From Macrolepiota albuminosa (lineage: Eukaryota; Basidiomycota; Agaricomycetes; Agaricales; Agaricaceae), in NCBI GenBank assembly GCA_027475525.1, contig JAMWFC010000058.1, positions 186,001 through 250,000 of the forward strand: 64,000 nt of DNA, in the 5' to 3' direction. Position 1 is the first letter of the stretch. The number at the start of each line of letters is the position of its first letter. Below the pieces are notes generated by a model, which saw only the letters and a list, made by a program, of their open reading frames with translations, was not told where the DNA came from and searched no databases. This document shows, piece by piece, positions 1 through 64,000 of this stretch. A program made the position numbers and the translations under genes.

Positions 1-68
1 CCGATGGAGTAGGGAGACGTGCGCGGGCGCCAACACTGTATATCATCAACGTGTGGAAGTTCGGACAT
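1..68 (-). CDS. 5' fragment of outward-facing gene in left inverted-repeat arm (partial)
   Basis: The ATG at 68-66 and the following codons are identical to the start of the spliced gene at 31,225-31,702 on the other arm. The reading frame runs off the left edge of the window. Function is not recognised. An identical start at both ends of the 31-kb unit, each reading outwards, is the notable point. Confidence 0.5.
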   Translation of the reverse strand, partial: MSELPHVDDIQCWRPRTSPYSI

Positions 69-791
69 GGATGTTGTGTGAAGACGTTGTTCAACGTTAT
101 ACACCAAAAAAAAGTAAACGTATATGAAGTGATGTTGAGAGGAAATATCGACCGCGTACGGTTATTTTCGTATAAGTGAGTGAGTGTTCACTAAAGTCAT
201 ACTTAATGTCACTGAACATCTTGGTTGTTTTAGCAGGTTGGTATATATAAGGCTTCATTGCATAGTTGTTCGAGTAATACAACGGTTTTTCCATGGTCGC
301 ATTCGCAGAAAAGATTCGTTTCAAGCCGCATAGATCCATAGATTGAACAGGCTGAAGTCGTACTTACATTGTACTAATTGTCAGAATTTTACCTATCGAA
401 GCATTCTAGCTCGCAATAGCTCGCAACGAGCAGTAATAAGTATCAAGTTGAACCACAGTGATTGATAGTGTTTGCCTCCAAGTAGGTGTCCGTTGAGTGA
501 GTACACGACAACATAGACTGACGGTACCAGTTTGTTATAGCAGAAGAAGCGACGAGGATATAGCATTTCCAGAGTTGTGCAGTAACATGACCTATAAGCA
601 AGCTAGCGGTAAGATAGTTTGAAATCGAAAATTTTAAGAAAAGACAGAGAGGAAAGAAAGAGACGTATGTATTACGTATAATGATGATCATTCTATACGA
701 TACAATAATAATAATAATAAAATCATTATGTAATGTATTACGTATAATGATGATCATTATATTCAATAATAATAATAAAATCATTATGTAA

Positions 792-905
792 TCGTTCGTA
801 TGGACGAACACTTATGTAATCGTTCGTGTGGACGAACACTTATGTAATCGTTCGTGTGGACGAACACTTATGTAATCGTTCGTGTAGACGAACACTTACG
901 TAATG
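792..905. repeat. Four tandem 28-bp palindromic units
   Basis: Units repeat every 28 bp (starts at 792, 820, 848 and 876). Each holds a near-palindromic core CGTTCGTNTGGACGAAC followed by ACTTATGTAAT. The same unit recurs at 8,880-9,045, 20,669-20,752, 30,548-30,585 and 32,290-32,328. It is a dispersed binding-site-like or terminal-repeat-like motif. Confidence 0.8.
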
Positions 906-955
906 ATTGGTCAAAAGACAACATCACACGTTCAAACTTTATATGCGTGATCTAT

Positions 956-1896
956 ATTTCATATCATTCAATCACAAAGTCCCATGGTTATATTGTCTTT
1001 CATCATCATATATACTCGAGACTCCTGGACAACACTAAGGTTCTTGTTGACTTTATTCTCAGTAGCTACAATTGTACACATGTGAGCACGAGGCACGTAT
1101 ATCAGCTGTGCCGTTTTCATCAACGACGAACATGATGACGTCCTAGAGTTCAAGAGATATTGCCCGTTTCATCCTGTGAGCGTTCTAGCCATCCCCAGGT
1201 CAACGTTCAACATTCGCCCCTCATCAACCCCGCATCAACCCCGCATTTAAGTACACAGTGGCTTGTGTGCTGCTGTCTGTGACCTTGCCGTTGGCTGACG
1301 CACTTGTGTGTGTGTTTCCCGGGGTTTCTCCGGCTCCGGCTGTAGGTGCCTCTGTCTCTGTCTCTGTTTCTGGTACAACGAGCAGGATAGACGCTGAGAA
1401 GAAGACTCAAAAGAGGTGGAGAAAGGTGCTCATGTCTGTGCCTGTTTTCTTGTTCCTGTCGTCAAAACTAAAGCCAAAGCAAAACTTGATGCATCTATTA
1501 AAGTCAAAGCCTCACTCTGATGCTCACACTCAGAGTCATGTTCATGTCATGTGAAGATTGCAAATAAACAGATGGGCCATATCATTGACAATAGATTGTC
1601 TAGTCCTTCATCACATGGATCAAAATACTTCATCATTTCTTGGTAAAGCATACACAGCGTGTTTTTGTAAGCGACTGTAGATATTCTCGTCATAAGGATA
1701 ATTGTTGTTGTATTCCAGTCTGCTATGCTAATCCAGTCATTTGAGATGTACAATTCAATACTATCATATCAAGATTTGGGAACACCATAGCACTCTTTTG
1801 CATCAGAGTCCATATTATGGAAAGAGCGGCTTCTGTCATAATTAGTCTGTACGGCTTCCGTTATAATTAGTTTGTATAGGCATGTTAGACCTTGTC
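956..1896. other. No gene seen; short open frames without support
   Basis: Reading frames here are short and lack recognisable domains or intron structure. Bases 1,790-1,890 resemble 33,150-33,235 and belong to a dispersed repeat. Confidence 0.5.
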
Positions 1897-2186
1897 ATTG
1901 TTTTTTTTTTTTTTTTTTTTTTTTTTTTGGAGTAGCGTTTGATGTTTAGACCTCATCATTGTCTTTTTTTTGTTTTTTTTTTTGTTTTTTTTTTGTTTTT
2001 TTTTGTTTTTTTTTTGTTTTTTTTTTGTTTTTTTTTTTGTTTTTTTTTTGTTTTTCTTTGTTTTTTTTTTGTTTTTTTTTGTTTTTTTTTTGTTTTTTTT
2101 TTTGTTTTTTTTTTTGGAGTAGCGTTTGGTTTGGTGTTAGACCTTGATATTGTCTTTTTTTGTTTTTTTTTGGAGTGGCGTTTGGT
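1897..2186 (-). repeat. Poly-T arrays ending in GGAGTAGCGTTT: stacked LINE/SINE tails
   Basis: Three times (about 1,929, 2,115 and 2,170) a T run, or a T run punctuated by single Gs, is followed by GGAGT(A/G)GCGTTTG. Read on the minus strand this is AAACGCTACTCC plus poly(A), the same 3' terminus as the two LINEs ending at 9,096 and 51,925. They are best read as 3' tails of that LINE family or its SINE partner, severely 5'-truncated. Long Phe- or Lys-rich frames here are low-complexity artefacts. Confidence 0.6.
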
Positions 2187-4670
2187 TTGGTGGTGTAGTC
2201 TGCGCCATAGGTATGTCTTTTTTGGCTCTGTTTATTTATATACAATGTGGATAAAATTTCGTTTTGTATGTACAGTTTAGACTACATATACTGGGTATAA
2301 CTGTATACGCATAGAACAAACATGATGGTTCTTGTGTATGTCAGTATAGTAGTGCCGTCATCGTTATCTTAATCGTCACTTTCTGACAAGTATGCGTCCA
2401 TCAGATATTTGTTGACATTTATTAACTCTTGGCGGTGGGACTCTAGTGCAATCGGCATTAGCTATTATCACTTAGTTTAAATGTGATGTTACTTACCTAT
2501 ATTTTGTACTAGAGTCGTCAACTGTTCATTCTTCATTTTCACTTCGTTGATGGCTGCATCTGATAAGTAAGGCTGTAATGTCAGTATGTCGGTAGAAAAT
2601 TTAATATTGAGAATGGTGCTTGCCTGCATTATCGACGGCTTTTTCTGCACGGGCTAAAAGGCTGTACACTGTGTAAATAATCAATCAAGGTCGTATCCAA
2701 AAGAAGCAATAAATAAGATTGTCACATACATCTTTTGTTATTTTTCATCGCGGCACGGTACTTTTCTGTCATGGACTTTAACTCCATCTTCGTATCTCCG
2801 TCGATTGAAGATGAGGAGTTGGCTGGTGTAGAAGATTGTTGGTTCTGATTTGTATTCATGAGAGGAGATGTGAGTCGCAAATGGAGTGTTGAGATGTGTT
2901 TTAATAGTGGTTGCCTCATGTCGGTGATTGAGATATGTTTGTACATTGTACCGGTATATTGTATGGTTGCAAAAGACTTCTACAGAAATCATGAGATCGA
3001 TGGTGATAATGTCAATTGAATTAGGTTACTAGTATACTAAGGGGTATTTTTCAACTTTATACATAAAAATAACAATTGCAGAAAAGGTAATGGACGTACT
3101 TAATAGTCTGAGAAGTTCATGCCATATGTTCAGTCCTGAGTTAGAAGAAGGTAATGGACATACTGAATAGTCTGAGAAGTTTACGTCACTTGATTAGCCT
3201 TGAGTTAGAATATAGATAGAAGAGGTAATGGACGTACTGAATAATTTGAGAAGGTTATGTCACTTTGTCAGCTTTGAGTTGGGCTGTGCAGGTAATGTTG
3301 AGAATCGGACGGATCGGACAATGACTTTTTGGTCTGAATTCAAAAAGGTTGAGAAATAAGCGCTTAGCACTTGGTGTGTTTATTCAAAGAGGTGGTACTG
3401 CAAAAGACGTTGGTGGATGGAAGGGCGTTGGATTTACAAAGTGGATTGATGAGTCTTTGTTGCGTGATTTGTTGAAGGCATTTGTGGATTCAAGTTGGTG
3501 GTTGTTTGTTGGAGGCACATCATCAAAAAATAGTCATCGCAGAAGAGGTAATTGGACATACTAATAGTCTGAGTGTGTGATCTGAGATGTACCACCTGGT
3601 CAATCTTGAGATGGGCTGTGCAGGTAATATTGAATTAGATAATGACTTTTGGTTCGAATCCAAAAATTGTGTTGAGAATGAGTACTCAACCATGTTTATT
3701 TTGCTGTTGGCACGGCACTCTCATTAATATTATTAAATAAAGATCTCTAGTGTTAAGAAAGCGTCATACTTTGCTGCTAGTGTAAATGAGTCAAATTGAT
3801 TTCAAAAATTCACCTTTTGTTAGGTAATTTGTTAAAGAATGCATGTACAGTGTGCATATGGCAGTGCAGTGGTTGTGAATTTACGTTCTATTCTGAAACT
3901 ATGACGAGTAGACATGACTGGCAGCTCTGATAAGGACGACGAAATGTCATGATCTTTGTCAGAACTTGGTATGTTTTACTAGTCCTTCTCGTTGAATGAT
4001 GAATATACTTACTGAAAGATAAGTTAATTGATATATTCCTATTCCTAATAAGCGATAACGTAGCACATATCTTAGTTAAAGCTTAAAAAGTTTAAGCTTA
4101 AATATTTAAACACGTGGCTTCAAAAATTGAAGACATTTTCTGACATGCAAGGAATAACCTCGATCTACAATCTATCTATGCTATATCTCGGAACCATGAC
4201 CCAACACCCAACATATCAATGAATAATTTTATGTTTAGCTCAATATTTCCAAGCTCTTGGGCACAAGCATCCTATGTGGATAAGAGTAGCCAAAAGTAAT
4301 GGATCTCAGCTTTTTCGACGATAAATCGTTGCAATGTGTTTGAAGATTGTCAAATGGAATGTAAGACTTTGTGTATGGCAAACAGCTGAGTGAGAAGAAA
4401 CAAGTCTTACTCCTAAAATTATAATACTTGATTTTTTTCTCATTTGAAAGATTAGACAATGTTGTGAGGGTCTTCTGTGCGATCTTAACGGAGGTATTCA
4501 AGCGAAGTTTTCAATCCTGTTTTTGCATGTAACTGTGTTTTTCTTTTATTTCATTCAAAGTGAATATATTCAATTGCATTCAACAATTACATACACTTCA
4601 TTCAGACCGCAATTCGAAGAATATATAGAGTTCTCAGCATGTACTTTAAAAAGCAACTTATAGTAGCATA
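2187..4670. other. AT-rich intergenic region with degenerate tandem repeats
   Basis: No supported gene. Between 3,088 and 3,660 a 65-75-bp block beginning GGTAATGGACGTACT recurs four times with divergence, and TAATGACTTTTGG recurs at about 3,320 and 3,640. Bases 2,255-2,340 match a repeat also found at about 33,390-33,460. Confidence 0.5.
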
Positions 4671-5942
4671 CTAATTCAATTCATCTTGGTACTGCGCCTC
4701 CCTTTGAAAGTCTTCATTCTCATCGAAATCTGCCTCACTAGTCAATTTTGTACGCTTTGTAGGTCGAAGTGGAAAATCTTCATCAATATCAATATGACGC
4801 TTCCGAACTCCTCGAGATACTGCAGATTCAAGATTGCGAGACTGATTAGCTAGCTCATTTTCCAATAACTGATAGTAAAAGTTTTAGTTTATAGTACTTA
4901 AACTCTACTCGATGGGGTCTCACCGTAGTTCCATGTTTAGCGACAAGAAGTAACTTATCTAGATGAATTAATGGTGCATTCTTTCGCCCAATCTTAACGG
5001 TGCGAAAACTGATACTTGCTTCAACAAGTTGCCCGATGCGAAAAACTCCAGGATAAGCAATCTGCTTGTACGTCTGCCTATAAAGACTGCTTTATTTTTC
5101 AATTAATTGATCAATAAAAGCAAACTTACTTGCTTCCATGGTTAGGAACTAGTTCGTGAAAGACAATAATATTGTCATCAGTATGTACATATCTACCAGT
5201 CTGAAGTAGACCAGTAAGAACGCCGTGATCGTCTACCGCCTCAGGAAGTACTATTTCAGTGAGCGAATGACTCTGCCCTTTTGGTGTACAAATCCTTGTC
5301 TTTGGGCAAATAGCATGTGTCGCCGGAAGAACTTGATAAGGTTTATACGCATTCATATCACCTTCGGCAAACGTTCCATCGAAATAAGAGAAAATAAGAT
5401 CTAGTGCTGCTAAATCGTCATCAAAGTAATCGCAATTGTTTGGTGCGATAATGGTAACGAAGTAATTTAATGAATTGGAGTCGTTTCGGCGAACACTAAA
5501 TAATAGCTTGAATAAGTTAAAATTGAATAATAACAGCAAATATGGCAACAGACCGATAATTGTTTGGAAGAGGAGGAAGCCTGAACTCTAGAATAAAGCC
5601 AGAGAAATCAAGCGAAACTTCCGAATCCGTTCCACGATAAACAAGACATTTAAAGCCACCGGTGACAGACTTGACTTCAAATGCCTCTTCAATTTTCTGC
5701 ATTGTATCATAGTATGCAAGTTGGCGACAAAGGGAGGCACCTGCGAGTCGCAAGTTCGCAAAAGAAGTTGCTTGATTGACTATAATGAATACAAAACATC
5801 ATCAGAATAATGAGAAATCACATGTGTATTTTGACTTTCCTGCATCGTCGCAATTCAAAATTTCAATCCTCTTATCCATGGAAAGTTGCGACAGTGATTG
5901 CATTTGATGGTTGCCCATTTCGAACATCTGAATGAAACTATA
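4671..5942 (-). CDS. Spliced unknown protein (about 345 aa), left member of divergent pair
   Basis: I do not recognise a family. Exons can be read from an ATG near 5,942 leftwards to TAG at 4,671. The joins are GT-AG and frame-preserving: an exon with LRLAGASLCRQLAYYD (to about 5,577), an intron ending near 5,519, an exon with CPKTRICTPKGQSHS (to about 5,131), an exon with FRIGQLVEASISF (about 4,925-5,074), and a last exon from about 4,870. The C-terminus is acidic and contains an NLS-like RPTKRTKL. It faces the 6,675-8,222 gene head to head across about 730 bp, so the two may share control and act together. There is no signal peptide or membrane segment. The first exon is the least certain. 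Confidence 0.6.
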
Positions 5943-6674
5943 TAAATATGGCATCGGCAAACTTGCAGTAAAGCGCGTTGTCCTCTATGATGATTATATA
6001 AGAATAAGTGTCTTACCATTTAAAAACTGATACACCACGATGAAGTTGCCTCTTGCATTGATTACACTATTATAGAGTACACATTTGTGATCCCATGATA
6101 CAACTTCTAATTGATGTTGATAGATTTTCAACAGGTAAAGTGACGTTGCACCAATGATAAGCGCTACCGAAGATGCTATTGATGATCCTGTGATGCTACT
6201 TCTAATTCTATTCTATACTTCTAATTCTAACTAATTTGATATAAAATGACGTTGCAAACGCCACCGAAGATACTTTTGATGATCTTCTGACGCTGCTTCT
6301 GACAGAAATAGATCTCATTGCTTGCTAACATAAAACTTGAAACTTGCTAAAAATTACCAGACTGCTTTTGATAGAAATAGGCCACATTGCTTGTTAACAC
6401 GTTGAAACTTACTAAAAATTACCTGATCTTAGCAAACCAATGTTGAAAGCAAAATAAACGAATTCTAATCAACACAAGTGTGAAAATAATTTCTAATTCT
6501 AGTTAAATTAACGCGCTTAAAAATGATCGGCGACTCCACTGTTTTTGTTATCGCTCTAAATATGGTAAGTGTGAAAACGCTTTTTGAGGATAACGAATAT
6601 GCTTTAAAACAATCAGGTTGAAAAGAACCTTCCTTTATCCCTTTGCCTTCAGTTTTTCTCATAGCGTCAACCAA
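5943..6674. promoter_or_regulatory. Intergenic region between divergent genes; possible shared promoter
   Basis: AT-rich with short internal repeats: CTTTTGATAGAAATAG-like blocks and GCTTGYTAACA recur at about 6,290-6,420, and TGATGATCYT blocks at 6,180-6,280. No coding frame is convincing. Its role is inferred only from its place between two outward-reading genes. Confidence 0.35.
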
Positions 6675-8222
6675 ATGGCCCGACATTCAGCTAAGTACGT
6701 TGCTTTACTTTCATTGTCAATATTAGTGTTTGATTCTAACGAGTAACGGTACAGGAAACGACAAATAAGATCTGAATCAGACACTGAAGCCACCATGTTA
6801 GAGCAGAAAACAAAGAAGAAGTACAAGCGAATGACTTCCGATGAAGCTAACATTCAAGAAGATATTAATAAGTCGGACTCGAAGTTTGTTTTCAGTTGTA
6901 CCCCTTTTCGATATGATAAGGCTTATTGACATTGTAGGGAAGAGACAGACGAAAGCGGTTTGAGTTATATTCTTGATAAAGGAAAAAATATTGCCAGTGC
7001 CAGTAATCAGTACGTGTTGAATATTTTGCAACCACCGCAATTAATTGAACTATAATCTATAGAATGCTACATGCTAAAGATGTTGTATCTGAACTACCTT
7101 ACGCTGAATTCATAAACGATTCAACTTCACAAAATATGTAAGTCAAAATATTTGGATCACTTCACTTTATCAGCTGACTTTTTTTATATATTACTCTAGG
7201 CAAGATGCCAAGTCCGACGACACACAACCTATGGTTCTAGAACCAATCAATTATACATGCTATGACACCAAAACTTCCCAAGTATCCGAAGAGGCTGTTG
7301 TCAATCTCGAATACTCCTTTCCTAGTGTAGCAAGTCGTCTTATGGAATTGGACGTTCGTGTACCTAAATCAAGTAACATTCAAGTCATCAATCTCGCGGC
7401 TGCTAACCCTCAAGACTTCCAACAAGGATTTGTCTTCCAGCGAAAAAGATCTTCTACAGCCAAGCGAAACTTTTCCGTCTTTTATCTTGTTGGAATGGTC
7501 ATGTTTAGCCATCTGGTTGACGAAGGCGACCCACATTATATATCAGTTGCCTTTTCAGATCGCACGTTTCCTCGTGCAATGGCCTTTATTGGAGCGGTTT
7601 CCAACAAGGAGAATTTGTCAGTAATCACGCAACAGGATGGCGTCTCCCTTACAACAATGCTCACGAGAAAGAGCACGAGTCGTTCAGGTATACAGTATAA
7701 TTAACGACCATCACTTAATATAGAAAGCTAACGACTCTTTAGACAAACCGGGTTCATCCACAAGACTAGCTCCTGCTTCTCCAACAAAGAAGGGTGATCG
7801 CAGCCACACCAAGTTATCTTGGTCTGATGCAGTAAGACCATACGGAGATTCAGGTAAGCCATAAAATTCACCCACTTATGGCTTATTATAATTGAATAAC
7901 GATTCTAGTACCAGTTTATGATGGGCGACACCAAAAATTCAACCTTGAAAAATATCAGTCGTTGCCTCATGCATACGTTGATGTGGCAAACTGGTCCGCT
8001 GTTATTGCTACATTCACAGTCAGCGTCTACAAGGGCCGCTTTGGAGACACCACTTCATTTAACATTCAAGACGTTATTTTGCTTGCTGACCCTGAAGAAG
8101 CCGATCGTCGTGCTGCTACAGTACGTTCGCTGCCGATGTGGATTAAAGACGTGGTTGATCTGCCGATAGATGATGAATACGTTGAAATTGAAGAAGTAGA
8201 AGACGAAGCAGACTTCGTATAA
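6675..8222 (+). CDS. Spliced unknown protein (about 370 aa), right member of divergent pair
   Basis: Seven exons join in frame with GT-AG introns: 6,675-6,694; 6,755 to about 6,890; about 6,959-7,012; about 7,062-7,139; 7,201 to about 7,690; about 7,743-7,854; and about 7,909-8,222 (TAA). The N-terminus is basic (EQKTKKKYKR). The last exon has strongly patterned beta-type sequence (WSAVIATFTVSVYKG, then FNIQDVILLAD) followed by a very acidic tail. That pattern is reminiscent of an OB-fold, so a single-strand DNA-binding role is a guess and not an assignment. No catalytic motif is visible. It pairs head to head with the 4,671-5,942 gene. The exact boundaries of exons 2-4 are less certain than the reading frames. 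Confidence 0.65.
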
Positions 8223-8825
8223 TTATCAACTGTATTCCACCCTTTAGCGTAGAGTCCTTTTTTAGTCGGACAATACGATTTTTTACCGCAGCTATCCTAA
8301 TACTTCAAATAAGACATAGAACAAACGTTACCTAATGTATTTTTGACTTAGTCTAGAGTGAGACGAAGTCTCATTGCTGAGTCCCTTAGTGGCAAAAGGT
8401 CAAGCCAGTTGTCATGCCTGTCAATTCAAAGCAAAGGCTTTCGCGTCTCAGTCTCATTGACTAGTTCTTTATACAGGGCAGCGGAGTGTGAATTCATCTT
8501 CCTAAGTGTGAACGCCTTATGACGCCTTAGTGACATCCGACTCCGAGAGGACTTTCCTAGCTAAAGGGGTGGAATAGTATATCACAAGTAGGATTCACAT
8601 ACGAAATAATATAAGTGTGGAGTTGTCAAAGAATCAGAAATCAGAATAGATTGCAGTACGTGTATGTCACGTAGACAACCAGGTTGAGTAGTTGTCGCAA
8701 GGGGGGGACGGAGTGGACGGATGGACGGATTAGAATAAACTATACAATTGAGGAACATGTTGTTAGAATCAGATCTTCTGGAGATCAGGAATACCTCAAT
8801 CATCTCAGTCATCTAGACGAACACT
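8223..8825. other. Intergenic; nothing identified
   Basis: Short frames only. No domain, RNA gene or clear repeat was seen. Confidence 0.4.
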
Positions 8826-9090
8826 CCATTTTTGAAATATAAATAAAAATTAAATTCCCAACTAAACCCCAACACACGATTATATAAGCGTTCGTCTGGA
8901 CGACTGCTTATATAATTCTCCGTCCATTTTTGAAATAGAAACAAAAACTAAATTCCCAACTAAACCCCACACATGATTATATAAGCGTTCGTCTGGACGG
9001 CTGCTTATATAATCCTTCGTCCAGACAAACGCTTATATAATCATATGTGTGGGGTTTAGTTGGAAATTCAATTTCCATTTCAAAAATGGG
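8826..9090. repeat. MITE-like element: two direct copies and one inverted copy
   Basis: The block CCATTTTTGAAAT..AACTAAACCCC..TATATAAGCGTTCGTCTGGACG occurs directly at about 8,826-8,905 and 8,927-9,000, and inverted at about 9,012-9,089. The last two form a foldback of about 165 bp with the CGTTCGTC-type palindrome at the tip. The extra direct copy suggests a nested or duplicated insertion. No coding capacity. Confidence 0.7.
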
Positions 9091-9095
9091 GTGAG

Positions 9096-12000
9096 TTTTT
9101 TTTTTCGAGTAGCGTTTCAAGTGGCTTAATGGCCTACGTCCTTGGCAAGGCCCTCTTGCCCGCTGTGCTGCTCACCTGGGGTTCAAATCAGGTTTTTCTA
9201 CTAGAGAAGGGAGGTGATTTTGAAGAGTCTTATTCCATTTGTTAATTATTTCTAATGGTGAATGTGGACTATCATCTTCATCTTTTCTTATTACTCTGTT
9301 AATTATAGTGTCCATATAAAATAGGTCGCTTCTAGGTTCAGTATTTTGTGTACCCGGGTCAGACCTAGGGAGAGTCTTCTCTCAGCGTCCGTAATCTTCA
9401 TCGGAGGGCTGCCTAGTACGGTGGATAAATTCCGCTCTGGCCACGTTTCCCTTGTTCTTCTTCTCCATACGTTTCTCGCTTCTTCCCATACAATCTCCTG
9501 ACTAACACGGGAGCATTCGGTGATAATGTGATCCAGAGAGTCTACTTTACTTTACCATCATGGCTGCATATCCTCCGGCTCTTCAGGTCGAGCTTCATTG
9601 TTTGTTTGTCCCAGTATGATCCTACCTTGTACGCATCGTGTTGACATTTCCACAGGAAGACCCTCATTGTTCTGGAAAGATCTTCGTCACGTAGGCTGGG
9701 GTTTTCTTATTTACCATCATCACTGCCTCCTTTATTCCTTCAATCGCTTTTATCGTTCTATCTAGGCCTTGGTAGAGTGTCGCATTTAAAAACCACTTCC
9801 TGGCGTTTGCTTTCGTCGAGACTATAATGTGAGCATGTCTTTTGCTCGGTTAACATACGAGGCTGGGTGCATGCACCCAACTGAGTTTTCTAACTTCATG
9901 CATTCACTACACTCGCAGTTGGAATCTAGGTAAGTATATCGCATTTTATCTTTCCCTCTAATATTTAATATTTCTGTATCCCCAATTTGTGTTTGCTTTT
10001 GAGGCACTCCGCTGCCTTCGCACGGTTTATTTTTTCTGACGCTTGCTTGGGTCATCAGCAGCTACATGATACCGTAACCATATCGGCATTTTCCTCAGGA
10101 TTTCCCTGTTGATGAAGGCAAGTAAGTCATCAAGTCTTACATTAAACTCCGCTGTCACTATAAATAAGCAAGCTATAGTCGGGCTCGTGTCCCCTCGTGC
10201 ACAGTCACCTTCGTCTTCCACGATTGCAGGAACGGTGATACCTTAATCTGCTTGTCCACTATTTCTTCCGACTTCAGGGTGTTGTCGGCTGTGATTGCAT
10301 CAGCCACCAAGGCCCATAGTGGTCTGTTTGTTTCGAATTTCAAGTAAGATTTCAGCTACATTGCTTTATTTCTTGTTCTGATGTCAACTATCAAAGGGCT
10401 CGTACATTGTTTTCTTATTAGCTAAGGAGCTCCTCCCAGCCCACATAAACTTTACTGCTCTTCTTGCTTGTTGTCTTCCATCAATAGGAACGTAGTCGCA
10501 TCATCAGCAAAAAGGTTCACAATTAACTTTTTGGCATGGCCTGGGATATCATAACCTTTTAGGTGGGATTCCTTGAGGGAGGCTGCTAACGATTTACAAT
10601 CCTTAGGTTCTGCGTTGAGTCATTTATAAACTTTTTATTGAAGGACTTCTAGAATTGGTATGGAATCCCATCTGGTTCTGGTGCTGAGCTATTATTTGAG
10701 AGCTGTAGTGCCGTCAGCAGTTCCTTCATTTCAATTGTACTGCTCAAGTCTTCTTTTCGTTGTTCCGATGTGCAAGTCTTGATTGTGCCCAGAACTTTTA
10801 GGGTCTTCTCCTCATGTTCTTGGTCTGTGATGTCTTTGCGCTTACTTTGGAGTTCGTTATGGTAATTTCTGGCTATCTCGGCCATCTTAATTGAGTTGCT
10901 CTTGTATGCCGGCAAAGATATGTTGGGGCTTTCTTTCTTGAATGATGAAGGCATATATTACGTCTCTGGATTGACCGCTTGTTTGTTGGATGTTGTGCAA
11001 TACTTGCACATTGTTTCTCCTTCTAACCTGTTCTTAATCGCAATTTTCTTTCTTTTAGCCATGTGATATTTCCTCTCAAGAGATTCCAGTTTCTTTGTTA
11101 TTTCCTTAACCGTCTCTGTTTTCTCTACATCGTCAAGGTCTGGGTCATCTAGCTTCTGGTTCTTCGCAACTTGATTTTCTTTTTTTCCATGATATACTTT
11201 GGCACTAGGATCTTATCCCTTTCTTTTGCATAGGTTAATAGGTTTCTTTTCCATTTCATATATACAGTCTGGAGATTTGCTCCTGACAATCTGTTGTTGC
11301 CTAGAGTTCTAATTTTATCCAGTGCTATTCCATTCGGACTCTACTACATATTTCCTGAATTTTCCATCATTACGTATTATGTGGTTTTTCATAACCCATC
11401 TCCCTTTTCCCTTTCCCACAATTGGGCCTCTGCGTGCGTTATCGTGATGAGTGGATGGTCAGTTCCTGGAATACCAGTGGGCGAGATCGACCAGTCATAC
11501 GATGATAAGTTGAGAGGGTTTGTCATGTAGATTTTGTCTATTCTTAACATGGACGATGTAGCATCTTTGATGAAGAAGAAGGCTCTCTTGGTTGGGAAAG
11601 CGTCTCTCCATGCATCCCTCAGGTATAGGATTTACTTGAAGTGGTCTAGAGCTTCAGTTGCTTCTCTCGTAGGAGATCTATCCTGGGCGTTCCCCATCAT
11701 GTTGAGGTCTCTGGCCATGACATCTACCTTAACTCTTGGGTTATCTGTAAAGAAGTTATTCAGTGTAAGCCAGAAGTTTCCATTATCTTGGCCGTCACTT
11801 TCAGTGATGTTCGGTGCGTACACTGCAACAAAATTGATTCCTTTGTCTCGGGACAATCACCTTCAATTCCGCACCTCGGACTTTCAATAGATTTTTTTTC
11901 TACACTACTACTACTCCTCGTTTTCCAGATGGGTTCTCTGGGTCAGGGGAGTGGAAAATTTTCAATCTCTTACCAAAGAGCTGCTTCGCCTCTTCCTTCC

Positions 12001-12660
12001 GTCCATCTGACAGGTGGGTCTCCTCGACCGATAGAATTCCAATTTTCTCTTTGTCTTTCGGTACTTGATTTACATGGTTCCATTTGTTTTCAGATCTAGG
12101 TGCTCCGGTTGTTCCAAAGCCCCTTCTTTCAAAAGAGCCTATACGCAAAGCTACATTGTTATGCTTGCGAGATGGCAATCTCGTGGTGTGGGTATCTGTT
12201 GACTTCCACGAAACTCGGCTGGAGCAGATAACTGGTCGTTCTATTTGGCCTTCTGGTTCAGGGGCTGCTATCAATGGTGAGGAGCTCTGTTAGTTATTAT
12301 CCTCTACTGATGATTTCTCGTCTAAAATAGATCTACAGGGAGCAGGTTGTGATATTTACTTCATTTCTGATTGAGCCTTGGCCTTGTATTGTGCGCTGTT
12401 GGGTGTTATCATCTCCTGCGCTACCACTGACGCTGTTAGTTACACGGATGGTGAATAGTCCTCCGAATTCCAGGTCTCGGGAGCATTTGAGTCTTTGTAT
12501 GGAAGATAAGGAGACGAGGGTGTGTGAGGGACGTTGTGTTGTTCATTGGGCTCAGTTGGGGATCCACCTCCGTATTTCTCATTTCCGGTGACTAGGGCTG
12601 GAGTGGTGGTGAACTCTCTTAGCCCTTCAGAAACAGGGAGGTGCGAGCCATTGCAGATAA
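9096..12660 (-). mobile_element. LINE-1 copy of this window: decayed non-LTR retrotransposon
   Basis: The 3' end is marked by poly(A) (T run 9,096-9,105) preceded on the minus strand by AAACGCTACTCG, as in the LINE ending at 51,925. Moving upstream, there are a cysteine-rich tail segment (9,822-10,055, CECSECMKLENSVGC), a thumb/connection segment with RTRNKAM and WALVADA, an FADD motif at about 10,505-10,516, an RT entry segment (SAPEPDGIPY, 10,649-10,954), a linker, and an endonuclease (11,632-12,274). RT motif A is deleted, and there are many frameshifts and stops. The upstream limit is uncertain. It is non-autonomous and dead. Confidence 0.8.
11632..12274 (-). pseudogene. APE-type endonuclease domain of the decayed LINE
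   Basis: Two frames joined by a frameshift carry endonuclease-like motifs: GILSVEETHL (the canonical QETH position has EETH) with the RGVVV strand, then NFVAVYAPN and an ARDLN segment corresponding to the GDFN motif. Such domains nick target DNA for target-primed reverse transcription. The Q-to-E and G-to-A changes and the frame breaks indicate loss of function. Confidence 0.65.
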
Positions 12661-14067
12661 TCTTACTTTGTTGTGTATATATTATTGTTGATGTAGTTGA
12701 TAAGACTTATGAAGTAGTCAACCGTGCTATCTCGAAGTGAAAGCATTTCCCAAACCTTCAGGGGGGACTTTGCGTTGAGGTTATGGCAGTCTTGCAGAAT
12801 TAGCTGCTTTTGACTCTTTGCTCAAGCAGGACTGCTGCATGGCATCTTTCTCTATTTTTTTTTGTAGACTGCCGTTTTTGTCCTACGACTTGGTTCCATT
12901 ACTACATGTACCATGTATGGCTAATATATTTCGGTCATTTCCCTGTTCTTTGTGTCATATACTACCAGAAAAACCCACTTGCTGTGCATGGTAGCACTCT
13001 ATGGATTCCTCATTATGAACAATGTTAACTTCCAACTAGTTCTGTTATCTTCAGGGTGTGATTTTCAAATAGAGTTTTGTAAGAAGATTCCAGACACAAA
13101 GCCATTGATCTTTTACACAATATATCAAGGTCTATACTACTGTAATATAGTCCAATAGTTCACAAAAGGAAAGAAAGAATTTAGTTGAACTTTGCATGTG
13201 ATGTTGCCAACAATACCAGGAAAATGAGAAAAGCAGATTCAATCAAATTGTTCTAGATTTAGTTATTACTAGAGATACTAACTAAACTTTCTGAGAGTCG
13301 TGCTAGTATAAGTATAAGAGATAGTGTATCCAGAATTTTGAGGTGTGAGGTGTTTGTTATGTTAAAATGTTTAATCTATTTTACCATGCTAGAGCGGATT
13401 TTGAAACATGCTCAACATAACAACACATCCACCACTCCCTAACTCAGTGCAGGTGTGTCAAAACTATAGAAAACATATTGTAATTGAACTTACTCAGCTG
13501 ACAGCAAAAACTCAATCAGCAAGAAAAGTACAGTTCAACATTGGCGAGAATAAACACTGAGTGCAGGGAACAATATTCTTTGGCAAAAAAAAAAAAAAAA
13601 ACAGTAAAAATAATCCAACTGATTTCAAATATTTATTTAAATATTTACAAGAAAAAATATTGTAACCAAATTTTTAATGGTACTTGGGCTGTATTAGTTA
13701 TTCCTGAGTCTAAGAACCAGAGTAAGCCTCCTGTGGCGATTTATTCGATTATTCTTTTAAGTTCAGTTAAATTTTTTTTCTATAATTTTAACAAACAAAA
13801 TTCTGAAATTAATTGGATTATGTTTACTGTGTTTTTACAAATTTTCTATTATTTTGACAAAAACATATAAATAAAATTTTGAAATCAATTCAATTGGATT
13901 ACAGTGCAGTAACCTTTCTTGAGACACCAACATATAACAAGTGAATTAAGAACTAAATATAAATAAACTTTGAACTATGCAGACATATGGGTAGGTTACT
14001 TAGGAAGATATCTATGCATTTATATCAATATCTGAAGGATGTTAAGTAGTTATAAAAAGGTGAATAC
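12661..14067. other. AT-rich intergenic; no gene seen
   Basis: Only short frames, including one at 13,541-13,870 built on an A run and low-complexity Lys/Asn/Ile codons. Nothing is supported. Confidence 0.45.
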
Positions 14068-14269
14068 CACTGCTAGCACCAGATTGTGTTTCCATTGGCA
14101 AAATTAGAAAAGAAAGCTGTTATGCAATTTCCAATGTGCCAATTTTCAAAAGAAAAAGGCACTTTCCTTTGTTGAATGACTTTTTTTGTGGAAATTAATA
14201 CATCAGAAATAGCATATCAGCTTTCTTTTACACTTTTTTCACTGGAAACACTTTCCAGTATCAGCAGTG
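14068..14269 (+). mobile_element. CACTG-ended MITE, copy 1 (202 bp)
   Basis: It begins CACTGCTAGCACC and ends GGTGT-type/CCAGTATCAGCAGTG, with imperfect terminal inverted repeats. The interior matches 20,773-20,977 in reverse orientation. Flanking bases are TAC on the left and TAT on the right, so the 3-bp target duplication is imperfect. CACTR ends with a 3-bp duplication are known for the CACTA (EnSpm) superfamily. No coding capacity. Confidence 0.8.
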
Positions 14270-14904
14270 TATGGTGGGGGTCTGAAATGAATGTCACAAG
14301 TAGTATGAAGTTGTGTCAATGATGTGTCACACTTGAGAAGTACTCACCACTGTCATCATTATAGAGGTTCAAATCTTGCTCTGATTGTCTATGTATATGC
14401 ATCAAATGTACATATTCGCATACACCTTCAAGGCTATATATATGACAGAATCAAGATAATTAGATTAAGAAAAGTACAAGGTTGAAAAAAATAAAGTTGA
14501 TTTGATATCAAATTTAGTGAAATCAGTACGTCTTTATCCATATTCATTGCAATACTCATACAATGCCCCTCAAACTTTGATATCACTTAAATAGTGTGTA
14601 TTTGCAGTTCTGTACTTACAATATGTAGATAATCTGTGAAGAACTCTAGTCGCTAGACGAATTGTCCCAAGGAAGATTACTACGCTGTATTTTTAGATTG
14701 TTTAAATTTGATGACGCTTGATTATCCATGATTGTGTTTAGTGCAAGTGTTTCATAATATTTGGTCTTGTATATCACGCATCTCTTTCTTTCACTCCCAT
14801 CATTGACGTACTATACGATCATATCTACCATAACATTTGCTCACTCATCTTCCATTATCAATTAACACTTATCATCTTTTATATTTACAGTATACTGAGC
14901 CTCT
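14270..14904. other. Upstream region of the JmjC gene
   Basis: No coding frame. The TTACAG at about 14,885-14,890 could be a splice acceptor, so an earlier non-coding or short first exon is possible. Confidence 0.4.
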
Positions 14905-17900
14905 ATGCCTGCATCTCACCGTCATCCACGCATACTTAATAAAACATTTTCATCCTACTCGTGGTTCACTGATGCACTACTTGTAACGGAAGATCTTCCT
15001 TTGCGATATGGAGAAGATACGTTGGTACACGTATGTTGTGCTGACGGTTTCCATGTTGTCAGTGATCTGATTTCTTACTTTATATTCGTTTTCAGAAACT
15101 TGTCAAATGTATATCCAATGAGGAGTGTAAACCTGTGGAAGTGCACAAAGACGACCAGTTTTCGCTTTTTCGTGCCTTTATGAACAGTCAAGAAGTCACG
15201 TTGGTTCCTGAAAAAACATTGCTGGATGCCCGGTTCAAAGTGCTTATGGCATATCGTGTACTCGATGTATACGAGTTGATGGTCGGCAGTCCTCTTAGAC
15301 CTCCTACAACATTTGGACCTATATCGGACAATCAGAAAGCGGTACGTCGTCTGATCAAATTATGCTGCTTTATACTCATCTTGCACTGTTTATTGTAATT
15401 ATACTTCTCATGTTTCATAGCCTATGGGATCCCTGAATAATATATATTTACTGTTGGACAAGTCCCATAAAGCATTTAAAAAACATATACAGGCACTTCG
15501 TGCTAAGGCCTGCAGAGATAAAACAATCGTCGATGCCGCGGCTCCGCCTATTTCTAGCGGACCGTTGGTGCGTCTTTATTCGAGTTTAGCAAAGCACGTC
15601 GGAAAAAAAAATATCATGACAACTTTGATCAATTTAACCTCTGCTGCTTTACATCTGGGATGTCTTCTCAAGGCATTTATTCTGGTATTATTATGAAGTT
15701 TTTTTTTCATTCTAACACAGCATATACAGGGGAATTTGTCACTTCCGACTGATATGAAGGCTCTGGAAAATATGATTGGTTCAGAGTAAATGTATCTTAT
15801 TGCGTTTGTTCACAAATCTTAATATTTGTTATTTCAGCTCCGAAAGTGACCAGGCTGAAGTCAAATACATTCGTGAATCTTATACTTCGGGAGTCCGGGG
15901 CCATACCAGGTCGCTTCATAATTGTTTATATATAGCTTTATCTGTATCGCCGCTGATGCTTCTCCATCCTCGAGAATACAATGAAGTTGGTGCAAAGGAA
16001 ACAGTATTCAATGTGAGTCATTCTTTTATATAGTTCGTGTATATACAGCTTATTCACGACTTATAAATTTTAAATAGTTGTGGAAACATATTGGTGGTTT
16101 GGAACGTCCACCTGCCATTGTAACAGCGGACAGAGCATTATGGAAGGTCCTGTTTTCCGCTGCATTGGGAGGTGACCTCATGCATGAACTTGCCATGGCA
16201 TTTCAGGATTTGGAAGGAGTTGTGTTCAAAGCCGCTCCTGATTGGCTTTCTCTAGTTGAAGGAACTCCTAGTCCTTCCCGTCTACTGAGAGCTCCTCGTG
16301 AGTCAGAGGTCGAACAAACGTCTGAAATTTCTTATGGCGATTTACCCTTTTCCGTTCGCCATCTGCATCTACATCATCCGCTCCATACTTTGAACAGCAG
16401 CATGCCATTACCGGTTGTTGAGGATATCCATGCCTCAAACGCCGTGTCTATGTCGTCTCAATCGTCTCCGTCTCGTAGGTTGATCAACACCGTGCCGTTA
16501 CCGGTTGTTGATGATACTCACGTTTTAAACGTCGTGTCCACGCTATCTCAATCGTCTCCGTCTCGTAGGCTGATCGACACCGTGCCGTTATCGGTTGTTG
16601 AGGATACTCACGCTTTAAACGTCGTCTCTACGCTGTCTCAATCGTCTATGTCTCGTAGGTTGCCGTTTCCGATCGACAAAGAGGTTTTACCTCCAATTGT
16701 TGGTTCTTCTCAATTACCACCAACTTCTTTCATTAGAAACATGTCGATTGCGGATAACGACGTGCCTCGACTGGTTCAAAATAATCCTTTAATCGTTGCA
16801 CCTATTCCTTCACAACCGACCTCATTTATTGATGGTATAACAGTTGCAGATACCATGTCTGTTACTGACAACAGTTCTCCTTCTATGATATCTGAGCCTG
16901 CGGATATAATCGACGATATTACTCCTTCTCAGTCTGTGGACGACCCTTCGTATCCTATGGTTGCTCACAGCCCATACAGTGAATTATCTTAATTATATTT
17001 ACTCAGTTTATTATGCATTCTCATGCTCGTTATTGTTGATAGATTCACCTGTTTCCCCCTTATCATCCGATCGGTCTTCCTCAGACGAGTCCGACACCAT
17101 CGTACGTTCGATCCAGGAAGTTTCTGTTAGTACCACAAAGAAACGTACCAAACCGATATATCGTACCCCGCGTACCAAACGAAGAAGTACACGCCGTAAG
17201 GGTCGTGCTAATGCTACTGCACCTCAGCGTCCTTCGAGTATATCAAGTACTGCATATCGGAAACGCAGTAAGTTTAATATTGTGGTCAAATATTCTGGAA
17301 AATTACCTTCCTCGTATAAAGGCGTTGCTAAGCCGACTACCCTCATCGATTTGACACTTGAAGACACTGTAATTTTCCGTTCATGCTGCTTGATTATCGA
17401 TGGCCTGATTGTTTTCTTTTTCTTTTTTTTTTAAAAAAAGGATCTAGATTTCGAAGACGACGATATCGACCTGTCTAGTATCGTCACCTTCGTCGTTGGG
17501 GATCGTCCCGTCGAGTATCCTGTTTACGGTACAAATCGCACTTATAAATTTACTCCACAATTTCATGTATGTCATGTTAATTGGTCTGTTTGTGCTTACC
17601 TTACGCTTGACTAGCTCGAAGAGGATCTTACATGGTTCTATTCACTCGACAAATCCGTGGTTCGAGGTTTATCTCGACCATCTTTGGTTAAAGTCATGGC
17701 GCTCGCCGATTTTTACGATTCGACCAATTGTACGATTGCTGAGCAACTGAAAACGCATTCTGCTGTTTTAATGAAGGCATGCAACGTTTCTGACAAGGGA
17801 TTTAACGAATCCGTCTTGTCGTCCGTATGCAATATCCATAGTGTCACTACTATCCACGGTATGTTATCATACTTGTGATGCGTACTTTCACTGAAATTTT

Positions 17901-19760
17901 ACGATCAGATTTCACTTTATTGGATACTAACCGTACACGCAAAGGATCGCCTCGTGATCTTTTTGTTGCTGCTTCTTCTACGCCTTCGCGTGCAATCAGC
18001 GCACTCTACATGCCCGCTAATCGTGATCCATTCCCCTTACTACCTATATCTGGCGATTGGTATGCGTGGTCACAAGTTAATGGTCAGTCTTCTTATTGCA
18101 GATCTATTGACCAATATCCGCTTTCCGACATGCGTTGGGCAATCGCATCCACTGGTTCGGCCCATCATTATTGGCACATAGACTCCAACGGATTTGGCAC
18201 ATTTATAAAGGTGGAGACGGGCATAAAGTTGTGGTATATCGCAAGACCGAAGTCTGGGTCGTTCCGGGACTTTGGCACTGTTGATATATTTACCGACAAA
18301 TATATATCGCACCAATCCAACGAGGACTTATGGGATATAGAAGTTGTGGTGTTAGAACCTGGCGATATCTTGTAAGTTTGTTCATACATTCATATCCTTA
18401 TCTTGTGTTAAAAATTAACAATTAGCATAATGCGACCTAACTTACCGCATTGTGTTGTAACACCTATTCCATCGATTTGTTTGGGAGGTCACTATTATCT
18501 TGCTTCGACTCTGATGGACTCCATTATTGGAATGTATCACCATTTTGTAGGCAGCGACGTTCTTACCAACACCGACCACGGAATAGCCTCGCATGCTCTA
18601 TTAGTTCGTATGCTGGCGTATTATTACCAGTACTTCAAGTGTTCATACAACAGCGTCATTGGTGTGTTTATTTTATTCTCTTATTTATTTTTACACTGCT
18701 ATATTAACTGTTTAGATCGCAAATATCCTCATATACCGGATACGAATACTTGGGACGGTTCTCTAGCATTGTTTTCTCTTTGCAACTATTTCGAGCTTTA
18801 CAGTGCACTTATCAACTGGAATTACGCGGATCATCAAAAGGATAGTCAGGCCTTTGAAGCCTCCATCAAGAACCGGTCAAGGGCACGTAAAATAGTTTAT
18901 TGGTATTTCCGTACACACAGCCTTCACGGTACTGGTCGTTCCATAACTGGGTATGAGGCATTTCAAGATGTTTACGCGGTGTTTCTGGCGCATCAGGCAC
19001 ATGTCCTTATATTGTTGAAGAAGGCAGCTTATACTTCGGGTTTTCAAGGCGATACTATGAAATCGATAGACCCGGCAACCGTATGTTTATCCGTGTGTAA
19101 ATGTATGAGGGGTGGTCCTGGATGGGATGCATTCAAACGTATGACAATACTTTCATCTCAACGTTCGTTCTATTGGCCTGGCACAACTTACGACGTTGTT
19201 GTTTCTTCATGCCAATTTTACAGTTCGTACTCGCTTCTTCGTCATTCAAAGTTGTATGACGATAATTTTCAGATAATGTCCCGCTCGATGGCTTGGTTTA
19301 TGGAGACAGGGAAATGTCATCCGAGCTGGGGTTTTCTCTTGCCCATATCTCGACTCGACTTGACTCTATCGAGCATGATAATGACGCAGGTTTGTATAAT
19401 GGGCTCATTCACTCCACTGGTTGTGAATCGGATGATAGCAATGATGATGAGTCAAGCGACCAGGATGTAGACGACGCAGGCATGCACCAGTCTTCAGATT
19501 CCACCTCTTCCGATTCAAATTCGTCACACTCCGCTCCTAAAGTAAATGTATCTCGTTCCACGACATCAACTGCTCTCTCCCGTGGTAAACGTCGTCGCTT
19601 GTCATCTGATACATTAAACACTATTTCCCGTTCAGGTAAGTATTTATTTCCATTGTATTATTTGTCGTCAATTGCTTATCGGTGTTCATTCATCGAACAT
19701 ACAGTTCGTCCACGATTGCTGTCGCCTTCTGAGACCAGTCAAAGCTCTCATACCTCGTAA
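14905..19760 (+). CDS. Large JmjC-domain protein (multi-exon)
   Basis: At least eleven exons join in frame (for example 14,905-15,030 to 15,096-15,342 to 15,421). The order is an N-terminal region without known domain, a Ser-rich linker with three 30-residue repeats (16,402-16,671), a basic segment (KRRSTRRKGR), and then a JmjC cupin. The iron ligands are visible: His (18,175-18,177) and Asp (18,181-18,183) in WHIDSNGFGTF, and the distal His at 18,448-18,450 in MRPNLPHCV, reached after splicing the 18,373-18,424 intron. Downstream is a helical region and an acidic Ser/Asp tail with GKRRRLSS. JmjC enzymes are Fe(II)/2-oxoglutarate oxygenases, often histone demethylases; the substrate here is unknown. 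Similar proteins are numerous in mushroom genomes. The gene lies between two inverted MITE copies (14,068 and 20,773). Exact ends and some splice sites are provisional. Confidence 0.8.
16402..16671 (+). repeat. Three tandem 90-bp coding repeats in the JmjC gene linker
   Basis: Units at 16,402-16,491, 16,492-16,581 and 16,582-16,671 encode 30-residue repeats centred on LPVV(E/D)D and LSQSSPSRR. The period is a multiple of three, so the frame is kept. It is probably a flexible, length-variable linker. Confidence 0.9.
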
Positions 19761-20668
19761 TCCGCAATAATATTTTCAGCCCCACGAAGTACGTTTCTTG
19801 CAGATAATTATAGGTTCATAACTCATAATTTGATATAAAAATAGCAATGTTTGAGCTTTATTATATGTATACTATTACAATACGATAATTTTTTTTGGTG
19901 CGAATGCTAGCCTGATGTTGTAAGGATAGAATTTCTGAAGTCCTGAAAATAAGTTATTGAACATCAGAAAAACCCACTTCTGAGAACGGGGCCGAGAGAT
20001 TCAAGCTAACTACAAGAGACTGAGTAAGTAAGATTAGTAGAATGTAGTATGAAACTTGCGTAATAGGGACATTAGGAGAGGAACTTGAATGTGACACATA
20101 GTGTAGTGAGAACTAAGTTACCAACACTGTGAGCACAGTGTGAGATGACAAGTCACTATGACTGACGGCCATGCAACTCATTGACTATATCTACAAACCT
20201 TCTTGAAACACATAAATCTAATTTTAATCATCTCTTATTTGCCAAATCATGGAAGTAGGCACCCTATAAAATCAGAAGCAAAAGATCATTCAGTTGAAAG
20301 ATGCACTAAGGATCTTTGTAAATTCTGCCCACAGTACAAAGCGCGGAAACTTCACTCTTCATGACTGATCACGGTCTTTGTCTTTGCGGATCAACAACCT
20401 GACATCTCTCCAGAGATAGATTTGTAAACACTTTCGGTTCAAGGTGAACGGTGTCTTGAGCTTTTCACAGTCTTATATTTTATCATAGAAAGTCAGAGAT
20501 GTCTCATATGCAGAGGTCACTGCACTTTATGATAAACTCCAGAGACTATGTGTCAAATTCAGAGATTCCTGAAACTTTTGATGCAATTACGAAAATTCAG
20601 GGCACAGATACGCAGTTGTTTATAGAGAAGCTACCTTATGCCTTATGGACAAATGAACAATTACCTAA
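19761..20668. other. Intergenic; nothing identified
   Basis: AT-rich, short frames only. A 65-codon frame at 20,499-20,696 runs into the 28-bp repeats and is not supported. Confidence 0.4.
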
Positions 20669-20752
20669 GCGTTCGTCCAGACGAATGATTACCTAAGCGT
20701 TCGTCCAGACGAACGATTACATAAACGTTCGTCCAGACGAACGATTACGTAA
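20669..20752. repeat. Three tandem 28-bp palindromic units
   Basis: Units GCGTTCGTCCAGACGAA(T/C)G plus ATTACNTAA repeat at a 28-bp period. The second and third units contain a perfect or near-perfect CGTTCGTCCAGACGAACG palindrome. This is the same family as 792-905. It sits 20 bp from MITE copy 2. Confidence 0.85.
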
Positions 20753-20772
20753 TAATTTATTATCTTCGCACG

Positions 20773-20977
20773 CACTGCTGATACTGGAAAGTGTTTCCAG
20801 TGAAAAAAGTGTAAAAGAAAGCTGTTATGCTATTTTTCTGATGTACTAATTTCCCACAAAAAAAGTCATTCAACAAAGGAAAGTGCCTTTTTCTTTTGAA
20901 AATTGGCACATTGGAAATTGCATGACAGCTTTCTTTTCTAATTTTTCCAATGGAAACACAATCCGGTATCAGCAGTG
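20773..20977 (-). mobile_element. CACTG-ended MITE, copy 2 (205 bp), inverted relative to copy 1
   Basis: It starts CACTGCTGATACTGG and ends CCGGTATCAGCAGTG, and is flanked by ACG on both sides, a perfect 3-bp target-site duplication. It is reverse-complementary to 14,068-14,269 over its length. The two copies bracket the JmjC gene in opposite orientation. Confidence 0.85.
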
Positions 20978-21067
20978 ACGGTAGATGGACGGCTGAAGTG
21001 CGTATTACTAGCCTTTCATAGACTATGTGGCAACCGCTTAATCTAGATATTCGTGGTGCTCATACTA

Positions 21068-24000
21068 CTATATTTTTGCATAGATTACAATATGTTGCTG
21101 TCTACCATTAAAAATCTCCAAATTAATGCAGTTGTTTTCCTTAACAATACTACCATTGTAAGCAGCTCCATCGTAGCTCCAGACAGAGTTATTATCAAAG
21201 AGACGAGCTGTAAAATGATTATAACCTTGGTAGATAATAGCTCGCACACTATATTGCTGTAAACCTGTCTGAGTTGGCAAGCATACAATAGGAATTATTG
21301 TAGTAGCGAATCCATCTATATAATCTAAATCAAGTCGAATTATTAAAGGAGCTGAGGCATAAAGTATTTTTTCACTTGGAATAGCAGAACATATGTGTGA
21401 ATGATTAGCTAGTCCATTTTTCATAATTGTTGCAGCTTCTATGGAAGCGTGCCTTTTACCTGCTGTAATAAAGGCATTTAACCATTGCTGAGTGGTTGCC
21501 TCAGTGCCTCCTTGAATTCCATAATTAGACCATACGGTAGGACTTGTACAGTGACCTATGTGATGCAAGTCAATAGTTGCTTCTAAAAGAAATTGGCAGG
21601 AAGGGCATGATATATGATAAATCATTTTTTGAACTATATTAGGAGCGAAAAAAATTAAGTCAACAATATCTGTAGCGCTTATTAAAGTAGGTCCAATTAA
21701 TGGAAACTTTATTGGATTTTTATAATAAAGATATTTGCGAAATTCATTGCGGATATCATCAATATTATAGCTTAAACTAATATGTTTTGCAAATAAATCA
21801 CTTAGAATGTTGCAAGTTTCATTAGAGCAGCTCCAAATATTTTGATCTTCATTATTCATTTGGAGATAAGTGCAATAAAAAGACATGAGTGTAGAATCAT
21901 AGGCACATGACCAATTTATACTATCCCATGAGCATCCTTTCGAAATAACATGCCATATAGAATTAGTACTTTCATCAAAATCTAACTTTAATTTTTTGTG
22001 CAAGGTAAAATCAGGGCATGAATTACGTGATGCAGATCTCTTTTTGCTTTTATTATTATTGTCTGCATCTACTTTTCTTTCGCACTGATCTTGAGTATTT
22101 TGAATATTATCAGAATATTGTTGAGAATAAGTAGATAATTTAATATTAATATTTGAGTATTTGCTTAAATGTTTATCCTCACCTTCAGGATCAGGTACAA
22201 CTCTAATAAAACCCTTCTTAAATCCATGTCTAATAAGTGTATTGTGCTCCATAATTTCATGCCTTTGTGTCTCAATAATTAAGTCAGATGGCAACTTTCG
22301 ATTGAGATCTTTTAAAGTGACTTTTTGAACTATAGCTAGACCTTCGCGAGTAGTAGCTCTAGATGCTGTTACATAGGCAGCGAAACCTCCAAGATGTAAC
22401 CAACCTAAAATATGCGGAAGACTTGTTCCTTGTGCAGCATGTCCTGTAATAGCAAAAGCAGGTTGAAAAGGCAATTGATAGCGCATGATTGATATTTTTT
22501 GCTTTTCATTATTTTTATCTAATTGTACTAAATGTTGAAATTTCCAGGATAGAGGTTCAATTGGAAAATACTGATTAGGTAGATTTGAAAGAGATACTTT
22601 GCTTCTTGGAAATTCAATAATCGCACCAGTACAATAAGTATAACCGGATGAACAAGTTTCAATGTCATATTTCTTCAATATTCCATGAGCACCATTCGTA
22701 ATACCTAATTCAGTAGATAGATTTCGATTGCGCAGAACAACAGGCATTCCTATATATAAAGGAAGAAAACCAGGTAAAGCGCCTTCACTAGCAAACTTAG
22801 AAACATTCAGTTTTAAAAGTTCAGATCTAGCAGGTTCTGATATTGTTTTTTTTTTAACTGTGTCATTCGCAGCACAAATATCAATGTTACCTTGAACAAC
22901 GGATTTTGCTTTTTGAAAATTTATAGCCTGACGAAGATCGTTAGTTTGCACTATTGCAGTTGAATATTGTCTATTATTACAACTCATATTTAATCCATCT
23001 GGATTTTCAAAAGATTTAATCACTCGACTGTTGAATAACTCAACATCTTCCTCTGTGCATTTTCTCTTTCGCAACCGTAAAACAGCTGCAGCATATTCAG
23101 GATCTTTTTTCATGCGCTGTTGCTCTTCCAAGTTTATTACTTCAGTGACCGATTTCCATACTAACCGACCAAGACGAGTCGATAATTGCTGAGAAGACAT
23201 ATTCGTAGAATTTGTTACAGGTTTATACAAAGGAGTTCCTCCAACAGGTGGATATTGATAAAAATCACCTGAAAAAATGACCAAAATTCCACCAAACGGT
23301 TCATTATTACCTTTTACTATTCGTAAAGAGCAATCTACATCTGATAATAAATGACAGCTAAGCAGAGATACTTCATCAATAAGAAGCATTATAACATTTT
23401 TAAATTCTTCAAAAAGATTACTTTTTTCAGCAACGGTCATTATAACAGAATAATCTTCTTTAGAATCACCAGGTATTCGATTACCTTTTCCTTTATTTTT
23501 TTTCTGAACTTTGATAGATAGACCTTTATGGATAGTTAATCCATCAATAAGTGCAGCTGCAGTACCGCTTGGTGCTAAAAAGCGCAATCTTTGTTTGCAT
23601 TGATAAACTTCCATAACTCTTTGTACGGCTTTAACAACATGAGTCTTTCCAGTACCACCAGGTCCTGAAAGATGAAGGCGCAAATAAGGTTGATAATTTG
23701 GTGATAAAACATTATTTATGCCGGCTGCTTCATCATCGATATATTTGAAAAAAGCTTTAGAAATAATTTTAAACGCAATTGATTGTTTTTCATTTAAAGT
23801 TTCTTCTGAAATGATGCGCTCGATCAGATTGTTACGGCTTTCAAAGTGTAAATTATTAATGTTATTTAAACTTTTTGTTTGAGGTGTAGGTGCATTTGAT
23901 GATATATTAGCAGAAGATAAATATTTTATATTAGGTAAAGTAGAAACTAATTCGGTTTCAGATGCATTGTTGATAATTGCTGTCTGATTTAAAGGATCCA

Positions 24001-25405
24001 GAATGTTCCTTCGTTGAGATTTTAAAGATTCTTCTTGTAGTTTGACTTCTCTTTTCCAAATCTTTAAATTACTAATGTTTACGGCAGGTAATAATACAGA
24101 AGTGTCTATTTTTTTATTAACTTCTGCATCGACTAAGAACCATTCACTTGCTTGAAGTCTGAGAAGTTCTTGATTTAATTGAAAATCTTTTTGAACTACT
24201 TGACCTGAGTTTTCTGGAATAAATAAAGTATCATTTGAAGAAGCTGCTAGTTCTGTGAATACTTTTGATTCTTTCAAAGCTTGTTCTTTTTTTTGAAGTC
24301 TCTCAGCATCTCTTTCATCCTCACATTCATAAATAGCATCCCAATTTTTCATAATATTTCTAGACATTTCAGTAAAATTATACATACTGAATACATCATC
24401 AGGATTTTCATGTGAAAGAAGTAAAGGTTCAACATCACTAAAAGGTTTAAAATGAGCAAGCATAAAAATACTATAATCAGAATGAGTAGATCGAGGAATA
24501 CTTGTTCCAATTAAATAAGGTATAAGTAGCTTAGAACCATCTCCACGCTCAAAATTAGTATGCTCTACTAAATCATGAGTATCACATAAAGGATGTGGAC
24601 TTTTCAGTCTCCAGCGTTTATACGCACCTAATCGTATAGTATTAGTACCTTTATATTTTGAAGTACTTATAAGCTCTCTTCGAAAACACTGAACAAAAGT
24701 ATAAAAGCAGATATTAGACAAGTCTGAATCACGATAAATATAATCATCTATCTGAGTTGCTTTTAAAAGATTTCCATTAATATCTACACTAATTTTTAAT
24801 GATATAGGTTCAATATCGTTTTCTTCATCACTACAATCTTCATTTTTTTCATTTGTATGTTTCATAGCATTGATAGAAGTTTTAACATAATAAAGTAAAA
24901 GATTTGATAACATTGGTGTTGTTTTATGAGAAGAAAAACTATCACCTCGACCCCGAATATACCAAGCTGCTTGTTGAGCATGTATTTGTTGTTGCTTAGT
25001 TAGTTGAGATAAACATTTATGAAGAAGCAATTTGGATTTAGCTTTAGAACTTGAAGAATCTATAGTATCTTTCATGTTAAGAACTGCTCGAGATAGAAGA
25101 GACAACATTTGATAAGTTTTTAAATCTAACTTTGTAATATAGTCGGTAATATAAAACATCGCTGCTTTAGCTGCTTTTCCGGATAATATACATTTTAAAT
25201 CATGATTATGGCGACAATATACAAGAATAATTGGATTAAAATAATTCACAGTAGGATCTTGACAAAGTAAATAAATAGAATTTGTATTTGGATCAAATTT
25301 AGATTCAGGAACAAAATCATGTGGAAATCGAAAGCGACACTTATTATCATTTCCAAATTTGTGGCAAACAGCTCTACAATTATGACGTTGAAGAGCTTCC
25401 CGCAT
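21068..25405 (-). CDS. Helitron RepHel, C-terminal part: Y2 tyrosines, PIF1-type helicase, peptidase-like domain
   Basis: This is the downstream half of a rolling-circle (Helitron) transposase. The paired catalytic tyrosines are Tyr85 and Tyr89 in FYITDYITK. A PIF1-type superfamily 1B helicase follows: Walker A GPGGTGKTHVV near residue 580, the Walker B-like LLIDEVSLL near 680, and late motifs ending in GHAAQGTS and YVTASRATT. After a charged linker, residues from about 1,155 hold WSCAYDSTLM (candidate nucleophile Cys) and, near 1,397, GYNHFTARL then WSYDG (candidate His box). That combination resembles USP/OTU-type cysteine peptidases. The first Met is not the true start: the frame continues the upstream Rep half, from which it is separated by a single-base shift in an A6 run. 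Confidence 0.85.
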   Translation of the reverse strand: MREALQRHNCRAVCHKFGNDNKCRFRFPHDFVPESKFDPNTNSIYLLCQDPTVNYFNPIILVYCRHNHDLKCILSGKAAKAAMFYITDYITKLDLKTYQMLSLLSRAVLNMKDTIDSSSSKAKSKLLLHKCLSQLTKQQQIHAQQAAWYIRGRGDSFSSHKTTPMLSNLLLYYVKTSINAMKHTNEKNEDCSDEENDIEPISLKISVDINGNLLKATQIDDYIYRDSDLSNICFYTFVQCFRRELISTSKYKGTNTIRLGAYKRWRLKSPHPLCDTHDLVEHTNFERGDGSKLLIPYLIGTSIPRSTHSDYSIFMLAHFKPFSDVEPLLLSHENPDDVFSMYNFTEMSRNIMKNWDAIYECEDERDAERLQKKEQALKESKVFTELAASSNDTLFIPENSGQVVQKDFQLNQELLRLQASEWFLVDAEVNKKIDTSVLLPAVNISNLKIWKREVKLQEESLKSQRRNILDPLNQTAIINNASETELVSTLPNIKYLSSANISSNAPTPQTKSLNNINNLHFESRNNLIERIISEETLNEKQSIAFKIISKAFFKYIDDEAAGINNVLSPNYQPYLRLHLSGPGGTGKTHVVKAVQRVMEVYQCKQRLRFLAPSGTAAALIDGLTIHKGLSIKVQKKNKGKGNRIPGDSKEDYSVIMTVAEKSNLFEEFKNVIMLLIDEVSLLSCHLLSDVDCSLRIVKGNNEPFGGILVIFSGDFYQYPPVGGTPLYKPVTNSTNMSSQQLSTRLGRLVWKSVTEVINLEEQQRMKKDPEYAAAVLRLRKRKCTEEDVELFNSRVIKSFENPDGLNMSCNNRQYSTAIVQTNDLRQAINFQKAKSVVQGNIDICAANDTVKKKTISEPARSELLKLNVSKFASEGALPGFLPLYIGMPVVLRNRNLSTELGITNGAHGILKKYDIETCSSGYTYCTGAIIEFPRSKVSLSNLPNQYFPIEPLSWKFQHLVQLDKNNEKQKISIMRYQLPFQPAFAITGHAAQGTSLPHILGWLHLGGFAAYVTASRATTREGLAIVQKVTLKDLNRKLPSDLIIETQRHEIMEHNTLIRHGFKKGFIRVVPDPEGEDKHLSKYSNINIKLSTYSQQYSDNIQNTQDQCERKVDADNNNKSKKRSASRNSCPDFTLHKKLKLDFDESTNSIWHVISKGCSWDSINWSCAYDSTLMSFYCTYLQMNNEDQNIWSCSNETCNILSDLFAKHISLSYNIDDIRNEFRKYLYYKNPIKFPLIGPTLISATDIVDLIFFAPNIVQKMIYHISCPSCQFLLEATIDLHHIGHCTSPTVWSNYGIQGGTEATTQQWLNAFITAGKRHASIEAATIMKNGLANHSHICSAIPSEKILYASAPLIIRLDLDYIDGFATTIIPIVCLPTQTGLQQYSVRAIIYQGYNHFTARLFDNNSVWSYDGAAYNGSIVKENNCINLEIFNGRQQHIVIYAKI

Positions 25406-28400
25406 TTTTTAATTTCTACATCAAGCAAATCTTTCCAATCTTGAATATCTTCATCAGATCTCGAAGATGGTACATGAGGAGGTCTTTCGATTCGTGGTTC
25501 ATATTTTGGATCGATTTCTATTTCAATATTAGGAAGATGATGATGAATAATATTTTCAAAAAATTGAAATAGCTTTTGAGCATAACCAGCTTCGGTTTTA
25601 AGTTTTATATGAATATCAGAAGGATTAGGTGCACCAATAAGCCATATAAGAAAGTGTGCATGCCATTGTCCTCTTTCGGTCAATTCATTAGATCCATAAA
25701 ATGCAGCAAGATGTCCTAAAATGCCACCTTCTGAAAAACTTTTGCCTTTTTCAAAATCCCACCCAAAAAGATATTGAAACATACATTGAATAGAAAAATA
25801 AAAAAAGTCAGCTGCAGCAACAGGATCTTTTGCTAATCTCAAAGCTCTTGTAGTACTATCAACAATAAGTGGAAACTGGTCATCAAGATTAATAGTAGTA
25901 TCACCATACATAAGTTGAAAAATAGGGCTATGTATTGCACTCGGATTCGCGGTAAAATAAAGTATAGGCATTCCAAAATATCCTGAGTAATTTCGAATTT
26001 CATTCCGACATCTTATTTTTGATGCTTGAGAACCAGGCACATGAGAAGCAATAGTATTAACTTCATCAAGAAGAGTAAATACTTGTTTTTCGTCATCTGA
26101 AAGTGATTGATAATTATAATCTTTTTCTAATCGATTTGCTACAGAAAGAAGAGTTTCAGAAGAGATTGAAGTCAATTTTTCTGCAATAGCTTTAAACCGT
26201 GAGCTTTTTACATGTAAACTTGTATAAAAATGCGCAGTTCTGCGCTGCATTATATTTAAAGCTACAAATATAAAAGAATAATGATAACGAAAAGCATGAT
26301 CTGCTAGATCTATAAGATAATTTACATGAAGTTGCATACTAAGTGGTGTTGGTCGACTAGGATCATCAAAACCACCACATCCATAAGGAAATAAGGTTGG
26401 AAACATACCAGGAAATAAAACCGGGTTATTATATTCATTAATTTTATTATTTCCTTTATATATTATAAGATCAGGTTGTTCATTATTTAATTTATTATTA
26501 TTTGATACAAGAGTTCGCAAAGCTGATGCAGTCAAAGAAGAACCTTGAATTTTCACACTTTCAGGATCTGAAACCCCCATATGTTCTAAAAGTACAGTAG
26601 CTTCATCATCTGTGTTAGATTTGCATATTTCTAATGCAGGATGATCTGATAAACCAGCTGTCTCTTCTTCAAAAGTTTTTTCAACAGAAAGTTCTGTATC
26701 ATGTAGAAGTCTATCCTCCAATCCTGGAAGAACAGCATCTTTTGGATATAAATCTACAATTCTTTTATCTAATTCAATGTTCTGATACAAGGGATTTTTA
26801 GCAACATTCTTTAACCAAATAAGGAAGTCCCAAATTTTTTGTTTGCGAACTCGAAACACATTTCTCATTGCTTTATCTTTATACTGACCCGGTCCAATAA
26901 ATACAACAGATAATAATCCATTGATATAATCAGGAGTTCGAGGAAGAACTGAAGCAGTTGAAACAATATTCATGTCATGTGCACAAGTATTACCATGAAA
27001 AACTCGAGGTTGCTTAGGATCTGATGATTGATAAAGACGAGTAACATATGCACTACTGCAATAAACAGCACATGTCATTTCTTCAATCCACGTTAGATCT
27101 GCAAATTCTTGTGGTAAATTTCCACGATATAACTTGTTTACTAAAGAAAATTTTGGAATCTGCTTCTTTCGCAATTCAGAATAACAGTCATTGCAAATTT
27201 GAATTAAATTTGGATTTGATTTAATACCATGAACATCTAACATCAACCCAGCATAATTTTGAGGCAAATGTATAAAATCATTATTAAAACGAGTATCGGA
27301 AAATTTTAGAACAGATAAATCAAGATTATAAAGATCACTACTGGAATCAATTGATATGGAATGAATGATTGACTTATCTCGTTGACGAGCACATACAGCA
27401 CAAATAAGAGGAATAATCCAATTCGTTGCTTCACGATATTTATGTGCACAGTTCATAATAAGATTATCAGAAGGAACAGTTGGCCATGAAGAAATAATAT
27501 CACTTTGATGTTTTGCATTTATACTGACTGTAATTTGTTTTTGAAGATTTCGCTCTTTTTTTTTTTCATTTTGCCTTCGAACTTTTATGCTGGTTGTCAA
27601 ATGTACAAATATATTAGTACTATATTCAATTTCTAACAGCAAACACACTGACTTGAAAAAATCAGAAGGAAATATAGTATAGGTTGGTAATAAGCAAGTA
27701 ATGTATTGATGAATATCTGATATGTTGCAAGACATTAATGCTTTACACCGAGAGCGAAAGCTTTCAATAATAGCTTTTACCATTTCACTATGTAATTTTG
27801 CAAAAGAAGGACGGCGAGAAGGATGAATACGTTTTAAAATAGAACGCAATGATTTTTTTGAAAATGTTTGTGAAGGTAACAAGCTCACATTATTATCGTT
27901 CTCAGTATTTTCCAACAACTGATGCAATACAGGCTTATGTATTTGACAATTCTTGTAATGTAACAAAGGATTTTCAGGGATTAGTAAAGCGTGCAAAACT
28001 TTCTCACCAAATAACTGAAGAGCAATGTTATAAAAAAGTTTAGGCAGCATTTCAGAAGAAGAATCTGGAAAAAAAGAACATAACTGCTTATTTATTTGAT
28101 TTGATGTAAGAGTAAGACATTTCTGCCTATATTCCAAGAAGTGAGACAAAATAGTGCTAGCAAGAGCTTCCTTATTCCGACATTTAGGCATAATTAACTC
28201 CGAATTAAATGCAGATTTTAAGTCTTTACAGGAAAGTTCATTCAAAGATGCAAGATAATGATCTTGAGTATAATACAACCATGTGGGGTGGTTTTTATAG
28301 TGCAGATAGGTGCGAAATGAAGAAAAATATTTGCGAGGATGAAAAAAAGAAGAACAAATATCGTAACAATCCAAAGTAATAAATGTTCTCTCTCCAAGAT

Positions 28401-28647
28401 TGCATACAGTAAATATTCCTGTTGTGTAAGTGACAAGGTAGGAAGATGTGGAATTTTCATCTTTAAAAACATTAGTCAACCATTCAATTACAGAATTTGA
28501 AGAATCAAAACTAGAAGAATTTGGAAAGTATAAAGTATTATAATATTTTGGATATTCCTCAGGTAAAAACTCAACATGCGTCGGAGGGCAATCTTTTTCA
28601 TCAAGTACTCTAGGTGCATGACATGGCAATTTTATTAAGGGAAACAT
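25406..28647 (-). CDS. Helitron RepHel, N-terminal part with HUH nuclease
   Basis: This is the upstream half of the same Helitron protein. A zinc-finger-like section (CAVCARQ..ICNDCY) is followed by the domain typical of fungal Helitrons (NKLYRGNLPQEF, VFIGPGQYKDK) and then Rep. GGILGHLAAFYG and ERGQWHAHFLIW give the HUH metal-binding motif (His-Ala-His) near 25,660. The frame formally opens at 28,710, but its first 21 codons lie in 20-bp tandem repeats, so Met at 28,647 (MFPLIKLPCHAP) is the better start. The frame goes out of register at an AAAAAA run around 25,405, after VEIKK; one extra A, or a -1 slip, joins it to the downstream half. Helitrons nick and transfer one DNA strand. Confidence 0.8.
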
Positions 28648-28667
28648 GCTGTAATGATGTGAGAGTA

Positions 28668-28770
28668 CTAATTTTAATGGTAGTACACAAAATTTAATGG
28701 TAGTGCACAAAATTCAGTGGTAGTACACAAAATTCAGTGGTAGTACACAAAATTCGGTGGGAGTTCACGT
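28668..28770. repeat. Iteron-like 20-bp direct repeats upstream of the Helitron gene
   Basis: Five units of AAAATTCAGTGGTAGTACAC with few changes at an exact 20-bp period; a degenerate relative (TTTCAGTGGGATTTCAC) follows. The array abuts the probable start codon of the Rep/helicase. Replication initiators of the HUH type often bind direct repeats near their nick site, so a Rep-binding role is inferred. Confidence 0.75.
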
Positions 28771-30341
28771 TTATTTCAGTGGGATTTCACAAGTACCTAA
28801 TATAGATGACTAGATAAAAAAAGATACTACAACACCCACTAAAAAAACAGCATCAGTAAAAGAAAGCAAAATTAAAGAAAAAAAAAAGTAGACAAAACGC
28901 ACATAGGTAAAACTTGAAAAGCAATACTATACAAAATATAAATGACACAAAAAATAACAACAGAAAACAGCACAGACAGGTGAAATCACAACGGACAAGT
29001 GGAACAGGAAAGTAGCAAACACACAACGTTGTTGGAACAGAAATGAGCAGATGACGTGCACTAGTGGTGGACAAGCGATTACAGAACAGCAACAAACAGG
29101 TATCATAAAATGACAACAGACAAACAACAACAGTGCAATGCAAGAAACACACGGCGTGAAATAGTAGTCAAACAAGCAGCAAGCAAGGAACAGCAGTGAA
29201 CAGGCAGCACAAAATCGTACTGCAACAGAAAACAAGCACTACAGCAGACAGAGATTACAATAGGCAGACATGAAATGAATAAAGACGACACCTATAACAG
29301 GCTCGCAGACAGCGCTGCGGCAGGAAATGATTACATTATGAAGGATTAAAGCACTAGTAGTAAGAAAAACATACCAATATGACAAAATAGTCTGAATAGC
29401 GGTAGCAGACAATGGTAACAAAGACAAGTTTGAAGTCGTGAATATTTACTAATGATTGAAAAAAGTAAATGAGACAATACAAGCACTAATAAGGAACCTT
29501 ATAGAAACTTTTAAAACATCACATGATCTGGGGTAAATCTAGGGGAACTCGACCTTGTAAAAGATTATTAATTTTAATATATAATGTTTCAAAGGCGCCC
29601 TGTGGCCGCAATGCCCGCTACTTTTGCGGAGACACAGGGATCACGAACAGCCACCAAATCGATTTTCCTATTTTACACTGTTCACACTGCTTCAATTAAA
29701 GATTGTTAATCGAATACATCATTGCGTTCTACTTGATTGTGAACTTCTCTTTTGATTTCATAAACTGACCATGACGACGTGAGATGCGACCTTCTTTTCT
29801 GAGATTACCATTTACTACATTTCGCGTGCAGCAGTCCTAGAAAGCACCATTACCCAATTCTCGCAGTGAATTCCAGCTTCCCAATTTCAGGAGTTAATTT
29901 GTGAAGTGGTCTCATTTCCCCTATACTGCTTGCACAGTTCGTATGATAAGAGATTCCAAGAACGGAGAGCAAAGTGCGTGCACAATTAATCCAACAATGT
30001 ACATCTGGAGATCAGTGGGAAGAATATTAGAAATAGCAGGAGAAACTGCCTGACACAACGAGAGACTTGCTGAATTTTTCTGGGAATAGACGCAGAGACT
30101 GTGTAACGTATGTTTGACAACAACATCGAGAACAGACGCGATATCACTGGCAGCAGATATGCCGTGACCAGCGGCAATTGTTTGGTAGCTATTTGCAACC
30201 AACAAAACTTTGCCCTTTGGGGTTAGTTCTCATAGCCCGCTAGTTTACAGACAGTCCGTCTGCTTTTAGGCGTCCACCCTGAGGAAATGCCTTACGCACA
30301 CTCCTGGTATGGTAATTCTCTTACTCTTATATATAATGGTT
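28771..30341. other. AT-rich region without a supported gene; dispersed repeat at 29,395-29,560
   Basis: Low-complexity CAACA-rich sequence fills 28,850-29,300. Bases 29,395-29,560 resemble 33,590-33,790 (shared ATGGTAACAAAGACAAGTTT and ACATCACATGATCTG-like blocks). A 94-codon minus frame at 29,921-30,205 has no recognisable motif. The Helitron's 5' terminus should lie near 28,800 but was not resolved. Confidence 0.45.
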
Positions 30342-31292
30342 AGATCACGCGTATAAAGTTGAAAGTTCAAAATTCGATATTCCGACCTAATGACGTGTGA
30401 TGTTGTCTTTTGACCAATCTCTCTGTACATCATATTAGTTCAGTGGAATATCTATAAATTGATATTCTATATTCTGCACAAGCGGCGGGTTCGACTCCCC
30501 CATAGTGCATGATGGTATTCCTCTGACCATTCTTGTTTTCAAACCATTACGTAAGTGCCCGTCCCCACGAACGATTACATAATGATTTTATTATTATTAT
30601 TATTGTATATAGTCATCATCATTATTTGTAATACATACGTCTCTTTCTTTCCTCCCTGTCTTTTCTTAAAATTTTCGATTTCAAACTATCTTACCGCTAG
30701 ATTGCTCATAGGTCATGTTACTGCACAACTCTGGAAATGCTATATCCTCGTCGCTTCTTCTGCTATAACAAACTGGTACCGTCAGTCTATGTTGTCGTGT
30801 ACTCACTCAACGGACACCTACTTGGAGGCAAACACTATCAATCACTGTGGTTCAACTTGGTACTTATTACTGCTCGTTGCGAGCTAGAATGCTTCGATAG
30901 GTAAAATTCTGACAATTAGTACAATGTAAGTACGACTTCAGCCTGTTCAATCTATGGATCTATGCGGCTTGAAACGAATCTTTTCTGCGAATGCGACCAT
31001 GGAAAAACCGTTGTATTACTCGAACAACTATGCAATGAAGCCTTATATATACCAACCTGCTAAAACAACCAAGATGTTCAGTGACATTAAGTATGACTTT
31101 AGTGAACACTCACTCACTTATACGAAAATAACCGTACGCGGTCGATATTTCCTCTCAACATCACTTCATATACGTTTACTTTTTTTTGGTGTATAACGTT
31201 GAACAACGTCTTCACACAACATCCATGTCCGAACTTCCACACGTTGATGATATACAGTGTTGGCGCCCGCGCACGTCTCCCTACTCCATCGG
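30342..31292. repeat. Right arm of the long inverted repeat
   Basis: Reverse complement of 1-955. It has single copies of blocks that are tandem in the left arm, and an insertion at about 30,420-30,545 absent from the left arm. Its outer limit cannot be set because the left arm leaves the window at the base pairing with 31,292. Confidence 0.85.
30420..30545 (+). ncRNA. tRNA-derived insertion with pol III A and B boxes
   Basis: The segment is present only in the right repeat arm. It contains TAGTTCAGTGG at 30,436-30,446 (A box) and GGTTCGACTCC at 30,488-30,498 (B box). A D-arm and a T-arm with one mismatch can be drawn, but the acceptor stem pairs at only about four of seven positions. It is best seen as a tRNA pseudogene or SINE head, not a working tRNA. 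Confidence 0.4.
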
Positions 31293-31702
31293 CGGAAGAC
31301 GAATGAGAGAAATTGCGGACGTTGGGTTCACCATCGTCACTAGACGGTACCTCGACGTTTTAAGTGGTTATAACGTCAAAAATCTAGTATTTTGGTGAGT
31401 TTTTCTATTTTACTTTATATTAGCGCTTTTTTTACATATTGTATCTTTCTAATGTCAGCTCTTATACCCATCACGACCCGCGCGCGCGACACCTCACCCT
31501 AAAAGGATTCGATTCGAACCAACGATTAGTCGCCGCCTTTCACGTACATCGTAGCGACGACAATCGGTACCTTGACGAAGCGTTCACTTACGCGTATTCG
31601 GGCGATTCATACAGCTGGACGGCGGAAAATATTATCGTCAAGCACGTCGTTCTCAACCACGTAACTCAACGCCATATTTTCAACACAACTTCGAAAATCG
31701 TT
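31225..31702 (+). CDS. Outward-reading spliced unknown gene starting in the right arm (partial model)
   Basis: Exon 1 is 31,225-31,394 (from MSELPHVDDIQCW) and exon 2 is 31,459-31,702. The 64-bp intron has GTGAGT and CAG ends, and the join keeps frame (NLVF-C-SYTHHDPRAR). A GTAAGT donor at 31,703 implies at least one more exon, which I could not place. The product is hydrophilic with no recognised domain. The start codon and first 68 bases are duplicated in the left arm, so two outward genes with one shared 5' region bound the 31-kb unit. Confidence 0.55.
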
Positions 31703-32137
31703 GTAAGTCTTCATTTTACTCTTCAAGTTTACTTCGAACTCATTTTATTACGAGTGCGCGTATGTTACAACACAAGATAATAACGATACATCAATAGGTA
31801 GTATTACTTTCTTTTCGTAGGTAAGTTAACTTTCATGTTTTTCACGATTATTACAATCCGCTATATGTTTTTTTTTCAAACAGATTTTATTTTATTTTAT
31901 TATTTATTTATTTATTTATTTATATAGTGATATAATATATTATGTATATCGTATCGTACCACTCAATGTATGTATCATATCATATCATTTATCATGATCA
32001 TATCTATACATAAATTACTTTAATAACCATATATAATAATAATAAAGTAATAAAGAAAATAAAGAACGAAGAGAAGAGTACATACATACAATAAATAAAA
32101 TTAATAAAATACAAGTAATAAAATAAAAAGGAACATG
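31703..32137. other. AT-rich low-complexity sequence
   Basis: TTTA/ATA repeats (31,885-31,990) and no coding frame of note; it may contain the next intron of the preceding gene. Confidence 0.5.
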
Positions 32138-32225
32138 TAAGAGTCGGGGACCGGCTCACACGTATGCCGCTACGATAATAATATTTTAAGTCGTAGCGAC
32201 CCATGCGCCGGTCACCGACTCTTAT
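32138..32225. repeat. 88-bp foldback palindrome
   Basis: Outer stem TAAGAGTCGG / CCGACTCTTA, middle stem GACCGG / CCGGTC, inner stem GCTACGA / TCGTAGC around an AT-rich loop. It is GC-richer than its surroundings. It may be a tiny MITE or a structured element. Confidence 0.7.
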
Positions 32226-32289
32226 TATATTTCTCTTTCTTTTATTATCAATCATTTATGTCTTACATATGATGATCATTAATAATAAA

Positions 32290-32328
32290 TTTATTACATA
32301 AGCGTTCGTCTGGACGAACGCTTATGTA
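32290..32328. repeat. Perfect palindrome of the 28-bp family
   Basis: TTACATAAGCGTTCGTC - TG - GACGAACGCTTATGTAA is a perfect inverted repeat. It is the most regular member of the family seen at 792-905, 8,880-9,045, 20,669-20,752 and 30,548-30,585, and lies outside the right arm. Confidence 0.85.
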
Positions 32329-32413
32329 ATCATTTGAGAACAAACAGACACTCAGACTCTGACTAGGAGAATAAACTTCAAACTTCAAGATTATTGGGGA
32401 TACCTATACATAC

Positions 32414-32650
32414 CTATACACTGTTCGTTGCAGTCAGCAAGGCTGTGTAGCTCTTCCAGAGGATTGAACCGACAACCTCAGGAAAACTGGAACTAGCAGG
32501 GGTTGAACCTGCATCGCATGTTACCATTACACCATAGTCCCGTGTTACTACTTGCTTTTTGTTGTCAACTAGTACCATTCTAGCTCCAGTCAATAGGGGC
32601 TTAAGCATAACCCCGGGCTTTAACTAAGGTGTATTGACACACCCTTACAC
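32414..32650 (-). repeat. Dispersed repeat with tRNA-like segment, copy 1
   Basis: Read on the minus strand it starts TGTCAATACACC and contains a 55-nt tRNA-like piece. An acceptor stem GGGACTA / TAGTTCC, a D-arm-like TGGTGTAATGGTA and a T-arm with GGTTCAACCCC are present, but the anticodon arm is missing. A second copy follows at 32,815-33,060. It is probably a tRNA-derived SINE or an LTR fragment. Confidence 0.6.
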
Positions 32651-32814
32651 TCTCCCCTCTAGACTTGTTCCGGCAAGTCTCAGGATCTCAAGTGCGCCCT
32701 CCTTGTACCTTATCCTGATCACAGACCATGCATCCGGTATTTCATGACTTATAGGTCCCAGGGTAAAGGCCACCTTATGTCAGCGGATCAACCTAGATCA
32801 TGACGCAGGCTTGG

Positions 32815-33060
32815 TCACGAACATACAAGGCTAGCACAGCCACTGTAGTTCCACCAAATGTAACACTTCCAGAGGATTGAACCGACAACCTCAGGAAAGC
32901 TGGAACTAGCAGGGCTTGAACCTGCATCGCATGTTACCATTACACCATAGTCCCATGTTCCTACTTGCTTTTTGTTGTCAACTAGTACCATTCTAGCTCC
33001 AGTCAATAGGGGCTTAAGCATAAACCCGGGCTTTAACTAAGGTATATTGACACATCTTTA
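32815..33060 (-). repeat. Dispersed repeat with tRNA-like segment, copy 2
   Basis: Direct repeat of 32,414-32,650 with the same armless tRNA-like core; the T-loop differs by one base. The 165 bp between the copies (32,651-32,814) hold no gene. Confidence 0.6.
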
Positions 33061-33129
33061 CAGTCTGTGAATGAAGGGAAGACACATACAATGAGAAATT
33101 CCTGAGCTTGGATAAGGAAATTTTAGGCT

Positions 33130-33800
33130 TAGCCATAACACTTTTCTGCATTGGATCAGAGAGTCTATATTATAAAAAGGGCAGCTTCCATCACAATCAG
33201 TCTGTATAGACATATCAGACCCTGTGATGTGAGGGTCAGTCATCTTTGTATCAGGAAGTTCTTCATCTGTTGGCTCTGCAGCCATTTGATCTATCCTATT
33301 GTCTGGTTGTTTAGTTATGGGGTCCCACTTTACAAAAGGGGTGTTTAGTATGTTTTTTGCTCTATTTACACACGGGTGGGGGTGAAATTTCATTTGGTAT
33401 TTCACATATAATGTACAGCCAGACTACATATTATATTACCGGATAGCTGTATATATGCATAGGAGGAAGAGAGAGAGAGAGAAGACTTATATATATATAG
33501 AAAATGAACTTGATACTTCCTATATGTCTGTTGGTATAGTATTATTATTTATGATATGACAAACAGCTGCTGATAGCTGCTGAATAGCAGTAAGACATGG
33601 TAACAAAACAGACAAGTTTAAAGTCTCGTTGATAAAGTCGATGATGATTTTTGAAAAGAGTAAGCGAGACAAAATATACTAATAAGCGAGACAAAATATA
33701 CTAATAAGGAACTTAATAGAAACTTCTAGAGCATTCTAGAGCATCACGTGATCTGAAACGAACTTGTGAGGAACTTGAGACGTTCGAGTTTGTAAGAACC
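33130..33800. repeat. Dispersed repeats shared with 1,790-2,340 and 29,395-29,560
   Basis: Bases 33,150-33,460 resemble 1,795-1,890 plus 2,255-2,320, and 33,590-33,790 resemble 29,395-29,560. Inside, a 23-bp unit (GCGAGACAAAATATACTAATAA) is tandemly duplicated at about 33,663-33,705. The pieces may belong to LTRs of an old element, but no clean termini were found. Confidence 0.5.
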
Positions 33801-34154
33801 CTTTCTCTTACTTACGTAAGAGAGTCGGGGATTGTTCCTTACCAACCCAACACTTTTAGCACCCCACTTACTTTCTATACAGCAAGCATTCTTAGCCAGA
33901 ACTCCTCTCTGATAAGGATTGTACAAGAACTTCAACTGCTGAGAGAAAACAGTCACCAATTAATCTACAATGTGGTACCTTGATCTGCCAAAGCCCAAGC
34001 TGAGGATAAGCACCTCTTAGCCATGGAGCATTGGATACAAGACCTAAAGTGCCCAGAGAACCTTAGCAACAATGAGTATGCAACCTTTATTTGCTATGCT
34101 ACTCACTTCTTCTTTGCTGACAATTGTCTTTGGCAACGTCATCGTGATGGTGCT
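33801..34154 (+). pseudogene. Old Ty3/gypsy element R, copy 1: RNase H/integrase junction (5' portion)
   Basis: Homologous to 45,205-45,520, with shared blocks AAGATAAGCACCTCTTAGCCA and TGCTACTCACTTCTTCTTTG. It encodes the region around the integrase zinc-binding domain and is split by element G1. The reading resumes at 44,870. Stops and indels are present. Confidence 0.7.
34150..34154. other. Target-site duplication of G1, left copy (GTGCT)
   Basis: The 5 bases before the left LTR are GTGCT, identical to 44,865-44,869 after the right LTR. Five-base duplications are usual for Ty3/gypsy integrase. Confidence 0.9.
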
Positions 34155-34865
34155 TGTCAGGTTCCGCTGAATCGGGGGCTTTCCGGGAAAGCGACGCCCT
34201 TACGATGCGGACTTGATCTACGGATACTCGGGGGTCTGGAACTCCGGGGCTAGGACTCCGGGGTTCAAGACGAGGACAGGAGTAATCCCGGGAGAGGGGA
34301 CTAGAGTCCGGGGGTTTTGGATGAGAGTAGCTGAGGGTTAGAGGGGGTCGAGTCGTGAACCGGAGGTTCTAAGACGAGACCAAGTTAGTAATTTAAGAGT
34401 CGCGAAGTGCGTACCAAACTTATAGCACGCGAATACCAAGGCGTGCCAGTCGAAGCGTACCAAACGAGGCGTACCAGTCAAACAGAGGGCACGCAATATC
34501 CAAGTAACAGTTATGCAATATCAAGACTAGCGAATACAGTGGGGGGCTAGGCTATAAGTACTACGGGAACGTGTCTCGGGGTTCCGGGGTGTCTAGGATG
34601 AGTTCCGGGGGCCATTGAGTAGCGGGCAGGGACTGTATACCGGGATCGCGCGTGTGGGCCGCGCGATCAATTGGCGCGGGTGGAGCCGTGATGCGTGATG
34701 GGGTCGTTGATCGGGGCTGGTGGCGGCTGATGGCGGTCCTTGATGCGCGTGATGGCGGTGCCGGCGGTCGTGATGGCGGGGCGTGTCTTGTGGGGTCGGA
34801 GGGAGGGTCCCGGAGGGTGTTCCGGGGGTGTCCCGGGGTGGGCCCGGAGGGAAGGGGTCGTGACA
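34155..34865 (-). repeat. G1 3' LTR (711 bp)
   Basis: Ends TGTCAGG...GTGACA on the plus strand (TGTCAC...CTGACA in element sense). Near-identical to 44,154-44,864 and similar to 57,084-57,810. The antisense gene starts 130 bp from its inner end, so this LTR may supply that promoter. Confidence 0.93.
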
Positions 34866-34879
34866 TCACCCCCCCTTCA
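34866..34879 (-). promoter_or_regulatory. G1 polypurine tract
   Basis: In element sense GAAGGGGGGGTGA directly precedes the 3' LTR. The corresponding place in G2 (57,811-57,824) reads GAGGGGGGGGTGA. It primes plus-strand DNA synthesis. Confidence 0.85.
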
Positions 34880-34996
34880 GCGCCGAGACCCTCCGAGGCG
34901 CGCGTAGCCGGTGGTTCGGACCGGGGGCCAACCGTGGGATCCGGCACCTGACTTGCCACGTATCGAAAAAAAAATTTTTTACCATCAAACTCAACC

Positions 34997-36831
34997 ATGT
35001 CGCGCACCCCGACGCATTCCCCGACGCCCCCGCCCACCAACGAAGTCGCGCCTTTGGTCGTGTGGGAGGCCCGGGACGCCCGGTATCGGCGCCACCTGGA
35101 TCAGGAGCGTGTCGCGGCGCTCTTTCAACAACGTAGGTGCATCCGCGTGTTTTTCGCTTGGCCCGATCAACCTCCCTTTTTTAGAACAACAAAACGCACC
35201 TGCCCCGGAGGCGGGGCCTAGTCGCCTGCCGGAGGCTGCCCCGGAGGCACCGGTCAGTCCCCCGCCGTCGGTTCCCGCGGGAGCCCCTCAGGCGGGTCCC
35301 AGTCGTTCTGCGCCTACTGTCGCGCGGATGACTGTCCGCCCCCCCCGCCCTCCTCCCTCACCTCGTCCTCGCTTAACCGCCCCTCGTTTTCGCCGGTCGG
35401 GGATGGCCCCCGGTACCGTATCGATTGTTCCGGAGGGTCTGCGCATCCCGTGGGCGGCCGTGTCGCAAGCCGCGTTCGAGCAGGCCCTTGAGAGGCCCCG
35501 GGGCTTGCCCACCCATGCGTGGTGCGTTAGCAACGGGCCGGTAAGTGACCTCGTACCTCGTGTTCACCGCTAATGTCGACTTAGTGCGTACACTGCGCTC
35601 GCCGGGTGGTGCCGTGTCTATTCGAGGCCCCCAGCCCGTCGTCCCGGAGGGATTCGTCGGTGTGCGAGGCGTGTCGCGAAAACCACGAGCGCTGCTCCGT
35701 TTCCGCTTTATGGAGGGCGCATTGCATGGCGGGGTCTTGGGTGGCCGTTGGGGGGTTTGACGCGCCGGATGGGGGTGGAAGAGAGGGACTGGGTGGTCGA
35801 GCCGCCGGTAGGAGCGTCGGAGGGTTCCGGGGGAGAGGGGGCCCCTGCGAGGGGGTCTCGGGTCAGGGGGGCGGCGGGGGTGGGGAGTCGGGGCCGGCCC
35901 GTGGTCCTGGTCACGCGCCGGGTGACCCGGGCCGGGGCGAGCGGAGAGGGTCGCGCCGATAAGGGAAAGCGGCGGGCGTTGCCCAGCCCCTCTCCCGGGC
36001 CCTCCAAGCGGCCGCGACTCTCCCGGGAGGTGCCCTCTCCGACCCCGCCCCCTCGTTTGTCCCCGGCCGTGTTTTCCCCCTTGTCGGGGCGGCCGTTGGC
36101 TGTCGACGTGGCGGCGTTGCAGGAGCGCGCGGACCGGGCCGAGCGGGAGAGAGGGGAGATGGCCGACCGCCATCAGGTCACGGCCGAGCACCTACGAGGA
36201 GTTCGTACGACCCTGGCCCGGAGCGAGGAGGCCGTGAGGCAAGAGGCGGCGGCTCGGCGGTGGGTGGAGGAGGACCGGGGGGCGGTAGTTCGGGAGTTGC
36301 AGGAGGTTAGGGCCGCACGGGGGGCGTTGGAGGCCGAGCAGGATGCGCTGCGGGCCCGGCTGGAGCAGGGGGTGGGTCATCCGGAGCCGGCGCCCCAGAG
36401 TCTGCAAAACGTGGTCGTTGCCCGGATGGCGGCCTTGAGTGAGTGGTGTCAGTCCCCTTCCCGAGTTCCGCACTGATTCTCCAGGTTGGGCCCGGGAGCA
36501 CCGCCTGCTCCTGGACGGGGCGGCTGCGGCGTTGGCCTCGCTACAGGAGGGCCAGCGGGCCGAACTGTCGACCCCCGGGGTGGAGCGCGGGCTGGACCTG
36601 TTGGGTAGGTTGATCTCGGCGCACCGGCGGAGGAACGTCCCGGCGCCGGGGACCTGGTTCGAGAGGGTCCTGGACGAGGGCGAGCCGCTCCCGTCCTGGG
36701 GTCAGTTGATGGAGGAGGCGTCGCGAGGGTACGTTCCGGGGGAGCGAGAGACGGAGGAGCCCCGGGGTTGGCCGAGATCCAGTGGGGGCGAGGGTGGGGA
36801 GGGTGGGGGTAGCCCGGGGCCCCAGCTCTAG
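34997..36831 (+). CDS. G1 antisense gene: Cys-cluster, coiled-coil protein (about 565 codons; 2-nt frame break)
   Basis: It lies between pol and the 3' LTR on the strand opposite gag-pol. Exons are 34,997-35,132; 35,185-35,540; 35,585-36,438; 36,485-36,831, with three GT-AG introns of 52, 44 and 46 bp at the same places as in G2. The product has a Pro-rich N-terminus, a Cys cluster (CVHCARR..PC..VCEACR..HERC), a basic NLS-like KGKRR...SKRPRLSR, a long Glu/Arg/Ala-rich coiled coil (about 36,100-36,410) and a C-terminal block (WAREHRLLLDG...TWFERVLDEGEPLPSW). A 2-nt deletion relative to G2 near 35,730 breaks the frame; allowing for it, the spliced length is divisible by three. Function is unknown. 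The Cys cluster suggests DNA or protein binding. Confidence 0.75.
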
Positions 36832-37094
36832 GGGTCTCCGTTTTCCTGTCGTCTGTCCGTTTTTGTGACCTGTCACTGTAAAAATATGTAGTTCTAGAAA
36901 ATGTACATATTTGACCGTCGTGTTTCTAATGATGGGAGTAAAGTAGCAAGAAAAACAAGGAAGTGTACCTTGCCCAGAATCCGGGGCGGTACTGTGAAGA
37001 AAGTACTAAAAGGGAGTAAGATCTAGGAAGGGAAAGCAGAAAATAAACATGGGAGTTGAATCCCTACTGAGCCCAGAGGCGGGGGTTACGCCCA
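36832..37094. other. Spacer between convergent antisense gene and pol in G1
   Basis: Both genes end here tail to tail. It is AT-richer than the rest of G1 and has no frame. It probably holds both transcript ends. Confidence 0.5.
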
Positions 37095-38930
37095 CTACTG
37101 CCGTCTGTGATTCCTGCGCCCGGGAGGATCGTTCCCCAGGCGCCGCTGTTGGAAGTCCCGGAGTTTGTCGAGGGCGCCTTCGAGGTTTCGGCTTGGTTCC
37201 CAAGTGTCGTCTTCCGGGCCGTATCCCTTCCACCGTACGAGGAAGTGGGGTCGTCCACGAATGTTCCGGGAGTCGAGGATGTCTTCAACCTCGTAGTGGT
37301 ACTCGTCCTCGACCTCGACCGGGGGAGGGGGCTCGGGGCGTCGTTCAGGGAAGGGATCCGGGGGGTGTCGTTCCAGGAGGCGGACGTGGAATACCGGGTG
37401 CAGACCTTTTAGCCCCGGGGGGAGCTCGATCTTGTAGGCGTGGGATGAGACCTTCTTCAATATTTTGAACGGGCCGAGACGCTTGTGATCGAGTTTTGGA
37501 GAGGGCCGGCGGGTGCGGAGGTGTCGCCGATCTAACCATACCTTTGTCCCGGGGGCCCAGTCGGGGGTGTCTTCTCGTTTCCGGTCGGCGTGTTTCACGT
37601 AGGCCCGGTTCGCGATGTCGATCTCTTCTCGGAGAAACTCATGAAGGGATTGGAGATCCCGGGCGACCTCGTGGGCGGCGTGCGACGGGATGTCCCGGAG
37701 CGAGAGCGTCAGTCGAGGGTGGTATCCCTTGTTGGCAAAGAAAGGGAGTACCCCGGTGGCAGAGTGCGGCGTGTTGTTGTAGGTGAACTCGGCCAGGGGG
37801 AGCTCGGCGCGCCAGTCGTCCTGCAAGTAGTTGACGTACAGTCGGAGGTACTGCTCGAGGGACTGGTTGACCCTTTCGGTTTGGCCGTCGGTTTCGGGGT
37901 GGTAGGCGGTAGAGAGGTTAGTCTTTACTTCAAGTGCCTTACACAGGGAAGTCCAAAACTTGGACACGAAGAGAGGGCCCGGTCGGAGACGATGTCGTCC
38001 GGGAGACCATGCTTGGCGAAGACGTGCTCGAGGAACAGCCGGGCGAAGTCCGGGGCGGTATCCGTGGTGTGGCAGGGTAGGAAGATGCCCTGTTTGGTTA
38101 GCCTGCACACAACGACGAGAATGGCATCGAACCCTTCAGATTCCGGGAGCTCGACGATGTGGTCCAGAGATATTGAGGACCAGGGGCGTCGTCCGACCGG
38201 CAGGGGTTTCAGGAGTCCGTACGGTCGGTGTCGGGGGATCTTGACTCAGGGTCCCTTCCTCGTTTAAGATCAGTAAGGCATTCAAATGTTCGGGAGGGAT
38301 CACCACGCGATGATTGAACGCATTACGTTCCGCCTCGAATGACTTCTTAGGGTAGACGTCCGGTCGACGGGTGAGGGCATCGGGTTTGGCGCCAAGTCGT
38401 CCCGGGCGGTACTGGATCGTGAAGTCGTATTCCGAGAGGATCTCGGACCATCGGGCCTGTCGTCGACTGAGTTGCTTGGTCGTGGTGAAGTACTGCAGGT
38501 TGTTATGATCCGAATAGACCTGGATCCGGTGCCGGGCTCCCTCGAGGTAGGCTCGCCACTGCTTGAAGGCTTCGACGATGGCGAGAAGCTCCTTGTCGTA
38601 GATGTCGTAGTTGAGTTCGGCGTCGATCATGGACCGGGTGTAGAAGGCGACTGGCCGGGGCTCCCCGCCGTCAGGTTCCACCTGCGAGAGGATCCCGGCG
38701 ATGGCGTAGTCGGAGGCGTCACATTCCAGGATGATCGGGAGGGCCGGGTCGTAGTGCCGGAGTACCGGGGCGACTGTGAAAGCCTCCTTGAGCAAGTTAA
38801 AGACGCTCTGGCACTTACTGTCCCAGTTCCAGGCGATGTCCTTGCGCGTGAGCCGGTTGAGGGGTTTCGTGATCCCGGAGTAGTTGTCTATAAACCTCCG
38901 GTAGAAGTTAGCGAAACCCAGGAAGGACTG

Positions 38931-39084
38931 TACTTCCTTGACGTTCCGGGGCTGCGGCCAGTTGACGATGGCCTCGACCTTGTGGGGGTCCATGCGAACG
39001 CCATTCGTACTTCCTTGACGTTCCGGGGCTGCGGCCAGTTGACGATGGCCTCGACCTTGTGGGGGTCCATGCGAACGCCATTCG
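38931..39084. repeat. 77-bp direct duplication in G1 pol (1 of 4)
   Basis: 38,931-39,007 equals 39,008-39,084. G2 has one copy. The base after the second copy is missing relative to G2 (one G of GGGG). Confidence 0.95.
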
Positions 39085-39367
39085 GGATACTATGACGCCA
39101 AGATACTCGACCTCTTCCGTATGGAATGAACACTTCTCGGGCTTGGCGTGGAGATTGTGCTCCCGGAGGCGCTCGAGGACTTGCCGGACATGCTTTTGGT
39201 GATCCTCCGGTGAGTCGGAATAAATGAGGATGTCGTCCAGGTAGACGATCACGAAGACGTCGCTCATGTCGTGGAAGATGTCGTTCATGAAGTATTGGAA
39301 CGTAGCGGGGGAGTTAGTCATTCCGAAAGGCATCACAAGGTACTCAAACAGACCATACCGCGTGCGG

Positions 39368-39521
39368 AACGCGGTTTTCCACTCGTGTCCCGGGGCGATG
39401 CGGACGTTGTTGTAGCCGGAGCGGAGGTCGATCTTCGTGTAGACAACGCGGTTTTCCACTCGTGTCCCGGGGCGATGCGGACGTTGTTGTAGCCGGAGCG
39501 GAGGTCGATCTTCGTGTAGAC
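39368..39521. repeat. 77-bp direct duplication in G1 pol (2 of 4)
   Basis: 39,368-39,444 equals 39,445-39,521. G2 has one copy. One C is missing after the second copy. Confidence 0.95.
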
Positions 39522-39617
39522 TTGGCACTGCGAAGTCGATCGACCAGATCGCCGATGAGCGGGAGCGGGTAGCGGTTCTTCTTGGTGATCTTGTTGAGTC
39601 CCCGGTAGTCGACGCAG

Positions 39618-39771
39618 AGTCGGAGCGAGCCGTCCTTCTTCTTGGCGAATAGAACCGGGGCTCCGGCGGCGGAGGCGGAGGGTCGGATGAATCCAGTCGG
39701 AGCGAGCCGTCCTTCTTCTTGGCGAATAGAACCGGGGCTCCGGCGGCGGAGGCGGAGGGTCGGATGAATCC
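39618..39771. repeat. 77-bp direct duplication in G1 pol (3 of 4)
   Basis: 39,618-39,694 equals 39,695-39,771. G2 has one copy. One C is missing after the second copy. Confidence 0.95.
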
Positions 39772-40641
39772 TTACCGAGCATTTCGTCGAGGTAGTCCTT
39801 GAGAGCCCGGAGTTCGACCTCCGACATGTTGTAGACCTTGCCGAAAGGGGGGGTGGCTCCTTCCTCGAGGTCGATGGTGTGATCATAGGGGCGGTGAGGG
39901 GGGATCTCCTTGGCGTCTCCTTCGGAGAATACGTCAGCGAACTCGTGATACTCCGGGGGAACTACTTCTCGGAGGATCTGCTCCTCGGTTTTCTGTTCCG
40001 GGGGAATGGCGTCCCCTCGTAGGTGTTCTTCCGGGAGAGAAGGTGAGGTGTGCAGCTGAAACGTGGGAGTCCCGTCCCTCATGAGGCGGGCGAAGGGGGC
40101 GGCCCCAATGATCTTGATGTCGAGTGCGCTCGGGTCGGTCGGGGTCGCGGAGGCATCGGCCGGAGCGGGTGTGACGCGTGTCGGAGACCGGCAGGGGTAG
40201 TTCGGCCCTTTGTACTTGTTCCGAGGAATGTTTGGGGGTCGATCAGGGGCCTTGAGGTCTCGGACGGGCGTGGGTGGGGCATGCGCGGGGGGCGCGGCAG
40301 TCGTCCCGGGGGTGTCGGGCGTCGGGTCGCCTCCTAGGGCTCGGAGGTGCACGGCGGTCGAGGGGTGGTCTTCGGGTCCCGGGAAGGTCATGGTGAGCGT
40401 CCTCCAATCGATGTCGGGGTTTGTGTCGCGCAGCCAGGGTAATCCCAGCACCATCGGGGTCGATTCGTGAAGTCGCGTGACCAGGAAGTCGGAGGTGAAC
40501 TCGTAGCCGTTGTCCAGGGTCACGCGTCCTGAATGAGACCTCTTGATGGGGCCGGAGGCGGAGGGAGTGCCGTCGAGGCGCTGCAGGCGAAGGGGCTGGT
40601 CGAGGGGGTCGTGAGGGAGGTCGAGGGTGTCGCTGATGAAG

Positions 40642-40795
40642 ACCCCGGTGGCTCCGCTGTCGATGAGGGCCGATATCGGCCCGGGGGTGCCGTCCAGCCT
40701 GGCATTGATGACGAAGGAACCCCGGTGGCTCCGCTGTCGATGAGGGCCGATATCGGCCCGGGGGTGCCGTCCAGCCTGGCATTGATGACGAAGGA
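40642..40795. repeat. 77-bp direct duplication in G1 pol (4 of 4)
   Basis: 40,642-40,718 equals 40,719-40,795, within the second retropepsin DSGAT region. G2 has one copy. A single-base loss relative to G2 lies about 25 bp further on (GGAGTCCGGG against GGAGTCCCGGG). Confidence 0.95.
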
Positions 40796-41393
40796 CCGGG
40801 ACGAGCGAGACTGGAGTCCGGGGGTGGTGGGGGTTCGTCCGGGGAGTCCTTCGGGGTTGGTCTTGGGGGGTGGGGGATGTCGAAGGGAAGTTGTTGGTCG
40901 TCGGGCGTCGGGTCCCGGGTCAGGCGAAGGGTGAGGTGTCGCCAATCGACGCGGGGGTTGGTGTCCCGGAGCCATGGGAGCCCTAAGACGAGGGGTGTGG
41001 AGGGGTGAAGTTTGGTCATCAACATCCGCAGGGTGTGAGTCTGTCCGTTGGCGAAGGTAACGGGCATACGCACGAAATGGGTGATGTTCCCCGCCGTGGA
41101 GGCGTCTCCGTCAAAGAGGCAGAGTCGTACCGGGACCGGGAGTCGTTGAGCGGGTTCCGGGGCCAAGGCAGACAATGCTTCGTCGATGAAGTTGTCGGTG
41201 GCGCCACTGTCGACGAGGGTGTTGAGGGGGGTTCCGGAGGGGGTGAGGCGGGTGTTGAGGAGGAGGGAGTGCGAGGAGTGGGAGGGTAGGTAAGCCGTGA
41301 GGGTGTCCTGTGCGAGTGTCGTGGAGCGAAGGTGGGAAACCGGGGCGGAGAAGACGTCGGGGTCGATTCCGCGATTTAGGGCGTCTTCCGGGT

Positions 41394-44123
41394 CTAAATC
41401 GCCGGGTCGTTTTCCGAGTACTCGTAGGTGGCGTCCTCTCCTTCGAAGGTCCAGGTGGCACGTCCCATGACCTGTCGTTTGGGGCACTCGGAGATGAAAT
41501 GATCTTTCTCACCACAGAGTATGCAGACGCCCTCCCTTCTCCGTCGTTCCTGCACATCCGTCGGGACCTCGATCCAGGGTCGTCCCTTCTTTTGAAGCCG
41601 GTTGGCTCGGAGGGCCTCCTCGTCCCGTTCGTCGTCGAAGTCGAAGTCTTCGGGGTCTCCCGGGGGTTCCTCGGGGCTTGGCGCGTCGCCCGGGTCTTGG
41701 GTGGCCACGGCGGCGTTGAGCTGGGCCTGGGGGCGGGTGCCGCTGCCGGGGTTAGCATTGGGCGGGCCGCGACTCACCGGGGGTCGGCCGCCAGGGAACG
41801 CGGGGGGACCGGGGTTTCGACCTTGGGGGTTGGGAGCTTCGCCGGAGGGCCAAGGGGGTCCTCCTCTAGGGTTCCAGGGGGGTCGGGAGTTCGAATACTC
41901 GCTGCGGTCTTCCCAGTAGCGCTGGTCGATCTGCATGACGAGGGCCTTGTATCCGTCGTAGGAGGGTTGTTTCGGGGCGAGTCGGAGGACGTCCTTGATA
42001 CGTTGTGGGAGGGCGCGGCGGAGGGCGTACCGGAGGGCGCTGTAATTCCAACCTGTCTCGTAAGCTTCCTTTTCAAAACGTACGATGAAGGTAGTGAAAC
42101 GTTCTTCAGAGCGCATCCGGAGGTTGAAGAGGTTGTCCTCGGCCTCGGCCACGGTGTCGTATATCCCGAATTTCCCGGAGAACTCGTCGACGAAGGCTTG
42201 CCAGCGAGCGAGTGCCGGGTTGTTGGGGTCGAACTGGATGAGGGCCGTGTAGTGATCGAAGGCGATCCCCTGGAGGTACGACGCGGCAAAGGCCACCCGG
42301 GAGCTGTCAACCTGAAACGTGAGCGGCTTTGCCTGAAACGTATTGAGACATTGTGTGAGGAAGGTACGCCATTTTCGGGGGTCCCGGCCCGTGAAAGCGT
42401 CGGGCTTTTGAATGTCCAATCGTCCTTCGCGGGCGAGGGCGTCGCGAGCGTCGTCCGATCCGGCAGTGTTGCGGGGAGGGGGGCCAGCATTGTAATAATA
42501 GTAATAATGATTGCCCCCCCCTCCTTGAGGAGGAAACGCACCAAGGGCGGGGCCCCACCCGCCGGGAGGACCTCCTCCGGGTGGCTCACCTGGGGGTCCA
42601 CGCCCGGGAGGCCCGTTGTCCCACGGGGGCTCGTTCCTGCCGGGAGGAGGCCCGGGTCTCCACGCAGGGGGCGGCGGAGGGGGGGGTCCTGGGGGTCGTC
42701 CTCGAGGTTCGGCGGGAGGGGGCGGAGGCGGTCGGGGAGGGTTTGGTGGGGTTGGGTCGATCGGAGGGGGGTTAGGTGCTGGGTCGGGTGCCGGGTTGCG
42801 CGGGGGACGTTCAATCCGGGAGGGTCGGGCTTGCATCGGGGGTCGCGGGGGGTTCCGTAGGTCGAAGTGGGGTGGCGGATCGCGGCGGAAGTTGCGTTCC
42901 GGAGGGGCCGGGGCGGACGTGGCGGGCGGTGCTGGTGCCGGGGCGGGCGCGGGCGCGGGACGTTGTTCGTTGTTATCGCGCGTGAGCTCGTCAATGTAGC
43001 ATAACGTGTCGTCCGTACTAGGGGTGTCCACCCGGGCTGTGCCGGGGTTCGTCGGGGCCGGGGGTCGGGCGTTGTCTGTTCGCGGGAGGGGTTCCAGGGG
43101 TCTTTGAGGCTGTCCCCAGGTCTCGAAGGTACTAGGAACGGAGTTAGCCCTGCGGCGAGTTGACAAGCCTACCGTGCGAGCAGCGGGTTGATCGAAGAGG
43201 CCTCCCGTCGGGTTGAGGGACCGTAGTATGGCTGAGGCGTTCTGCCGTTCTTCCCGTTGCCGTTGCTCCGGAGTGGGGACCGTGGGGGCTGCCGGGACTG
43301 CTGGGGCCGGTTCCGGGGGTTCCCGTCGAATGTGAATCGAGCGACCTGGGTCCGCGGGGTCGTTGAGGGGCCGAGGGGAGGGGGACGCGTGGACTTCGTC
43401 GAGCAGCTGTTGTAATTCTTCCCGGAGGATCGTATTGCGCCTATACTTTACCATGGTTTGCTCCGGGAGTTCTCCTCGCGTGAGGCGATCCCCGAATTCG
43501 ACCAGGCAGTGAGCCCATTCCTCCGGAGTGCCTTCGAAGTCGTCGTGCCCGAACTCCACAAGCAGCGTCCTTGTCCGTTGCGCGAAGTCCTCCGGTGAGA
43601 TCCTGAGGGAGCGGAGTATCTCGTCCCGTTGCCGTTCATACTCCTCGAGGCGTCGTCGTCCCATTGGCGAGGGAGGGGTTCGAGCGGGTGGAGCGGCGGC
43701 CGGGTAATGACGAGGGGGGTAGTCGGGGTAGGGGGGTCCTCGGGGTTCTCGGGGTTGGGGGACGGGGCGCTGGTAACCGTAGTAGGGGGTGGGTGCAAAG
43801 GGGCCCTCGCTGGGGGGAATCGGGCGAGGCCCACTGGGTACAGGAGGGGTCTCCGGCAGGCCCCCGGGAATGCTCCGGTACGAGGGGACCTCCACGGGTC
43901 GTGCCATGGCTAGGTTGGGCGGAGGGGCCCAACTGGCTGAGGGCCCCAGATCATAGAAGGATGGGTCGGGGGCCCAGTGGCGGTGGAGGTACTGAGGTTC
44001 GTATGGGAGGGGTGGGTAGACAGGGCGGGGGGTCTGTGCGGAGTAGTGGTCGGGTACCGGGCGTCCGTAAGGGTCGGTCTGGTACCCCGTGGGGTAGTAG
44101 GTGTGAGTATACGTAGCCATCAA
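41394..44123 (-). CDS. gag: G1 Gag polyprotein (909 aa)
   Basis: Uninterrupted frame. The first half is Pro-rich and low-complexity. A retrotransposon Gag capsid-like region follows (KPDAFTGRDPRKWRTFLTQC to about RFEKEAYETGWNY, residues roughly 560-720). Near the C-terminus is one CCHC zinc knuckle, CILCGEKDHFISEC (Cys-X2-Cys-X4-His-X4-Cys). It forms the particle and binds element RNA. The ATG at 44,123 or the next one (44,120) lies about 30 bp inside the 5' LTR boundary, so the leader is very short. Pol lies in the -1 frame relative to gag. Confidence 0.9.
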   Translation of the reverse strand: MMATYTHTYYPTGYQTDPYGRPVPDHYSAQTPRPVYPPLPYEPQYLHRHWAPDPSFYDLGPSASWAPPPNLAMARPVEVPSYRSIPGGLPETPPVPSGPRPIPPSEGPFAPTPYYGYQRPVPQPREPRGPPYPDYPPRHYPAAAPPARTPPSPMGRRRLEEYERQRDEILRSLRISPEDFAQRTRTLLVEFGHDDFEGTPEEWAHCLVEFGDRLTRGELPEQTMVKYRRNTILREELQQLLDEVHASPSPRPLNDPADPGRSIHIRREPPEPAPAVPAAPTVPTPEQRQREERQNASAILRSLNPTGGLFDQPAARTVGLSTRRRANSVPSTFETWGQPQRPLEPLPRTDNARPPAPTNPGTARVDTPSTDDTLCYIDELTRDNNEQRPAPAPAPAPAPPATSAPAPPERNFRRDPPPHFDLRNPPRPPMQARPSRIERPPRNPAPDPAPNPPPIDPTPPNPPRPPPPPPAEPRGRPPGPPPPPPPAWRPGPPPGRNEPPWDNGPPGRGPPGEPPGGGPPGGWGPALGAFPPQGGGGNHYYYYYNAGPPPRNTAGSDDARDALAREGRLDIQKPDAFTGRDPRKWRTFLTQCLNTFQAKPLTFQVDSSRVAFAASYLQGIAFDHYTALIQFDPNNPALARWQAFVDEFSGKFGIYDTVAEAEDNLFNLRMRSEERFTTFIVRFEKEAYETGWNYSALRYALRRALPQRIKDVLRLAPKQPSYDGYKALVMQIDQRYWEDRSEYSNSRPPWNPRGGPPWPSGEAPNPQGRNPGPPAFPGGRPPVSRGPPNANPGSGTRPQAQLNAAVATQDPGDAPSPEEPPGDPEDFDFDDERDEEALRANRLQKKGRPWIEVPTDVQERRRREGVCILCGEKDHFISECPKRQVMGRATWTFEGEDATYEYSENDPAI
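41412..41425 (-). promoter_or_regulatory. Candidate -1 frameshift site at the gag/pol overlap
   Basis: In gag frame TCG GAA AAC GAC precedes the gag stop by four codons. Slipping back one base at AAC gives AAA CGA CCC, which is the pol frame (LGKRPGDLDPED). G GAA AAC is not a perfect slippery heptamer, but the A-site repairing is good and the P-site tolerable. No downstream pseudoknot was modelled. Confidence 0.4.
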
Positions 44124-44140
44124 GAACGGTGTAAGGAAAG

Positions 44141-44153
44141 AGTCTTGATATTA
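44141..44153 (-). promoter_or_regulatory. G1 primer-binding site complementary to its own LTR
   Basis: In element sense the bases after the 5' LTR read TAATATCAAGACT. AATATCAAGACT is perfectly complementary (12 nt) to AGTCTTGATATT inside the LTR (44,527-44,516 minus), which lies at the expected transcript start. No match to a tRNA 3' end was evident. Confidence 0.7.
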
Positions 44154-44864
44154 TGTCAGGTTCCGCTGAATCGGGGGCTTTCCGGGAAAGCGACGCCCTT
44201 ACGATGCGGACTTGATCTACGGATACTCGGGGGTCTGGAACTCCGGGGCTAGGACTCCGGGGTTCAAGACGAGGACAGGAGTAATCCCGGGAGAGGGGAC
44301 TAGAGTCCGGGGGTTTTGGATGAGAGTAGCTGAGGGTTAGAGGGGGTCGAGTCGTGAACCGGAGGTTCTAAGACGAGACCAAGTTAGTAATTTAAGAGTC
44401 GCGAAGTGCGTACCAAACTTATAGCACGCGAATACCAAGGCGTGCCAGTCGAAGCGTACCAAACGAGGCGTACCAGTCAAACAGAGGGCACGCAATATCC
44501 AAGTAACAGTTATGCAATATCAAGACTAGCGAATACAGTGGGGGGCTAGGCTATAAGTACTACGGGAACGTGTCTCGGGGTTCCGGGGTGTCTAGGATGA
44601 GTTCCGGGGGCCATTGAGTAGCGGGCAGGGACTGTATACCGGGATCGCGCGTGTGGGCCGCGCGATCAATTGGCGCGGGTGGAGCCGTGATGCGTGATGG
44701 GATCGTTGATCGGGGCTGGTGGCGGCTGATGGCGGTCCTTGATGCGCGTGATGGCGGTGCCGGCGGTCGTGATGGCGGGGCGTGTCTTGTGGGGTCGGAG
44801 GGAGGGTCCCGGAGGGTGTTCCGGGGGTGTCCCGGGGTGGGCCCGGAGGGAAGGGGTCGTGACA
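44154..44864 (-). repeat. G1 5' LTR (711 bp) with promoter
   Basis: On the minus strand a TATA-like CTTATAG at 44,557-44,551 lies 24-30 bases upstream of AGTCTTGATATT (44,527). The latter is the likely RNA 5' end and self-primer. The LTR is followed on the right by the GTGCT duplication. Confidence 0.9.
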
Positions 44865-44869
44865 GTGCT
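44865..44869. other. Target-site duplication of G1, right copy (GTGCT)
   Basis: Matches 34,150-34,154. Sequence beyond it (CACAAATTGGTCATTAAGCAGG) continues element R, as in the uninterrupted copy at about 45,518. Confidence 0.9.
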
Positions 44870-44961
44870 CACAAATTGGTCATTAAGCAGGACAGTTGCC
44901 TACGTATCCTGCATGCTATGCATGACAAACTAGGTCACTGAGATTTGTATGCTACTCTTAT
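44870..44961 (+). pseudogene. Element R, copy 1, continuation after G1
   Basis: Continues the integrase zinc-binding region (LVIKQDSCL, ILHAMHDKLGH, the second His of HHCC) and then stops abruptly at the start of copy 2. The two R copies are therefore arranged in tandem with a partial overlap of content. Confidence 0.65.
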
Positions 44962-46746
44962 GTTTCACTTCAAGCTTGTTCATGTTAAGGGCACTTTCCA
45001 TGGCCTCAACGGTCTCTCTAGGTGACCTCAGCAACTTGGCGACCTGGCAATCGATCCTAATGACGATAGCAACTTCAAAGATTGGATCGACTGCTTACAC
45101 AGCTTTATGCACTTTATTCAACAACCCATCTACCTTCTGCATTGGCAACAGCCCATCTACCTTCTGCATCGGCAACAGCCCACCACCATCTTCCTATATC
45201 CCATTATCCCTTACCAACCTGACACCTTTAGCGCTCTGCTTACTTTTTACACGGCAAGCATCTTTAGTCAAGATTCCCCTCCAGTAAAAGTTGTACAGGA
45301 ACCTCAACCGTTTAGAGAAGATAGTCACCAACTTACCTATAATGCGGTATCCAGGTCTACCAGAGCCCAAGCAGAAGATAAGCACCTCTTAGCCACGGAA
45401 CATTGGATACAAGATCTGAAGTATCCAGAGAACCTTAGCAATGATGAATATGCAATCTTTATTTGCTATGCTACTCACTTCTTCTTTACCAACAATTGTC
45501 TTTGGCAATGACATCGCAATGGCGCTCACAAGTTGGTCATCAAGCAGGACAGTTGCCTACAAATCCTACACACTATGCAAAATGAACTTGGTCACAGAGG
45601 TTTGTATACTACCTGAGCCATTCTCTTAGAGCATTTCCGGTGGCCACATATTAGCACCGATGTCGCCTGGTATATCCAGACTTGCCACCTTTGCCAGATT
45701 TAGCAGACTCGCCAAGTGCTTATCCCGCCTACCATTGCTACACTAGCACCTTTGTTTAGCAAGATCTATATTGACACTATACATATGCCCAAGTCTGGTT
45801 GCTATAAATATATCATCTAAGGACACTGCTTACTAATCCACTGGCCTGAATTCTGCATGCTCCAGCATGAGAATACTGATGCCAATGCCAAATGGCTCTT
45901 TGAGGATGTTATTTGCTGATAGGAAGCACTAAGAAAGATTGTCACAGATAATGGTGCACCAATCATTAAAGCTTTGACTTACCTTACCAAGAAGTACAAC
46001 ATTCACCACATCCGCATCTCTGGCTACAACAAGCATGCCAATGGTTTAGTGGAATGGCCTCACTTTGATGTGCGGCAAGCACTCTTCAAGGCAGTTGATG
46101 GCAATAAGTCTTGTTGGAGCGAGACGACTTATTTAGTATTTTGGTCAGAAAGAGTCACTATTTGTAAGTGCATGGGTTGTTCTCTCTATTATGCTGCTAC
46201 TGGCACCCATCCACTGCTCCCAGCTGACATTGTCAAAGCAACTTATCTCCAGCTGGCACCTAATAATATCTTAGCAACTACTGATCTAATTGCCAGACAC
46301 ACTATTGATCTCCAGCGATGACATGAGAACTTAGAGCAACTTCATAAGACTGTCTTTGCCACCCATTGCCTAGCCACACTTAGGTTTGAGACTGATCATA
46401 GTGCTATTATCAAGGACTATGACTTCCTAAGGGGTGTTCTAGTACTTATGCACAACTTCAGAATTGAGACCTTATATAACAAGAAGATGCGCTCACATTA
46501 TTTGGGGCCATTGGTAGTTATTTCTCGCAACCATGTAGGTGCTTATGTTTTTTGTGAATTAAATAGATCAGTGCTCTATAGACCTGTTGCTGCTTTCTGC
46601 TTACTGCTATATCTTGTCAGGAAACGCCTTGACTTGCTGCTCAAAGTACTAAATATCAATACCGCCAAACTCTGTGAGCTGGAAGAAACAGAGCTTTTAG
46701 ACAATGACAACTTGCTGACCATATTAGAGGAAGAAAAAAATGACTA
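44962..46746 (+). pseudogene. Element R, copy 2: Ty3/gypsy pol remnant (RNase H end to integrase C-terminus)
   Basis: It starts in the RNase H tail (FKLVHVKGTFHGLNGLSR). An integrase zinc-binding module (H near 45,518, LGHRG, then CHLCQI) and a DDE core follow: KIYIDTIHMP, IVTDNGAP and NGLVEWPHFDVRQ, where Arg after the catalytic Glu has become Trp. The last frame (46,448-46,746) is the integrase C-terminal barrel. At least five in-frame stops interrupt it, mostly readable as C-to-T changes (for example CGA to TGA near 46,320). A 27-bp tandem pair lies at 45,125-45,178. Dead. Confidence 0.8.
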
Positions 46747-47183
46747 AAAACATTATAAAAACTTGATAAGCCAATTCTTTTACTTACTTCCACTTTACTT
46801 TCCTTGCTGAACCACTTACAATACTACACTTCACAGACATTCTTTTTTTATATAATCAAGACGCAGCACTAGCAAATTGCCAATGCTTAGCACCTTGCAC
46901 AACTCTTGTCAAGGGTTTTTTGCTATGATGATCTACTAAGTGTTTCCCTTTTTTTAAGAAATCTGGCCAAGTCTCTCATCTACTACTGTCCTTACCATAT
47001 CTCACTTAAATTTTTACCATGTCTATTTCTTTCCCTTTTATATGTTTACTCAGTTCTTACTCTTCATGTTCAAAGTCACTAATTTTTCTAAATTCATTCT
47101 TTAAAACAGCAAACATGTTTATACAGCAATGAATAGGCAGCAATAACAAAATATACAAGACAGCCTATCTACTCTAAGGTCTG
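46747..47183. other. Spacer between R pol and its antisense gene
   Basis: AT-rich, no frame. It matches the position of the convergent spacer in G1 (36,832-37,094). Confidence 0.4.
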
Positions 47184-50100
47184 TCACTCTTCATCTTTGG
47201 TAGGCAACAAGGAATTGTTGCAAAGAGATAGGAGATTGGCAGCTGGTACCTGGTAAAGCACCTGCCACTCCAAGATGTCATAGCAATTGGCCTGGTACTC
47301 TTTTAGGGTGCTCAGGCTCCTCATCAAATTAGAGTAGCAAAGGCAAGAAGCCATAACTAGGCTTGTACTTTTTTCTTTTCCCGACTCAACGCTGTCTGCA
47401 TCTCTGCTGCTCAAATCGCCATCCTCTCCAAGATTTGAGGAGGGTGTAACACTGTCACTGAATAGACCAAGTCCTCTCCCAACCACTCATGAGAGTTGCC
47501 AGTGACTCTTGGCTGAGGTTGGGAGGTCTAAGACATGAGACCACTTGAAGTTGCCAAGTCCTCCCCCTTCCAACTTGCCCAGGAAGCAGGGGAATCCAAA
47601 GGCGGCAGCTCTTGCGAGTCACCAGAAACCTCCCACAAAGTCTCATCCAAGTCCCCCTTGGCATTTTTGTTGCCGCCTTCTACCTTGTCCTGGGCCTGCA
47701 TCCTCGTTCCAGCCTCCTTGACTACCACTGGCCCCCTAGTGCTCAAGGGCCCCTCCATCTTGACGTTAGGCTCTGCCACATTGCCTTGAGCACTCGAAGT
47801 CAAGGGACCAGCAGATGCACTCTTGGACAAGTCAATAAGTGACAATAACTGGCTAGGACTGGCCTCATTGCTAACTAAGGAAAGACAGCTGGTAGCAAGA
47901 GCTTCTTCCAGCTTCTTCACTTCGATGTCCTCAGCAGTTGGAGAGGAGGATAGTGTAGTACTGATAGTTCTGGGGCTTTCTTGAAGTCTTAGAAAGTGAC
48001 CTCTAATCCACACTAGTTAATAAGGTTGATGTATTGGGTGCTTCACAGAATATCAAATATCCTGATGGGCAGAAGAAGGTTCTCAAAAACTCCAGCCTAA
48101 GTAGTTCACTCCCTGGGAACCACCGAGCCTTTGTCTACCAATAGACTTCCAATAAGAGGTGTTCAATAAACTCTAGCCTAAGTGATTCATTCTCTGGGAA
48201 CCACTAAGCCTTTGCCTATCAATTGCCTGTCTATTCTCTACTAAACTTGGGCTATTTATACTGTTTTTCTGGTGCACAGACCACTATCTACACATGACTC
48301 TTTGTTGTTAACTTCTTAGCCTCCAGAACATATTTGATAGTCCAATTTCCCTTTTGAGAGGCATGTTTCGGTGCCACTAGTTCCACCATTCCTCCAGATG
48401 TCTCTGATTGCCACTTCTTCATTTGCTTCAGCTCCATTTAGCACGATCCCATTCATAGATCCTTCTTTCCACTTTTAGTGCTTTTCTGCATTCCATGCTT
48501 CTTTTGACATCCCTCCATGCTTCTTTTCCTTTCCCCTTTCAGTCATGTCAAATCAGGCATTGTCAGATCTGATCTTGATCTAGATCATCACAAATTGATC
48601 CCATTTCATCACTTCTGCCAGCTCCCATGCTTCCCCTCCCTATTACAGTGGTTGGACTATTGTTGAGCTGATAGTTTGAACTGGTCCCTGCCCTTTGTTC
48701 TGTACTGTCTGTGTATTTATTGGGGTGTTTTTGGAGATATAATTTGTTGAGACTGCTACCAGGAGGCTTATAGTTTTCAGCCCATAATTAAATGTTTATT
48801 TTGACTTCTAGTGCATGATGTGTTTCTGACTGCTAGTACAGCATCATATCAATGGTGACTCAATATGGATGCGCTTGGCTCTAGCCTTCCCCTTGCTAGA
48901 AGAGGAGGCCTTGCATTTTTCTTGGTGCTCATCAGCATCGTGCTTGCCAATGGTTTCAGATCCATCTTCTTGGCATGTTGGCAACACTAAGAAGGTCTTG
49001 CTGATGGTGGCCACCTCACCAGAGACGACCCTGCTCCTCTCCTGCTCTATGAACTCTCACACCCTCTTGACCAGAACTGCCCACAAGAAGGTGCATTTGA
49101 CAATAGCATCTGGTGTGCCACCATGCTCATGACTTTTAGTGCCATTGATTGTACAGGCATGCTTTAGCACCCCAAAACAGTAACAAGACTGGGATCCAGT
49201 AGAAAACCAGCATCTCTCTGGGTCATTGTCTGCCTAGCACTTGTCACACTAGCAAGCAGTCAGCAGCAAAAAAGAGGAACAAAGAGAGATAAGGTTCCTT
49301 ACCACACTTTGAGCATCCTTAAACTCTTGGCGCTCCATCAAGGCAACTGTCCTCTTTCTTTTTATTTCCAGCATCATCACATCTTCCTCCTGCTCTTTGT
49401 CCAATATTGCCTCCTCCTATTGAGTCGCCAACAGACCCTTCAGCTCACTGTTGCTAAAAGAAGTCTGGGTTGGCAACTGTAAACTAAGAGTCAGCAATCA
49501 GTTAGGAACAAGTATGAGGCTGCTTACCGTATACTAAGGGGCCTTCCCTTTGCAAGACTAAAGAGATGTTGGCAATGCCCAGCAGTGGTAAGAGAAAATA
49601 AAACTTACCCAGCTTGACTGAGAAGCCTGGTCTGCTTGCTAGCAGTGCCAGGCTCTATGCACTACCGGCATGAGAACCCTTGCTTAAACCAGCCTGTTGA
49701 CTCCTGCCTTTTTGCAATGAGCACCTTTTTACAATAAATGCCTTTTTGCAACAAGTGCCTTCTCTTTGCCAATGTTCTCTTCCTCACCAGCAGCCTCGCA
49801 TTCCTCCTAGACCCTGGTCTTCTTTTTGGCATTATAGGAAGCCTCTGCCAGCACCTCCTTGCAAATTGCTGCCATTTCTGCATCTACTTGAAGAGTAGCG
49901 AGAGATGCCAGGACTTCTTGCTTGCTGCGAGAGGATAAGTCAGACCAAAGCTAAGTCAAATAAATAGTTAGAGATACTCACTCAGTTGCCAAAGCACTTA
50001 CTGTCATTGGCAATGCTCCTGATAAAATGTCCTTCAGCTCATCCTCAATAGTTAAAACAGGAGGAGGCATCTAGGAATTTGATCAGTTGGCAACATGGCA

Positions 50101-50632
50101 AGGCAAGCTATGACTTACAAAGCAAGAGAAAAGGTGCCAGCTACTCTGCACTAAGATTGTCAACATACTGAGCTCAGCACCACTCCCACACCTCAATTTT
50201 CCTGTCTCAGCCTATGCCAAGAACATGGACTTTGTACCAGCGCTCTAACAATTTCATTATGGCAACAATCAGGTTTGGAGATGCCTCTGCACCCACATTC
50301 TTGATGTGTCTAATAAAAAGGTTGGCCTTGATGATATAAAAAGAGGTGGCTTCTTGAGCCTCAAGCAACAGCATGAGTGGCAGAGTTGGAATATGGAAAA
50401 ACATTTTTACAGTGGAGTGTCAGGGATTTTTCAAAAAATAAAATGAAGTCCCAACTTACGTGCTAGGACTATAAGTGGAATTCAGAAAAAATGCACTGGC
50501 CACTAGTCACAAAATGGTAACAGTAGCTATTTTTAGTGACTGACAACAGTCAATTTTTCAGTTGGGGAGAGATGATAGAACCTCACACAGGTTAGGTGCA
50601 TCAATGGCAGGCTCAGCATCAGCTTTAGACAT
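47184..50632 (-). pseudogene. Element R antisense gene: Cys-cluster and coiled-coil protein, decayed
   Basis: It reads opposite to R pol and lies between pol and the probable 3' LTR, as in G1/G2. An ATG at 50,632-50,630 opens MSKADAEPAID. Later exons include a helical segment (LLLEAQEATSFYIIKANLF, 50,207-50,404), a coiled coil with stops (about 49,700-49,940 and 49,380-49,460), a Cys cluster near 49,100-49,250 (CDKC, DPERCW, SQSCYCF, HACTINGT), an acidic linker (47,528-48,013) and a C-terminal frame (47,184-47,486). Frames contain several stops, and a probable insertion lies at 48,015-48,865. Exon limits are approximate. The protein is not alignable by eye with the G1 gene except for the order of parts. 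Confidence 0.5.
48015..48865. mobile_element. Probable solo LTR or non-autonomous insertion within the R antisense gene
   Basis: A segment without frame separates two coding stretches. It contains two copies of an 81-bp-period block (CTCYAGCCTAAGTRRTTCA... at 48,091 and 48,172) and TATA-like stretches. Boundaries and target duplication were not resolved. Confidence 0.35.
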
Positions 50633-51510
50633 CTTGCCACACTTATTTCAAACTTAGCACATGCAATTTATCCATTTTAAGCCATTTTTAATGGCCACAT
50701 GCAGCAAGTGATATACCTAATTAGTAATAGTGCTGATGGCAGCTGGCAGCTGGAATGACAAGTGACAGTGGGCATCATGCAGTTGGCAAGCATTAACAGA
50801 TCAGCACGTGGTATCACTAGCCAGTAGCAGCACTTACAAGTAGGAATGATAGTATTTCCCTATAATTGACAGCTTGGTGTTTCATCTTAGTGCCTGGCAC
50901 CACTTAGTGCCCTCTCATTACTTGAACAGACAGTATTCTCATCAACTTCTCAGTATTTAGTTTAATGCACAGCAACTACTTACATTCTTTTCAGTTCACT
51001 GCTCCTTGGCAACGCTTAGCTGCTTAGCAATGGTGAACTCAGTTTACTATAAATATTTACTGTTGTTACTAGTTAAACAGAAAACAGAGTACCCTGTTTA
51101 CACCCCTCAGCTCACCTCACAGTTCAGATTTCTTTTGAGCTGACTAAGTTCATAGTTGTCAACTGTCTAAACACTCTTAGCCTGCTTGCCGCAGTTACAC
51201 TTATGGAACCTATATGCCTTGTACATACAGCAGGCATTACGCAACTTAGTCATTGCTAAGCCTCTAATTCCCTTACTGCATTGTCTTGCCACACATACTT
51301 GTATTCACCTCCTTACCTCCTTTAGGTGTACTTTGTCTTTAGTGCACTATCCTTGCCACACCCCCTTGCTGACTACCATTATTGGCCTTCACCAAATCTT
51401 GCCATACAACTCAATTTCTGACTTGTTCTCTGAGAACTGCCTGGGACTCCTTCAACCTTAGCATGCCCAATGCATTTTTATACAGGTCAGTAGCCATAAA
51501 CTGTATCTGC
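50566..51510 (+). repeat. Probable 3' LTR of element R
   Basis: A purine tract GGGGAGAGA ends at about 50,565 and is followed by TGATAGAACC, a plausible LTR start. A TATAAATA box lies near 51,047-51,054. The antisense ATG (50,632) would then lie inside the LTR. The right end is not clear, and no partner LTR is present in the window. Confidence 0.4.
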
Positions 51511-51924
51511 TACTGATCTACTTTTGGGCATTATCAATGGAAGTAGAGTTGCAAGAGTTTTCAGTTCTCAAAGCATCTGGAATCCTCAATCTATCAAGCA
51601 AGCCTTTCTTCTGTGTACTAAGATAAGTCTTTTTCCTCAATTTTTCATTTCTTTGTCTTCTGCTCACGCCCATCAGATTGAGCCCTCTGTGATGCATCTG
51701 AGTCTGATGAGTTTCCACATGATGAACTTCAAGGTTTCCTGAGTGATTGCTCTCTGCATGTCTGACAATGGCAAAATGTCTCAACTTGAACTCTATTGGT
51801 GCCATCTTTGAGGTACTCTCCTGGCTCATCTCCATATCAATGCGATTCAACAGGCTGTTCATTTGAGGATCATGATCTCTTGACTCTTTCTTTGTGTTCA
51901 ACACATCTCCCTCTTTCCCTTTCC
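51511..51924 (-). other. Unidentified sequence between R LTR and LINE-2
   Basis: A minus-strand frame runs through here into the LINE poly(A) (as a Lys run), with a hydrophilic, unrecognised product. It may be a fragment of an older gene or element into which the LINE inserted. Confidence 0.35.
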
Positions 51925-52445
51925 TTTTTTTTTTTTTTTTTTTTTTTTTGGAGTAGCGTTCATAGTGGAAAGACAACGCCATAGTTGTCTCCTTCCCACC
52001 TGCTGTGCTGAACACCCAGGATTCCAACCAGGTTCCAATAACGGTCAGCTAAAGAGTTCCGCAAGGAAATGCCTTTACACACAAAGTGTGGGACTACGGG
52101 CTCAGTATGGAGAGTTAACCTACTCCTGCAATGCTGAGCCCACTACCCACTAGAAACCCCGCCCTGTCTGTCCTCGGAGACACGTGAGGAATCATCCTCC
52201 AGCCCAGTACCTGCCCACGTTTCTTGTAGGATGGCCTCTACCTGAGCTTTCTTCCCCGACTTAGGGACCATAGTTTTCCTATCAAGATCTACCCTGTTCT
52301 CCATTTGCTTGCGCCACCTCCCAGAGACCTCACCGGGTGTGAGGGGCGAGTCGTCTTTGCTAATGACCCGTTCGCATCTCAATACCCAAATTATGTATGC
52401 TGATTCCACTACCAAGATCCTTAACAGTCTAGTGAGGCCTGCTGA

Positions 52446-55400
52446 TCAGATCGTATCTGTAGAGTCCAATTTCTGCACTGTACTTCCAATGATCAAGGCG
52501 GGACTCTGGAGACTTAAAGGTGCCCCAGTCTTATTTTTCCACAAATTGCTTGCTAGGCCCCATACTATTCTTTGCCCTGGGCTCGAGCATTTGGTTAGGA
52601 TATGATCCATTGAGTCGATGTTGTTATCATGTTTACATATAGCACGGTCCTTGAGTTCCTGTTTCATTGAAGGCCTGTCCCAATGTAGGCCTACTTTATA
52701 CATGTCGTGCGTCAGTTTCCACAGGAACAATGTTACTTTCTTAGAGAAGTCTTTGTTTCTGATTCCCTTCCAGATGGACCGTTCTTCTGGTAGCCTCTCA
52801 TCTATGGACTTAATGTAGAGCTGGATGTCTTTCAGCATCTTCCGAGTTCTAGGTCTTTCCAGGCACTCTGCCAGGCTTTTTATAGTTCTATAAGCCAGGG
52901 CCTGTGTCATGCTGGAGAGGCATGCTCCAGTCAGGTGGAGTTCTTCTGGGATGGGGGGGAGTGTCATTATTCTGTCTCTGGTTAGGGCGCTGGTGGCAAG
53001 GGACTTTGCCAAGATCTCTTGGTGAGACATCGGCTCCTCAGTTAAGTCGTAGAAGGCAATTTTCGCTCTATGCATCCTGAGGCGCCCAAATAGTATATGC
53101 AGGAGTCCTGCGTCCTGTATGCCATAGAAACTCTCATCTTCTATTTTTGTCATATCCTTCGTCAGTAGATCAAGAATTGCGCTGGATCTTAGGTTAATCA
53201 TCAGAGGATTGTTTATGCCCCCTTGATAGAGGCCAGAATTATCGCTATCAGAGAGGCAGAGACCTTGGTGTTGCGGTTTATATTCAGCCATTTTGCACCC
53301 CCACTGATGTCCTCTCTCCCTGAAAAAACTACTCCAGCTCCTACTAGGTTGAACACATATACCCCATCTAGGGTATTTCCCTCTATTCCAGAGCGGTACT
53401 TTCCATGAAATGAGACACTCAGCTACTCGTTCTGATTGGCTGCTTGGATGCGTGGGTAAAGCTTATTGCACTTTGCTCCGGACGTGAAAATTCTAAAAGC
53501 ATTGCCTACATACCCCTTGGTGGTTAGGTTTGAATTGAAATCTTTTGGCACCTCTTCTAAGGGGGTCCCCCCTCCTTCAGCGTCTGGTTGGTCTTCATTT
53601 GGTCTTTTCCTGGGGTCCCACTTTTCAGGAAGGGTATCAAGCATTGCGCCAGCTCTTCTCATGCATAGGTTTGGGTGTGAGCACCCCGATTCCTCATCGA
53701 TTTTCATGCAGTCTCCACACTCACACTCTGATGTGTCCTGGTGCATGGGATCGTTTATAGCTTCCGCTAGACAGACCGCATCCTTAACAAGATGAATCGA
53801 GTGCTTAGTTTTCAGGCAATTCGCGACTCTACCAGAGTTCATCCTTCTGATTTTGTTGCTTGCTTCGATGTGGTACCACATCGGCATGTTCATGCTTATG
53901 TTGTTTTCTACTTCTATATTCTCTAGCCTTACATTGAAGTCTTTTGCAGTCTTGAACAAGCTTGTTATATCCAGGCATATCTCGCCCTTGCTCAAGGATT
54001 TAGATTTCCACGATTGGAGGAAGGGACTTAATTTTATCTGCATGTCGACCTTTCCTTCGGACAAGGGTATATTTATCGCCATAAGAGCATCCGCTACTAG
54101 CGCCCATAGCAGTCTAAAAGGGCCAAAATTAAGGTATGACTTCAGCCACATGATGTCGATGGCCTTGTTTCTTGTCCTGATGTCAATTAAGGCATGACCT
54201 CCTTCTTCAATCCTTTTGAAGAGAGTTCGTTCATTTATTAAGGGATTCTTTCCCTCCCACATGAATGTGTTGACTCATTTTGTGAGCAGCTTTTCTACAT
54301 GTTTTGGCATACCCTGTACTTGCGTGAGGTACTGTGACATACCTGCCACAACCATCTGCAAGATTAACTTTCTCCCCTCCATTGTAGAGTGGCTTTTCTC
54401 CCACATGGACAGTGCCTTGTCAATCTTTTCAATCGTGCTGGACCATGGTGCTCCTATATCAATTTCATTGCCATACCAGGCACCTAATATACGGATCACA
54501 TCTCCGTCTTCTGTTATGTGAATACTATCTGAGATACGATTGCTGTCCGGCCTTAGTCTTCTATTGCTTATAAGGTCTGCTCTGAAAGTTTTTACACCTA
54601 GTGGTATGATCTCAGTTTTAGAGGTGTTGAACTTTGCCCTAGATGCAATGCACCAGTCGTTCAGAATTTCTTCTAGTGATTCCAGGTCGCTTTCTTCAGA
54701 AAGAAATGTAGTTGTGTCGTCTGCGAAAAGAGTAGCTATTAATTTTTCACTGTGACCTGGGATGTTAAAGCCCTTCAAATTCGACTCGCATAGGAACGCG
54801 GCTAGTGGCTTGATTGCCAGGTCGAACAATAGACATGAGAGGGGATCCTCTTGCCTTACGCCCCTTGTTACCTGCCACGGGGTACTGAAAAAACCATTGA
54901 TCATGATCTTGGTCTCCGCTCCCCAATATAGGGACTTAATTGTGTTAATGAGGCTGAGTGGGATGCCAAATGTTTCTAAGGTTCTCCATAGATATTCATG
55001 GTCTATCTTATCGTAGGCCTTCTCTTGATTGAGTGCCACGATCATGCCATTCTGCTCAGTCGCCTCAGCATAATGAATCATCATTCGAATCAGTTTGGTT
55101 TGGTCACTGATACTCTTACCAGGGATGAAGCCTGCTTGGTTTGGGTGAACCAGAACCGTTATGACCTCAGCAAACCTTTCAGCAAGAATTTTTGTGAACA
55201 GTTTGTAATCCGTGTTCAGGCACGTAATCGGTCTATAGTTGGCTATATCCATCCTGTCGTTTTTTTTGTACAAAGGGCACATCTACCCTTCTGCAAAAGG
55301 GGATTTTTCTATTAGCCCAAATTCTTGAATATCAATATATACTCTATTTAGGAGTTCAAGCACGTCAAAGGTTGGTCTCTGAGAGCCACCACTTGTGTTC

Positions 55401-55693
55401 AGCCTTGAATCATTCACATATTGGTCATTCAGTGACTTCCAAAACTCGTAGGGGATTCCGTCTAGTCCTGGGGCTGAGGCATTTTTCGATTTCTTGAGAG
55501 CCTTGGAGATTTCCACTTTGGATATTGCTGCTCCCAACTTCCTATTTTGTTGCGGGCTGGTCTGAGCTTTAATGTTGCTTAGGACTTTGGTGATCTTTTC
55601 CTCCCTGATTTCCTCGGGAACATCCTGGAATTGGTGCTGTAAGTTGTCATGGTAGTTTCTGTCAGGGGACTCCTCATTTCTTTCTTCTTTCAC
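52446..55693 (-). pseudogene. LINE-2 reverse transcriptase region, inactive
   Basis: RT motifs in order are YKKNDR..NYRPI, NQAGFIPGKSISDQ, VALNQEKAYDKIDH (motif A), TRGVRQEDPLS and TLFADDTTTFLS (motif C). Motif A has Asn where the catalytic Asp is expected (LNQEKAYD for LDQEKAYD), a single G-to-A change. Two in-frame stops (55,282 and about 54,272) and a later frameshift add to this. Enzyme activity is therefore not expected. Confidence 0.8.
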
Positions 55694-55813
55694 TCTTTAT
55701 TTCTTCACTCTCCTTTCATTCACTTCCTTATTTCTTTGTCAGGGGACTCCTCATTTCTTTCTTCTTTCACTCTTTATTTCTTCACTCTCCTTTCATTCAC
55801 TTCCTTATTTCTT
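55660..55813. repeat. 77-bp direct duplication in LINE-2
   Basis: 55,660-55,736 equals 55,737-55,813. Same length as the five duplications in G1 and G2, in an unrelated element. Confidence 0.9.
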
Positions 55814-56790
55814 CTATCATTCTCTTATTTTGCTGTTACTACTTTTTCAACACTATCTGTTAGTACTATTCTCAACCTTTGAGGTGCTCTGGTTCTTTAG
55901 CTATCACTCAGACAAGTGTGGGCCCTTCAGCACCGCTCCAGGCTGCTTAGATAAGCCAGAGTTTGCCTTTCTGACTTCTAAAGTCCGGAGTTTTCCTCCC
56001 TTGTTTGCACACTTGTTTGGTTAGTCAATTTTCGAGTTTTTAAGGTTTTGTTGTACTGTACAGTTGTTTCCCATGCTTCAGAGGCCCCAGAAGCATCCAA
56101 CCTGGCATAGGAAATCCCCAGACTTGTTCTCTTTGGATCTCCCTCTGCCAGGTGAGTAGCTACCTTGATATTGTCAGTATATATTCTAATACACTTTGGA
56201 TCTCCCTCTGCCAGCTGTGTGACTGAGCCACAGCCTCTAAAGGTCGCCCTTACAGTTTCTTGTGAGATTCGCCATCTTTCTTGAACACTTTTCATAGTGC
56301 ATCCCAGGCGGTGTTTGCCCATCATCGACCTCAGTCCTCAAGGCATGAATCATATCTCTTGGTTTTGCCGACTTTCCAGAACGAGTCCAGTATTTACACA
56401 TGGTCTCACCTTCTAATCTATTCTTAATGGTGATTTTGTCTCTTTTGTCTAAGTGGTTCTTCTTTGTTATGGCCTGCATTTCGTACATAATGCCACTAGT
56501 TATTTTTTGTCTTTCTTGTTCATTAAGTTCTTGATCGTTATTCGTCACATCAAGTTTGGTTCCCAAAATTGTCATGTCCCTGTTGTACTTCGGGACCATC
56601 ATTTTGTCCCTCAGTCTAGCCATTTCCACCACCTCATTCTTCCATGTGCGATAAATGGTTTGTGGGTTATGGTCTGTTGTTCTGGCCTGTTTCATGTTGT
56701 CCAGGGCTTTGCAACCCTCTTCATTTACAAAGGTTCGAAATCTTTTGTCTTTGATTATGTGTTCCCTCATTGACCATCGGCCTCTCCCCC

Positions 56791-57083
56791 CCTTTTCTTT
56801 TCTTCAATGGCATCAAGTATAGGGTAAGATAATTCAAGATTGCATCATATCTGTGTCCTTCATCAGCTCCAGACTGATTAACAATTTCAAAGATTTGTGT
56901 GATGGCAGAGATTTTTGTTTTTCATTCACATCAAAAATCATTAACAATGGTTTTGAGCTGTTGAACAAGCTGCTGTTCTCAAGAGGTTGCTGGGATATCT
57001 GGTAATGGAGAGTTCCTATTTGTTCTGCTAACTTTGGTCTCACTCCTAAATAGTTCAGAAGGCTGTTCCTTTTATTTCCCATG
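56791..57083. other. Short segment between LINE-2 and G2
   Basis: An 82-codon minus frame (56,834-57,082) has no recognised motif. G2 inserted at its right edge, after CCATG. Confidence 0.35.
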
Positions 57084-57810
57084 TGTCAGGTTCCGCTGAA
57101 TCGGGGGCTTTCCGGGAAAGCGACGCCCTTACGATGCGGACTTGATCTACGGATACTCGGGGGTCTGGAACTCCGGGGCTAGGACTCCGGGGTTCAAGAC
57201 GAGGACAGGGTAATCCCGGGAAAGGGGACTAGAGTCCGGGGGTTTTGGATGAAAGTGGCTGGGAGTTAGAGGGGGTCGAGTCGTGAACCGGAGGTTCTAA
57301 GACGAGACCAAGTTAGTAACTTAAGAGTCGCGAAGTGCGTACCAAACTTATAGCACGCGAATACCAAGGCGTGCCAGTCGAAGCGTACCAAACGAGGCGT
57401 ACCAGTCAAACAAGAGGGCACGCAATAACCAATGTAATATCAAGACTACCGAATACAACAAGGGACTACGCTATAAGTACTACGGGATCGGGTCTCGGGG
57501 TTCCGGGATGTCTGGGATGGGTTCCGGGGGTTATTGAGTAGCGGCAGGGGCTGTATACCGGGATCGCGCGTGTGGGGCGCGCGATCAATTGGCGCGGATG
57601 GAGCCGTGATGCGTGATGCGTGATGGCCGGCACGAGTCGCGTGATCTGATCGTTGATCGGGGCTGGTGATGGCTGATGGCGGTCCTTGATGCGCGTGATG
57701 GCGGTGTCGGCGGTCGTGATGGCGGGGCGTGTCCTGGGGGTCGGAGGGAGGGTCCCGGAGGGTGTTCCGGGGGTGTCCCGGGGTGGGCCCGGAGGGGAGG
57801 GGTCGTGACA
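57084..57810 (-). repeat. G2 3' LTR (727 bp)
   Basis: Similar throughout to the G1 LTRs. It conserves the self-priming sequence (TAATATCAAGACT at 57,435-57,447 on the plus strand) and the TATA-like CTATAAG about 25 bases away. The target duplication cannot be checked because the other end is out of view. Confidence 0.9.
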
Positions 57811-57937
57811 TCACCCCCCCCTCAGCGCCGAGACCCTCCGAGGCGCGCGTAGCCGGTGGTTCGGACCGGGGGTCAACCGTGGGATCCGGCGCCTGACCTG
57901 CCACGTATCGAAAAAAAATTTCCCATCAAACTCAACC

Positions 57938-59840
57938 ATGTCGCGCACCCCGACGCATTCCCCGACGCCCCCGCCCACCAACGAAGTCGCGCCTTTGGTC
58001 ATATGGGAGGCCCGGGACGCCCGGTATCGGCTCCGCCTGGATCAGGAGCGTGTCGCGGCGCTATTTCAGCAACGTAGGTGCATTCGCGTGTGTTTTGCTT
58101 GGCCTGATCAACCTCCCTTTTCTAGAACAACAAAACGCACCTGTCCCGGAGGCGGGACCCAGTCGCCTGCCGGAGGCTGCCCCGGAGGCACCGGCCAGTT
58201 CCCCGCCGTCGGTTCCCGCGGTAGCCCCTCAGGCGGGTCCTAGTCGCCCCGCGCCCACTGTCGCGCGGATGACCGTCCGACCCCCCCGCCCTCCCCCTTC
58301 GCCTCGCCCCCGCTTGGTCGCCCCGCGTTTTCGTCGATCGGGGATGGCCCCCGGCACCGTGTCGGTGGTCCCGGAGGATCTTCGTATCCCGTGGGCCGCC
58401 GTGTCGCAGTCGGTGTTCGAGCAGGCCCTTGAGAGGCCCCGGGGGTTGCCTACCCATGCGTGGTGCGTGAGTAACGGGCCGGTGAGTGACTTTGTACCTT
58501 CGTGGCCGCCGCTAACGTCGACCCAGTGTGTGCACTGCGCTCGCCGGATGGTGCCGTGCCATTTCGAGGCCCCCAGCCCGTCGTCCCGGAGAGACTCGTC
58601 GGTGTGCGAGGCGTGTCGCGACAACCACGAGCGCTGCTCCGTTTCCGCTTTGTGGAGGGCGCGTTGCATGGCGCGGGAACAGGGGTGGCCGCTGGGGGGT
58701 TTGACACGCCGTGCTCCGTTTCCGCTTTGTGGAGGGCGCGTTGCATGGCGCGGGAACAGGGGTGGCCGCTGGGGGGTTTGACACGCCGATGGGGGTGGAG
58801 GAGAGGGACTGGGTGGTCGAGCCGCCGGTGGGAGCGCCGGAGGGTTCCGGGGGAGGCGCCGCCCCGACGAGGGGGTCTCGGGTCAGGGGGGCGGCGGGGG
58901 TGGGGAGTCGGGGCCGGCCCGTGGTCCTGATCACGCGCCGGGCAACCCGGGCCGGGGCGAGTCGTGCCGACAAGGGGAAGCGGCGGGCGTCGCCCAGTCC
59001 TTCCCCCGGCCCTTCCAAGCGGCCACGGCTCTCCCGGGAGTCCCCTTCCCCGGCCCCTTCCCTGCGCCTGTCTCCGGCGGTCTTCTCCCCCTTGTCGGGG
59101 CGGCCGCTGGGCGTGGACGTGAGGGCGCTCCAGGAGCGCGTGGATCGGGCCGAGCGGGAGAGGCAGGAGCTGGTTGACCGCCATCAGGTCACAGCTGAAC
59201 ACCTGCAGGGGGTTCGGACGTCCCTGGCCCGGAGCGAGGAGGCGGTGAGGCAGGAGGCGGCAGCTAGGCGGTGGATGGAGGAGGACCGGGGGGCGGCAGC
59301 TCGGGAGCTGCAGGAGGCGCGGGTTGCACGAGGGGCGTTGGAGGCCGAGCGGGACGCGCTACGGACCCGGCTGGAGCAAGGGACGGGTCATCCGGAGCCG
59401 GCCCCCCAGAGCCTGCAGGACGTGGTCGTCGCCCGGATGGCGGCTTTGAGTGAGTGGTTGGAGCCCCTCTACTGAGTTCCCGTGCTGATTTCCTAGGTTG
59501 GGCCCGGGAGCACCGCCTGCTCCTGGACGGGGCGGCTGCGGCGCTGGCTTCTCTGCAGGAGGGTCAGCGGCCCGAGTTGGCAACCCCCGGGGTGGAGCGC
59601 GGGTTGGACCTGCTGGGGAGGCTGGTCTCGGCGCACCGGCGGAGGAACGTCCCAGCGCCGGGCACCTGGTTCGAGAGGATTCTGGACGAAGGCGAGCCCC
59701 TTCCGTCCTGGGACCAGCTGCTGGAGGAGGCGTCGCGGGAGTACGTTCCGGGGGAGCGGGAGGGAGAGGAGCCTCGGGGTTGGCCGTCGCGGTCCAGCGG
59801 GGGAGAGGGAGGGGAGGGGGGCCCGGAGACCCCTCACTAG
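57938..59840 (+). CDS. G2 antisense gene: Cys-cluster, coiled-coil protein (about 560 aa)
   Basis: Exons are 57,938-58,073; 58,126-58,481; 58,527-59,449; 59,497-59,840. The three GT-AG introns (52, 45 and 47 bp) are at the same positions as in G1 and their sequences have diverged more than the exons. Domains run in the order described for G1: Pro-rich start, Cys cluster from 58,527, KGKRR / SKRPRLSR basic patch, coiled coil (about 59,110-59,400), and a C-terminal block from WAREHRLLLDG to the acidic Gly-rich tail. The frame is broken only by the 77-bp duplication at 58,635. With one copy and the adjacent missing G allowed for, the spliced length becomes 1,683 nt, a multiple of three with no stop. 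The gene therefore looks intact and under selection. Function is unknown. Confidence 0.8.
58635..58788. repeat. 77-bp direct duplication in the G2 antisense gene
   Basis: 58,635-58,711 equals 58,712-58,788. G1 has one copy. One G is missing after the second copy relative to G1, the same signature as in G1 pol. Confidence 0.95.
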
Positions 59841-60104
59841 CAGTCTTTTTGCCGGACTTTCTTGACAGTCTCGTTATGTATCCTATAGTGTAGCGGTAAA
59901 CCAAAATGTATATACTTGTTCTGCCGAGGTAAGTAAGTAAAGAGAGAAAGGAAAGACAGAAACATCGCAAGTAATTTGGCGAGAGAGAGAAATTCGGGTG
60001 CTACGATGGGAGAGGGTAATCAAGAGGAGCGAGAAAGAAGGAAAAACAGAAAGTATACATGGGAGTTGAATCCCTACCGAAGCCAGAGGCGGGGGTTACG
60101 CCCA
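59841..60104. other. Convergent spacer between G2 antisense gene and pol
   Basis: AT-rich, no frame, less conserved with G1 than the coding parts on either side. It probably carries both transcript ends. Confidence 0.45.
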
Positions 60105-63100
60105 CTACTGCCGTCTGTGAGTCCTGCGCCCGGGGAGGTCGTTCCCCGGGTGCCGTTGTTGAAAGTTCCGGAGTTTGTCGAGGGCGCCTTCGAGGTTTCG
60201 GCGCGGTTCCCAAGTGTCGTCTTCCGGGCCGTACCCCTTCCACCGTACGAGGAAGTGGGGTCGTCCACGAATGTTCCGGGAGTCGAGGATGTCTTCGACT
60301 TCGTAGTGGTACTCGTCCTCGACCTCGACCGGGGGAGGGGGCTCGGGGCGTCGTCCAGGGAAGGGATCCGGGGGGTGTCGTTCCAGGAGGCGGACGTGGA
60401 ATACCGGGTGCAGACCTTTTAGTCCCGGGGGGAGCTCGATCTTGTAGGCGTGGGATGAGACCTTCTTCAATATTTTGAACGGGCCGAGACGCTTGTGATC
60501 GAGTTTTGGGGAGGGCCGGCGGGTGCGGAGGTGTCGTCGATCTAACCATACCTTTGTCCCGGGGGCCCAGTCGGGGGTGTCTTCCCGCTTCCGGTCGGCG
60601 TGTTTCACGTAGGCCCGGTTCGCGGTGTCGATCTCCTCCCGGAGAAACTCGTGAAGGGATTGGAGATCCCGGGCGACCTCGTGGGCGGCGTGCGACGGGA
60701 TGTCCCGGAGCGAGAGCGTCAGTCGTGGGTGGTATCCCTTGTTGGCAAAGAAGGGTGATACCCCGGTGGCAGAGTGCGGCGTGTTGTTGTAGGTGAACTC
60801 GGCCAGGGGGAGCTCGGCGCGCCAGTCGTCCTGTAAGTAGTTGACGTACAGTCGAAGGTACTGCTCGAGAGACTGGTTGACCCTTTCGGTTTGGCCGTCG
60901 GTTTCGGGGTGGTAGGCGGTAGAGAGGTTAGTCTTTACTTCAAGTGCCTTACACAGGGAAGTCCAGAACTTGGACACGAAGAGAGGGCCACGGTCGGAGA
61001 CGATGTCGTCCGGGAGTCCATGTTTGGCGAAGACGTGCTCGAGGAACAGCCGGGCGAAGTCCGGGGCGGTATCCGTGGTGTGGCAGGGTAGGAAGATGCC
61101 CTGTTTGGTCAGCCTGCACACAACGACGAGAATAGCATCGAACCCTTCAGATTCCGGGAGCTCGACGATGTGGTCCAGAGATATTGAGGACCAGGGGCGT
61201 CGTCCGACCGGCAGGGGTTTCAGGAGTCCGTACGGTCGGTGTCGGGGGACCTTGGCCCGGAGGCAGGGCTCGCATGATCGAATGTAACGGGTCACGTCCT
61301 TCTTCAACCCTGGCCAAAAGTAAGTCCGGGAGATGAGCTGGAGGGTCTTACGTATTCCAGGATGTCCCCGGAGCTTGTGGTCGTGGTGTTGACGGAGGAC
61401 GTCGTAGCGAAGTCGGGCGTGATCCGGGACGTAGATGCGGCCGTCCCGGAGGAGGAGTTTCTCGTCGGGGGACAAGGAGAAGGCGGGGTCCCGGTCGGTT
61501 CCGTCGGAAGGGTTTCGGGGGTCGTGATCGGTGAAGTACTTGTCCCGGGGAGCGCGGCGGATCTGGTTCAGGGTTCCTTCGTCGTTTAAGATCAGTACGG
61601 CATTCAGGTGTTCGGGAGGGATCACCACGCGATGATTGAACGCATTGCGCTCCGCCTCGAATGACTTCTTGGGGTAGACGTCCGGTCGACGGGTGAGGGC
61701 ATCGGGCTTGGCGCCAAGGCGTCCCGGGCGGTACTGGATCGTGAAGTCGTATTCCGAGAGGATCTCGGACCATCGGGCCTGTCGTCGACTAAGCTGTTTG
61801 GTCGTGGTGAAGTACTGCAGGTTGTTGTGATCCGAGTAGACCTGAATCCGGTGTCGGGCTCCCTCGAGGTAGGCTCGCCACTGCTTGAAGGCTTCGACGA
61901 TGGCGAGGAGCTCCTTGTCGTAGATGTCGTAGTTGAGCTCGGCGTCGATCATGGACCGGGTGTAGAAAGCGACTGGCCGGGGCTCCCCACCGTCAGGCTC
62001 CATCTGTGAGAGGATCCCGGCGATGGCGTAGTCGGACGCGTCACATTCCAGGATGATCGGGAGGGCCGGATCGTAGTGCCGGAGTACCGGGGCGACTGTG
62101 AAAGCCTCCTTGAGCAAGTTAAAGACGCTTTGGCACTTACTGTCCCAGTTCCAGGCGATGTCCTTGCGCGTGAGCCGGTTGAGGGGTTTCGTAATCCCGG
62201 AGTAGTTGTCTATAAACCTCCGGTAGAAGTTAGCGAAACCCAGGAAGGACTGTACTTCCTTGACGTTCCGGGGCTGCGGCCAGTTGACGATGGCCTCGAC
62301 CTTGTGGGGGTCCATGCGAACGCCGTTCGGGGATACTATGACGCCAAGATACTCAACCTCTTCCGTATGGAAGGAGCACTTCTCGGGCTTGGCGTGGAGG
62401 TTGTGCTCCCGGAGGCGTTCGAGGACCTGCCGGACATGCTTCTGGTGATCCTCCGGTGAGTCGGAATAAATGAGGATGTCGTCCAGGTAGACGATCACGA
62501 AGACGTCGCTCATGTCGTGGAAGATGTCGTTCATGAAGTATTGGAACGTGGCGGGGGAGTTAGTCATTCCGAAAGGCATCACAAGATACTCAAACAGACC
62601 ATACCGCGTGCGGAACGCGGTTTTCCACTCGTGTCCCGGGGCGATGCGGACGTTGTTGTAACCGGAGCGGAGGTCAATTTTCGTGTAGACCTTGGCACTG
62701 CGAAGTCGATCGACCAGATCGCCGATGAGCGGGAGCGGGTAGCGGTTCTTCTTGGTGATCTTGTTGAGTCCCCGGTAGTCGACGCAGAGTCGGAGCGAGC
62801 CGTCCTTCTTCTTGGCGAATAGAACCGGGGCTCCGGCGGAGGAGGCGGAGGGTCGGATGAATCCCTTACCGAGCATTTCGTCGAGGTAGTCCTTGAGGGC
62901 CCGAAGCTCGACTTCCGACATGTTGTACACCTTGCCGAAAGGGGGGGCGACTCCTTCCTCGAGATCGATCGTGTGGTCGTAGGGTCGATGAGGGGGAATC
63001 TCCTTGGCGTCTCCTTCGGAGAATACGTCAGCGAACTCATGGTACTCCGGGGGAACTACTTCTCGGAGGATCTGCTCCTCGGTTTTCTTCTCCGGGGGAA

Positions 63101-64000
63101 CAGCGTCTCCTCGTAGGTGCTCTTCCGGGAGAGATGGCGAGGTGTGTAGCTGGAACGTGGGAGTTCCATCCTTCATGAGGCGGGCGAAGGGGGCGGCTCC
63201 AATGATCCTGATGTCGAGTGTGTCCGGGTCGATCGGGGTCGCGGGAGTGTCGGCTGGAGCGGGTTTGACCCGTGTCTGGGATCGGCCCGGGTAGTTCGGC
63301 CCTTTGTACTTGTTCCGAGGAATGTTTGGGGGCCGATCTGGGACATTTCGGGCTCGGCCGGGAGTGGGCGAGGACGTGGGTGGTGTAGATGGAGAGGGCG
63401 CGGCGGTCGTCCCGGGGGTGTCGGGTATCGGGTCGTTTCCGAGGGCCCGGAGGTGCACGGCGGTCGTGGGGTGGTCTTCGGGTCCCGGGAAGGTCATGGT
63501 GAGCGTCCTCCAATCGATGTCGGGGTTTGTGTCGCGCAGCCAGGGTAGTCCCAGCACCATCGGGGTCGATTCGTGAAGTCGCGTGACCAGGAAGTCGGAG
63601 GTGAACTCGTAGCCGTTGTCCAGGGTCACGCGTCCTGAATGAGACCTCTTGATGGGGCCGGAGGCGGAGGGAGTGCCGTCGAGGCGCTGCAGGCGAAGGG
63701 GCTGGTCGAGGGGGTCGTGAGGGAGGTCGAGGGTGTCGCTGATGAAAACCCCGGTGGCTCCGCTGTCGATGAGGGCCGATATCGGCCCGGGGGTGCCGTC
63801 CAGCCTGGCATTGATGACGAAGGACCGGGACGAGCGAGACTGGAGTCCCGGGGGTGGTGGGGGTTCGTCCGGGCAGTCCTTCGGGGTTGGTCTTGGGGGG
63901 TGGGGGATGTCGAAGGGAAGTTGTTGGTCGTCGGGCGTCGGGTCCCGGGTCAGGCGAAGGGTGAGGTGTCGCCAATCGATGCGGGGGTTGGTGTCCCGGA
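60105..64000 (-). CDS. pol: G2 Pol polyprotein (5' end beyond window)
   Basis: Open from the window edge to 60,105. The first Met is at 63,629, but the frame continues upstream. It starts within the end of a first retropepsin-like domain ([14 protein letters not shown]) and goes on into a second ([27 protein letters not shown]). Counted from 63,629: RT with [11 protein letters not shown] near residue 380, RNase H with [11 protein letters not shown] near 530, integrase zinc finger ([11 protein letters not shown]...CEPCLRAK, about 750-790), DDE core ([21 protein letters not shown], about 820-920) and a chromodomain ([16 protein letters not shown], about 1,120). All catalytic residues I can check are present. 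Chromodomains steer such elements to marked chromatin. This copy is potentially competent. Confidence 0.92.

Follow-up and report, generated by a model that had tools for sequence, protein, structure and literature searches.

Copies of a Ty3/gypsy retrotransposon in this basidiomycete genome carry a gene on the strand opposite to gag and pol, and our comparison of the copies shows, at the level of sequence, that it is built as a spliced coding gene, that purifying selection acts on it in several lineages of the element and that it forms a deeply diverged cassette of old alleles within a recently shared backbone. We consider it reasonably probable (about 60%) that the product of this spliced antisense accessory gene is a nuclear protein associated with DNA or chromatin, which would regulate the element in trans. 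That LTR retrotransposons can carry antisense accessory genes is long established, and the function of these genes is unsettled.

The window is the whole 64 kb stretch of DNA that was analysed and it holds two copies of the element, G1 and G2. In G2 the host element is on the minus strand and the antisense gene, between pol and the 3' LTR, is on the plus strand. The earlier note had placed such a gene in both copies and divided it, at matching positions, into four exons and three introns, and position, strand and structure were all borne out by an alignment of 40 copies together with ten more distant ones. The features are given below, with splice-site counts taken over those copies that have the intron in question among 48 aligned copies (L039 and L046, in which the 5' part is absent, are excluded).

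57084..57810, minus strand: 3' LTR of G2, with ends placed by eye; identity to the 5' LTR of the same element 99.7% (717 aligned bases, L059)
57811..57937, plus strand: leader of G2 from LTR to ATG, 85-100% identical to 13 other copies compared
57938..58073, plus strand: exon 1 of G2, 136 nt, beginning with the start codon (ATG) at 57938; start and splice sites kept in the aligned copies
58074..58125, plus strand: intron 1 of G2, 52 nt, GTAGGT...TAG; GT-AG in 45 of 47 copies, CTRAY branch-like site in only 23 of 47
58126..58481, plus strand: exon 2 of G2, 356 nt
58482..58526, plus strand: intron 2 of G2, 45 nt, GTGAGT...CTAAC...CAG; GT-AG in 46 of 47 copies, CTRAY branch-like site in 47 of 47
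58527..59449, plus strand: exon 3 of G2, with the six-cysteine cluster, AT-hook-like and NLS-like motifs and a predicted helical segment; it also holds the next feature
58635..58788, plus strand: exact 77-bp tandem duplication in exon 3 of G2 (58635-58711 and 58712-58788), which breaks the frame
59450..59496, plus strand: intron 3 of G2, 47 nt, GTGAGT...CTGAT...TAG; GT-AG in 46 of 46 copies, CTRAY branch-like site in 46 of 46
59497..59840, plus strand: exon 4 of G2, 344 nt including the stop TAG; conserved C-terminal domain, predicted helical with low confidence
60105..63629, minus strand: pol of G2 with RT, RNase H, integrase and chromodomain, its stop at 60105, convergent with the antisense gene
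34997..36831, plus strand: antisense gene of G1, exons 34997-35132, 35185-35540, 35585-36438 and 36485-36831 (derived from L027 exon lengths together with the offsets of the repeats)

The leader of G2 stays similar to those of the 13 copies even where the antisense gene is deeply diverged, and its first bases (the 57811 side) read by eye as a polypurine tract on the minus strand. As regards the host element, RVT_1, RT_RNaseH, Integrase_H2C2 and Chromo in the pol of G2 are above the Pfam cut-off and the integrase core rve is below it (27.4 against 32.6 bits). The order of RT, RNase H, integrase and then chromodomain in a single pol ORF is that of a Ty3/gypsy chromovirus. The gag lies on the minus strand, with a Retrotrans_gag match in G1 just under the cut-off, and, with 7968 relatives scored for the RT region, the one closest to it in the top 120 is from Termitomyces sp. 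T112 (82% over 401 aa), which points to an agaric fungus as the probable host.

The genome assembly searched comprises 100 Mb in 129 contigs. A DNA search, in which the best 40 of 609 candidates were scored, gave 91 pieces, which combine into 40 gene copies, and a further ten, more distant, were hand-picked from protein-level matches, so that the sample of 50 consists of copies retrieved by the antisense gene itself. The first 40 were aligned (29 representatives) and the splice sites set from the alignment. All ten distant copies have the same four exons and nine of them have a pol end on the opposite strand in a tail-to-tail layout, no pol match being found in the stretch of L054 examined. 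Each intron is present in 46 or 47 of the 48 aligned copies, in line with the expectation that most copies would have them. The cysteine region of the gene has at least 239 matches in the genome. An uninterrupted spliced ORF of 524-564 aa is found in 18 of the 50 copies, 13 from the first set and five from the distant set, the latter including L051 where the frame is continuous and the stop is five codons ahead of the aligned stop. Exon lengths among these 18 unbroken copies differ by multiples of three only (exon 3 measures 766-871 nt), and their introns, of 49-53, 44-48 and 44-48 nt, occur in two or three phases. By eye, L029, L033 and L035 differ from the unbroken copies at many sites by C-to-T or G-to-A in the alignment, and some of these changes kill splice donors (GT to AT); the pattern resembles that of silenced copies decaying through methylation or a RIP-like process.

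One local break had been allowed for in each window copy, and we could trace both to exon 3, where G2 has the 77-bp tandem duplication and G1 lacks 2 nt relative to L023-L026, its unbroken sisters. We scanned 240,749 bases from the window and 51 loci (L009 and L027 were excluded as repeats of the window) for full-length tandem duplications with a period of 40-199, and all 36 found are exactly 77 bp. They are present in 23 of the 51 loci and in the window at 38930, 39368, 39618, 40642, 55660 and 58635, at many unrelated places and with no more than two additional bases of homology. A length of 77 is a common k-mer size of a short-read assembler. Given the single length, the scant extra homology and the many unrelated sites we treat the G2 break as a probable assembly artefact, and we infer that the duplications are fixed-k-mer contig overlaps that were joined untrimmed; the frame break of G2 and four more 77-bp duplications inside G1 are probably all such artefacts. 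A biological process behind the duplications was considered first and rejected in favour of this origin since all 36 have the same period, and programmed frameshifting at the breaks was rejected since other copies are continuous. Partial repeats with other periods (among them one of 76 in L056, another of 42 in L037, and an array of short period close to window positions 1964-2061) are outside the count as they are not full-length duplications in this range. The fetched element stretches of L013, L032, L053 and L057 contain 100-N gaps, which indicates that this assembly has scaffold gaps inside repeats. The 77-bp duplications are a caution for the reading of frames and copy structure in this genome.

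The expectation that dN/dS across copies would lie far below 1 was confirmed in 66 pairs of 12 representative unbroken copies, in which it ranges from 0.16 to 0.41 with a median of 0.23. Over five pairs the two shifted forward frames gave 0.96-2.34, and two of the reverse frames 0.98-2.32. The remaining reverse frame, in which codon positions are mirrored, gave 0.30-0.52. We considered this last as a coding shadow frame on the minus strand and rejected it, the reverse frames having 2-13 stops in all eight copies tested. An antisense transcript would overlap the genomic RNA and could itself be the product, by way of dsRNA or non-coding regulation and with the ORF incidental, a route that is considered in part of a review of plant elements (PMC7264820). 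As a sole function this appears very improbable because of the selection at the codon level, seen in the low dN/dS, in exon indels that are in frame only and in the phase kept over three introns in the unbroken copies.

The intron distance is 0.36-0.62 of dS in five pairs, and it is 1.6-2.8 times dN in four of these and roughly matches dN in the pair that is closest (3 differences in 117 sites), so that introns change faster than protein-altering sites, bar the closest pair, and slower than silent sites. The earlier note had stated that exons are conserved while introns drift; this stands in so far as exons keep their frame and introns do not keep their phase, but the drift at 0.36-0.62 of dS is weaker than was implied. 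Between the two main gene classes the introns are unalignable. No intronless copy was found among 40 candidates scored at each of the exon 2/3 and exon 3/4 junctions with G2-class queries: the joined exon 2/3 query is matched in two separate parts, each stopping at the predicted junction, and the exon 3/4 query likewise in separate parts that stop within 1-2 nt of it. This fits an account in which the introns persist since the genomic RNA that is reverse-transcribed would be the complementary, gag-pol strand, in which they would be unspliceable, and if copying goes through that RNA a lack of intronless copies is what is expected. The case shows a route by which an RNA-borne element may carry introns.

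The predicted protein begins with a conserved N-terminus and ends in a conserved C-terminal domain; between them come a proline-rich part, the cysteine cluster, the motifs described here and a helix predicted to span about 30 residues. The presence of a Cys cluster, noted earlier, was upheld in the form of six cysteines spaced as CX2CX6CX15CX2CX6C in all 18 unbroken copies, each of the six being kept in at least 27 of 28 distinct exon 3 starts. Motifs which we take to be AT-hook-like (G[RW]PVVL or GRPMVL) and NLS-like (two, including a bipartite NLS-like stretch) are also present in 18 of 18. Pfam matches no gag or pol family in the protein, in agreement with the view that the product is not part of either. 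The function had been guessed to be that of a regulator, a nucleocapsid accessory or a silencing antagonist, and the motifs favour a nuclear regulator; no specific support for a nucleocapsid role was found.

The likeness to a Gal4-type Zn2Cys6 protein lies in the two CX2CX6C halves, the basic NLS-like region and the helical segment downstream, and the differences lie in the 15-residue loop between the halves and the position of the cluster in the middle of the protein. The PROSITE pattern for Zn2Cys6 clusters, taken as CX2CX6CX5-12CX2CX6-8C, matched none of the 18 unbroken copies, and Pfam Zn_clus (PF00172) reached 13.5 bits against a gathering score of 21 in one of two proteins scanned and gave no match in the other. 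Structure models were poor (mean pLDDT 46 and 55, about 60 in the Cys cluster), and searches of the PDB by sequence and by fold with the exon 3 model gave nothing usable, the one match having an E of 9.8. As the pattern does not match, the Pfam score is below threshold and the models are weak we do not file the protein as Zn2Cys6, though it may work like one. CGG triplets, the usual target of Zn2Cys6 proteins, are not enriched in the LTR (z 0.4). No membrane segment was found, the maximum 19-residue hydropathy in the 18 copies being 0.65-1.47 and never above 1.5, and an envelope-like ORF was rejected on this ground and on that of the antisense orientation. Outside this genome a first protein search, which was swamped by word-sharing candidates, scored 7995 with none at E <= 0.001, and a second with the cysteine region gave 61 candidates with none at E <= 1. 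The same protein database includes fungal elements, as the pol query shows with the Termitomyces match; the lack of outside homologues may be partly due to repeat masking of multi-exon genes. Taken together these searches yielded neither a homologue nor a structural match nor an above-threshold Pfam domain that would speak for DNA binding, and this, like the lack of CGG enrichment in the LTR, counts against the reading as a nuclear regulator.

Elements that are near-identical in LTR, gag and pol carry antisense genes with a dS of 0.86-1.04 and unalignable introns. Between G2 and L050 the aligned LTR is 98%, the leader 100% and the pol end 94-96% identical, and the antisense exons are 68-79%, the introns 49-53% and the spacer 62%. 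With gaps excluded and over 71-87% of the LTR, LTR identity to G2 is 98% in L050, 94% in L051, 98% in L053 and 95% in L055, and with gaps included LTR plus leader are at 97, 86, 95 and 88% respectively; the LTRs of L049, L052, L054, L057 and L058 are 84-92% identical to that of G2. On the gag side, part of the LTR included, G2 is 96.8% identical to the L050 element and 98.2% to the L051 element. Against L051, dS is 0.004 in gag and 0.12 in the 3' part of pol, and it is 0.89 in the antisense gene (measured on L017, the sister of G2); in the L050 comparison, where the backbone is less close, the corresponding values are 0.11, 0.20 and 0.98. Pol-end figures for L053, L054 and L057 (35-45% in parts, 81% for L053) reflect a failed alignment, an N run or absent pol and were left unused. 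In steps of 30 bp, identity drops within the first approximately 50 bases past the start codon and recovers about 55 bp past the pol stop; both points are shared by all seven copies tested. In four elements whose two LTRs were compared, the pair is 99.3-100% identical (L050 and L051 over 442 and 334 bp only), which marks the insertions as young. Tree tests were performed with 18 of the 50 copies, hand-chosen to be without 77-bp junctions between LTR and gene and with groups named after the trees had been seen: a grouping by antisense class is rejected by the LTR data (p 4.7e-7, or only 0.041 once L054 is removed); conversely, the LTR grouping is rejected by the gene data at p 8e-7, as is the pair L011+L050 at p 2e-6. 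This points to a history of the antisense segment distinct from that of gag, pol and LTR. Separately, the antisense genes of L045, L048 and L049 look recombinant, exon 1 and intron 1 being G2-like (96-97% in L048 and L049, by eye in L045) and the remainder of the other class.

Such a mosaic could also arise by misassembly, with short contigs from different copies joined in repeats and the 77-bp overlaps left in place, and the exclusive 77-bp period and the 100-N gaps in four fetched loci are what this would produce. We regard it as very unlikely, because L050/L060 and L051/L061 are mosaic without any 77-bp duplication or N run, because the L050-type leader-exon 1 stretch matches 40 places in the genome (at least 238 of 249 bases, 92-100%) and because the trees conflict in copies chosen without such junctions. 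Exchange of the cassette by template switching between co-packaged RNAs would be the simplest account. Persistence of the alleles may mean that they are kept by selection or that the backbone merely spread through old lineages.

Under the reading that we favour, a nuclear trans-regulator, transcription would start in or beside the 3' LTR, with the start codon about 130 bp away behind a leader common to the alleles, the host spliceosome would remove the three introns and the protein would enter the nucleus, dimerise and act on the chromatin or transcription of the element. Such regulation could take either of two forms. The first is an anti-silencing factor of the VANC type that counters host silencing of element DNA, for which the nuclear-type motifs and the VANC precedent (PMC5735166 and PMC10398659, in part) speak. 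The LTR does not co-vary with the allele, as the G2/L050 LTR at 98% and exons at 68-79% illustrate, unlike in sequence-specific VANC-target pairs, and this form is possible but doubtful. The second is self-limitation, where a copy-number control factor would restrain sister copies and a new allele would escape the restraint that its predecessors impose, with Ty1 as the model. A homogenised backbone that carries old alleles is the trace expected of escape from homotypic restriction, and in Ty1 the determinant of copy number control is derived from gag and moved by recombination, according to parts of PMC7055915 and PMC4599808. However, Gag is 98-99% identical in amino acids between G1 and the three other copies compared, so that an allele-specific target in Gag is not evident, and selection is overall purifying and not diversifying; we hold this form to be rather unlikely as well. 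More speculative still, and less likely, is that the cassette determines the allele as an identity or immunity determinant, with old alleles under frequency-dependent selection and one LTR-gag-pol backbone spreading through them by template switching, similar in logic to the immunity cassettes of temperate phages. If true, a new allele would escape restraint or silencing aimed at resident alleles. Allele-specific binding to the element's own LTR as a driver of diversification was rejected as unlikely since LTR and allele do not co-vary.

The gene of HTLV-1 HBZ is spliced and has an antisense promoter in the 3' LTR, and its product has a leucine zipper. In architecture HBZ would be the nearest, sharing an antisense position at the 3' end of its retroelement, splicing (here predicted from splice sites) and a nuclear regulator as product (here a probable one), its nuclear localisation being described in part of PMC11963269; here no bZIP was found, there are four exons and the element is a transposon and not an exogenous virus, and we claim no kinship. 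In lying between pol and the 3' LTR and antisense to gag-pol the gene corresponds to an aORF-3R, as known from maize Grande gene23, rice RIRE2, Retand TRP28 and PvRetro13 (sections of PMC7264820 and PMC11963269) and, in a fungus, from brtn of Botrytis Boty (PMC8365987, in part). These share with it an LTR retrotransposon as host, place and orientation, the lack of a known homologue and a suspected nuclear function, and it differs in its three conserved introns, six-cysteine cluster, basidiomycete chromodomain element and the deep divergence of its alleles within one backbone. The word intron does not occur in the available text of PMC7264820 and PMC11963269, the former, a 2020 review, calling in that text for a search for antisense and spliced transcripts. 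Among the listed titles and abstract openings of the open-licence literature we met no antisense or additional ORF in LTR elements of basidiomycetes, and an earlier description is possible. Canonical Ty1 and Ty1' are alike in that the subfamilies are set apart by a single regulatory segment which recombination has spread, but there the segment is in gag (PMC7055915, in part) and here it is a separate antisense gene with gag nearly constant. What is new here is the antisense gene as a diverged and apparently exchanged cassette in a homogeneous backbone. With a spliced gene under selection, this number of domain matches and natural allele swaps, its function is addressable by allele-exchange comparisons.

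In the window beside G2, at 52446-55282 on the minus strand, there is a reverse-transcriptase ORF (RVT_1 in 54278-55282) with neighbouring ORFs, probably the remains of a non-LTR retrotransposon. Inverted arms about 30 kb apart at 1-702 and 30601-31292 match over 416 nt at 100% and 286 nt at 97%, and represent a palindromic edge of the assembly or, alternatively, a large inverted-repeat unit. Between them lies a Helitron-like helicase with Helitron_like_N, DUF6570 and PIF1 (ORFs 21068-25405 and 25246-28710).
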